A stretch of 64,000 nucleotides of DNA, from positions 26,726,719 through 26,790,718 of the forward strand of contig NC_054882.1 in NCBI RefSeq assembly GCF_018320785.1, given 5' to 3'. This DNA comes from Cheilinus undulatus (Eukaryota; Chordata; Actinopteri; Labriformes; Labridae). Numbering within the stretch: position 1 is the first letter of the stretch; each line of letters begins with the position of its first letter. Under the pieces are notes generated by a model. The model searched no databases and was not told the origin of the DNA. It saw nothing but the letters and a program-made list of their open reading frames with translations. This document shows, piece by piece, positions 1-64,000 of the stretch. Both the position numbers and the translations under genes were made by a program.

Positions 1-1757
1 TAAAAGTTACTCAACAATGAATTAATTTCATAAGACTTATATACAATTTCTCCAAAGAAAACTTCACAACTTGGTTCTTCATCCACACCTCTTCTCTTAG
101 TAATTCGTTGGGTTATTCTTTAACAGGAAGTTGGCCTAGAACAGGACAAAATAAAAGAGAAGATCAGAGAAAAACTTGTGAGATCAGACGTTAAAAGTCA
201 GTCTTGACCATGGGTCTAGTCTGTGGTCGATGACATTTTTAGTCCTTTATTGTACTTTATACCCTGTGCTCTAAATGATACAATATCAGTTCATTTTTAC
301 CTTTAACGGTACAGAAAGTGTCAAAGCTAGGACTAAAAGAAAACATGCCCGCCTTATTCCTAGGGGCTCTACTGTGGATATGATTATGTGTTATATTGGC
401 AGTTGTTTGAAAAGCATTCACCCTCAATTGAACAAAATACTGCTTCATTTTCAAATCAGATGTTTAACTTATTTATATCTGATATTATTTGTTCTATTCG
501 ATGAAATGTAGACACATCCTGGATCCAAATATGTTGTTTGTGGTTGTACTAATAACCAGATGTAGCCCTGTTTTTGTCATCAACAGTTTCCTGTTTGACT
601 ACATCAGGATTTGATTCTTCTGAAAATAATCCAGAATTAATACCGACCAGAAGAGGTGACCCACATGAATCATGGATATCAGTTAAAATAGATTTTAACA
701 AACAGACTATTTATTGATATTATGAGAATTTTAAAACATCAACGGAATAAAATATATGATAAGGCTTTACCAATATCCATGCTCATCATTAGCTTCATAG
801 CATAATTGCCTAAATCATTTCTTGGCCAAATTGTGATATCTGCCTAATTCTGATCTCCTAACACTGCTGATTCATTGTGCCTTATTGCTGATATCCTCAG
901 CTAATCAGAGTGCTTGTTACAGTCTATAATCACTATATGCCTAAGTCATCAAATTAATTATTGTCGTTATTATCTATTAAGCTGCTTTTGTAGTCCTTGT
1001 TGTGGCTTTTCTTTTTAAGAAACTTGTTCACACATCTGGTAGAACTTACTTTTACAATAGAAATAAAAAAATCTAATGTGTTTGCCATAATGTGTTTTTT
1101 CCTTTTTTTCTGAAAACCTTAAAATATGACTTGGGCAATTATGCTATGAGGCTAACAATACTGTGTAGAGCTTTAACTATGCTTGTTTTGACATAAACAG
1201 CAGTGAAAGATGTTAGCTGACGAGTTAAAATGGTCTCTCCTTCGCCATCGTTGTTGACCAAACTGAAAGTCCCAACTCTTCTTGATTCTGATTGGCTGGT
1301 GATGGAGAAATGACACTGATGAGCATAGCACTGTTCAAACGTGGATCTGTTATCAGCTGAGAGAGCTGTGAGCGTTCATCTGCCACTGCCAGCACAGGTC
1401 AAGGTGAAGAGATGATCTCAGACAGGAAGTCATATACTAGTATAGGAACGCACAAAGCATGGAGTCAATTTAAAAAAAACAAACAAAAAAAAAAAAAACA
1501 CCAGCTACAGACTGCTGATCATTTATCCCATCAGCATCTCAACATTACATCAGAACAGGAAGCAAATAAACAGAGAATCATCCTTAAACAGGCAAAGTAA
1601 CCTGCTGTTGGTATGTTTTGCATTTTTCTGCATTGCACTGTGCTTCAGAAATGACTCTTCTAATGTGCAGGTTAGAAATCAGTTCAAAAGTAACTAAATT
1701 AACAAGTGCTGGGGAGGTTAGGTTTGGTGCTGTAGTATTAAACCGGGATCAGTGGGG
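1..1757. other. Non-genic stretch downstream of AK7
   Basis: AT-rich DNA with only short open frames and none that resembles a known protein. It probably contains the AK7 3' UTR at its right side, but I could not place a poly(A) site with confidence: candidate minus-strand AATAAA signals appear near 245 and 708. A short poly(A) run lies around 1486-1498. No tRNA, hairpin or transposon end was recognised. Confidence 0.5.
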
Positions 1758-4700
1758 TTAGATTTTATCTAGAATTGTACTGAAATTCAAAAACTTCAGG
1801 TATAAAGACAGCTGTAGCCTGCTCAGATATAAAAAAGAGATGATGTGTGCTGGGTGAAGTACCAGGAAGAGAATAGGATTGTCTGGTTTGGCCATGCAGC
1901 ACTCAGTCAGGCCGCTGTTCAGCGTCGGCATCACATGCTCCATCAGGTACCTCCTCGCTGTGGCTGTCTCAACCTCCAGCAGCTCCTCAGCACGCTGCTT
2001 CTCCTGCTCCAGCTGTTTGGTCTACAACACAAACATGTTAAACATTAACACCAGATGAACTCTGATGCCACGAGGTTAAAGGAATGAGACTATGCAGCTT
2101 ATTTTAGGAGTTCTCAACTTGAGTTCTGAAGTGCGTCTGCATGCAACGGGATAAGTAAGTTGCACTGAGAGCTTGGTGTGCAGCATCGTCCTGTACAGGG
2201 TTACACCAACAGTGTAATCCTAGTCTAGTTTGAACATACTGTAGCTCCTTGTACATGAGTGTGCAACTCTGGCATCCAGAAGAGCCACAGTGAGGCTGTG
2301 CTGCACAGATATGACAGTTTATGTAAAGACAGGAGCTGTTTAGAGTAGAGCTCAACAGTGTGGGGAATATCTAAGATTCTTACTACAAGTTAGTTGAATA
2401 TGAAACAATGGGTTATCCTCCTAGGCAAAATTCTGCCTTCCATCCTAGGACAGAAGGCAGAATTTTGCTTATCAACATTTGTCTAAAAAAAAATATTCAG
2501 AAACTCAGGGTTTAAGGACAAAAAATAGGAGTGCCCACAAACCTAGAGAGCCATTGCGATGCCTTTGATTGGTGGAGCCCGCTGTAGCCACGGGAATGCT
2601 TACTGTGCTCATGAACGATGACTGTGTTGGCTGTTGATGACCATATATGCTGCTGTACTACAAAACATTTATCCAAACTACAATATATTATAGCATTATT
2701 TATCACAAAGTAAGCTCTGTAATGAGGATAAATATAGTAAGAAGGTACATGTCAATTTCTAAAGTTTCAAAAGCAATGAATGAATTGAGGGATTTGCAAT
2801 GGTTTGTGGGATACTTAGTTTATTTACCCTTGTTAAAAATTTGAAAACAATTTTGCACCTTTGACTCTTGTCCAAGGTGTGGGATCAACTGTCATAGTCA
2901 CGAGTCTTAGGATCGCTAGTTAGTTTGGTTCCAGGATTTAAAACCTTCATATATGGAGGGTCTGATGGGGAAATTAACTCCTGAAATAAGAACCATCAAC
3001 ACTTAATCTTTAGTTTCTTTTAGTGCTGCACGATTTGGTGATAATGTGTGATTGCAATTATACCAACAAGACTGCAATATGCTATTGCAATTTAATACAT
3101 AACTGGCATTATGGGTCTACTTTCTTGGTAATATATTTCACTTAACTCAAAACAGACAAATGTCAACTAGCATAAATAATTTAATACCTGATGTTTTTAC
3201 AGTACTGCTTTTGAAATAACTAAGGTTTTTCCTTTTTTGAAAATAAAGGTACTTCTAGCACTTTTGTAAAATAAAAGACTTTTCTGCATCTGTTATCCGT
3301 GGGTTGCAAATGTGTTCATGAATAAAATATGTTGGGTTGTTTTTTTCTAAGTTCTGACAGATGTCTTTTTCTCTTAGCTCCAAACTACACTACAGTATAA
3401 GCCAATAAAAAAAATCTGTTGGTTGAAAAAGTTGAGTCTGCCAGTTCTTATTATGTTGTAAGTAATGGGTTCTAAGGCTAGACCAACTGAGATTAGAGCA
3501 GACTTTACAACACAACTTCAGACAGAGCTGACACATAGCAGGTGCAACATTCCACTCAATAACATACCCACTCCTCCCAGCGTGCAGCTCTATGCCTGGC
3601 TTCTTCTTCCTTCTTTTTCTCCTCCTCAGCTCTCTCCTGCTCCTCCCTCCTCATCCTCTCCTCCTCCTTCCTCCTCTCCTCCTGCTGCACCTCCTCAATA
3701 CTGCAGCCATAGGTCCTGGGTGGACCCAGCCTGTCGAAGATCCTCTGCATTAGCTGGTGAGATTCAAGCTCACTGCTGCTGGTGATCTCTGCAGAGGAAG
3801 AGGAGGAACAATGAAATTGCCTTCAGATATAAATTTAGATCGTTCCTCTAATAAGAAGAATAAACAAACAAAGAGAGGTGTTACTTCACCGAGGCAGAGG
3901 AGGGAGACGTCCAGCTGATCAAAGAAGTTGATGACAGTTTCTTGCGCCATGCTTCTCTTTCTGTATCGGTTCAGTCTTTGCAGGACGTCATCTATCTCAT
4001 AGTTGAGTTCCTGGAAGACCTTCTCAGGCAGATTTAATACACGATCCTTCAGGAATGAGTCTGATGCATCCAGGACCAACAAGAACTCTGAAGCACATAC
4101 AAAAAAGACATTATAGACACACAACAGGATACAAACACCATTTTTCATAGTACCACTTAACTTTCCAGACTTTTCCAGACCCTACTTTTTTGAGACATGT
4201 TGCTGCCATCAAATTCAAAATGAGCTAATGTTTTTCATGAAATGGTCAAATGTATCGGTGTCATCATCTGATTTGTTTTTTATGTTCTATTGTGAATAAA
4301 ATATGGTTTTATGAGATTTGCAAATCATTGCATCATTTTTTAATTTACATTTTACACAGCGCGCTAACTTCTTTTTAACTGGGATTGTAAAAACCAAACC
4401 TGTATCACATGCGTGTAAAAGAACAAGAGTGCTACAGAGACCTGGTATCGTCCTCTTGGTGTGTGAAGAAGTCAGAGACGTGTCATTTTCTGATTCATTA
4501 TCTTCATCTGAAAAAAGACAACACAAACATGTTCATATATGTTTATTACATGTATTCATGCTATACTGTGTCTGTGTCTGCGTGTATCTCACCAGAGAAA
4601 AGCCCACTAGCTTGTCTGTGTGTTTCTGGAAACCCATCAAGGACGAAGCCTTGGTTTTTACACGGTCTAGACATCAGTTTCTGTTTCAAAACCTTTATTA

Positions 4701-7700
4701 ACAGATGATCCTCCAACACACCTTTGGGAAAGAGAGAAATTAGATGATCATGATATTGAAACTGCAGGGTCCACAATCTGCTGATCTGCTCTCCATAGAC
4801 CATCATCTTCTATTTCAAACTGTACAACCAATAGTCAATCATGCCGTCAACACTTTATATCCATGGATGCTACTGAAATCTTCCTGTTGTCACAACATAG
4901 TTTGCTACACAACGCTTTAATGATCATTTTTGCCTTTCTTTTATTGCTATATGTCGTTCAGCAAAATCATGAGAGCAGAAAAGAGAAAACACAATGTTGT
5001 TTTCATGGCCTTTTCTTAGTCTTGCATTGGTCGCGGGGTAATAACAAGCTGCATTTACACATTAGCTCAACCATAGGACACCATCTTAAGAGGTTGACAC
5101 AACAGGAAGTAGACAGGTAAACCTCGGATGTCAAAGAGTTTACCTCCATTCTTCTCCATGCTCTCCTTCAGATTGAGCAGCAGCTCCTCTGCTGTGTAGT
5201 AGTCGTCATTTTTCTCTGAATCAGGATTCTTCACTACAAACTCCTGAAAAAGGGGTGTCATAATGTCATTAGATCAGATGCAACATTTGCATGCATTTAA
5301 CACCAGATGTGACCCTGTTGTGCTTCAACCTTTAAGAGCTAGGCTGGGCAATACAGTTTAAAAATTGAGTATCCAAATTTTCCATGTCAAACTGGATTTA
5401 TTTGTATTTTTTCAGTGAAAAAGAAACAATTTAAACAGGCTTTCTTTAATTTTTTAATACATGAAGTAAATTAGAAATGAATTTTCATTTATATGTTAAA
5501 GTGTGAAGCCCTGAAAGCTTTCATCTGCTTAAAAACTAGACTGAAAGTTATGCTGATGTATTTATATGATCTATGCAAGTAAACAAGACTATCAGAACAA
5601 TATGAAATATTTCTGTGTCTGTGTTTGATAGCTTGTCATCAGCAACAGAATCAGTGTCAGATGAAAATATTGCCAGACCAGATCTACTTTTATTTTACTT
5701 TCTGAAAAAGGATTGAGTGACATGGTTGGTTATAAAACCTGAGCAGGATGTTTTCTTAGTTTGAGAGCACTGCTTACATATGAGCAGCATGTAAGTATAC
5801 AGGGTCGCCAGAACTGACATAAAATTAAAGTTTCTAATTGTAGCTTTTACTTCTGGTATTATTGCAGTAAAGTTTAAGAGAAAATCTTTTTTCGATTTTC
5901 AAAATCTCAATTTTCCAAAGCGCCGACTGTGGACAAAGGCCTTGGTTTTGTACGGCACAATACTACTGAGGACCTGCTAGCCACGATTGATGAGTGACAT
6001 GTTTGAAGATGAGGAGGATGTCGACTAATTTGATTTGACTGACTGATACTTAAAGGATGCTCTCTTAGGCGGACTCAGGTCTAATTGAGTTTAATGCCAT
6101 GTAGATAAAATGTCTCTAACTACCACGTCTTTTTTAGCTCACCAGATTTGCAATGGTTTCAGCGATGGCCTCCTTCAGTGTGATGTGACAGAGTTTATAA
6201 TGCTCACTAATCAGTTTGCTTACTGTTGTCTTCCCCACAGCGGGAGGACCGACAACACACAAGCACAGCGGCTGCAAGAGAGCACACACACACAGGGGTT
6301 ATTGGTACAACCTTCATAATAGTATCTAACACATACTGGAGCATAGAACACAAAAAATGTAGCTGTTTGTACTGTCTTTAGTGATTGGTATTCCAGCTCT
6401 GTCTAATGGTCTGGATTATTTGGCTGGAGCAGACTCAGTCAGGGCTCAAAAAATCCGTTACTCACCGTAGAAATGTCCAGTGTTGTTGTATCTGTTAATG
6501 CAAATGCTGTCGACAACTGGAACTTAAGGGTTGTCCCACTTTCTAGGGGACGATTTCACCACTACCCCTTTGAAACTATTTCAAGGGACAAAGAGGTCCT
6601 TAAAATTAAGGGGTAGGGGTAAGACTTAGAAATGGGACTGAGCCTTAATAGCCACAAAATATGAAAAAAAGGAAAAGAGATGTCTCCCATTGTTTGTTCA
6701 TCATAAAGTCTGCTTTCAGCTTTGTTTCCTACCAGCAGTTGTCTGTTGTTTCGGAACTCGTCCACCACCCGCTCCATGTTCTCCACCATCCCAGTCTCAC
6801 AGCTCCAGTTTATTGAGAACAGCTCATTTATGTGGGCAGCCTCCAAACGAAGGTTCACCTGCAGAGAATCTATCTCCATCACCTGAAACAGATCCAAAAT
6901 TCTTTAAAGACAATTCCAAAAGAGCACTGATCGAAGATTTCAAATAAAATATGTAAGTAGAATGTAAGCATTGCTGTTGGGTGATTTTTTTTAACCCTAT
7001 AGCCTTTCCTTTGTTGAGCAGATAAGATAAATCAGCCCTGAGCATGTTTTTGGTTTGAGACTGGTTTAAAATTCGCCATAGTGATCTACAACGTTGGAGG
7101 CACTACATACTTGTGCATTGGTGTCTCTTTCACTCTGTAATACCAAATAAATGCTACTCGATAGTGCCAAATTTATGCCAGTTCCTTGTACTGCCACCAC
7201 ATTTCCTGTTTGTTTGAGTACAGGAAACCAAGGTTATGTTGATGTTGGAGCATATTTATTGAGTAGAGGAGCAGTTGATCATGATGCAGCTATAACAAAG
7301 AAGAAAAAAAGAGATGTCAGATGTCAAATATCCCCCTGTCCACTGAGGCAGAGGACAGGGGAATATTTTGCACTTGTTCAACCAATGGTAGAGACGTGGA
7401 TGTGGAAATGAAGATCTGATATTTTCAGAAGCAAGTGATTGAAGCAGATTTGATGAGATGCATCATTGTAGACTAAATAAGATTGTTGATAGATTTAACT
7501 AAACTCCAAGGATGTATCCTTCCCCTGACTTATACTTTTCAATAAACTTTTCTCTGAGTTGCCTGGAGTGTTATTATGTCTTCGTGGTGTAACGGTGGGC
7601 AGGAATACTGATTAACCAGAGCCTGGACTTTCCAGACACAGGAGTCTTTATACTACAATCACTTGAGGCACATTCACTGCACTCAGATGATCCCCATTTC

Positions 7701-10700
7701 ACTAATTGTGAGACTACTAGAACTAATCGGCTGGATCTCTGTTGAATTAGGTCAGTCTCTTAAAAGGGGTGAGCATTTATGGAATCACTTATTTTAGCGA
7801 ACATATTTTTGTTTAATTGACATTCCTTTAAAAACATCCAAAGGGGTGAATACTGTTGGCCGGCTATTTATGATTAAAACAGCAGAGCCTGATCATGGAT
7901 ATGTGCCATGTTCTTACCCCATTACTTTTTGCCACGTGTGATGTTGTGTGTTTTTGTCATAATATAGTCTTTGATGAGTCATGTCAGCTGTGTAGCGTCA
8001 ATGCTCTGATTCTGAGACTGATCAGAATGAGAAAAATGTAGCAGTGATTGATGCTGACATTCAGTGTAAGCTGTGTCAAACAAACTGAGAGTAAATGTAA
8101 CTTAAGTGTCAGACATACGCTGAGGTCCCTTATGAGGAATGACTCTTCAGACTCCTTCTTCCGTATCTCTCCTGATCCAAGAGCAGAAGAAACTGCCTGA
8201 TGGAGGAAGATATACAGATATAATTGAATAAAATGCAAAAATTTACTCTTCCTTGTTTGTGTAAAATCAAAATTATTGAATTAATCCTTTAACTTACATG
8301 GACATTTTTGTTATTAAAGAACAACATTAGATTAAAGATGTTGCTGCATGCACTGAATTTAATGAATTTGAATTTTAGATATATGATTTCTTTGTATATT
8401 GTTACCCTCACCTTGATGATCTCCTCCATGGTGTTCTTGGATTGATCCACAGCCAGCAGGTAGTACAACTTTGGCTGATGTTCAATCACATTATGAACCA
8501 CACTGGTGGAAAAAATGGTAAACTGAAAATGGACTTGGGCTTATTTAGCACTTTTCTAGTCTTCTGACAACAACACACTTTTTACACTGCAGGTCACACT
8601 TCCCCATTCACTGCACATTCACACACTGATTGTTAAGGCTGCTATGTATTATCTAATCCCATTCATACACATCCAAAAAGATAACAGATTACTTTAGTAA
8701 ATGGACAAAAAATGAATACGTATGTACTACGTATGACATCAAAACTTAGGTTTCTTAGGATCATATATGAGGCATAAAAAGTATGTGTCTGATTTAGATG
8801 ATACTGCAGCTTTGTCTTAAATGTATCCATGCTGGCTTAGGATCTCAAACTGACACGATAACTATCTTTCATTTTGAAATCCTTATCTCGTAGTAATGGG
8901 GGGAAAAAACATAATTTTGAGATCCTGATATAATCATTTGTAATCAGACTTTTTTTCATGTTATTTCTAGAGAGGGTATATTTTTTTCCTTTGGTGAATT
9001 CAATGCTATTCTGTCAAATTGTTACTATAAAATTATAGATTGCAATAATCAGCATTCTATAACTGCATAATAATAATCATTCACTTGAAAAGGAGATGAT
9101 TCATTTCAAGGGGTTTCCCCCTGAAATAAATTTCACAAATAAGTATATTTTAAGATTTGTGTGTCTAACCTTGCCAGGTCTTTGACATGAATTGTAGGGA
9201 TGATATTTTTCCCCTCGCCAAACACAGGAACACTTTGCTCTACTCCCAGCCAGGACGTCTGAAAATAGAAGGGATTTTTACATTTTATTTATTAACACTA
9301 TAAAATCATAAAATTCAGATTTTTCCTATCCATATCTAACACTTCTACCAGGTAAAATGGATAATAATACACTCCTCTTTCTAATGTATCCATCCATTCA
9401 GCTGGGTGGAAATTTCCACTCTAACATAACTTTAAAAATGTGAAAATAGGATGACCTCCTGGCTATTACTGGGCAGTGTTGGGACAAGAAAAAGGGCTGG
9501 GGTGGTTGTTGCAGTGTGATCGGTAGAGATCTTATAACATAGGGATTCACAAGATGCCTAATAACCTTGACATTTGACCTCTAAAATAAAATCAGCTCAT
9601 TCTTAAGTCAGACCTGGGGACCGGGGGCCAAATGCAGCCTATGTTTGATTGCCCTGCAGCAAATTTTGAAAATAAAATGAAATACAGACCACATTAGAAA
9701 ATGAAGCTTTTGCTTGACTGTATTGTATTTCTTGGTTTCAATGCAAGGCTGTGCTACCATGCTTATTCTGTAAACACTTTGACAAGAAGAATTTACTGAT
9801 TTTTTTTATTTGTGACTAAACTAAGAGAAAACTGTAAATGTTTAACATATTAGCAACCAGAGCAGTAATTCTATCTTAATTTGTAATGCACCATTAACCC
9901 TTTCGAGCCTGATACCACAAATAATAGCCAGAAAATTCTATTTTTTGAAAATGTGGAAATGAGATGTTTATTTAACTGAAATCCAGAAATAGAAATAAGG
10001 CCATACAATTTCACATATATATTTGTTGTACCACATTTGATACATTAGGAATTGTTAAAACTGATAATCCACTGGAGAGCATTTTTGTCATTTATATGTT
10101 TGTATATAAAAGTTTTTTTTTTTAATTGTTAATCATTTTGATTAGATAGAGGTGTCAAAAAACTGCATATCAAATATGATACAATTATCTTTAAAAGGTT
10201 AAATTACTGCAGCAAATCGCAGTACCCATGGTGTTCCAGGTGCACACCCAGAGGAGGCCAGGGTCAACCAGGGCTCCTTGAAATCTCACTGGCCTCCCTA
10301 AAATCTTTAAATTAATTGACTATTTGCCTTGTCAACCACTAACAAGCCACGTGAGCACACACAGTCACTAAGAATATCTTAATCTACATTAGATTGGTTT
10401 CAAATTTTAACATCCTCAAGGTGCAGTATATGAAAGTGGCCCCACCATTGTATAAATTTCTATATGTGGCCCTCAGTTGAAAAAGTTTGGACACCCCTGG
10501 TGTAAAGTCTGAAGAGATCCCACCAAGCTTTCTTGAGATATTGGGTATGTCCCATCTAAGAGGCTGCAGATGACAGAGCGCACATTTAAAGCAATTACAT
10601 CACAGCACAGCATCAAAGGTGGACTCATCCCAAAGATGGCCCTCATACTTCAATTGACCCTTCGCTAAGCCCCTCCCTATAACGGCCACTGTCCAATCCT

Positions 10701-13700
10701 AGTTAGCAACTGTAACTATGTACAGGAGACTTGACAAGCTTTCAGCAGACACTCGTGTACCAAAACGGTGAGCTTACGGGACCTCTAAGTATTCTTGAGA
10801 TATTATGTTCACAAGAATGACCCAGATGGATGGACAGATAGACATCCATCTGAGTCATTCCTCTGCATGACCTAATGTCCCATTCACAACATTATTTGAT
10901 TGGCTAGATGGCACAAGTGTAAAAGCCAATCAACACTTAAAGCCTGGGAGCCGCAGGCACAGTGACCATAACTTCCTACCTTCCAGCCACTGCTACTGTT
11001 GCTCTGGAACAATAGTAATACTGATCCCGGCTGTTATTTGATTGCCGTACTCTGGATGAATACTAGTTATTATCAAGCACTCTCAAGCTTCAGCAGCTGA
11101 TCTGCTAAACTGTTTTCTAAACTGTGTTAAGCATAATGCCTCTACGCCTGACTTTCACCAGTGCAGAGGCTTTGAAAAGTATCACAACATTTAGACAGAA
11201 TATTTTACTGCATACTTTTAAGTCCAGGTCTGTTCACTTTATATTTTTTTCTGTTCTCAGCTGTGTTCACCTTAAAGAAGAAATGAAAGATCTGCTCTCC
11301 CATCCCGTATTGAAGTCCTGATGCCACCACATAGGTTGAGAACAGCTTCCTGTTCTAAAAACATCAACCACACAACAGTTAATCATGTCTGTCTCCTCTT
11401 TAAATAAAAATGCAAACTTGTGGGTTACATACTGACAGTTTTTCCCATCTTTACAACTCTTTTCTCCAGGTCGATGTGATGTTTAAAGTTTGGGTGTGCT
11501 CGTCTTCTCCAGTACATCACATCAGTGAGCGGCAGCTCCAGATCGTCCTGAAACAAACGCAGAAGATACAACAAAAAAGATACATTGAACAGTAGATTCT
11601 CATCTGCACCCCCTAAGGGGGATTTTTAAGACAGCTCAGATAGTAAAATGGTCATTGCACAGGAAAAGTGAGAAAATTTCCACATGTGAAGGACATTGTT
11701 GGTTTTAAGTGAGCTGGATGGAGGATGGATGACTGTTAACATGGCATGCTCCTTACAGCTCATAACAGTGCCTTCCTTGCATTTTTATGCAGAAAAGATG
11801 TTTTTGAGCATGTGTGGACAGGATTATTTTTGAAAACAGAGGAAACAACCTTCTGTGTTTTTTAAACCTGCCTATGTGTGGAATAGGCCTTTTTATCAAA
11901 ATATGTGCTCACTTACAGGATCCAAGGGTTTGCTGCCAGCCCACGTCATCACCGTGGAGACAAGGATGAATGTCTTCGGTCCAGTAAAAAGGCTCATTTT
12001 ATCATGAAGACCTATAGATACAGAGGATTGATTTATTGGTTTGGGTAAATCATATGTCATTATTTTAACAGGTGCAAAACACTTTATTTTCTCATTATTT
12101 TACAGTTAATTTAAGGACCTCCTATAAATTTATAGTTATTTTTAACAACCTCAGGTTCATAAAGTAGGATATAGGAGCAGGACTCCAGACCTGTAACAGC
12201 CCATAGAGCCTCCTCCAGCTGCTCGGCATGCTGGGAGATGTTGTAGATAATCACATCACACTGCATCAGTTTGGACAGCAGGACGTCCTGTTTAATGTTC
12301 TATACAAAGAAAGAAAGAAAATTAGAAACATCAGGGTTTAGACACATCCTTAACTACATTAAAAGTGCTATAAGACCGCCAGAAAAGTTTTTAAAAATAA
12401 TATTCATTTTAATCTTTAAAAATCTAAGTACAACTTAAAAACAAAAAAAGTTGAGGCACGGTGTAAAATGTGAATAAAAAGAGAATCTAATGATTTGCAA
12501 ATCTCGTAACCAATATTGAATTTACAAAAGGACAGAAACAATAAATCAGATGTCAAAACTGAGACATTCTACCATTTCATAAAAAATATCAGCTCATTTA
12601 GAATTTGATGACAGCAACACATCTCAAAGAAATTTGGACGTGGCAACAAAAGGCTGGAATAATAAGTGGTATTAATGAAAAACAGCCACAACAGCGTGCC
12701 AGAGTCTCTCAGAAGTAAAGATGTGCAAAGGTTCACAAATCCGTGAAAATATGTGTATAAAAATTGCAGAAAAATTTCAGAAAAATGTTCCTTTAAAATT
12801 GCAAAGACTTCAGGTCTTCGGGCCCTCAGATTGCTCTTCATTAAAAACAGGCATCATTCTTTACTGGAAATCACTGCATGGGCTCAGGAACAGAAATCAC
12901 AGTTCGTTGTGCCATCCACAAATGCAAATTAAATCTGTAACAAGCAAAGATGAAGCCTTCTCTGGGCCAAAGCTCATTCGAAATGGACTGAGGCAAAATG
13001 GATAACTGTTCTGTGGTCGGATTAATAAAAATTTGAAATTATTCTTGTAAACTACGGATACTGGGCTAAAGAGGAAAGTGACCATCCAGCTTGTTATCAA
13101 CACACAAAAGCCTGCATCTGATGATATGGGGTTGCATTAGTATCTATGGCGTGGACAGCTTACACATCTGGAAAGGCACTATCAATGCTGATAAGTATAT
13201 AAAGGTTTTGGAGCAACATATGATCCCATCCAGATGTCTCCTTCAGGGAAGGCTTTGCACATTTCAGCAAGACAGTGCTAAATCCCATCCGGTATCCATC
13301 ATGACTGCATGGCTTCACAGTAGAGGAGTCCAAGTGCTGAACTGGCCTGGCCTACAGTCCAGATCTTTCTTTCATAGAAAACATTAGGAGGATCATAAAA
13401 GGAAATATCTGGCAAGAAGACCCAAGACTGTTAAGCAGTCCGATAAGAATGGGACAACATTCCTCTTCCAAAACTCAAGCAACTGGTTTCCTCACTTCCC
13501 AGATGTTTACAGATTGTTTTAAAAAGATGAGCGAATGCTACTCAGCGGCATACAGGATCCTGTCCCAGCTTTTGTGAGATGTGCTCATGCCATCAAATTC
13601 AAAATGAGGTCACATTTTTCCAAAAATGGTAAAATGTCTCAGTTTCGACATCTGATATGTTGTTTAGGTTCTATTGTGATCAAATATGGATTTATTGACA

Positions 13701-14225
13701 AGTATGCCTTCAATACCTGCTATATTTAACATAAAGAACGATGTTAATCTTTACTTCCACCTGTGCAGAATTTGATTCACACATTTTAATCTCAATTTTA
13801 CAGTTGAATATGGCTTGCAAAGCTGCCTTCTGTGTCCCTCAAGGAATTTTTTAAACATCCTAAATGTCTGACATAAAGTTTCATTTTTTTTCATAATTAT
13901 TAGTAATTGTATTTTCACATTATTTAGGCCCAAATGAAGTTACACACTGTATACAGGTCCTGCAGGTAAGCTGTGTCCTCCTCAAGTGGGCCACAAACGG
14001 TCCCAACGAGATGAAACCCGGAACTCTCAGATAAAAACTGAGGAGAAAAACAGATGTTAGCTAAACTGTAGTATCTTCGCTCACTTTTACCTTCAAACTA
14101 GCAGCTTAATACGTAGAAATACTGAATAGGTTTACCTTGGCGATCCATTTTGAAGAGTATGACGCTACGTCGTTGATAAAAACTGTTTTAGTTGACTGTT
14201 CTCGCTCCATCACCTCCGCTGCCAT
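1758..14225 (-). CDS. AK7: Adenylate kinase 7 (cilia-associated, Dpy-30 domain), 17 exons
   Basis: Exons (minus order): 14136-14225, 13948-14037, 12191-12299, 11917-12011, 11437-11547, 11271-11354, 9170-9258, 8412-8502, 8119-8196, 6733-6882, 6143-6271, 5144-5243, 4593-4721, 4442-4507, 3890-4087, 3568-3788, 1758-2021. They join in frame to about 697 residues (human AK7: 723). The N-terminal third is a Rossmann-like NAD(P)-binding fold (VFIN near the start, FILVSTVMTW, STYVVASGLQYG, IIPTIHVKDL). The kinase P-loop GPPAVGKT is at about 337-344, with NQGFVLDGFP and LDASDSFLKDRV after it. A Glu/Arg-rich coiled coil precedes a C-terminal Dpy-30 motif (RRYLMEHVMPTLNSGL, about 632-663). AK7 interconverts adenine nucleotides and is needed for motile cilia. 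I chose the ATG at 14225 (A at -3, G at +4; MAAE resembles human MAEE). An in-frame ATG at 14258 is possible but overlaps an X-box. The tail after residue 663 is unlike the family (see findings). Confidence 0.93.
2425..2468. repeat. Perfect 16-bp inverted repeat (hairpin) in AK7 intron 16
   Basis: The arm GCAAAATTCTGCCTTC at 2425-2440 is matched exactly by its reverse complement at 2453-2468, with a 12-nt loop. It is not at an exon boundary. It may be the relic of a small foldback element; nothing shows that it is expressed. Confidence 0.6.
4182..4392 (+). mobile_element. Tc1-like transposon 3' end fragment
   Basis: About 210 bp in AK7 intron 14 matches the right-hand end of the copies at 12.4-13.7 kb and 58.6-59.4 kb: the segment TTTTTTGAGACATGTTGCTG, then CATCAAATTCAAAATGAGCT, and a closing inverted-terminal-repeat-like stretch. 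Only the tail remains, ending 50 bp before AK7 exon 14. Identity rests on the internal comparison of the three copies. Confidence 0.65.
7326..7368. repeat. Near-perfect 16-bp inverted repeat in AK7 intron 9
   Basis: AAATATCCCCCTGTCC at 7326-7341 pairs with GGACAGGGGAATATTT at 7353-7368 (15 of 16 positions) around an 11-nt loop. The right arm and its flank resemble those of the hairpin at 2425-2468 (GGACAG...ATTTTGC). Confidence 0.5.
7500..7850 (-). mobile_element. Tc1-like transposon remnant
   Basis: Terminal portion of a Tc1-like family whose other copies lie at 14.6-15.3, 45.3-45.5 and 48.6-49.45 kb. Shared blocks include the stretch around 7640-7690 (TATACTACAATCACTTGAGG), the TTAGGTCAGTCTCTTAAAAG block and a closing CATCCAAAGGGGTGAATAC terminal repeat. 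No transposase frame survives. It lies in AK7 intron 9. Confidence 0.6.
8535..8665 (-). mobile_element. tRNA-derived SINE, 3' part
   Basis: The reverse complement contains the fish SINE body seen whole at 51.2-51.45 kb: the region 'GTGTGTGAATG...AATGGG(G/T)AAGTGTGACCTGC' and a tail resembling AAAAGTGCTA. The tRNA head with its A and B boxes is missing, so this is a 5'-truncated copy. It lies in AK7 intron 7. Confidence 0.55.
9608..10501. mobile_element. Probable hAT-type non-autonomous DNA transposon
   Basis: The right end reads ...CAGTTGAAAAAGTTTGGACACCCCTGG, whose reverse complement starts with the CAGGGGTGTCCAAAC terminal motif typical of hAT relatives. The left end (CAGACCTGGGGACCGGGGGCC) looks like a degraded partner. 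No transposase frame is visible between them. It lies in AK7 intron 6. The right boundary is firmer than the left. Confidence 0.4.
10815..10860. repeat. Imperfect 18-bp inverted repeat in AK7 intron 6
   Basis: GAATGACCCAGATGGATG at 10815-10832 pairs with 10843-10860 at 17 of 18 positions around a 10-nt loop. The flanking text (GAGATATTATGTTCACAAGA) resembles a dispersed fish repeat, so this is probably part of an old interspersed element of roughly 10.5-10.9 kb. Confidence 0.45.
12430..13715 (+). mobile_element. Tc1-like transposon with decayed transposase
   Basis: Long terminal repeats resembling those of the 58.6-59.4 kb copy bracket a broken transposase frame on the plus strand. The best-preserved part, 13091-13387, reads LMIWGCISIYGV...GTINADKYIKVLEQHM, then FQQDSAKSHP and VLNWPG, which are the central and second catalytic blocks of a Tc1 DDE transposase. 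Stops and frameshifts elsewhere make it inactive. It lies in AK7 intron 2. The right terminal repeat appears shortened. Confidence 0.75.
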
Positions 14226-14250
14226 CTTTGCTGGTGTATGTGGTGTTTCG

Positions 14251-14264
14251 GTTGCCATGGAGAC
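14251..14264. promoter_or_regulatory. RFX X-box motif at the AK7 start
   Basis: GTTGCCATGGAGAC matches the RFX-family X-box (GTTGCC..GG.AAC type; its reverse complement GTCTCCATGGCAAC is a classic form). It lies 26 bp upstream of the preferred AK7 ATG. RFX factors drive motile-cilia genes, so the site fits the gene's role. The functional assignment is inference from motif and position. Confidence 0.6.
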
Positions 14265-14559
14265 CTTTAATACGGGTCGCTACAGTCTACGGTAGCAGAT
14301 TAATCGCCCGTTAGAACTCAACGAGTCATATGGCTAGATGTACTCGATGTAATGAATACTACCTATCAGGGGTATGACTTTAATGGATAGATTAAATCAT
14401 CTCGTCTTTTTCAAAAATTTCCTCATCTTTGTGAGGCTTTTTATTTCACCCTCGTGAGCTGAACAGCTAATCCACAATGGAGCTTTGTTAATGTAATTTC
14501 TGATGTTTTTTTCAATTACATAAAAACAATAAAATAAAGGCCACCTTTAAAGTAGCTGA

Positions 14560-15309
14560 CTTAATTCAGCTGACATCCAGCTGGTTAGTGAAATGGGGAT
14601 CACCTGAGTGCAGTGAATGTGTCTCAAGTGATTGTGGTTTAAAGACACCTGGTCACTGGTAGCCAGGTCAGGTCTACTCAAAGCAACTTAAATAAAATAA
14701 TATTGAAAGGTATAAGTTAGGGGATGGACACAAAAACATTTCCAAGGCACTGGACATCCCCGGGGTTCAGTTAAATTCATCATTAAGAAATGGAAGGAAT
14801 ATAGCACGTTTAAATCTGCCTAGATAAGGCCGTCCTCACAGACTGAGTCACCATGCCAGAAGGAGACTAGTGAGAGAGGCCACCAAGACACCTATGATGA
14901 CTCTGAAGGAGTTACAGGCTTCAGCAGCCAAGACATTATGCTTGGGAGACACCAAACACTGCACATCACCACAAACACCATCCCCACTGTGGAGCATGGT
15001 GATGGCAGCATCATGCTGTGGGGATGCTTCTCAGCAGCTGAACCTGGAAGGCCTGTAAAGGTAGAGGGTAAAATGAATGCTGCTTAATATAGGAAAATCT
15101 ACCTGATTTGAAGGGGTTGAATATTTAAGCACTTATTTTACATTACATATTATTTGATTGACATTATGTCGTAGAAATCTGTTTTCACTTTTCTTAAAAA
15201 AAAGTTTAAAAAAAAAAGAAGTCAAATCATATTAACCATGATTGATTTATAAAATTAATAACATGATAAAACATCCAAGGGGGTGAGTAATTTTTTACAG
15301 GCATTGTAT
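14560..15309 (+). mobile_element. Internally deleted Tc1-like transposon between AK7 and AREL1
   Basis: Plus-strand remnant of the same family as the 48.6-49.45 kb copy. It carries a transposase shard ([19 protein letters not shown] at 14870-14925), fused by deletion to later transposase text ([20 protein letters not shown]), and a right terminal repeat ending CATCCAAGGGGGTGAGTAA. It fills most of the gap between the AK7 promoter and the AREL1 3' end. Confidence 0.7.
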
Positions 15310-15511
15310 ATCCACTTCCTGATCTCCAGGTGCATTTCAAGAATTTGAAGATCCTTCATCATGGCAGGAGAAACGATTTCCAGGTCTGTAAAGGAGAGAG
15401 GATGAAAGGAGGAGCAAAGCAATTAGATGAGAAGTCCTCTAGAACTCCTCTGTGCAAGCCTCACAGCTTCTTACCCTCTTCATGAGGAACAAAAATGAGA
15501 TGAGATGTTAG

Positions 15512-17606
15512 AAATATAGTCCATCATCTTTATTCCCATAAACAAAGGGCCTGCAGTGCAGAGAATCTCAAACATTCATCAGCAGAGGCTGCCATTAAAA
15601 AAAGAAAGAAAAAGTATCCCAGCTATAAAGTCATGGGCAAATATTTCACAATATCTACATTGCTAAAAGCCTCACTCAGGCCATCTCTAATCCAGAAACA
15701 ACCCAAACATAAAACAGAGTAGATGCGCAATAAAACAAAACACTGAACAAGAACATAAAAATACAGGACATACCTCCTTCATATTGGTTTATAATGGTTA
15801 CATCTAATGGAACATCTAACACATAATCAGACTAATTTTACTTGTAATAAATATGTAGTCAGCCATTGGTATCCGTGCTGAAAACACACCAGAAGCACTT
15901 AAAACATTTTCATTTTGCTCCTCAGTACAGAAGGTCAACATTGCACAACCCAAACAAACAAATCCATGGACCCTTTTATAACACTGAAACAGGAAAGCTA
16001 AAGCATCCACAAAACTTGAAAATTCCCCAGAATACGACTGGCTCCATGTATTAACCCAAACCTGCAGAAAATAGTAAAAAGTCTGACATAGTTGCTCAAA
16101 TCTCTTAATGGCTGACTCTAACATTTAACTGTTAGAAGTGAACTTGCATCCAGAGTGCTCTTAAAGGGGAACATTTCTATACTCAAATTAAAATAGTATG
16201 AAGAAAATGACCAGTCAGCATTTCCTTTTTTGTTTCAGTCCAAACAGGATTTTGCCCAAATGCTCTCTGAAGACGCTGACTGACAGCACGCACAACAACA
16301 AAATGAACATGTAAACAATGGAACAGCAAAGTAATTGCTACAAACTTTGAACAGGAAACAAGCCATTAACAGCATTAAAGATAAACATATTCACATTTAC
16401 ATAAAGGGGAAAAAAACAGGACATAATCTCCACAAATATAATGCTTTTTAGTTGACAGAGGATGTGCAGAATATGGCTAAAGGTTGCAGAGTCAGGACTG
16501 GAAGGAGGCAACTCCTTATGTGCACAAGTTAGCACACATACAAACATGTATACCTGTTTCTGGGAATGCAAAGGTGGCATAGGAGGTTCTGAGGTAAACC
16601 CATACAAGGCTGTGAATGTCAGAGGAATCATCATAAGGCATATATGACAAATCCATGTTATATATGCACTCTCTTCAACATCAAACCAACACTTGCATCC
16701 ACAGTGACTCCTGCATGTCCTTGTAAAAATGTCAGAATATCTATTACCTATTGTTTGTTTCTCTCAACTACACACCTCTCTGGATACAATCAGAGGCAAA
16801 GGGTATGAATAAGGCAGGTTATAAAAAAAATCAACTCCAACAAAAATAATTTCCATTGTATGGTTGAACACAAACATTTTTACCAAGACATAATAATTTA
16901 AAAACATATAAACCATAGAAGGTAATTGGCTTCTTTTAAAACCACTCATTTCTCACAGAAAAAATGTCAGAAATTATATAAACTCTCAACCCAAACGTGC
17001 AGTAATAAAGAAATCCCTTCTCCTTAAACATCAAATCAAAATAACAAATGAAAACCTATGAATACACACTAGTATGTACAAGTATTGAAATAAAAGAGTA
17101 ATATCATATATATTTACATACACACATCAGTCCCTGATCGATTAAGGCCAAAGTGCTGTAAATGCGAGCATCACCTACATAGCGTGTAGGCCGCTGCTGC
17201 ACTTAAGTGTTCCGCAGTTTGCAAAATGCAAAAGAAGCAGTTATACAGTAATACTGAAGGCCTTTGCTTTAGCATCTTTCAAACATATAAAACTAATCAA
17301 ACTTTAGCAATAAGAAATAAAACTAGCCCAAACTTCTCCTTTTTCAGTAGTTTGTGGTTTCCTTTTTTACAAAAGCAAGATATAATATTTACATACAGAA
17401 GCACTAGAGTTCATACGTTTGAGTTCCTGGTTCAGCACCACCTTCCAGTAACGTCCTCTCATCCTGAGAGTGTGTATTGAGAGTCTGTGTGAGTCTCTGC
17501 CATGAAGCATACTGTTAAATACCAATAAAAGCAGGGAGTTTGTGCAGCGGAGCAGACGGTGCTGCTCTCCTGCACAAAGGGAATTGGGATGCCAGTGATG
17601 TGAGAG
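15512..17606 (-). other. AREL1: AREL1 3' UTR with poly(A) signal
   Basis: The stretch follows the AREL1 stop on the minus strand without any splice or gene. A minus-strand AATAAA signal lies at 15529-15534 (TTTATT on the plus strand), which would put cleavage near 15512. A UTR of about 2.1 kb is inferred; no coding frame or transposon end was seen inside it. Confidence 0.6.
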
Positions 17607-20600
17607 TCAGAGCATGCCGAAGCCTTCACTGCCCTCACTGATGGCCAGCTTCAGCATCTTGTGAAGCTCCTCGTAGGAGTCGTAGGTAGGGAGGCACAGC
17701 TGGTTAAAACTGGACAGAAAAGAGGAGATTTAGAGCCAAAGCTTAACTTTTATTACACAATATTACATTACAACAACTATGTCACACAATATGTGATCAA
17801 GACATTCAAGTTGAGTTTTTAAATGTTTCTCAATGTGTATTCAAGATGACAACATAGACACTAAAATGTTTTGTGCTTTAGGGTGGTTTCACATTAGGGA
17901 TCCCACGCTGATGCTATCAGCATGCTAAAATTTTCTAAAAGCACTGAAAGCAGAGCAAAGATAAAGAAAGAAAATCTACCAAACATTGATTAAAGGGGTT
18001 TTTTGTTGTTGGTTTAGGGGACTTTAATGTTTCCAGAGAGCCATACTTTAAAGATCACAGGATTCCAAGGAGTGAAATACAGATGAAAGAACCCCATAAC
18101 TGATATAAAACATGATAAGTATGAGATGAAAAGACAATGGAGGTCAAAATTATAAGAAAGTGAGTCATTATGATGACAAAATTATTAGCCATTTTATGAA
18201 AATTTTATTTTTTTTGATTATTTCCCAAGTGCTGTTCAAAAGAGCAAGGAATGTGTAACAGCATTTCCAAACATCTTGGTTTTATTCTGGATGCTTACAT
18301 TATTTTACTTTGCACACAGAAACAACATCATTTCACAAAAACTATTAGGATCAAAATTATCAGTCCTCTTTAGAACTGACCTTTTTACTGAGCCATAAAA
18401 CAAACCACTGTTGTGCAATGATTTACTTTAACTTTGTAATGTTTGCAAAGGCTGTATTAAAAAATCCTTGCTCAACACTTTATAAAAAATGATTTTTTAC
18501 AAAGGGGGGCTAAAAATTTTGTCCTCATCTGTGAATCAAAATTCTAAATTTGTATCTCATTATTTTATCTGTCTCAAAATTATCATTTCGACTTAAGTTT
18601 TTATTGATTTATTTTCAACAATTACCTAACGTTCATATTTGCTTGTTTTTTTTCTAAGTGGCACAAATGGGCTTCCACAGATTTGAATGAATCATGTCTC
18701 GTCTATTAAACGGGACTGCATATGTTTTCTTACTCACCACGTGTGTGCGGTGGGAAGGGTGCTGTGTGTGGGGGCAGCGATGATCTGGAATGAGGGGCAT
18801 AAAGTGTTGAATCCCCCAGGAGGAAGCTGAGAGGAGCCGGTGGTAAACTGCAGCAGTCGAGCTAACTCCTCCTGGGTGAAGCTGGACACTACAGCCCAGA
18901 ACCACTTCATCACCTGCAGCAATGGAAAGTAAACTCAGATGTTTGCACTGCTGTCCTAAAGAGTTTAATGAGTTTATGTGACCTACTTTCTCTCTGAAGT
19001 GCCAGGACCCTCCAACAATCACAGCATGGGCTTTAAAGTCTTGCACGTTTATATCACCAGTGCCACACATCAACAGCTGAAGATATTAGACAGGAAAGAA
19101 AAACTATTACCCGGTGTTCTTGTTTGGATCAACAAGATTTTATTATAAACATCACACGTACCTCTAGCTCATTCTCATCAAATATGGCCAGCAGGTTTTC
19201 TGGAACGAGCTCGTTCAAACCTGCAATTGATCAGGAAATTACACTAATTACATGCATATTACCGAAGATCTCAAATGAGAGGGAACTGGCAAGAAAAACA
19301 GAGGATTAGACTGCAGCTGTGGAGGTTTTCTCACCTTTCAGGAAGTGTTCCACCTCATCCCTCACCTGGCTGGCCAGCCTATACTGCGCCAGCAGGTTGA
19401 GATAATGCATCTTGTTTTCATTGGTAACAGCGATCTGAGCCCCCCCTGATATCAGCTCCACCACCTGCAGGAGAACATGTGGGCAGGATATAAATGTCAC
19501 ACAAATTACATAAAACAATCAACAACACAGGACATGAAAGTGTTTAGAAACAAAGGGAAGATTAAGTGGCAGGATAAGAGCCCGGAAACTTTCCTGACCT
19601 ATGAAATATATTTATAAAGACTTAACACGTGTTTGGCCATCATGCACTCGTAAGCATTAACATGGATGCTTCAGCTATTAATCTTAAAGTGGAAAAAAAA
19701 ATCTGTTTAGAGAAAAGCATGCGTATCTAATTAAAAGGAGGTAGCCTTGACTCGGTTTCAACACAAGGAGTTAAGCATGTTGTTGTGTGGTATTTAATAA
19801 ATGAGCAACAATGTTATAAAAGCACATCAGATGCCAAACTTAATTCATCCAGCATCATGTAAATACACTACTCCCACATCTTTAAGTCAATGACTACCTG
19901 CCAAACAAGCAATATGGTTTCTTTTGTTTGGATTATTGCTGCTATCTGCCCTGAAATGAAATCAGGGGATAAAAGGGGGACGTTCCCCTTCCAAGAGCGT
20001 TGCCTCACCTTCTCCAGCTGTCCTGACTTGCTGTACTTCTCCTCAGCGAACACCAGGTCCATTTCACTCACGTCATTGTTTAGGATGAAACACACTTTAG
20101 TTTTGTAGAACTCCTGGTCATCCGTCTCAAAGTACTGTGTGTGGAAAGTTAAAGGAAAACACAGGAAAAATGACGTTTCTTAAATAAACACAGCACTTCA
20201 TCTTCTCAGCGGAGGATAGAAAGATGACTCGGTCATAGCTTTGAAATCCAAGGAAGTTGGATGAACGGCAAAACATGCTGGCTAGGCCTGCATGACCAAA
20301 ATAACGCCAAGAAGCGATTCAGTTTTCCTGGCTGTATGGGGAATGTTAAGAGTGATGAGCGGCACTGGCTGACAGCAGAAGGTAAACAATGAAAACATGA
20401 CCTAACACCTTCTGAACAAAACATATTTTCAGTGGGAGTGTGCTGTGTTCCATACCTTGTAGTTCATCCTGAGGCCAATGATCTGGGCCAAGAAGGAACG
20501 TGTAAAGCGAGCTCGGACCAGCTGTTTGTAGGCCCCACCCAGAGCAGACTCATACAGGCACTTCCCTACGATACGACCTGCAAACTCATACATCTTTAGA

Positions 20601-23600
20601 CGCAGGTGGGCTGGCCGCTCAGGGTTTGGATGCACCTGAATAAAAAGAAAAGGGCATTTAAAGGACACTAAAACCATGGACACCAGGACAGCACATATAA
20701 CAAATGCTCCATCAAAGGATCACATGGTTGTTTTCAGGGATGTCATGTGCTACGTTCAGTAAAAGCAGAGTGTAACATTTGTATTGAACTATCAAAGCTT
20801 ACTAAGCAGCTAAATGCTCCACAGTACAAGGGAAGTGATAACTTTTTGTTTACCTTATCAGATCTCACTTTCTTGCTTTGTATAACAGCCTCATTCTCCT
20901 CTAGGGCCAAAAGAAACCAAAGATACACAGACACACACACTAAAGCATTGCTTAACTTTGCTCTTAGTGTTATAGTTTTTAAAGTACTTTTTGTTTAGAG
21001 TTGTACTTTCTCTACAACTTGCATTTTCTCCCCGTATCGTTTTTTTTGTTGTCATGTTGAGTTTCCTTTTTGCCGTTGGTCCTTGTTGTCACCACTATCA
21101 CTGGTTCACATGATTCTTAATTGATGGGATCATTGTAATGGATACTGGGAGAGTGGGAGGTCCTCCAAGGTGGCCCAAGACTAGAGTGTACACTCTGCCA
21201 AACAAATATGGACTAGCATGTCTAAGACCAGCTCATAATGTGACTTGATTGATCAGATCTCACTGGGCCTCAATGCATTTTGGGTATGTTTATCCATGGT
21301 GGAAGGTTCTCCCCACATGAAAATGGGGTTTATTCAGGAGTAAATTATTTACCATGTCTGAAAAAGATACTTACCAGGCCTTGGTTGTTGTCACTGAAGC
21401 GGGTGAAGAGCTGGTTGGAGGTGTCAAAGAGGGTCTTACAAATCAGCTCAAACCACTCCCGGCGAGGTCCTCCCCAGTCCAAAGCTGCAGATCAAGTTGA
21501 AAGTTTAATTAGGAGAAAGATATAACGTGTTGACAAATTTCATTGGGGTTTTATTTTAAAATGGAAAAATGGCCTTGAGCAAAAGTTTTACCCTCTTCGT
21601 CCAGAAACACAACCTCAAAGTTCTTGCTCCAGTCTGACACTGAGAAGTTCCTTGTGGCCTTCAGAGACTTATCAGCAGTAAAAGGGAGAGTCTAATTAAA
21701 ACTGAAGCACATGACTGACTAATGATTACATGCCTGTTGTCATAATAAGCATCTTATCTAACAGTAATCAATAGGAGAAGCAGCACTCACTGAGTCAAGA
21801 ATGGAGTGTCGGGTTATTTTTAGGCAGGTCTTGGTGCGAGGTCTCTTGGAGTGGATGTGCCTGAGTTCACGTTGAAAGAAGTTCACCTTGTCTTGGAACG
21901 TTTCAGAGCCACCTGAGGACAAGATCGTTAAATTACTTCCACAGTCTTAATAGAAGACATTATTCAATAAGTGCCGCTTGAGGATACAGCAATAAAATTA
22001 GATGAAAACAGACCAATGTTCTTGTGAAGAAAGCGAATGAAGGTGGCAGCCATGATGTTTCTGTCTTTACAGCTGAGCTCCACTGGAGGCTGTATCCCAT
22101 CATCCACCACCAGAGTTAGATACTTGTGTACTGGGTCAGGACCATAGTAGGTAAACTGAGAAGAAACAGATCAAAATAACAATTACCAGGACTTTTTTAA
22201 CTTAATAAAGCTGCATTTTTTTCAGGGTTATATAAGAATTTGGCTTACCTTTGTTCCTGGACATACTCGAAAGGTGAAAAGGCGCCATGGAATAATTTTC
22301 AGGTAGAACTCCTTCACGGATAATTGCTGTTTGACATAAAAGTCTGAGTCAACACTGTTAAATAACTCCAATACAGAAGATCATTTCACTTAGAATGGAG
22401 TTAAAACTACACTGTGGGAACTCAAAAAGTTTGTAAGATTATCAGCACTCCAGTTTTTGCCGTGTACAGCAGGTGTCTTAGAATGTGATGTGGAATCATT
22501 CTCTAACTATGTGCGACTGTGTAGTCAACAGAGGTGGAAAAAGTACAAGAGTACTGTACTCAAGTTTTGGTTGAAATATACTTAAGTAAAAGTAAGAGTA
22601 CTCATTTACATTATTATCCTCTGCCTTTTTACTTACCTTTGGCGATATGTAACAGTAGACCTTTTTTGGTTTCTTGACCTTCTCGGGTTGTCCCTCCACA
22701 GGAGAATCATGCTCATCCTCCTCCTCTCCCATGGACGGCCTCCTCTGAGGTGCCAGCAGAGAGGAGGCTGGTAACTGCCACGAGGAAGTGCTGTAGTTTC
22801 CACTGCTGTAAAGGTATGCCTCAAAGTAGATACTTATGCCTGGAGTGGACACATTCTTCTCCACGCAGGCTTTCTCATTCTCTGCAATTTACAACAGGAG
22901 TATTAATATTATCTATCAAAAGTGTAGCTGGCATTTCTGGGGATGATGCCTACTATAGTAGAGTAAGTTGCTAACCACTGAGAACAATAATGTCAAATTC
23001 CCCATTGCTGAGCGGCTGATCCTTGTAGGAGATGCGGGCCCTGAAACATCCCGTCTTCCTCAGGGTCAGTCTCAGCAGAACCTGGCACTGCTGCTTGTTG
23101 AGTGTGACTGATTTGCTGTAGTATTCCTCCATACTGTCATCATCCACTGTGCCCAGCTGGAAGAGGATGAAACTAAACATGACTCACAGCCCAGGATTTT
23201 GGAAATTACTCATCCGCTAAACTGTAAAGCTTGACTGTGGAATTAGAAACACAAGGATATAAAATACACTGGCTTTGTTCTAATCCAATCTCAGATCCCA
23301 TCAGCAATAATCATCCATCATGACGACAATATAGGTCCCTGGGAACATAAGCCAACTTCTTAGTAATTCCAGTGGAGCCAGAGCCTGGCGTTAAACATAA
23401 TTCAGCTAAAACTTATTTTTCTGTGTTCTGCGTTGTTTACAGTCTAACTTAAGCATGTGCTAACATCAAATGTGAAGCAAAATTTACCCCACCATTGATG
23501 TCTGACACACTCCCCTCTAAAAGTATGGGAACTGTGAGGCCGATTCCTTTATTTCTACTACAGACTGTAAACATTTGGGTTTAAAACAAAAAAATGAATA

Positions 23601-26600
23601 TGAGATCAACATTTTAGCTTTTTATTTCCAGGTATTTACATCTGGATCTGATACGCAACTTAGGAGATAGCTTATATGTAACGGAACACCAAATTTTTAG
23701 GTGAGCAAAAGTATTGGAACAGAAAGACTTAAAACAGATTAAAGTGAATAGACTTAATGTCTGATTGCAAATCCTTTGCTTGCACTAACTGCATCGAGCC
23801 TGTGATCCACTGACATCACTAAACTTTTGCATTCCTCTTTAAGTGATGCTTTTCCAGGCTTTCACCGCAGCCTCTTTCAGTTTTTTGTTTTGGGGGGTTA
23901 CCCCCTTCAGTCTCCTCTTTAGCAGCTAAAATGCTCCATAGGGTTTAAGTCTAGAGATTGACTTGGCCAGTCTAAAACCTTCCACTTCTTGCCCCTGATG
24001 AACTCCTTTGTTGTTTTGTCAGTGTGTTTTGGGTCACTGTCTTGCTGCATGATGAAGGATCTCCCATTCAGTTTGGTTGCATATCCCTTGAAATTGGCAG
24101 ACAAAATGTTTCTGTAGACTCCTGAGTTTATTTTGCTGTTGCTATCATGTGTTACATCATCAATGAAGAAGCCCATATAAGCCCAAGCCATGACATTACC
24201 TCCAATGTGTTTCACAGATAAGCTTGTATGTTTGGGATCATGACCAAATCCTTTCTTTTTCCAAACTTTAGTCTTTCCATCACTTTGGTTAATGTTCATC
24301 TTTGTCTTGTTAGCCAATAAAACTTTGTCCCAGAATTTTTGAGGCTCGTCTCTGTACTTTTTGGCAAATTCTAGCCTTCCCATACTTCCTCCAAATGAGT
24401 GGTATGGAGTGGCATCTGCTGGTGTAGCCTCTGTTCTTTTGTTCATGAAGTCTTCTGTGAACAGTAGATGGTGATACCTTCACTCTTACCCTCTGGAGGT
24501 TGTTGCTTATGTCACTAACAGTTGTTTTAGGGCCTTTCTTTACAGCTCTCACAATGTTTCTGTTGTCAACTGATGCTGTTTCCCTTGGTCTACCCATTTG
24601 ATGTCTATTACTGAGTACACTGAGTGTAGCTGGGTTCCTGCTTTGCCTGGGTTCCTATCATTTTATGGTACTGATGTCTGTGTCTTGCCTGCATCCTGAT
24701 GTTCATGATGTCTTAGCTGTGCAGTTCATGTCTGCACTCTGATTGACGTCTGTGATGTCTTAGTTTGCATGGCATCACAGGTCATCTAGGTTTGGTTCTA
24801 TATTGTTGCTCTTTATCGATGTAGATGAATTATTATCTGTCTACATGTCACGTTCTGTTTCTTGTCTTTTGTCTGGGTTGTTGCTTTGTTTTTGTACTTG
24901 CTTCTGCACTTGTCAAAGCACTTTGTAAACCCATGTTTTTAAAAGTGCTATACAAATAAAGTTATTATTATTATTATTATTACACCAGTGGTTTCTTTCT
25001 TCTTCACAGTTGCTTGTTTTTCACTTTGAAGATTTGAAAATCATCAGTGTGTAGCCAGCCTAATGCAGGAAAAAAAGGTTTGTTCCTTACTGAATGCACA
25101 TGGACGCTGTAGTTGGTTTCATCTGTGAGAGAGGTTGAGTTACTGGTGGGGTTTCCATATTCGTCCCTGGGCTCAATCTGCAGAGTGTGCTGCTGGCAGT
25201 TTGTTAACACCAGCGTGGAGAAATGGTAGGCTATTTTGGTTTTAGATGGAACAACTGTACCTGAAGTTGACAATAGAAAACAGAAAATCAGTAATGCAAA
25301 CTTTTACAAATCACATTACAGAATGGACAGAAGACAGAAAGTAGTAATACCTGGCTGAAATATCTTATAATACGGGCTGTAGGCCACATTGAGGCCGCCT
25401 AACTTGACAGCGACCTCATAGCGCCCAGCCTTGCGCACTGTGAAGGCCACTTTGACAACATTGGACTCTGGTTCTTGCAAGACCTCCTGTGTAACAGGTA
25501 TGTCCAGAGCCAGTTCAATGTGGGTGATGTTGACCCGCAGTCCTACGGGCCGATGGGCGGGGAAAGGCTGACCATTCTTGTAGAACAGCTGAAAATACAA
25601 TTAAAAAAGCTTTTAATTCAATCTACAAAAAAAATAAATATAACATAGTTGTGCTCAGGCCTTGACACTATTTTTTGGCTAACTAGCCAGAATTAAGTTT
25701 ATATTATTGAGATTGGCTGCAGCATGCCAAAATTTACTCAATTTACAGTCTTTTGAAGTGTAAATGAACACTGTGCTTCTAAATTTAAAGCACTGTCCCT
25801 TGTCCAACCTTGAAAAACACAATTGACTATCAAATATGGGATGTTTTTTTGGGGGGAAATTTTTCCTTTTTATGTGCAGATAAACAGATAATTCACAAAC
25901 ACTGGTGCACACAGCTAAACACAGCTAAACACAGTTATAACAAAGCATATTCTAACAGTGGTTCATTTCTCAAAGTGGCTGGTGGGAGTAAGTGCGGTAC
26001 CCGCCACAGCTGAAATCCACCTGCATTTGGTGGGTGCATGTTAATGTCAAGCCCTGGTTGTGCTAACAAAACACGTCTATAAAAATGAATTCGACTAGAA
26101 GAAAGAAGTATTGTAACATCGTCATTTTCAAACAAACCAGGACTGAAACATCACCTGAACTCTGAAGCTCATAGTCTGCCCCACTTCCTGCGGCTCCTTC
26201 CAATCCCAGGACACCTTGCAGGAGCGTGGGTCCAGGTAGTTTCCCCGGACATAGTCGTAGATGCTGCGGTCACCGCGTCGCCCTGGATCCTCATTTTGCA
26301 GGAAGCTGACAACTCTCGCTGCGAGCTCACAGAGGAACTTGATGGTAAAGACAAACGCTATGATGGAAACAGTAATTCCACCTGCAAAAGAAAAAAAGGG
26401 GGCACAGGAGAAAAGCTGTTCAAATGCACACAGTGTGTTTATTTGCTTTTAAAATGAGCTGATAGACAATGGAGTAAAGATTTAAGTTTGATAGTCTAAC
26501 AAAACAAACAAAAATTTTGGGACAACAAAGACACTATAATGCAGTTTGTATAATCTATAGTACTGCAACATGGATGAAAGGTGATGCTTACATATACAAT

Positions 26601-29600
26601 GAAATGGGTCAGTCAGTTGCAAATCCGTCAGTTAACTCACCAATAACGTAAAACATGAGGTCCCTTATCAAGAAGCACAGTGCCACAGTACAGCCAAATA
26701 CAAGAGCTCCAGCTAAAAAGACAAAGAAACAATGACCATTTAAAATAAAAGACAATACACACTGCCTTCTCTAAAACTACTGGATGATTTTTCAGGTATA
26801 AAGCAAATCTTTATTTAATTTGTAACATCAGGCTGGACATAAGCATGACTACACTGCACTTCATGTGATGTTCTTTGAAATTAATGGCAAGTTCCCAGAT
26901 CTGAAAAGCACACACTGGGAAGAATGCCAGTGTATTAAGAGTCCACTTTGTGCAACTAATGGTTAAACTCAACAACATTTTATACTAATCTACATTTATC
27001 CTTAATGGAAGTGACTGCAGCATTTTATGAGCAAGAAAAGGATATAAAAAAAAAAAAAAAAAAAAAAGCACATGTTGATCTGGAAATAAAGATGAAGCAA
27101 CACTGAGCTCCTCCATGACAACACTGTGAGCCTTGTAGTAACAAAATTTTGAAAACACTTCAGAACACTTAGCAACAGAGCACCTCAGTACATGTTTACA
27201 TTTCATATCTTGGTGACCAGAAGTCTTTTGATACTCAGTGGTCGTGGGAACACAGACGCAAAAAATTTTCAAAATCTCACCAAGTGACCACTTCTCATTC
27301 AGACGTCTCTCAGCAAGACTGTGCACCAGCCGGATCTCGTAGTCCTGGTCCCGACTCCCTCTGGACGCTTGCAGGATCTTGATGCCTGTGGACAACTTGA
27401 TGTAGTCTTCGTAGTAGTAGCCCCAGGCAGCTAGAGACAGCTGCAGCTGACTGTCAAACCGAGACAAGTCATCCAGATTCAAACAACCCAACGTCTTCAG
27501 CCTGCAGGAGAAACAAGAGTCAAAATAAACAAAAAAAGATTATTGATGGAAACAAAATCAATTACTTTTTTTAACATGACTCTGTCATGACTCTTTTCTG
27601 TTACTCCTCAACTATGAGGAAGACTGCTGACTTATCTGTGAACAACTGGTTTAACAAACAAAAGTTGTTCTGAACCTCTGAACAAGAGTAGCGTCAGTCT
27701 TATCAGCTCAATTCTACAAGCATGTCAACAGGGTGTGGTGAGAAGGTGCGGCATGTTGTATCTGGGTGACAAGACAAATTCAAGTTGGGGTAATAAAGTA
27801 TATTTCATGATATTTCAAGAAAGAGAGAGCAAAGCAGAGGAAAATGGTTGTCAGGTAAATAGTTACAGCCATAAAACCGAAGCAAGTCTTTGTATAATGA
27901 GCTAATAGCTTAGTAAGGATTCTACATTAAAACTTGGAATCTGTAGGCTGAGGTCAAGATTTTTGTACGATGGACTCTAACATCACTTGGTAGCACATTT
28001 GGAGTCTGTGTAATGCTGACTGATCACATACTGTGTATGCAGGCTTTGATGTACGCATTAAAAACTGCCTATACAGACAGCAACAACAAGCAGCACACCA
28101 TCTGTGCCAATGACATCCCAGCTTTTATCAAACCGATCCAACTATTTTCTGTCTATAAGCAGATATCTGCTTACAAGTAGAGCAAACAATCTGTTGTGTA
28201 ACACATTTTTACCTTGAGTTACATATCTACCTGACTGTGCCACAAACCCTAATCAGCATTAGAGTTTACCCCCTTCCTAGAATTCACCAGAGGATAAATT
28301 TATCCTTTATTAAATGAACAAGAACTTTAAACCCTGTTTTCTTATTCTACTCCTTTTAAAGATGAACCAACAGAGCTTATGTTTTTACTTTTTAAAATCA
28401 GCATCATGAGCTTGTACATTTGAAACGATTCAAATGCATTTATTGTCAGTAAATCACAAGAAAATTGGCTTCTTTTTCAGGCTCATACTCCTGAACGGAG
28501 CCTTAATGAAGCCTTGCTTTTTCCAGTAAACTGAGCCTCACCAAAAACAGATGACCAGGCGTACCTGTGTGGAAGGTACTGAGCCAAAAAAACATAGCAC
28601 TTTGCTTTGTTTTACCTTATTTTTACTGGATTATGTGTTACAAATTGGCATGTACTAGAGTGAGTTTTAAAAAGCACACTGAGATCATTATTTCTATATC
28701 CTATGAAATAAAAAAATTGATTAAATACTTGTGACTTTTTACACAGAAAAATAAACATGTGACTTAGTCCAAGCAGACCATTTTCTCAAGGAATTGTGCG
28801 TTTTTCAACAAAGCTACCTAACATGGCTTACTTTATTTTAAAGGGGCATGAAAATTGAAAATTTATGAGCATTCTTTTACTGCACTGATTTAACAGTGTG
28901 TGCTAATGTAGTTAGCCATCTTGTATTTGGGATCAGTTAAAAAACTTTATTCTCCAATAAATTTGCTGTCATTTGAAATTCTTGTTTTTTTTTAAATTCT
29001 CAAATCTAATTTTATCTTTTTACCCATTTAAGCCATGTGCATCAACTACACAATGCATCACGGACTTTAATCTATAACTTTTTATTGATTAAGGTTTAAA
29101 GTCATTCACACAGCAATAAAGGCAGAGATGGTGTGACATCCATGACCTTCAAATTGTGGCACAGACTCACATAAGAGGTGCCACTTTTTCTCCAAATCCT
29201 GATGTCCACAATGTGATTAAATGTGAGATAAAGATAACTGACCTTTGGAAGCATTACAACTGACCTTCTTTAAACTGAAGCAAGGCAAACAGCCAACATT
29301 AGTTAAAGCAACAATTTTATCATACAAGCAGTCTGATTACATCAGCATATAGCTGGAGAAACATGCAAACATCTGCATTGCTGCAGGGTCTCCCATGAAC
29401 AATCTCTAACGAGTACTTTTACTGCAGTGACCCTGTGAAACACTGCAGCTTCCACAGTGTCAGCAAACTCAGCTAGCCATGAAAGAAGAGGCTGCCCTCA
29501 AGTGGACAGAAACCAACATAGCTGGGATTACAGCAGCATGTAACACTACCATAACCACATAATCAATTATAAAACACACAATTCTACCTGGAAAAATCAA

Positions 29601-30493
29601 CATTTACAACATAAGTAATTGTCCCCTTGAGGGGGAAGCTGCTCATGGTTGTTTTCCAACATTGAGATAAATGTTGAGGTTTAGAGGTTTTATTACTTAC
29701 GTTTGGTAATAGTGCTCCAGGTTCTGGGAACAGAGCCACTCCTGGAAGGCAAAGTCTCGGAGCAGCTGGATGTGGGCCTCTGCAATCTCCCTCCAGCGCT
29801 GCTGTTCCTTTACCACCTCTTCCAGACGACTTAGTACACTCAGGCTCAGCTCCTCCAGTGTCTGTACATCTGGGAGACACATGAACAACCCATAAATACA
29901 CCCCATCACTCACCAGCCAACAAATCAGCATCAGTAATGCCCTGGAACAGCCTTAAATACCCATTAAACTCAATTATAATAACTATCTAAGCCTGTGCTG
30001 ATTGTCACTGCATGCCACATGCATCTCATAATGCTAGATATTCAGCATTCAAACCCTTAAAATTACCGTGGTCAAAACTACAAGAAACAAGCTTTCTTTG
30101 CATTAAACAAAGTTCATCTACAGCTGAACATTACACTTTTCCTTGGTATTTCTGCAAAACCTCTCAGCGATGTTGGAAAAACAACCCTTACTGGAAAGTT
30201 TTATGTTATAATGGCCCGTTGTGATTAGTTGCCTATGTTCAGGTCATTGTATTTACACTCTTTTTTTGACCCTGAATGACCTAATTAACAAACACTGTCA
30301 GCTGTAACACTGTTGTTAATCTTAAAAGCACTGCAACCCACTAACCTTCAAATAAATGCCTGTACTGAGAGAGGCTATGTCCTTGGAGCCATTCCTCAAT
30401 TTGACTTTCTTTCCCTTTCTTCCAGCGCACTTCCCAGAAGAAGATCCACGACACTGAGCAAAAGAGGAAGGTCAGGAAGAAGCGGCGGTCCAT
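17607..30493 (-). CDS. AREL1: Apoptosis-resistant E3 ubiquitin ligase 1 (HECT), N-terminally extended, 21 coding exons
   Basis: Coding exons (minus order): 30346-30493, 29701-29869, 27281-27501, 26641-26712, 26155-26381, 25351-25588, 25091-25260, 22976-23156, 22637-22881, 22249-22326, 22014-22155, 21791-21912, 21592-21667, 21375-21484, 20456-20635, 20009-20134, 19335-19464, 19162-19220, 18987-19076, 18738-18913, 17607-17709. They total 3063 nt, 1020 residues. From residue 199 (MFYVIGGITV) onward the protein follows human AREL1 (823 aa). Order: signal-anchor-like helix about 5-20, two SAM-like helical repeats about 30-150, two membrane helices about 180-226, filamin-type Ig region, then HECT with catalytic Cys987 (HTCFNQL). 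AREL1 ubiquitinates IAP antagonists such as SMAC. An in-frame TGA 7 codons upstream supports the start. The largest intron, 27502-29700, shows nothing recognisable. Confidence 0.93.
18133..18540. mobile_element. Probable MITE with Tc1-like ends in AREL1 last intron
   Basis: Left end ATGACAAAATTATTAGCC (18172 onward) and right end, read in reverse complement, AGGACAAAATTTTTAGCC are an imperfect inverted pair. A further copy of the GAGGTCAAAATTAT motif lies just left of it. No protein frame is seen between. Ends of this type occur in one fish Tc1 lineage. Confidence 0.45.
23500..24597 (-). mobile_element. Tc1-like transposon with frameshifted transposase
   Basis: Minus-strand transposase in two overlapping frames. 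24310-24597 gives the N-terminal helix-turn-helix part ([29 protein letters not shown]). 23919-24446 gives the DDE part ([45 protein letters not shown]). A frameshift near 24.43 kb separates them and the normal DE(S/T) of the first block is LANKT, so it is dead. The outer terminal repeat near 23.51 kb reads CTCCCCTCTAAAAGTA. It lies in the AREL1 intron between the exons at 25091 and 23156. Confidence 0.8.
24610..24982 (+). mobile_element. Retroposon (SINE/LINE 3' tail) ending in (TTA)n
   Basis: The 3' end AAAAGTGCTATACAAATAAA followed by (TTA/ATT)n is the typical tail of fish non-LTR retroposons, and the AAGTGCTATACAAA block recurs in the SINE at 51.2 kb. The body shows no frame. It sits directly against the 5' end of the Tc1 copy, possibly cutting it. 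Confidence 0.5.
27042..27067. repeat. Poly(A) tract in AREL1 intron
   Basis: A run of more than 20 A residues in the intron between the exons at 27281 and 26712. It may mark the tail of a degraded retroposon. Confidence 0.7.
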
Positions 30494-30501
30494 CAGACCA
30501 T
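30493..30501 (-). promoter_or_regulatory. Two-codon uORF overlapping the AREL1 start
   Basis: On the minus strand the leader reads AAAGATGGTCTGATGG: a uORF ATG-GTC-TGA whose stop shares its final A with the AREL1 start codon. The uORF start has A at -3 and G at +4, while the main start has C at -3. That arrangement would favour termination-reinitiation. Confidence 0.55.
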
Positions 30502-31423
30502 CTTTCAGCCTTCACTGAGACCTCTTTCGTGCTCAAAGGAAAAACTCAGCCTCTTGCCAGGGGGCTAATGGAGTCTCCTAAAACTGCAAAACAGAGAAAT
30601 GTATTGGCACAAACAGGGTGGACAAAATATGAAATTAATATAACAACAATTGAGCTGCTGTGTGGGCCACCAAACAGTAAAATTAAAGCTAAAACAAACT
30701 GTTCTTTCAAGAATTAAAAGATCACGAATATTCAAGTGTCACCTTGGAGGAAAGTTAGCTGATGGGAGAATAACATGACATGCAATCCACAAACACTAAA
30801 TTATGCATGAAGAGCTTGGCAAGAGAGTGGTCATAAAACTCTCATAAGCCTGTGTTAACCAGGACAGACTGCGAAAGACAAAGAATTCAAGTACATTAAT
30901 AGCAAAATAACACTCTCAATCCCACCCAAGAAAGGCTCAAATGATATATTTACTAATAATAATGAGTACAGAAATGCAGATGATAAATGGTTCAAAAGCT
31001 ACTCCTCTTATAAACTACACTCTGACTAGCGTACTTTCGATTTCAAAAGCTAAACTTGCATTTAACCGACTGAAGAACACAAAGAGATCGGTGCACAGAC
31101 GGACTAACAACTGCAGTATCATCAATTCTCACTGGTCTACTGACACCGGGAGCGCAACGTAAAGCTGGAGGCTAGTGTTAACAATTGTTAGCATCGTACC
31201 GACAAACTGCTACTGTTCTCCAACGGCAACATAATGCTAACAGCTAGCGAAGTTAGCCAACAATGTCAGCGTAAATTTAGAAAGCTCGTCGCCGAGCCGT
31301 GTCGGTTGTCAAGATGCACCTCACAGCACGTTCCCGAAACATCGTACGCTACTGCACAGCTACACGAAACGAAAATGCACAGGCAATGATATCCTCCCCT
31401 AATACTATTAAACACTGCATCTA

Positions 31424-31470
31424 CCTTCGTCTGTCAGGTATTAGCTTAGCAACCGGAAAATGCGCAGGAA
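31424..31470 (-). other. AREL1: AREL1 non-coding first exon (approximate)
   Basis: A good minus-strand donor (GACGAAG|GTAGATGC) at 31423/31424 suits a 5' non-coding exon that splices to the acceptor at 30577/30578. No coding frame continues through it. The upstream limit (transcription start) is a guess, since it depends on the shared promoter. Confidence 0.5.
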
Positions 31471-31575
31471 AACGTGTCGATTGTTGATTACGTCACTGGC
31501 AGAGGCATCGACACACGAGGGGAAGGGGACCCAGCTACACACAGCCAAGAAGAGATCTGTTTTCGCGTTTAAAAC
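31440..31575. promoter_or_regulatory. Shared head-to-head AREL1/FCF1 promoter
   Basis: Only about 150 bp separates the AREL1 first-exon donor from the FCF1 ATG. The interval has an ETS-like ACCGGAA at 31452-31458, a TGCGCA NRF1-like half site just after it, and an ATF/CRE-like TTACGTCA at 31488-31495. There is no TATA box. This is the usual makeup of housekeeping bidirectional promoters; transcription starts were not determined. Confidence 0.6.
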
Positions 31576-33888
31576 ATGGTTTGTATGCTTTTATACTTTT
31601 ATAAACACTTCATAACTGCCCTGATAAATGGTGTCCGCTTGATTTGGCTATTTTAACTAGATGCACCATCTATTTTGACACTAAGTTTATGTAGCTAATG
31701 TTAGCCTAGCCATACCGATACGTAAAGATGAGCTGTTGGACTTCTCTTCAGATACACTATGATATGTTTGTCGATAAGGTGGCCACAACATTTAGAGGAT
31801 AAAATCTTTTTGATAAATGTCTCCCTTCAAAGTTCGGACTACGAATGTATACATGGAAACATTTGTTCTTCCAAGCGGCTCAATTTAGTGTTTGTTTTGT
31901 AAACACTAAAGCTGTAGGGCAGACCGTGTCTAAAGACGAGCCGCAATAATTAATTTGATTATCAGTGCTGTGATTTAACTGCTTCTTATTTACAGAGACC
32001 TTGCAAGTTAGGTCTTAACACACCTCATCTCAACTCAGCAAAGAAAGTACGGACATTTGTGTTTGGTAAATATGTCTTTGTTGTAACAATTATTTGTGGA
32101 AATAACACTGATACCGTTGGAAAGCCTGTTTATTTCCCTTTTAAATGGTGCCACATTTGTAGGGAACATGCACTTGTGAGATGAGCAGCAGAGGTCAGGA
32201 CTGCTGGCAGACAATTCCATCCTCTCACTCCTAAATTCTGGAGGTAGCCTCTGATAAACTCTGCTTTGTGGGAAGAGCGTCATCTTGGAAGATAAAGTTC
32301 AGTGCCAGACTATGGAGATATGGATTGCCACTGGTTGCAGAATCTCCTCTCAGTAACTCTCTGCATTTAGATTGCCTCCAATGATGACAAGCCTAATTTT
32401 TCAGTGAGGGAGATGCTTCCCTATACCATCACACTACCTCCACCAAAAGTTGTTACTCTATCAGTGCAGCAATCAGCAAAATGTTCTAAATGTCTTTTCT
32501 ACACTTTGACTCCATGATCCAACTGCCGTAGGCAAAATCTGGACTCATCCCTGAACATAACAGGTGCCAATCAGGCCCCTGATTGTCAGCACCTGGGGGT
32601 AACAGAAGCTCAAAACAAGCACTGGCAGAGAACATTTGGCATATTTTTCAAGGGTGCAGCCCACATACGCAGCTATGCTGCTCATCCCACAAATTCATGT
32701 TCCTTTAAGCTACAAGTTTAGAGAAAATACCCCAAGAGTCAGCAAGAGCTGGGTTGGGAGATGACTCACAGGTGCATTACAGACAATGGAATGGACACGG
32801 CTATAGGTTGGATGAGCTAATTCAGTGGAGGATGGGGGCACGGACCTATCCTCTGAGGTCAGAACTAGAGCTAAGTGTAGAATGAATGCACCAGTGGAGG
32901 AGAGGAGTAGAGTTAGAGATGGAACAAAGCTCCAGATTTGTCCTTGTGGTTGGCAGAAAGTAACATCAGTCAAAGGCCTTAGAACACATCAGGGGTGAAT
33001 TAAGTGTTTGGTAAGAGGAGTGCAGGGTCACTGCATCGATCAGTAGCAGGTAGAAAACCACAGTTTGCAGGATATCAGCAACTCTGGCACTGCAGAGAAG
33101 GGGGATAGCCTGGGTGGAAGGGATGTGAACGACACTGAGGACAGCCCGCGAAATAGAGGGAGAACCTTTGAGCATAAAGCCAAAGTCAAATGGCCTAAGG
33201 CAAGTGAGAGTGACACCATTTGAAAGAAAATTAAACAGGCTTTCCAACAGTGTAGATTTAAGATTTAAGATAAGACATTCTTTTATTAGTACCACAAGGA
33301 GAAATTCCAAAAATGTATTGCCAAGAAGCAACGTTACAAAAAACACAAATTTCCTTACTTCATGTGCTAAGTTTTTATTTTATAACTACAGGTGCATCTC
33401 AGAAATTTTATCGTTAATTTATTTCAGTATTTCAATTCAAAACACAAAAGTCAAAATCTATTCATTACAGACAGAGTAAAATATAGAAAGTGTTTTGTTT
33501 ATTTTAATTGTAATGATTATGGCTTACAATTACCCTTGCAAAGCAGATGGATATGCTTGTTTTCTTAGTTCTCACTGGCGAATCCATCTTGCAAAGCTCC
33601 TGTCTGAACCGTTTGGGCCCGGTTAGAGTGACAGGACCAATCAGCGTCGAGGGAAAGTACTTTTGGGTGCGGCAGAGTCGTGAGCAAGCAGCAACAAGAG
33701 GCCGGTGCAATTATGGTGGAAGAAATTAGCGTGGGTGCTGCTAAAGCGCGAGTTTTATCTGAACTTGACAACATTTTTTTTTTATTAAAAGAAGAACAGA
33801 GAACAACATTGAGTTGTTTTCTTTTTAAAAACAACAAAAGTCATGTACTGACATGTCTGTAGTCGCCATTGTTCGTGTTATTCCTTGG

Positions 33889-33923
<35 letters not shown>

Positions 33924-36900
33924 CATTGGTAGCTGCGCACCTTGGTTGCGGCTACGTCATGTGTTTTGTTGCTCTGATTGGCCCTTAAAGATGTGACAGA
34001 CAGAACGTTCATCCAATCACACTCAGAGTTTTTTTCAAATCCTCTGCCCCTTCCCAAACGCTTAGTATTGAAGGTTTTCTAGATGGATGTGTAAAAAAAT
34101 CTCTCTGGCATGTCAGGTTAGCTTACAACTAATAAAAACCCCAAATCCAGTTCCTTATGAAAGTTGAATTTTGTAAAAGGTTTAATATTATAATGTAATT
34201 GTGTCGCACTCTAATCAGCCAATTAACTCAACACCTGCAAAAGCTGATCACCGCCATGCCACACTGCTTTGATGTTGTAATTCATGCAAAAGGAGCTCCA
34301 ACCAAGTATTGAGCGCATATGAGAAAACAACTCAGAAGGCCAGCATGTCTGTATAAAAAAAAGTTTTGGTGTTATGTAATGTTCTGTTTTTTAGATACTG
34401 AATTTTGGGTTTCATGAGCTGTGAGCCATAATCATCAAAATGAAAAGAAATAAAAAACTTAAAAATGTTTTCTTTGTGTTTAATGACTTCAAATGAGTTT
34501 TACTTTTTGAATTAAACTTCTGAAATAAATTAACTTTTCAAAGATATTCTAGTTAATTTAGATGCAGCTGCATACCAAATGTTGTTATATTGTGGTTATA
34601 ACTTTTTTTGTGTGTGTTGTATCTTGTTTATTGCAGGGGAAGGCCAAAACAAAGAAGTTTGCTGCAATGAAGCGAATGATTAACCTAAAAGATAACAGAA
34701 TGTGAGTATTAATGTCTTCTTATTATTTTATAACCAAGAGCAAGACAGTTTTTAACATGAAAATTCTGAATTTAACATTTCCATTCATTTAACCAATCAT
34801 ATGTTCACATACAATTTGACAACAATGCTTTAATTTTTGTGGGATGTTTTCATGCAGAAAGGAGAAGGACCGTGCAAAAGCAAAAGAGAAAAAGAAGAAA
34901 GATCCATCTGCGCTTAAGGAAAGAGAAGTGTAAGTTGGCCTCACATACCCTTAACTTAAGGGAAAACTTCTGGTGAAGGGATCTTTAACCTGATTTCTTC
35001 AAACTTCTCTGCAGGCTAAAGCACCCTTCATGCCTGTTCTTCCAGTACAATACGCAGCTTGGTCCACCATACCACATTCTAGTCGACACCAACTTTATCA
35101 ACTTCTCCATCAAGGCCAAACTGGATATTGTTCAGTCTATGATGGATTGTCTGTATGCAAAATGTAAGTACTACAACTAAATTACAAATCTTAGTTAAAA
35201 TAGTTCACTGTAACTGGCACTGACAGGGGCTCTAGTTGTTATTATTAATAAAAGTGCTATTTTTATGTAATTAATCCACTCCAGGTATACCCTACATCAC
35301 GGACTGTGTCATGGCTGAGATCGAAAAGCTTGGAATGAAGTACAGAGTTGCACTCAGGTACAATATAGAATGACACTTGCCACTTGGTGCATTAACAATT
35401 TCTGCCCATTTCAATTTTTTAAGGAGTTCACTTTTTCTTGCCTTTGCAGGATAGCCAAGGATCCAAGGTTTGAGCGTCTGCCGTGCACACACAAGGGAAC
35501 GTATGCTGATGACTGTTTAGTGCAGAGAGTAACAGAGGTAATATGCTTTCATACTTCATTAACCCCTTTGTTACATGCAGTGCCTTTCCAGACATAGTTA
35601 AGTGTCAGGTGCATGTTCAGTAAAATCTATTCATTCAGTACACTGAAAATGGACATCTTCCTGCAAGCCCCCTGGTAAAGAAAGTCTGTGTTTTTCTAAA
35701 TGAGCTGATCTGTGATGACAGGATGTAATATGACCATTTACCACAAGAACGCTTAGAGGAAACTTTAGCTGTTGTGTACTCTTTGCCTGATCACCTCAGT
35801 TGTCAGCAGTGTTTTTTACTATAGCATTTGTATTGCAAACTAAAGCAGAAACATTCACCATGATGGAATAACCACCCTCCTCTTGCATGTTTTACCCAGC
35901 TGCACCCAAACCAGGAGTTTAAGTGATGATAGCAGGTCAGATATACTCTAACTCCCATTGTAATAAAAAGGCAAGTCTATAAAAGTTCAGAACCAGAATA
36001 TCTCAAATTGACCTCGTTATGAACAATAAAGCATTTTCAGTAAGAGACCTTTACACAGCCGACAAAGTCTTTGATGTGATTAAGTATTTTTTTTTTTATA
36101 AGTTCATTTCAGGCTGCTGGCCCATTCTGTTTAACTAAGCCATCTTTATAAGTTGCTGTTTTGCTTGTTATTTCTTAAGTGAAAATATTACTATTCTTGT
36201 GAGATTAGTTTTTACTATGTGGGCATAGAAACAGAAGAAAAGCACCCTGATGAAAAATTATTATTGATTTACTCAAGTGGACAGTATCAGAATTCAAAAT
36301 GATGGACAGAACTAATCATTGGGGTACCTTCACAGACAATAACCTAGTGATGGAGAGGATTACCTACGGATTGAAAATGAAGGATTAACTTGCAAAAGAC
36401 TGGGCAAATTGTATAACAATAATACAAAAACAGACAACAAACAGTAACAGATGTCACAAAGAATAATGAAATTCTCATCTATTCAGGCGTGTGATATTTG
36501 TGACATATTTTGTTTGCTTTTATGTTTATTTTCATCATACCTATTAATAAAATGTTTTGATATTCATCATAGTGTTATGAAAAAAATCAACAATGCATAG
36601 ATACACTGCCTGGCCAAAAAAAAGTCGCCATCTGGATTTAACCAAGCAAATAGGTACGAGCCTCCTATTGGATAATTACTGCATGGGCGATTATCTTTCA
36701 GCTGGCAACTAGTTATTTAACCCTAGCTGACGCAATGAGTAACTTCTCATCTCTCAAACAACCATGTCGAAAGACACATTCTGTGGTCGTGGAAAAGACG
36801 TTAGTCTGTTTAAGAAGGGTCAAATCATTGGCATGCATCAAGCAGAGAAAACATCTAAGGAGACTGCAGAAACTACTAAAATTGGGTTAAGAACTGTCCA

Positions 36901-38882
36901 ACGCATTAATAAAAACTGGAAGGATAGTGGGGAACCATTGTCTTTCAGGAAGAAATGTGGTTGGAAAACAATCCTGAATGATCGTAATCGGCAATCAATT
37001 AAATGTTTGGCCAAATCAAATCGAACAAAAACAACAGTAGAACTCAGGGGTATGTTTAATAGTGAAAGCAAGAGCATTTCCACACGCACAATGCAAAGGG
37101 AACTCAAGGGATTGGGACTGAACAGCTATGTAGCCTTAAGAAAACCACTAATCAGTAAGGCTAACCGAAAAAAAACGGCTTCAGTTTGCTAGGGAGCATA
37201 AAGATTGGACTCTGGAGGAATGGAAGAAGGTCATGTGGTCTGATGAGTCCAGATTTACCCTGTTCCAGAGTGATGGGCGCATCAGGGGAAGAAGGATCGG
37301 CCACCACAGAGTCCAGACCTTAACCCCATTGAGAATCTTTGGGATGTACTGGAGAAGGCTTTGCGCAGTGGTCAGACTCTCCCATCATCAATACAAGATC
37401 TTGGTGAAAAATTAATGCAACACTGGATGGAAATAAATCTGGTGACATTGCAGAAGCTTATCGAAACAATGCCACAGCAAATGCATGCTGTAATCAAAGC
37501 TAAAGGCGGTCCAACAAAATATTAGAGTGTGTGACCTTTTTTTGATGGCGGCTTTTTTTTTTGGCCAGGCAGTGTATTTGAATAGAAAATAAAATATGCT
37601 CATATTGGTGTGGTCACTCGCTTTTTAATTTTTTTAAATATTTCATTATTATTATTATTATTATTATTATACATTTTTAACAGAATCAGGTGTACATCCT
37701 CATGTATCAGTAACATTGCATGAATTCATAGTTACAATTAACAGCGATACACAAAAACATTACAAACCTGGAACTACCTATTCTTCTTAGTTTCTAAACC
37801 CAAACCCTCCACTTCCCCATAGGTATTTCTCTGCAGTGTCTAATTCAAAAGAGATTTTTACAATACAGCTGCAGTACATGCTGATAGCCACAACAGCCTT
37901 TGTGTTTGGTTAATATTATGCCCAGAATCGTCATTCAAAAGCATGAATTCAGGAGAACAAGTAACTGTGACTCCAAATGGTTTAGAGAGAAGCTCAGCTA
38001 TTTTTTCCCAACATTTTCTAACTGGAGGACACTCCCACATGATAGAAATGTAGAAAGGTCCCCACTTGGTTTAAATCACACAGAGAACAATTTGGAGAAT
38101 GATCAATGCTCATTCTAAAACACCGCATTGGAGTTAAAGAAGTCTTATAGATAAAGTATAAGTTTGATAGTTTATAATTTAGATTTTTACACAAGATGTC
38201 TTTTGCCAAACTTAAACCCAGTTGATAGATGAATCAGGGCAGCCTCTGTTCCATTTTGATGTAATTGCTAAGGAAGACTGTGTTTGCTCTAAAAGTGTGC
38301 TATAAATCATAGACACGAGTCCTTTTTTAAAGTCCTGAAAGTTTCTTAAATAACACCATTAGAGGGTGCAGAACAGGTGGCCTATCAGTAGAAATGTTAG
38401 CAGCATGTATAGCTTAACGTAACTGTGAAAAGTCACAGTTACAGTCACTCGCTTTTTCAAAAAAGAAAACAGGCGTGACATGGTCAACTATACTTAATTG
38501 GAACTAGGCTGTTTGTGTTTGCTCCAAGCTAAAGAACACCCTATTCACAACAACTGATGACTGCACGAAAAGTTATATATTCTATTGAACCTGCCCATAT
38601 TTTCACAGCACAAGTGTTATATCCTGGCTACTGTGGACAGAGATCTAAAGAGAAGAGTCAGAAAGATCCCCGGGGTCCCCATCATGTACATCTCAAACCA
38701 CAGGTGACACTAAACCACATTTAGCTTTCATATCTGGCAGCTCTTTGTCTTTTTTATTTAAGCCTGTGAAATTTAATGTCTAGAGTGTTATAAAAATGAA
38801 GCTTAACAGATTTTTGTTCTTCTTTTCTTACAGGTATAATATTGAACGGATGCCTGATGACTATGGTGCTCCAAGGTTTTAA
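31576..38882 (+). CDS. FCF1: FCF1 rRNA-processing protein (PIN domain), 8 exons
   Basis: Coding exons: 31576-31578, 34637-34701, 34858-34929, 35015-35163, 35285-35357, 35450-35537, 38609-38703, 38834-38882. They total 594 nt, 197 residues (human 198). FCF1 is a nucleolar small-subunit processome component needed for early pre-18S cleavages. After a Lys-rich N terminus the PIN domain shows [10 protein letters not shown] (Asp71), [10 protein letters not shown] (Glu108), [10 protein letters not shown] (Asp141/142) and [12 protein letters not shown] (Asp160/162), so the acidic cluster is complete. The end, [15 protein letters not shown], is nearly invariant in eukaryotes. Exon 1 contributes only the ATG. 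Introns 1 and 6 are swollen by transposons. The plus-strand donors and acceptors all close the frame. Confidence 0.96.
32106..33254 (-). mobile_element. DNA transposon with inverted terminal repeats in FCF1 intron 1
   Basis: Left end GTTGGAAAGCCTGTTTATTT and right end (reverse complement) GTTGGAAAGCCTGTTTAATT, each followed by a CAAATGGTG-type block, form imperfect inverted repeats of about 45 bp. On the minus strand a degraded frame near 32.40-32.46 kb resembles a Tc1/mariner catalytic region (VWW, then [11 protein letters not shown]). The element is about 1.15 kb and non-functional. Family placement is tentative. Confidence 0.6.
33388..34572 (+). mobile_element. Tc1-like transposon, split by a later insertion, FCF1 intron 1
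   Basis: Left ACAGGTGCATCTCAGAAATT and right (reverse complement) TGCAGCTGCATCTAAATTAA ends head long inverted repeats of about 150-200 bp. Only the transposase C terminus remains (34243-34313; [20 protein letters not shown] then stop). The family is the one at 39.1-40.7 kb. A second element at 33540-34120 sits inside its left repeat. Confidence 0.75.
33540..34120 (+). mobile_element. Nested element with 8-bp target duplication
   Basis: The octamer GCTTACAA flanks the insert exactly (33532-33539 and 34121-34128) and the host Tc1 text resumes after the second copy. Its ends (TTACCCTTGC and, in reverse complement, TAACCTGACA) are weakly inverted. Inside are a run of about 30 T (near 33890-33919) and a plus-strand frame at 33680-33862 reading [13 protein letters not shown] then LKEEQRTTL, reminiscent of a helicase N-terminal helix. 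An 8-bp duplication fits hAT or P-type transposons. Confidence 0.6.
36604..37574 (+). mobile_element. Tc1-like transposon with intact ends but deleted transposase, FCF1 intron 6
   Basis: Exact CACTGCCTGGCC inverted ends flanked by TA on both sides (36602-36603, 37575-37576) define a 971-bp element. The frame 36764-37192 encodes the paired-like DNA-binding part ([27 protein letters not shown]). A frameshift at about 37.18 kb leads to [12 protein letters not shown] (first catalytic Asp), then a deletion jumps to text around [13 protein letters not shown] and KAKGGPTKY-stop at 37525. The central catalytic Asp block is absent, so it cannot act alone but its ends could be mobilised. Confidence 0.85.
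37640..38460 (-). mobile_element. L1-like LINE fragment (reverse-transcriptase 3' region)
   Basis: The minus strand contains broken frames reading [20 protein letters not shown] (38018-38209) and [20 protein letters not shown] (37858-38040). These match the C-terminal Cys/Trp-rich region after the L1/Tx1 reverse transcriptase (the C..C......H and W.CP...FW blocks). It is 5'-truncated and frameshifted. A (TTA)n tract at 37642-37670 lies at its 3' side. It is inside FCF1 intron 6. Confidence 0.65.
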
Positions 38883-39072
38883 TGATACTAGGACCAGACC
38901 AGAGCTGTAAATAGACTTGAAATCTCCTTTTGAATCTAAATTGTTATTAAAACTGTTGTGAGATTTTGATTTCACTGGTGAGGTGTGTTTGATCAAACTG
39001 TACATTGCTTTATGTTTTGGTATTCTTCTAAACAATTTATTATAACAATAAATGCATTGTTGCAGAGCAGGT
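38883..39072 (+). other. FCF1: FCF1 3' UTR and poly(A) signal
   Basis: Short UTR after the stop with AATAAA at 39047-39052 followed by a TGTTG-rich stretch. Cleavage near 39070 is inferred. It ends just before the Tc1-like element at 39129. Confidence 0.7.
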
Positions 39073-39128
39073 CTTGGGTTTTCCTTCGTCGAAAAAGTGG
39101 AGAGCTACATTTGTAAAAATGCTAATAT

Positions 39129-40736
39129 ACAGGTACATCTCAAAAACTTAGAATATCATGAAAAAGTTAAAGTTTTCCTGTGTTTTAATTCAAGAAGTGA
39201 ATCTTCCATATATTCTAGATACATCTCATACAAAGTTAAATGTTCCAAGACTTTTTTGTTTTAATCTTGATGAATACAGCTCACAGAAATTCACTATCTC
39301 AAAATATTAGAGTATCACAAAACACCAGTCCAAAAATGGGGCGCAGGTGGCCTAAAGGTTTAAGGAGCACCCCATGTACTCGGCCGGCCCTGGTTCAAAT
39401 CCAGCCTGAGGCCCTTTACTGCATGTCTCTCCCTGCTCTTGTCCCTGTTCATGACTCTATCCACTGTCCTTCTCCATCAAATAAAGGCACACAAATTCCC
39501 AAAATAAATCTTTAAAAAAAAAACCATCCTTTTGCACAAATCACTGCATCTATGCACTGTGGAATGGAGCCAATCAGTTCGTGGCACTGCTGGGGTGTCC
39601 AGGTCGCTCTGATGACATGCTTCAGCTTGTCTGTAATGTTAAGTCTTGTTTCTCTCATCTTCCTCTTGACATTTCCTCAGAGATTCTCTGTGGGGTTCAG
39701 GTCAGTTAGGTTAGCTGGCCAATCAAGGACATGGTCAGCAGACCAAGTTTCTGGTGGTTTAGGCTTCACTGTGTGCAGGTGGCAAGTGCTGCTGGAAAAA
39801 GAAATCAGTATCTCAATTAAGCTTCTCAGCAGATGGAAGCATGAAGGTCTCTAAAATATCCTGTTAGATGGCTGACAGGGTTGACTGGACTTGATAAAAC
39901 ACAGTGGAACAACAGCAGCAGATGACTTGGCACGTACAACCATCACTGACTGTGGAAACTGAAAACATGATTTGAAGAACCTTGGATCCTGTTCCTCTCT
40001 GATCTTCCTCCAGACTCTGGGACCTTGACTTTCAAAAGAAATGCAAAATTTATTTTCATTTGAAAGCAGGACTTTGGATCACTGAGCAACAGTCGTTATT
40101 TTTCCCCTTTGCCCAGGTGAGACGCTTGCAATGATGACAGTGGTTCAGGAGTGCCTTGACACTGAGAACACGACACTTGGGACCCATTTCCTGGACATGT
40201 CTGTGTGTGGTGGCTCTGGATCTGTTGATTCCAGCCTCAGTCCACTCCTTGTGTAGCTCCTTAAGTTCTTGAATCTGCTTTGTTTGACAATCCTCTGAAG
40301 GCTGAGCTCTGTTGCTTGTGCACTTTTTCTTACCCCACTTTCTTCTTCCAGTCAACTTTCTTTGATACAGCCTCTGAGAGCAGTCTGCCCTTTCAGCAGT
40401 GACCTTCTGTGTCTTACCCTCTTTGTGGAGGGTATCAGTGATTGTCCTCTGGACATTTGTGAAGTCAGTAGTCTTCCCACTGATTGCAATTGGGTGTACT
40501 GAGCCAGAATGAGAAAAAAAGCTGACTGGACTTATCCACAATATTCTAATATTTTGAGAGTGAGTTTTAGATTTTGTGTGATCTGTAATCATCAAGATTA
40601 AAACAAAAGAGGCTTTAAATATTTCTCTTTGTGTGATTAATCTAGAATTACTATAATGCTAACTTTTTTAAAAGTAAATCATGGATGGATAAAGTGAATT
40701 TCTACACAATATTCTATTTTTTTAGATGAACCTGTA
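39129..40736 (-). mobile_element. Tc1-like transposon carrying a SINE insertion
   Basis: Ends ACAGGTACATCTCAAAAACT (left) and, in reverse complement, ACAGGTTCATCTAAAAAAAT (right) are inverted repeats of the ACAGG(T)(G/T)CATCT family also at 33.39 kb. Minus-strand transposase fragments at 40056-40595 read LTGRRKWGKKK, KELHKEWTEAG and SRATTHRHVQEMGPKCRV. The downstream catalytic half is decayed. A tRNA-type SINE interrupts it at about 39.34 kb. Confidence 0.75.
39337..39522 (+). mobile_element. tRNA-derived SINE inside a Tc1 element
   Basis: Begins GGGGCGCAGGTGGCCTAAAG with a pol III A-box-like TGGCCTAAAGG and a B box GGTTCAAATCC at about 39393-39403, and ends in an A-rich tail (TAAAAAAAAAA). 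It interrupts the terminal region of the host Tc1 copy, so it is younger than that copy. Confidence 0.7.
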
Positions 40737-41109
40737 GCATGGAAAGATGATCTGGAAACTGTTGGTGCATATTTTACACTGTCAACCTTATTCATGATCG
40801 TATTCTAACGGTATTGCATCGTAAAACTAGTTCTTAATCTTGTTTGTCATCATTAAAACATTAAAAAACACCTATGTTAGTGGTTCCCAACCTGGGGTCT
40901 GGGCACCCCTAAGGTGGGCACTTAGGGAGTGCAGGACCCTGTTTGCTTTACATATAGATATAAGCATAATTTTTTTAAGTAAAATCTTGAAAAGAAACAT
41001 AATGTACAACAGCATATAAAGGCCACCTTAATCAACAAAAAACTGGTGGATCCAATATTTTTCTCAGCAAAAAAGTGTACATTTTTTGGGGAAAACATTT
41101 TTGAGATCA

Positions 41110-41450
41110 TTGAATGAATGAATGAATGAATGAAACCTTTATTGCCCCGGAAGGAATTTGTCTTGCACAGAGAGCTTATAAAACACAAACTACAAAAGAC
41201 ATCAGCAAACACACAGGACGACATATAATAACATGAACAGAAAGTTATAATAAAAATAAAAATACTTGTAATAAATAATGATGTAAAAATACAGCATTAA
41301 GCATCGCATGATGCTATGTGAGCCAGATCACATGTCGGGTCTTCAAGGTGCAGAGTGTCAAGTTCATATTGTGTGCTCACAGTTTATTCAAGGGCTGGAT
41401 GCTCCGTGGTACAAAGGACGTGATGCCTCTTTTATTGGGTATACATTTAC
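41110..41450 (-). mobile_element. Non-LTR retroposon fragment with (GAAT)n
   Basis: Begins with (TGAA)n at 41112-41137, followed by ACCTTTATTGCCCCGGAAGG and TCTTGCACAGAGAGCTTATA. This is the reverse complement of a common fish LINE 3' end that finishes in a simple tetranucleotide tail. No intact frame is present. Confidence 0.5.
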
Positions 41451-41700
41451 AAGAAAACATACTCAGAATTTCAGAGTTTAAAAAGGTGTCAATTTCCATG
41501 GAAAAACTTAACATTATCAAGTTTAAAATGTCATATTTTTATTTTTAAAATTACATAGTTTTACATTTTTGTTACTTTAAACTTAAAACATCCAAAAATG
41601 TACATGAAACTGAACTGAAAACAGTGGTTGGATGGAAAAATTCAAAGTTTAAGTTCATGTACATTTACAACTTTTAAATTAAAAAGAAAATTCTCTTTAA

Positions 41701-42096
41701 AGGTGCAGTGTGTAATTGGCCTAGTAGCATTTAGCTGAACAAACTTGGTCAAATAAAGCAAAAAATTTCTAAGATGGTCTATCTAAATAAGTGTTTAGTC
41801 ATCTAAATTCAAAAATAGCTATTTTGGAAAAAAAAAAACAAAAAAAAACAACTCAGAATAAACCTTTTATCCATACATAGGGAGGGTCCCCTCCATGGAG
41901 GCCACCATGTTAGATTTTTACATGTTTCCATGGTAACATAGAGGAATAAAGGATAAGTAAAGTTATTGTATTGTATTGTATTGTATTCACATTACAGATA
42001 CACATTAAATTCAACTGGTTGCCACAGTTTCCAGCAGAGAAATGCAATCTAGAACCCACTTCTAGATGTTGAAATTCAGTTTTACACACTGCACCT
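41701..42096. mobile_element. TTAA-flanked MITE (piggyBac-like)
   Basis: Perfect 15-bp inverted ends AGGTGCAGTGTGTAA / TTACACACTGCACCT directly flanked by TTAA at 41697-41700 and 42097-42100. It is 396 bp, non-coding, with an internal (ATTGT)n tract near 41962-41988. TTAA duplication is the mark of piggyBac-type transposition. Confidence 0.8.
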
Positions 42097-42104
42097 TTAA
42101 AATA

Positions 42105-42830
42105 AATAACATGAGAATTTAGAGTTTTTTCTTGAAAACGAACTGATTCCCTTTATCATTTTGATTTCTGGAGTGCCCCTGATACACTGGTGCAGTAATA
42201 CTCTAGATTGTTTATACAAAGATTGTTTTTCAAGAACAAGGGTAAGCAGGGCAATTATGCTGGCATGTTGTAAAAAAACAAACAAACAAACAAACAATAA
42301 AAGAATAGAATAAAATAGAAATTAATGTTTTTTTTTTTTTTTTTTTATCCAAATGGGTCCTGGTGGGGGAATGATGGTGGGGGGATTTAGATACAAGTAG
42401 GGGGGCTGTAAGGAGAAAAGGTTGGGAACATGACCTATGCGTATACTACACCAGCATGCTCAGAAAAATGGACAAATTCACTATGTTAAATATGACATGA
42501 TAGTATTATGTTCAAAAGAGAGCAATTTATTGTACTTTTTGCATCTCTCCTTAGCAGAAAAATAACAAAATGTTTGGAGTGGTTTTTAAGATTTTTTTTT
42601 CAATCATTAGTATTTAAAATAAATGTATTTTTGCCTTGTCTTTCAAAATAAAACCAAAAACTGCATAGAATTAAAATGTGTCCTAATACAATGTAATACC
42701 TGAAAATACATGTTTAACTACCATAAATGGCAATAAAAAAATCTTATGTGTATGATTGAGGAAAGAATCGACACCTTCCTTGGTGCACCTGAAGGCAGCA
42801 TGTGTCATTGCTGAGATCATCCGCTAAGTA
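42105..42830. other. AT-rich intergenic DNA with simple repeats
   Basis: No gene was seen. It holds (CAAA)n near 42276-42296, a T tract of about 20 near 42328-42347, and otherwise anonymous AT-rich sequence leading into the VASH1 upstream region. Confidence 0.5.
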
Positions 42831-42833
42831 GCA

Positions 42834-42843
42834 CGCATGCGCA
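42834..42843. promoter_or_regulatory. NRF1-like palindrome upstream of VASH1
   Basis: CGCATGCGCA is a near-perfect NRF1 site about 780 bp upstream of the VASH1 ATG, in the only CG-rich patch of this flank. It probably marks the promoter or 5' UTR of VASH1. Assignment is by motif and position only. Confidence 0.4.
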
Positions 42844-43622
42844 GTCGGAAGAGGTCTGGGAGTGTCTGAGCAGCTCGTTGGACGTGAATCCCACCCGCAG
42901 TAACTGAACTGAACCCAGGAGCATCTGCATGAACAATGAACCGGCTGACTTGGGAGGAAATGATTTGAAACGGACATGAACGGGACGTTTGAGGAGTGTC
43001 GAGCTGATGGGAATTTACACCAGCAGTGATTTTTACGGGATTTCTGTGCTGTGAATGACCTCTAACGGTACAGGGAATTAGTAATTTGTATTACTTTGTT
43101 GTCTGGAGTGCCAATCCTCTTACAGACTGATAGCATTACACTGGCGGGCTCGTGTCTGTGCTTTTTAATGAACTTTCACTGTAACCTTTGTGAAAACTGC
43201 AAACATATCGAAAGGCTTGGTCACCGTAGTGTCTCCTCTTATTTATCTACACTGATATAGTCTTAACGGTCTGCTAGATTTATCTAAGGGGAACATAGTT
43301 AAGCAAACTCATCTATTTTATTTTTAAAAAGAGGGATTTTGCTATTTTTTTAACCCACTGTGCATCACCAGCTGCCACAAACACAGAAGTGAATCTGATT
43401 TGCTGCAGATCACCACAATATTAAACAGAGCACAGCTCTGACTTTTGTTTTTGAGACACTGCTGGCACAATAAGCTGCGGGGTGTCATGAGGTGGCCATC
43501 TGTTATGGGATCCTGCTTAAAACTGCGAGCAGATTAACCAGTGAGAGGTCCAAGGCATCAGCAGGCAGGACGTTAGTGTGCCTGGACTCTGTGTTGGAGG
43601 AGGAAGAGGAGGTGGAGGAGGG

Positions 43623-46600
43623 ATGCTGAGGGCCACTGTGGGCTGTGTGCTGGAGAGAGATGAGGAGCAGGAGGATGAGGGTGAAGAAGAGTTGAGGGAT
43701 GGAGGGGTCCCTTTCTATGTCAACAGAGGAGGCCTACCAGTGGATGAGGAGACTTGGGAGAGGATGTGGCGTCATGTGGCTCGAACTCACCCCCATGGTG
43801 AGGCTTTGGGGAAGGATATCCGGGGTGCCACTGACCTTCCCAAGGTAAAAAGTGCATAATATGCAAAGCTGATTTTAACACTATGCATGTGAACCCAACA
43901 CATAGTTGAGAAGCAATAAACACCTATGTGTTGTGGGACATATTTACTTTGCAGCTTCCCAGGGCTGATAGAAGCAGTGCCCCTAAATTAATGAATATTT
44001 TCTTCTGCAGTCCAATGCAAGGATTCTTTTGTTTATACTGGCCTGTATTTTCAACTATTTGAATGTTACGGATGTTCAGAAGAATGACACTTTTCATTCC
44101 TCTCTTACCAGAGTAGTTCAAGAGTTACCCTTGCTATTCTTCAACAAATAAAACAACTTTTTCCAGCAGCAATGAATGCTGGGATTGTTTAATGCAGCTG
44201 TTTGAATGCTCTCTCCCACAGATTCCAATACCGAGTGTGCCTACATACCAACCTACCACCACTGTCCCACAACGCCTGGAAGCCATACAGAAATACATCA
44301 GGGAATTGCAGTATCCTTTGGTAAAGTTGGAATGACTGGTTATCACCAAAATGGATGGGGTTGTTGTTAATACAGGGATGTCATCTAGAGATAGATTTTG
44401 CACACTAATCTTATTCAAAAGGATGATATGAAAATAATAATACTTGCATCGTTGTTTTCTTAATCCGGCTGACCCACTGTTTTGACACACTTTGATAAAT
44501 ATGGGCCAAACATGAGAAAGTAGGCCACTGTCTCAATATTCTATATTAAGCTTGATTTTCAGTCAGAGCAGAAATTCATCCATAATTAACCAACAACCTA
44601 TGAATATCACAAAGCACTCTAAGTGATTGTGTCGTCTCCCCGCCTGCTTGGAGCAGAGTTTTATCTTGAAGCAGTGTCGTGTTGCTCAGTTTATGACCTT
44701 AACTGTTCCCTGCAGGTACAATCACACAGGGACGCAGTTTTTTGAAATCAAGAAGAGCCGCCCTCTAACTGCGTAAGCACATTTGTTTCTGATCACCGGT
44801 AATCGCCTCACAGGGCTTTGTGTCCCATTATGTCAGTGACTGTGTTTGTTGATTTCTTCTTGTTCAGCCTGTTCTGCTTATGCCTGGTCTGTGTGGAGCA
44901 GATGCATCTTTGGTTCAGCCTACAGGCTTATTAGAAGGAACTGCAGCAGCAGCAGGGGCCTGGGCAGTTTCCAGAGCTAGCTTTATCAGATTTAATAGCA
45001 CAATTTTTTGTGTGTTTCTTCTTTTTATAGAGGTAGCGAAGGTGTTATTCTCTTGTTCTTCTTCTGCACAGGTTGATGGATATTGCTAAAGAGATGACAC
45101 GGGAGGCTCTGCCAATCAAATGCCTGGAGGCGGTAATCCTAGGGATGTATCCTTACATTCAACATACATACATACATCATTTCATACAACAATAACAAAT
45201 TTCTTTCCTGAAAATTATTCTGATATAGAGACTTAAACATTTTAGACATTTACAGTGCCTATACAAAGTTTTCACCCCCTTGGATGTTTTACCCTTTTAT
45301 TTATTTTATAAATCAATCAATTAATTTATCTTTTTTGACAAAAACACTCTCGGGTGATACCCATTTCACTAATTGTGAAACTATTACTGGACCCTTGTTG
45401 AATTAGGTCAGTCACTTTAAAGGGGGTGAATATTTATGCAGTCACTAATTTTTACATTGCATATATGTTTTTTCACTTTGACACTTAAGAGTTTTTTGGT
45501 CAAAAAAGCCTAATTATATTATCAATGCTGACAGCCCTTGTAATATCTTAATATAGCCATTCTTCAGTGGTTGACATGTTTCAAGACAGTTGAATAACAT
45601 GACATGACAGTATCTGGTTAACTGAAGAAATTTAGTTAAATTGCAAGGGATTCAAAAAAATAACTTAAAATATTTGGCACCAGGACTATGATAATTGTGT
45701 CACACAATCTGGGACAATGAAATATCGTTGTATTGCTATTTTTTCCACCACTACTCCAAACATGAGTGCAGCATGTTAAGAGCCATGTTGGTTTCTTTGA
45801 CCCACATTCACACAGTTACCTCACCAACAACATGCCCGGAGTAGAGCGCTTCCCCCTCAGCTTTCAGTCTCACTTCTCAGGGAACCACTTCCACCACATC
45901 GTGCTGGGAGTTCACAGCGGGGGACGCTTTGGTGCGCTGGGCATCAGCCGTAGGGAGGACCTCATGTTCAAGCCCCTGGAGTTTAAGACACTCATGGACC
46001 TGGTGCAGGAGTTTGAAGGAGCCTACAGGGGCTACTGGCACACGCTAAGGAAGGTTAGGATTGGCCAGTATGTGTCCCATGACCCTCACAGCGTGGAGCA
46101 GATTGAGTGGAAACACTCCATACTCGATGTGGACAAGCTTACCAAGGAGGAGCTGCGGAAGGAGCTGGAGAGGCACACTCGAGACATGCGGCTGAAGGTA
46201 CAGCTCAGACACGTTTACTTTTTCATGTAAATTACACGCCTTATTTTATTCTTACTTTCCAGCCTCTTTTTGCATACTGACAAAGATACTGCGGGATGAA
46301 GAAAGTGCTGATAAATGTAATTTTTCTCACTTAAGCAGCCAGCCTCTTCAATGCTTATTAGGTTTCTTTGACATGCTGTCTCTTCATGCTCACTGACACC
46401 GAGTTGGCCTGCTGTCTGAGGAGCAATTCCTCTCAAACGACGCTCTCTCATCACCTCTCATGCTCTCATAATGAAGGCAGCCTTGGCGCCGAGCTCTGTG
46501 TGTAATAAAACTAATGTGATGGCTTCACTCTGCACTGCTGTGCTTCATGCATGGCCAGCTCAGTCTATCAATAGCTGATCTTATGCAGCAATGCTCTGCA

Positions 46601-47069
46601 AAAAAACACACCAGGGACATAAAGCACAGTCAGCTCATCTGTAAGGGAAGTTGTTGATTAGATACTCATTTTTGTGATCTATTTTTGCAGATAGGAAAGC
46701 CTGCACCACCCTCTCCCACCAAAGACAGGAGGAACAGCATGGGCTCACCGCTGCGAGGACAGAGCAGTCCCATACGCAGACTCAGCCGCGTCGAGAGACG
46801 GTATGATTAATCATGTGCTTGAGCATCATTCACTCCCCACTAAAAATACAGATATGCAGCCACTGTGCTGATGTGTTTTTAGAAACTGGAAAATTTTTGG
46901 TCCTTGGACGCCTCATGACCTGAAGCAGAATTAGTCACATTTTCCTCCTTGAGTGAATAAAACTCTTTTTTTTTGTCTTGTGTGTGTTTATTGCAGTCCC
47001 TCTGGAGAGAAGAAGGTTTTGGAGCAAAAACCGTCCACAGACATGAATGGATACCAGATTCGAGTCTGA
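43623..47069 (+). CDS. VASH1: Vasohibin-1, tubulin tyrosine carboxypeptidase, 7 coding exons
   Basis: Coding exons: 43623-43844, 44222-44310, 44716-44772, 45072-45146, 45816-46197, 46691-46800, 46997-47069. They give 1008 nt, 335 residues (human 365). Vasohibins, with their partner SVBP, remove the C-terminal tyrosine of alpha-tubulin, and VASH1 is also known as an angiogenesis inhibitor. The transglutaminase-like triad is intact: Cys140 (PIKCLEAVILG), His175 (FHHIVLGV), Ser192 (GISRREDL), all offset by 29 from human 169/204/221. The acidic EEELRDGGVPFYVNRGGLP block and the basic C-terminal tail ending NGYQIRV also match. The shorter N terminus lacks the Gly/Ala-rich human start. The ATG at 43623 is the first in frame after a TGA at 43542. 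Paralog VASH2 is less likely given the neighbours. Confidence 0.95.
45253..45535. mobile_element. Tc1-like ends-only derivative in VASH1 intron 4
   Basis: Left end ACAGTGCCTATACAAAGTTT then CACCCCCTTGGATG, and an inner block TTAGGTCAGTCACTTTAAAG with GGGGTGAATATTTATGCAGT, the same as in the 48.6-49.45 kb copy. The whole transposase is missing, leaving about 280 bp of terminal sequence. Confidence 0.6.
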
Positions 47070-48260
47070 AAAGGAAGCCTAGCTTTGTTTTTAAAGTAAC
47101 AAGGTACCAAACACAAGTCTGATGGGGCCATTACATTACTCTTTGGACAAACTGGTCTATTCACAGGATCCAATGTTGGTTACCAGCAACTTTGACTAAA
47201 AAACAAACCTTCATTCATTTTGTGTCCCTGATTCTGTGTTGTTGGGGGCTTTCTGGAGCACTCACTGCGAATGGTAATTGGTGCTGGCTAGGCTCCCAAA
47301 TTATAAATAAGCGGGGTCAAAAAAGTGCATCTTGGTAAGTCTTTCCAACTCGTACAAGAGAGATATGACTCTTCCCTCACACGGAGTAAACCACCACCCA
47401 GTGTAATCATACTGGACATATCAGATGTCTGTGGTGTTATTTGGTTCAACAAAAGCTCTTAATGCATCGTCTGCAATCTGTATCGTTGTACTGTAAGTGT
47501 GCATATACATGTGATGTGATTTGAAATCCACTTAGGCTCTGCTGGGCAGCGACTGCTTGTGTTGTGACTAGTTTGCAAACCACTACCCTTGTGCCTTGTT
47601 TGAAAGTTCAAAGAGACTTGTTTTTATATCCAAACCCTTTACTCTCATTACATTACTCTGCACTTCCACAATACTGAAAATCAATAAAAGAAATTGTCAT
47701 TTTTTTAGTAGACTTGTCATATCCAGATGCTAGTATGTTGAACTTTCTATTACTGACTGAAATGTTGACTGGGGGATTTCATCACAAGTTGTACTAAAGT
47801 ATATTTAAGTGGAGGCGTCTGTTAAACTTTTACATAAGAAACTACAAAGGTGATTTGTGGCAATCCAGCTGACTGAGCTCTTCTGCATTTAATGTGGATT
47901 TAAAGAAATTGAGGTCAATTATAATGTACTGTATGATGGCTTTATAGATACATTGTTTCATACTTTTATTTGTAGCAGTTTTTTCAAAATTTTCACTTGC
48001 CTTAAGTGGTATCCAAGCAACTGACTTCCATTCAAGGTGTACAGAAGTTTGTTTGCAGCAATTTTGTATTTTTTTAATGGGGATTCTGCCATTTTATACA
48101 ACCTTCAGTGTTGCTGATGACCCGTTGACCACCTAATATCTACCACAACTGATTTTTAATTTTAACACACTTGTATGAGTTCGGCACTGTAGATGTCCAC
48201 TTTAATTTCAGTGCTCCATAAGGCACTTGTTTTGTACCAAAATACTGCTAATAAAGGCTC
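47070..48260 (+). other. VASH1: VASH1 3' UTR with two poly(A) signals
   Basis: Non-coding stretch after the stop with AATAAA at 47683-47688 and a second at 48250-48255. Either could end the transcript, giving UTRs of about 0.6 or 1.2 kb. No transposon was seen inside. Confidence 0.55.
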
Positions 48261-48564
48261 ACTAAGATTGTGGCAACATCATCCTGATTCTTTCTATAAA
48301 ATTACTCTAATTTATTAATTGTTTATTTGTGTATCTTAGATGACAGAAATTCAAAGAGAGTCAGTAGCTATTCTTCAATTGGACTTCAGGCAGGCTGGGT
48401 GTGAAACAGAGAGGACGGGAGGAACTAATCCTTCAAAAAAAAAGCAGAGGGTGTGCTCAGCTTTTGACACCAAGGCAAATGATGATGACTTAGCACCATT
48501 TAGTTTACAAAATAAAGATTGTCTTCCAGGATTTTCTTATTTTTGCCACATTCATTTTACCCTC

Positions 48565-49452
48565 TACCTTCAGAAGCCTTCCAGGGCCCACAGCATGATG
48601 CTGCCACCATCGTGCTTCACAGTGGGGACAGTGTGTTTGTGGTGGTGTGCAGTGTTTAGTGCCTGCCAAACATAGTGTCTTCTCTGATGGCCAAAAAGCA
48701 ACATTTTGGTCTCGTCAGACCAAAGTTCTTTCTTGCCTTTTGGCAAACCGAAGTCAGGGTTTAATGTGAGTTTTCTTCAACAGTGGTTTTCTCTTTGCCA
48801 TAAAGCTTTGACTGATGAAGAACCTGGGCAACAGTTTTTGCATGCAGAGTCTCTCCCATCTCAGCTGCTGAAGCTTGTAACTCCTTCAGAGTAGTCAAGG
48901 GTGTCTTGGTGGCCTCTCTCACTAGTCTCCATCTTGCGTGGTCACTCAGTTTGTGATGGTCTGATCTAGGCAGATTTACACACATGCCATATTCCTTCTA
49001 TTTATCGACAATGGATTTAACTGAACTCTGAGGAATGTTAAGTGCCTTCAATGTTTTTTATCCATCCCCTGACATATAGTTTTTCTTTATACTTTTGTCT
49101 TCATGGTGTAATGGTTGCCAGAAACACTTACTGACCAATGACTGTACCTTCCAGACACAGGTGTCTTTATACTGCAATCACTTGAGACACATTCACTGCA
49201 CTCAGGTCAATAATTGTGAGACTACTGTTTAATTAGGTCAGTCACAGGGGGTAAATATTTCTGCAGTCACTTATTTTACATTACATATTTTTCATTAACT
49301 GACATTACTTTGTAGAAATCTGTTTTCACTTTAACATTAAAGAGGTTTTTTTTTGGCAACAAAGCCAAAATATATTGAGCTTAATTAATTTATAATACCA
49401 ATAAAAGGGTAAAACATCCAAGGGGGTGAATAACTTTTTATAGGCACTGTAT
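48565..49452 (-). mobile_element. Tc1-like transposon remnant downstream of VASH1
   Basis: Minus-strand transposase remains: [20 protein letters not shown] with GETLHAKTVAQVLHQSKLYG (48761-48985), then decayed text around the TGGTCTGACGAGACC-like block and the CATGATGCTG block at about 48.59 kb. The right end is ATCCAAGGGGGTGAATAACT with TATAGGCACTGT at 49440-49452. The left end is truncated. Confidence 0.75.
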
Positions 49453-49879
49453 TCCAATAGTCTTGTCTCAGAATATCTGAGTTATCTATCAGGCATTACA
49501 GCATTTTAAGTTTTAAAAGCCTTTTTCCCTGAAATCAATTGCCACTTTTAGCTTTTCATACTGCTTCAGTGTCGGAAGCGTTTGCTGCAGTGATATACTG
49601 TACTCTGAGTAGCAGCTACAAGCACCTGTGTTTTCCTGATCATGGATCCTACAACTAAATGGATAGACAGGTTGACGGATGCCCAGCTAATCTACTAATA
49701 AGGCTTAATGGCTGCTGCATTCAATGAAAACCAGTCTGCAAGGAACCACTTTCATGTGTTGGTCAATAATACATTTCTAAAAGGGCTGCATGTGAGCACT
49801 GGCATGTTGCTGTATACACAGACCTGAACGGGCTCCTTCAAACTTTGTTTTAGCCATAGCAGAGGGGAATAAGACAGCT

Positions 49880-50290
49880 TTTCAAACATCCTAGTTTGAT
49901 TTTGATGCTTTCTCCAGGTTGTCCTTAGCATACTTAAGTCTGAGTTGATGGTGTCTCTTCTGCAGAAATTGAATTTTTCTTGGTCTGCAACCTCACAATT
50001 CCCACCTTGGCTAAGTCATTCACTAGTGTCTTGGCAGTAGTTCTGGGGTCTTTAGACACACCTTGCACTAGTTTTCTTTCCAGGGTCTTTGAAATCTTTT
50101 TCTGTCTACCTCTGCCAGGCTTGTTCTGGACTGTGTGGCTCTGTTTGAATTTCTTGATGATACTTCTCACTCCAGTTCTTGACACTTGAAAATGCTGTGA
50201 TAACTTTGTATATCCTACTCTTTGCTTTGTTTAATGTCACTTGGGCAATACTTTAAAAAGTGACATGTATAGGGAGGCTAATAAATTCTT
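49880..50290 (-). mobile_element. Tc1-like transposase N-terminal fragment
   Basis: The minus-strand frame 49934-50185 reads SRTGVRSIIKKFKQSHTVQN and later SKDPRTTAKTLVNDLAKVGI, the helix-turn-helix and linker of a fish Tc1 transposase. A terminal-repeat-like block follows to about 50290. The catalytic half is absent. Confidence 0.7.
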
Positions 50291-50884
50291 CCTCATTTGC
50301 ATGTTATTAAAAAGGGGATCTTATTCCCTCCTCCTGATGCCAACACCTTACCCTACTGTGGTTGTAAGATATAAAAACAAGACTCATGACCTATTTAATG
50401 GGGAAACCCTACTGACCTACTTCATCTAGATCTGTAAAACTACCACAGGCAAGCGATTCCTTGATATATTAAATGTTTCGACCTCTCCTGCATCATTTTA
50501 ACAGTTATACTTATATGGCTCGGAAAAAGGAGAGAATAGACGCCCAACTGCTGGGCATCATCGCCACATATTTTCTATGGCCCACACATAAACACAAAGC
50601 TCTCTTACCAAGCTCTATCATGCATGAACACTCAACTATCTAAATGAATTATTCATTCATGCATCACGTACGCACACACATATACAAGCAGACATCTTCA
50701 CCCTGACAAAGTGAGTGCTGCAGTGTAGTGGGAAGGGAGGGGGGGAGCTAACATTCAGGTCACAGTCTCACCCGGCAGGACACAGCCAGACAGCTTGTAT
50801 ATTTAACTGTGATGCATTATAAATGCAAAAAAGAGCTCAATATTGGCATGGTGAGCGGTTAAAAAAGGAGCCAAAAAGTACTGT

Positions 50885-51515
50885 AAAATATTTATTCAGT
50901 ATTCTTACAGTCTGAAAACAAAGAACCGACTCATAATGAGCGAATTATACTTTTTAAACACTAGAAAATATGCCACTATACAGAAGCAACAGTCCTCACT
51001 CTCCCTCCTCATATGTCTTGTCTCTCTTCAGCTGTCCTATGAAACAAAGGCAACAAAGCCCACAATATAATCTTAAACAATAAATTAAAAGCGTAGTCAA
51101 ACAATCATTATAAACTTGTGTTGACCTCCAACACAAGGAGTCAGGAGTAATCCACGATGGTACTCGTACTCAAAAAAAGAAGAAAAAATTGAACAGGGAT
51201 TGTGGCTCAATGTGTAGAGTCGGGCGTCTCTAATATATAACAACATTGTGGGTTCGATCCCAAGCTACTACAGTCAGCCAGACGCTTAGACACATCTGCT
51301 CCCACTGCTGCATCAGTGGTATGAAGGTGTATGGGTGCGTGTGAATGGGATTACTGATGGCCACGCTGCATAGCAACTTTCACCATCAGTGTGTGGTGAA
51401 TGGGTAAGTGTGACCTGCGGTCTAAAAAGTGCTATACAAACTCAAGTCGATCAACCATCTGAACAAAAATAAGCACATCATCAGTTATCTCTTTAGATTT
51501 ACCCAGACATTTCCT
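50885..51515 (-). other. ANGEL1: ANGEL1 3' UTR (approximate)
   Basis: Downstream of the ANGEL1 stop on the minus strand. A minus-strand AATAAA lies at about 50889-50894, suggesting an end near 50.88 kb. A SINE in the opposite orientation occupies 51.19-51.45 kb. Confidence 0.45.
51193..51452 (+). mobile_element. tRNA-derived SINE in the ANGEL1 3' UTR
   Basis: A near-complete fish SINE: A-box-like TGGCTCAATGTGTAG, B box GGTTCGATCCC at about 51252-51262, then a body with GGTGTATGGGTGCGTGTGAA and GTGGTGAATGGGTAAGTGTG, ending AAAAGTGCTATACAAACTCA. It is antisense to ANGEL1. Confidence 0.75.
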
Positions 51516-54500
51516 TCATGCAGCATTCAGCTCCAGCTGGAATTTGGCAAGTAGACTGAGATGGTCAGAGGGGAATATGTGATTAGGAAGACCTCTCATT
51601 GACCACAAAACATCCTCTGATAGCAGAGAGAGAGATCCAATGAGCTTCAGACCCTCATTCGCATAGTCATCACCAGCTGAGGGAGGAAAAAAAGCAAATA
51701 AGTTATCTATTAAGAGCTGAAACACTGCCCTTAGTGTCTTGTCTTCGTACCTCTGTGATCAGCAGTTAGCACACGTCTCGGGGTGTAGAAGATGTAGTCA
51801 ACTGTTGCTCCTCCTTCAGAGTGCAGGGTGGTGACTTCGGGGTTGCCTGAACCAGGAAGAGAGTGCTTGTAGACAGAGTCCAGGTCTACCTGAAGACTAA
51901 TAGTGTGCCGGAAGCTGTGAGACAAAATTTGGGAAAAATAAACATTACTCAGGGATATGAATTGATATTTTATCAGATTCCATTTGGCAATAATCCTGCA
52001 GTCCAGGGGTTTCATTCATCAACAGTGCAAGTAGGATGAAGTGGACCATATCCTACTCATCAAGCAGGATGAGGTTGATCAAAAAAACCTCTCATATGGA
52101 GTGAACCAAATTAATTTATTTCTTTCACTTATTGGGGAGGATGATTTTAAATTGTAGATGTTATGTTAGGCTGGAGGGAAAACACCGTCAGCAATCTAGG
52201 AGAAAAGGTTTGATATCAAGCAAAAAGAAAGAGTAGAAAATCATAATATGTTGCACAAGCAGGAAGTACAGTCCCTGTAAAAAGGAATCTTTAGGCACCT
52301 CACAATTTGATTTGATTATGATTCACAGGGCTACGTTTCGATTCTAAATCGATTACTGATGCAGTTTGGTTCCCTTTTTATTCTTTTAATATTTCTGTTC
52401 TCACTGTGTCCAACATAATAAAAACATGACATTTGTATTTACAAAAAAATAGTGGGGATGCTAGATATTGGATTTTTGCTATTATCCAATATGCCGATAT
52501 TTACAGATTCATTTTAGCCTTTATCGATACCGGTATTTAGATATGCTTTTTGGACTAGAAATTTCAGTCCTTTTCGACACACTTAAAGATTAGAGGATGA
52601 CCACGGAAACAAACTTAGGTCTTAAAAAACACTTTAAAGAACGAGGATAAATAAAGAAAAAGACTTTAACTGACATAGGTATGTTGGTCCAGCCTAAAAC
52701 GCCACAAATTTATTAGTATATATGGACAAAATTTAGTTGATATATGCTGAAATACACAGACAAGATATTGGATGTAAACATCAGCAGAAATTATGATATC
52801 TTCCGATACTGATACCTGACTGATAATATTGTGTATTCCCAAAAAACAGATAAATTAAATGTTCACTATCCTCTAACGGGAGATGTGTGTAAACTGGAAA
52901 GTTACAATTGCATTGAACCAAAGGTAGCAGCAACCTTTTCATGTAACATATCTGAAATTACAAACATAAACAACTGGTAATCTAAACCAGTGTGCTGCGT
53001 TTCAGAGTTCCGCCTTTTCATTACTGCTATTTCACCGTATTAAATATTCGAATAATCACTAATTGGACATTTATAAATCCACAATCTAAATAACGATGCA
53101 TCGAAGAATCTATTTTTCTCCCACTTCTACTAAATACTGACTTGAAGGGGATGAATACCACACAATTTTTACTATTGGACACTGAATTTTTTAGCATATT
53201 TAGCTACACAGCTCTCTGTGTGATTAGAAATAACTATCCAAACAGTGTGGTTTACCAGTTCTTCGAATAAAACAAGCACTACTTTTCAAATGCCCATCAC
53301 AGCTGCCTTTCAATGAAGAGATCCCAGAACATAAATTAGAGTGACTAATGCATGCTTTAACACCCGTAATGCTTTTTATTTGTAGTCTCACTATTCTACC
53401 ATTGATTAATTGTGTGTAAGGATAGTCAGAACTGTCTTTAAATTTACAAATTCCTAAGTAAATGTGCATACTGATAAATACCACATTTAATGAGTGATGA
53501 ATACAACAGATATATCTGTTGTAAATATTGGCTGAAATTTTCCCATCTGCCAATACCAAAAATGAACTTTTTAAGCTAATGTCTGCCAATACTGACATCA
53601 TGCAGAGAATGTTGTACATCCTTAATGCAAAACAATTAAATGACGGCCAATAGGGCAGATATGGTATTGACTGTTATGGCTACTCCGTTTCTTGTTGCTG
53701 TGACACTAGAGCCCCATTGTCTTTAATAGTAATTTCTCTGAATCTTAAGCCAATTTGACACAAAAAGAACAGGTGCTGACCTTTTTTCAGGCAAATCTCT
53801 CACTGAAGCATCTGTATAAACAGACAGAAAACCCACTGTTAGAGACAAAGAACACTATTTAAATCAAACAGTAACTGTTTTTAGACTGTACCTGGTGTGT
53901 TGTCAGTCACACCTGGGATCAGCTCTAAGTCAACAGGACGGACGCATGCAGCTGGACAATAGCGCAGCTGCAGCAGGAAGTCATGGCTGAACTGACCTTT
54001 TCCTACACAAGATCAAAATAAAGAAGTAAGTGGAGAGAGAGAGGGACTGAAACAGAAACAACTCTGCTTAGATCAAGATATCAAAAATAACAGCAGGTAC
54101 GAAGGGTGCTATGGCTTCAAACGCTGACCTGGTTTCTGATTCTGGTCCTTAAATATCTCCTTGACAGTCGAGTACTGGCAGCTGTCTGTGATTCCTAGAC
54201 TGCTGGGCCACAGAGGAGCAAGCAGTCTGTGACAGTGGACTTTGTAAGAGAGGTCCTCCTGCCCTGAAATCTATTGGAAATGGTTGAAAATATACAGCAG
54301 CGGGGGTTAATCCTGCAAGCATTGTATCAGACAACATAAATTAAAAAAAAAAATAACTTGGGTATTTCAAACAGATAACAGAGTCAATTCTAAGAAGTTT
54401 GCTTTTGCAGGCATTGATTATAATCTTTCTGGTGTATTTTAGTCTCACCATCCATGCTGGTAAACCTTGGAAGTAGAGCTCCCCTGTGGTGATCAGCTGA

Positions 54501-57500
54501 TACAGAGGCGTGTGGGGGAGGGAGTTAAAATCTCCACACAGTATAATGTTACAGTGTTCACCCATGGCCTTACAGGATCTAACCACACTGTCAATGTCTG
54601 CCATCAGTATGGCCAGCTGAGCTAGCTTCACATCACCCCTTCTTGGGTTGAAGAGAAGGTGGGTGTTCGCAACGCAGAGCGGCGGACCCTTCGCCTTCAC
54701 AACAGAATCCCTGGTGACCACTGGCTGAAGCAATAAAACGATGCCCACGTTGTGCCGGTCCAGCAGCTCTGTGTCGGGCCTGTAGAACTCCAGCAGGGTG
54801 ACGGATCGCTCTGAGAAGAGATTGCTGCGATAGCAAGTGGCACAGCCGTCTGTTTTGTCTCCTGTACGCCGCTTGTACACACATGTGTAGCCTGGAGTAT
54901 AACAAACACAACAGAGTCAAATCTGTGTTCCATTGCCTAAAAATAACTGCTTCTCTATATCATTTCTGAGGACCTACCCATCTGAGACAGGACTGGAAAG
55001 AGGTGTTCATTGTAGTGGTTCTCTTGAACCTCTTGGAGACACAAAATCTACAAACAGGAAGAAACACAAGTAAATAAGAGACTAGAAAAATCAATCTGAA
55101 GGTCTGAACTGCGTTCATATATTGGTACTGATACTGGCACTGGCCAAAGTGGATTTGTATAATCAGCATTTCAGAAAATCCAGTATTGTGCATCCCTACT
55201 TACAGTGCATTCATAAAGTATTCATACCTCATTCACTTTTTAAAATTTTGTTATGTTGCAGCCTGATGCTACAGTTGAATAAAATCATTTTTATTCTTAG
55301 TAATCGACACAGTACTCCCTCATGACAAAGTGAAAACAGAACTTTAGACATTCTTGATAATTTATGAAAAAATAAAAAACTGAAATATCACATTGACATA
55401 AGTATTCAGACTCTTTGCTGATCATTGCTGAGCTGTTTCTACATCTTGTTTGGAGTCGACCTGTGATAAATTAAATTAATTGGACATGATTTGGAAAGTC
55501 ACACACTTCTCTATAGAAGGCCTCACAGCTGACAATGCAGATCAGAGCAAAAGCCAAGCCATGAGGTCAAAGGAATTGCCTGCAGAGCTCAGAGACAGAA
55601 TTGTTGCAAAGCACAGATCTGGAGGAGGCTACAAGAATGTTCTGCTGCACTGAAGGTTCCCAATATCAAATGGAAGAAGTTTGGCACAGCCAGGACTCTT
55701 CCAAGAGCTGGTCGCCTGGCCAAACTGAGCAATCAGGGGAGAGGGGATTTAGTAAGAGAGGTGACCAGGGACCTGGTGGTCATTCTGACTAAGCTCTACA
55801 GATTCTGTGTGGAAATGGGACAAAGTTCCAGAAGGGCAACCGTTATTACTGCCCTCTTCTGATCTAGGCTTCATGGCAGACAGAAGCCTCTCGGAGTTTG
55901 CAAAAAACTCATCAACGTTATATTTCAGTCTTTTATCTGTCACATATTTGCAAGAATTCTGTTTTTAATCTATTTGTTTACAGGAATTTAGGGATGCATG
56001 ATACTGGATCCTTATTGATAATTGCAAACTCAATTTTGCTGATACTGATGTATACATTTTTTTTTATTGTGAAAAACACCAAGTGTTGAAGTTGACAGGC
56101 TGAATAATAATACTAATATTTAACTTTTTAAGCTTACATCTGCTGATACCAATATCATTCCAAGTATATTGTGCATCCCTAACTAACATGACATTGAAAA
56201 GGGATAAATACATTAGATTTTAGACAGGATTGTAGTTTAGATCCCAAACAACCCTAGTACATTGTGTTTTGAACGGTGGTTTTTGACTCACATCTGGAGC
56301 CCACTTCGCTATCTCCTCTAGAAGCAGGCTGCAGCGGTAGCTCCAGTCTAGCACCTCCAGAGGGCAGTGTGTGTACAGCTCCTGGTTGGCCTCCAGTAGA
56401 TCCTGAGCTAGGATATTGTAGGACATAACAGTGAAGTCCATTGTGGGGCTTGTGAATGGAGAAAACTTTGGGGTGGGTTCTGCTGCAGTGGTGCTCTCAG
56501 CCACCTCCTCCCACACTCTCCACATTACTGAATAGAAAACAAACATAAAGTTTGGACAAATTTTATTATAGTGGAAGACTTAAAAAGCCAAACATTGAAA
56601 CTTCCAGTTAAGGGAAAAATCTAATTCTCACCTTCAAACAGCCCTGTCGGCTCTAATGGAGGGTAATAGCTCACTGCAGGAAATTGCCACAGTGGACACC
56701 ACGCTTCTTCTGCAAGTCCAGGTCCTGCCGGAAAGTGCCATCCAGTTTGTGAATCATGCTGTTTGTTAATTTCAAGATGAGTTTGAGCATTAGTGAGCAC
56801 TTCATCTTCAGCAGGAAGAGAATATTCATCCCAGCACTCAGCTACTCCAGCTGGAGTCTTTGACTCTTTCATGATTGGTGTTTTTGTCTGTTCCTGTACC
56901 TGACAGGATGTTTCTCGAATGCTAGGCTCAGCTAGAACTACACAAGCCTCAGAGCTTGGTTGCTCTAATTTTTCCTGCACAGGAAAAGTATTTTCCTCCA
57001 TGTTTAGACAATCAAACTGTGCACAAAGTTCTTGTTTAAGGGTTATACCGTCCTTCACAATAACACTCCCCTCCTCTGTGTTTTTCTTGACATGACACCT
57101 TTCATCCTGATGTGTTATTTTTCTGCAACCATTCTCAAGAGCTTCCACTTTGTCTTGTAGCTGCCAATATCCACTCTCTCCTTCTTCATCTCTCTCTACA
57201 GGGTGCACATCACTCTTGTTGGGAGCATCCCCATTCTTTACATTTTCTTGTACAGCAAACAGATTTTTGTCTTTGTTAGAATTTGTTATACATTTCATTT
57301 CTGGGATTTGTTCCTTCATCCTTTCTTTCGTTTCTGCTTCCATCCCACTGCCTGAGCTGAGACACTGGTCCAATAGGGTTGTGTGAGACTGGGTAAGCTC
57401 TCGGGTTGTGACGGTACCACCATCCCACACTGCCTTGCCAACAACCACTGCAGGAGGGTGACCCTTTCTGGGGGCCTCTGTGACAAAAGACAAGCAACAG

Positions 57501-58362
57501 ATAGGATTGTCAAAATACCAGAAATCTGAACCTCCATATGACAGAAGCCATAAACAAGCCAAGCTGATACATGCTGATTACCCATTGGGTAGTTTTTAGT
57601 TTAAAATGCCTGCACTGATTACTAAAATCTCCTGATTGCAGTTCTAAATGGATTAGTTCCTGTCCTATGCACCTGTTTAATGAAATATACATTTTAAGTT
57701 TATTTAAACCTCTGAAAATCTATGGATAATAAAAACAACAGCCTGCATTGTTTCAAAACACCTGGTATTGAAAAACCACCAAAGCACCAACACGTTTCCC
57801 AGCATTGTTATGAAAAGACAATGATGCTTCCAAATAAGCTGAAAGCTGGCTTCCGTCAATTCTATAACTGTAATAATGATAATCACAGGTCACGTTCCAT
57901 CAATGTTGCAGCAAAGCAAAACTGCCCTACGACACCTGACGTCATTAGTGGGGTCTAAAAAGTGCAAGCTACCAAAAACATACAGGTGCTCCACACACGT
58001 TGTAACGAGCAGCGTTAGCAAAAGGGCAACGACAAATGAGCCGCAAACGTTCTTGTTTACAAAGAAATGAACACCAAATTACACCGGGAAATAACCAGAA
58101 ATGTGTCATGTCGACTTTGCTGACTTTGAAGTGAAATAAAACTTTATATTACCAGCTTAAAGCTGGCTTTAATAAAATGATAGCACTAACTGCGCTGTCA
58201 GCAGAGACTCAAACTAAACGTTAGCTACCGTTAGCTCTAAAACGTTACACAAGTGAAATGCATATATGTTCCTGACAACTTTTAAGAGTTGTTACCTGAG
58301 TTTCGACCAGTCAGGAACCTCGAAAATGGGTAGAGAATGTAAAATAACACACTACCGATCAT
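51516..58362 (-). CDS. ANGEL1: ANGEL1 (CCR4-like EEP-family protein), 10 exons
   Basis: Exons (minus order): 58296-58362, 56632-57477, 56292-56527, 54978-55047, 54449-54891, 54129-54270, 53892-54002, 53781-53811, 51751-51914, 51516-51676. They total 2271 nt, 756 residues (human 670). The short N-terminal hydrophobic start (MIGSVLFYILYPFSRFL) resembles human MIASCLCYLLLPATRLF. The long exon 2 is acidic, low-complexity and poorly conserved. The EEP nuclease fold starts near FTVMSYNILAQDLL, with ILCLQEVQE (metal-binding Glu about 389), YKRRTGDKTDGCA, ANTHLLFNPRRGDVKLAQ, CGDFNSLPHTP, VDYIFYTPR and the terminal SDH motif in FPSDHLSLLAKF. Human ANGEL1 is a perinuclear protein that binds eIF4E. An NRF1-like palindrome lies 19 bp upstream of the ATG. 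Confidence 0.94.
52290..53620. mobile_element. Composite of old DNA-transposon (hAT-like) remnants in ANGEL1 intron 8
   Basis: The text from 52.45 to 52.86 kb (GGATTTTTGCTATTATCCAA, GATATCTTCCGATACTGATA) and 53.51-53.62 kb (CTGCCAATACCAAAAATGAA) shares the CCGATA/GATACTGATA vocabulary of a dispersed non-autonomous element also seen at 55.1 and 56.0 kb. A separate piece at 52.30-52.37 kb (ATTTGATTTGATTATGATTC) resembles another short element. Boundaries are unclear. Confidence 0.35.
55115..55200. mobile_element. Short hAT-like MITE fragment
   Basis: The segment ending CAGTATTGTGCATCCCTACT carries the same TGCATCCCTA end and GGTACTGATACTGGCA body as the element at 55989-56181. Only the right part remains. 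Confidence 0.4.
55204..55845 (+). mobile_element. Tc1-like transposon, 5' half only, ANGEL1 intron 3
   Basis: Left end TACAGTGCATTCATAAAGTA with the TTTTGTTATGTTGCAGCC block, then a broken N-terminal transposase region (ELPAELRDRIVAKHRSGGGY-like text at about 55570-55630; later RLAKLSNQGR and LVREVTRDLVVILT) that stops abruptly near 55845. The catalytic half and right end are absent. Confidence 0.7.
55989..56181. mobile_element. Short MITE with TAGGGATGCA ends, ANGEL1 intron 3
   Basis: Left TAGGGATGCATGATACTGG and right (reverse complement) TAGGGATGCACAATATACTT are inverted ends of a 193-bp non-coding element. Such ends are typical of fish hAT-derived MITEs. An exact target duplication was not seen. 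Confidence 0.55.
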
Positions 58363-58380
58363 GCTGCCGTGCTGAAATCA

Positions 58381-58391
58381 GCGCATGCGCA
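58381..58391. promoter_or_regulatory. NRF1-like palindrome at the ANGEL1 promoter
   Basis: GCGCATGCGCA, an exact NRF1-type palindrome, lies 19 bp upstream of the ANGEL1 ATG in a CG-richer patch. It very likely falls at or near the transcription start. Confidence 0.6.
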
Positions 58392-58565
58392 GTTAAGGGA
58401 CTGGGTTGGGAAAGGTCAGGGCTCACCCCCTCCCCCAACCCACCGTAGAAAGACTTTGAATGTTTTTATTTTTTCGTTGATCTGTTTCTAAATTCATCTG
58501 AAAATAAAGTCACTATTTGATTAAATATAAAGCATGAAAATGTAGCCTACTATATTAACGTCCTG

Positions 58566-59437
58566 CAAGCCCTATTCCAAAAAAAGTTAAGGCGCCGTGC
58601 AAAATGTAAATAAAAACAATGCAAGATTTGCAAATCTCGCAATAGAACATAAACATATCAGATGTTCAAACTGGCACATTTTAACATTTCGTGAGAAATA
58701 TTGTTTGAATTTGATGGCAACAACACATCTTGAAAAAGTAGGGGGGACAATAAGCTGGAAAAGTTAGTTGTACTTATGAAAAACAGCTGAAGAAACATTG
58801 TGCAACTAAATAGGGGAATTGGCAACATGTAAGTAAATAACTGGGTTTAAAAGGAGAATTTTAGAGAGGCAGAGGTTCAGCAATCTGTGAAAAACTGCGT
58901 CTAAAATTGTGGAATAATTTCAGAAAAATGTTCCTCAACAGCCTTGAAAATTTCAGCAAGACAATGCTAAACCATGTACCGTATCCATCACAGCAGCATG
59001 GCTTTACAGAAGACGATTCTGGGTGCTGACCTTTCACCCAAAAAACATTTGAGTCATCATACAACAAAAAAAATCTGACAAAGACCCAGCACTGTTTAGC
59101 AGCTTGTATAGTACATCAGACAAGAATGGGACAATATTCCTCTCCAAAACTCCAGCAACTGGTCTCCTCACTTCCCAGCAGTTACAGACTGTTGTTAAAA
59201 GAGGTGATGCTACACAAAGGTAAATGTGGTCCTGCCCCAACTTTTTTGAGATGTTTTGCCACCATCAAATTAAAAAAGAGCTAATATTTTCATTAAATGG
59301 TAAAAATGTCTCAGTTTCAACATCTGATGTGTTGTTTGTGTTCCATTGTGAATGAAATATAGGATTATGAGATTTTCAAATCAGTGCATTCTTATTTATA
59401 CAGTGCACTAACTTTTTTGGAATTTGGGTTGTGCAAA
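58566..59437 (+). mobile_element. Tc1-like transposon with long inverted repeats, internally deleted
   Basis: Left ATTCCAAAAAAAGTTAAGGC and right (reverse complement) AATTCCAAAAAAGTTAGTGC begin inverted repeats of about 120 bp or more. Inside, the 3' part of the transposase is recognisable (FQQDNAK-like text at about 58953-58975; WDNIPLQNSSNWSPHFPAVT-like text at 59128-59190) but frameshifted. It is the same family as 12.43-13.72 kb and fills much of the ANGEL1-LRRC74A gap. Confidence 0.7.
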
Positions 59438-59716
59438 TGCTAGTCCCCTTCCACTGTTGGGCCTATTATTATGCCTTTTGGTTTTTCTTGCCTCTGCCCC
59501 CAAAAACATGCTGTAACTTTACTGGGGTGTAAATTATTAATGTAACTACACATGACACTTACCTGTAGGGTAGAATTACCTGCGTGGCAGCACAGCTCTA
59601 TTTCATTACACCACAGGGTTAGCTAAACAGAACCTGGTAAGAAACACATAAGCTGAAGACTGCAATCCTTGTCTGGCTTTGAAATGATTTCTAAGAGGAG
59701 ATAAAATCTGATTGCA

Positions 59717-64000
<4,284 letters not shown>

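Follow-up and report, generated by a model that had tools for sequence, protein, structure and literature searches.

The window, a 64,000-nucleotide stretch of Cheilinus undulatus contig NC_054882.1, carries on its minus strand the gene for the HECT ubiquitin ligase AREL1. We modelled this gene from position 30493 to 17607 as 21 coding exons totalling 3063 nt, which encode 1020 residues and a single, terminal stop (Table 1). GT and AG border all 20 introns; three exons outside the region of interest here (9, 10 and 13) had their borders placed by reference to human AREL1 and to the length of 1020 residues proposed in an earlier sequence-only reading. That reading had described four exons upstream of methionine 199 that splice in perfect frame. 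The spliced model, with its 17 further exons, confirms the frame and the 1020-residue product but corrects the exon count, because M199 lies within the 72-nt exon 4 and is preceded by three whole exons and most of this fourth. Between 26000 and 31500, the donors of exons 1–4 rank 6, 12, 9 and 4 among 405 GT dinucleotides, and the acceptors of exons 2, 3 and 4 rank 28, 3 and 27 among 376 AG dinucleotides. A candidate donor after 31425 and a candidate acceptor at 30583 point to a probable leader exon.

Table 1. Features of the AREL1 gene in the window (positions numbered from the first letter of the window).
Feature	Positions	Strand	Remarks
5' UTR part of first coding exon	30494..30583	minus	candidate acceptor 30583, rank 4 of 376 AG
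Two-codon upstream ORF (ATG GTC TGA)	30492..30500	minus	stop overlaps M1 start codon
Coding exon 1	30346..30493	minus	M1, N-terminal hydrophobic helix, start of SAM1
Coding exon 2	29701..29869	minus	remainder of SAM1, start of SAM2
Coding exon 3	27281..27501	minus	remainder of SAM2, linker, start of second hydrophobic segment
Coding exon 4	26641..26712	minus	72 nt, contains M199
Coding exons 5–21	17607..26381	minus	filamin repeat, HECT domain
Codon of M199	26654..26656	minus	apparent start of annotated 823-residue form
Hydrophobic segment, residues 5–20	30434..30481	minus	possible signal anchor; moderately hydrophobic
SAM1 (SAM-like), residues about 29–86	29760..30409	minus	Pfam SAM_1 match 29–62; outer limit estimated; spans exon 1/2 intron
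SAM2 (SAM-like), residues about 89–152	27363..29753	minus	Pfam SAM_EPH match 92–145, model 87–155; spans exon 2/3 intron
Hydrophobic segment, residues 177–195	26666..27290	minus	mean Kyte-Doolittle 2.15; spans exon 3/4 intron
Hydrophobic segment, residues 199–217	26341..26656	minus	mean Kyte-Doolittle 2.26; spans exon 4/5 intron

The HECT domain, above its Pfam cut-off, is closest to that of AREL1: it aligns with chain 6jx5_C along 388 residues (800 bits, E 1.8e-239), whereas the best other family, NEDD4, reaches 223 bits among the best 60 of 64 matches. Ahead of it lies a filamin repeat (PF00630, 42.7 bits against a cut-off of 26.9).

The AREL1 intron that follows coding exon 7 contains a Tc1/mariner-type transposase-like remnant (23919–24654, minus), of which 23919–24479 scores 17 bits against Pfam DDE_3, under the cut-off of 28.6 (E 0.0054). 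In the next gene on the plus strand, an exon at 34989–35177 encodes a homologue of the rRNA-processing protein FCF1 (E 1.1e-29). This gene is directed away from AREL1, so the two could plausibly share a bidirectional promoter near 31500. Past the FCF1 exons lie a Tc1-like transposase remnant (36743–37192, plus; HTH_Tnp_Tc3_2, 37.6 bits, cut-off 31.5), a Vasohibin exon (45766–46230, plus; Pfam, 196.4 bits) and an endonuclease/exonuclease/phosphatase-type exon (54341–54916, minus; 22.5 bits, under the cut-off of 24.5), which we take to resemble ANGEL1.

Coding signature and SAM-like domains of the extension

We asked how far the 198 residues preceding M199 behave as protein-coding sequence. On a codon score that was trained on the rest of the AREL1 gene and that, by counting stops as rare, partly measures the openness of the frame, the extension reaches 0.151 per codon when read in frame; its two other frames give −0.232 and −0.238. 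First-order Markov simulations gave −0.188 ± 0.064, with none of 5000 reaching the observed value and none of 5000 simulated exon sets open in frame. The synonymous codon choice of the extension also fits the gene body better than each of 2000 versions with uniformly random synonyms, in which G+C was free to vary. The codon signature thus supports the extension as coding.

The sequence-only reading had pointed to two WL...Y-type helical segments, and each of these begins a SAM-like domain according to Pfam. Residues 25–155 score 24.3 bits with SAM_1, above the cut-off of 23, and 22.9 bits with SAM_EPH, under the cut-off of 27; when the whole protein is searched, SAM_1 falls to 17.3 bits and both families are under their cut-offs. 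None of nine shuffles matched any SAM family. A model of SAM2 (residues 87–155), itself weak, shows a five-helix layout, and comparison of this weak model with the PDB named a SAM domain in 15 of 18 entries among the matches listed. A single-sequence model of residues 1–358 was too poor for use (pLDDT 47). By sequence, phmmer returned from the PDB a single match to SAM2 (E 1.4), to no SAM protein, and none to residues 1–279.

Relatives of the extension were also sought in the fish's own 1.17-Gb assembly of 46 contigs. The SAM_EPH profile had no match in AREL1 and two elsewhere, both on different contigs, in a search that would miss a domain split by an intron. A protein search with the extension, which scores only the best six candidates, recovered three exons of AREL1 itself as well as two weak hits, with E of 6.3 and 9.1, and no second copy was seen among those six. 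A search of the viral_contigs collection gave no relatives of the extension with the transmembrane start (174 aa) or of the region that follows (155 aa). We regard both the longer reading frame and the pair of SAM domains as very probably genuine in this fish.

The frame is closed by a stop seven codons 5' of M1, and the extension contains no further methionine, as had been claimed: M199 is the second in the protein and opens the motif MFYVIGG, which we take to be the first letters of human AREL1. The start context of M1 (ggtctgATGG) is only moderate and that of M199 (gacctcATGT) is weak. On a message carrying these exons, with AUGs counted from 30580, M1 and five out-of-frame AUGs come before M199, the seventh; translation of such a message would therefore more probably begin at M1. 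The two-codon upstream ORF that overlaps M1 offers possible translational control.

The same upstream ORF, together with the moderate context of M1, could be read as a sign that the exons form an untranslated 5' leader whose open frame is accidental. We consider this very improbable, as it would leave 198 open codons with body-like codon use (0/5000) and SAM-family matches that cross both introns to chance.

Relation to the published 823-residue protein

Human AREL1 is given as 823 residues in the available text of PMC9547173, and the same numbering is used in the portions we had of PMC12864862 and PMC10359330. Landmarks described in the 2025 paper (PMC12864862, in part), namely the low-complexity region from K346, the hinge G706TGDIS and the catalytic C790, together with the C-terminal end at 823, all equal the fish number minus 197 (4/4). 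At this offset 11 of the 12 HECT residues named in the available text of PMC9547173 are identical, residue 453 being I for V. A constant offset of 197 implies that the human protein begins within one residue of fish M199, in support of the proposal that M199 is the annotated human start. Human and mouse AREL1 (KIAA0317; PDB 6JX5 and 6LOH for the HECT domain) thus have their HECT match and numbering in common with the fish protein. In contrast to the 1020 residues in the fish, the published protein starts at the last hydrophobic helix and, in the text available, has one transmembrane segment at its very N terminus with the remainder cytosolic (PMC12864862); that segment corresponds to fish residues 199–217. 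The phrase ‘sam domain' is absent from PMC12864862. A literature search pairing AREL1 with sterile alpha motif gave no title about AREL1, and AREL1 was absent among the matches listed for alternative starts.

Published gene-editing designs bear on the upstream exons in mammals. The available part of PMC12864862 states exon 4 of human AREL1 as the target, and its guide RNAs decode to FELAAR and TIYDYV, which lie in fish exon 5, and to SHVELA, in fish exon 6. It reports a T insertion and a T deletion, which by our reasoning from the usual cut position match the two exon-5 guides better. If intron positions are as in fish, the human transcript seems to have two exons before the start exon, or one if the exon-6 guide was meant, compared with three coding exons and a probable leader in our fish model. 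In mouse, loxP sites are described in introns 3 and 8; fish exons 5–9 total 1061 nt, a length that three does not divide, as would suit a knockout made under this exon numbering. That leaves two possibilities, a shorter human transcript or a loss of exons from the human gene. A simple mis-annotation of the human start was not adopted, because the human upstream exons seem to be fewer than those of the fish. The guides and the exon 4 label argue partly against a larger ligase in humans.

Two further readings are both compatible with a long protein in the fish. One, to which we give nearly an even chance, is that promoter choice or splicing yields two forms, a long tandem-SAM protein and a short one from M199, which would differ in clustering or location. 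The position of M199 at the boundary within the hydrophobic pair, the few upstream human exons left by the partly available report (PMC12864862) and the 823-residue numbering of the published work, as far as seen, fit such a short form; the weak start context at M199 speaks against it. The other reading, possible in our judgement but doubtful, restricts the long form to fish or non-mammalian vertebrates, with the head or its frame lost in mammals. The human literature available to us, with 823 residues and a single transmembrane segment, and the apparently smaller number of human upstream exons agree with a loss, although absence from an annotation is not absence from a genome.

Two other sources add little. 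A teleost marker list includes AREL1 with five exons, 654 bases and a value of 0.028 that is presumably dN/dS (PMC5240625); we set it aside as evidence on the extension, since the exons are unnamed and the column heads lie outside the part available. A mussel AREL1 gene model, in the portion available of PMC11353290, has 511 aa and is too short to be informative.

Predicted membrane arrangement and comparison with known systems

The hydrophobic N-terminal helix of the sequence-only reading is borne out by a stretch at residues 5–20, a possible signal anchor, with a flat Hessa sum of −1.26 over 16 residues. The segments at 177–195 and 199–217 are both strongly hydrophobic and only three residues apart. 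The membrane region is divided at M199, so the extension does supply its first half. No sequon was found in residues 1–230, and the charge distribution does not decide topology. We predict that the helix pair forms a hairpin, which would place the SAM pair and the HECT domain both in the cytosol.

We consider it probable that translation of AREL1 in this fish starts at M1 and yields a membrane protein of 1020 residues whose tandem-SAM head faces the cytosol; its expression, topology and capacity to oligomerise or bind partners are what we infer. Such a protein, probably of the ER, would consist in order of a short hydrophobic anchor, two SAM domains, the helix pair (177–217), a filamin repeat and the HECT ligase. 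With the pair acting as a hairpin and the SAM and HECT domains on a shared cytosolic face, the SAM pair could let the ligase self-associate or bind a different SAM protein or a scaffold, and this association would cluster HECT domains at the membrane. The 823-residue form, beginning inside the hairpin, would be a head-less version, arising from a shorter transcript or from incomplete annotation. Puncta of this form are attributed to the low-complexity region in the available text of PMC12864862, so that clustering would not need the SAM head.

According to that report (PMC12864862, in part), AREL1 acts as a tether between lysosomes and the ER, and Purkinje cells are lost in mice that lack it. 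The SAM pair would give this ligase a concrete means of clustering or finding partners, and in the long form a hairpin together with one additional helix would replace the single-helix anchor. Should mammals share this head, it is missing from published constructs; should they have lost it, the organisation of the ligase differs between fish and mammals. Present knowledge of AREL1 may concern only part of the ligase. Our tentative extension of this idea is that the ancestral vertebrate AREL1 was the long tandem-SAM hairpin form, and that published work on its location, its clustering and its choice of substrates has used a protein without its organising part. The long form may already be present in automatically produced fish gene models.

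The sequence-only reading had likened this design to that of BFAR, which we take to be a membrane RING ubiquitin ligase with a SAM domain. The resemblance is a loose one. Both would be membrane ubiquitin ligases with SAM domains; a literature search on this combination in BFAR gave no papers. But BFAR is a RING ligase, whereas fish AREL1 has in Pfam a HECT domain, a filamin repeat and two SAM-like domains, with no RING among the eight families reported with an E value of 10 or less, a search in which HMMER's filters drop most matches above E of about 0.1. For the SAM domains themselves, the nearest counterparts are those of Eph receptors and tankyrase (SAM_EPH, SAM_1), by the profile match, by the five-helix layout that the weak model suggests and by the best structural matches. 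Unlike these proteins, fish AREL1 carries its SAM domains in tandem, between membrane segments, within a HECT ligase.
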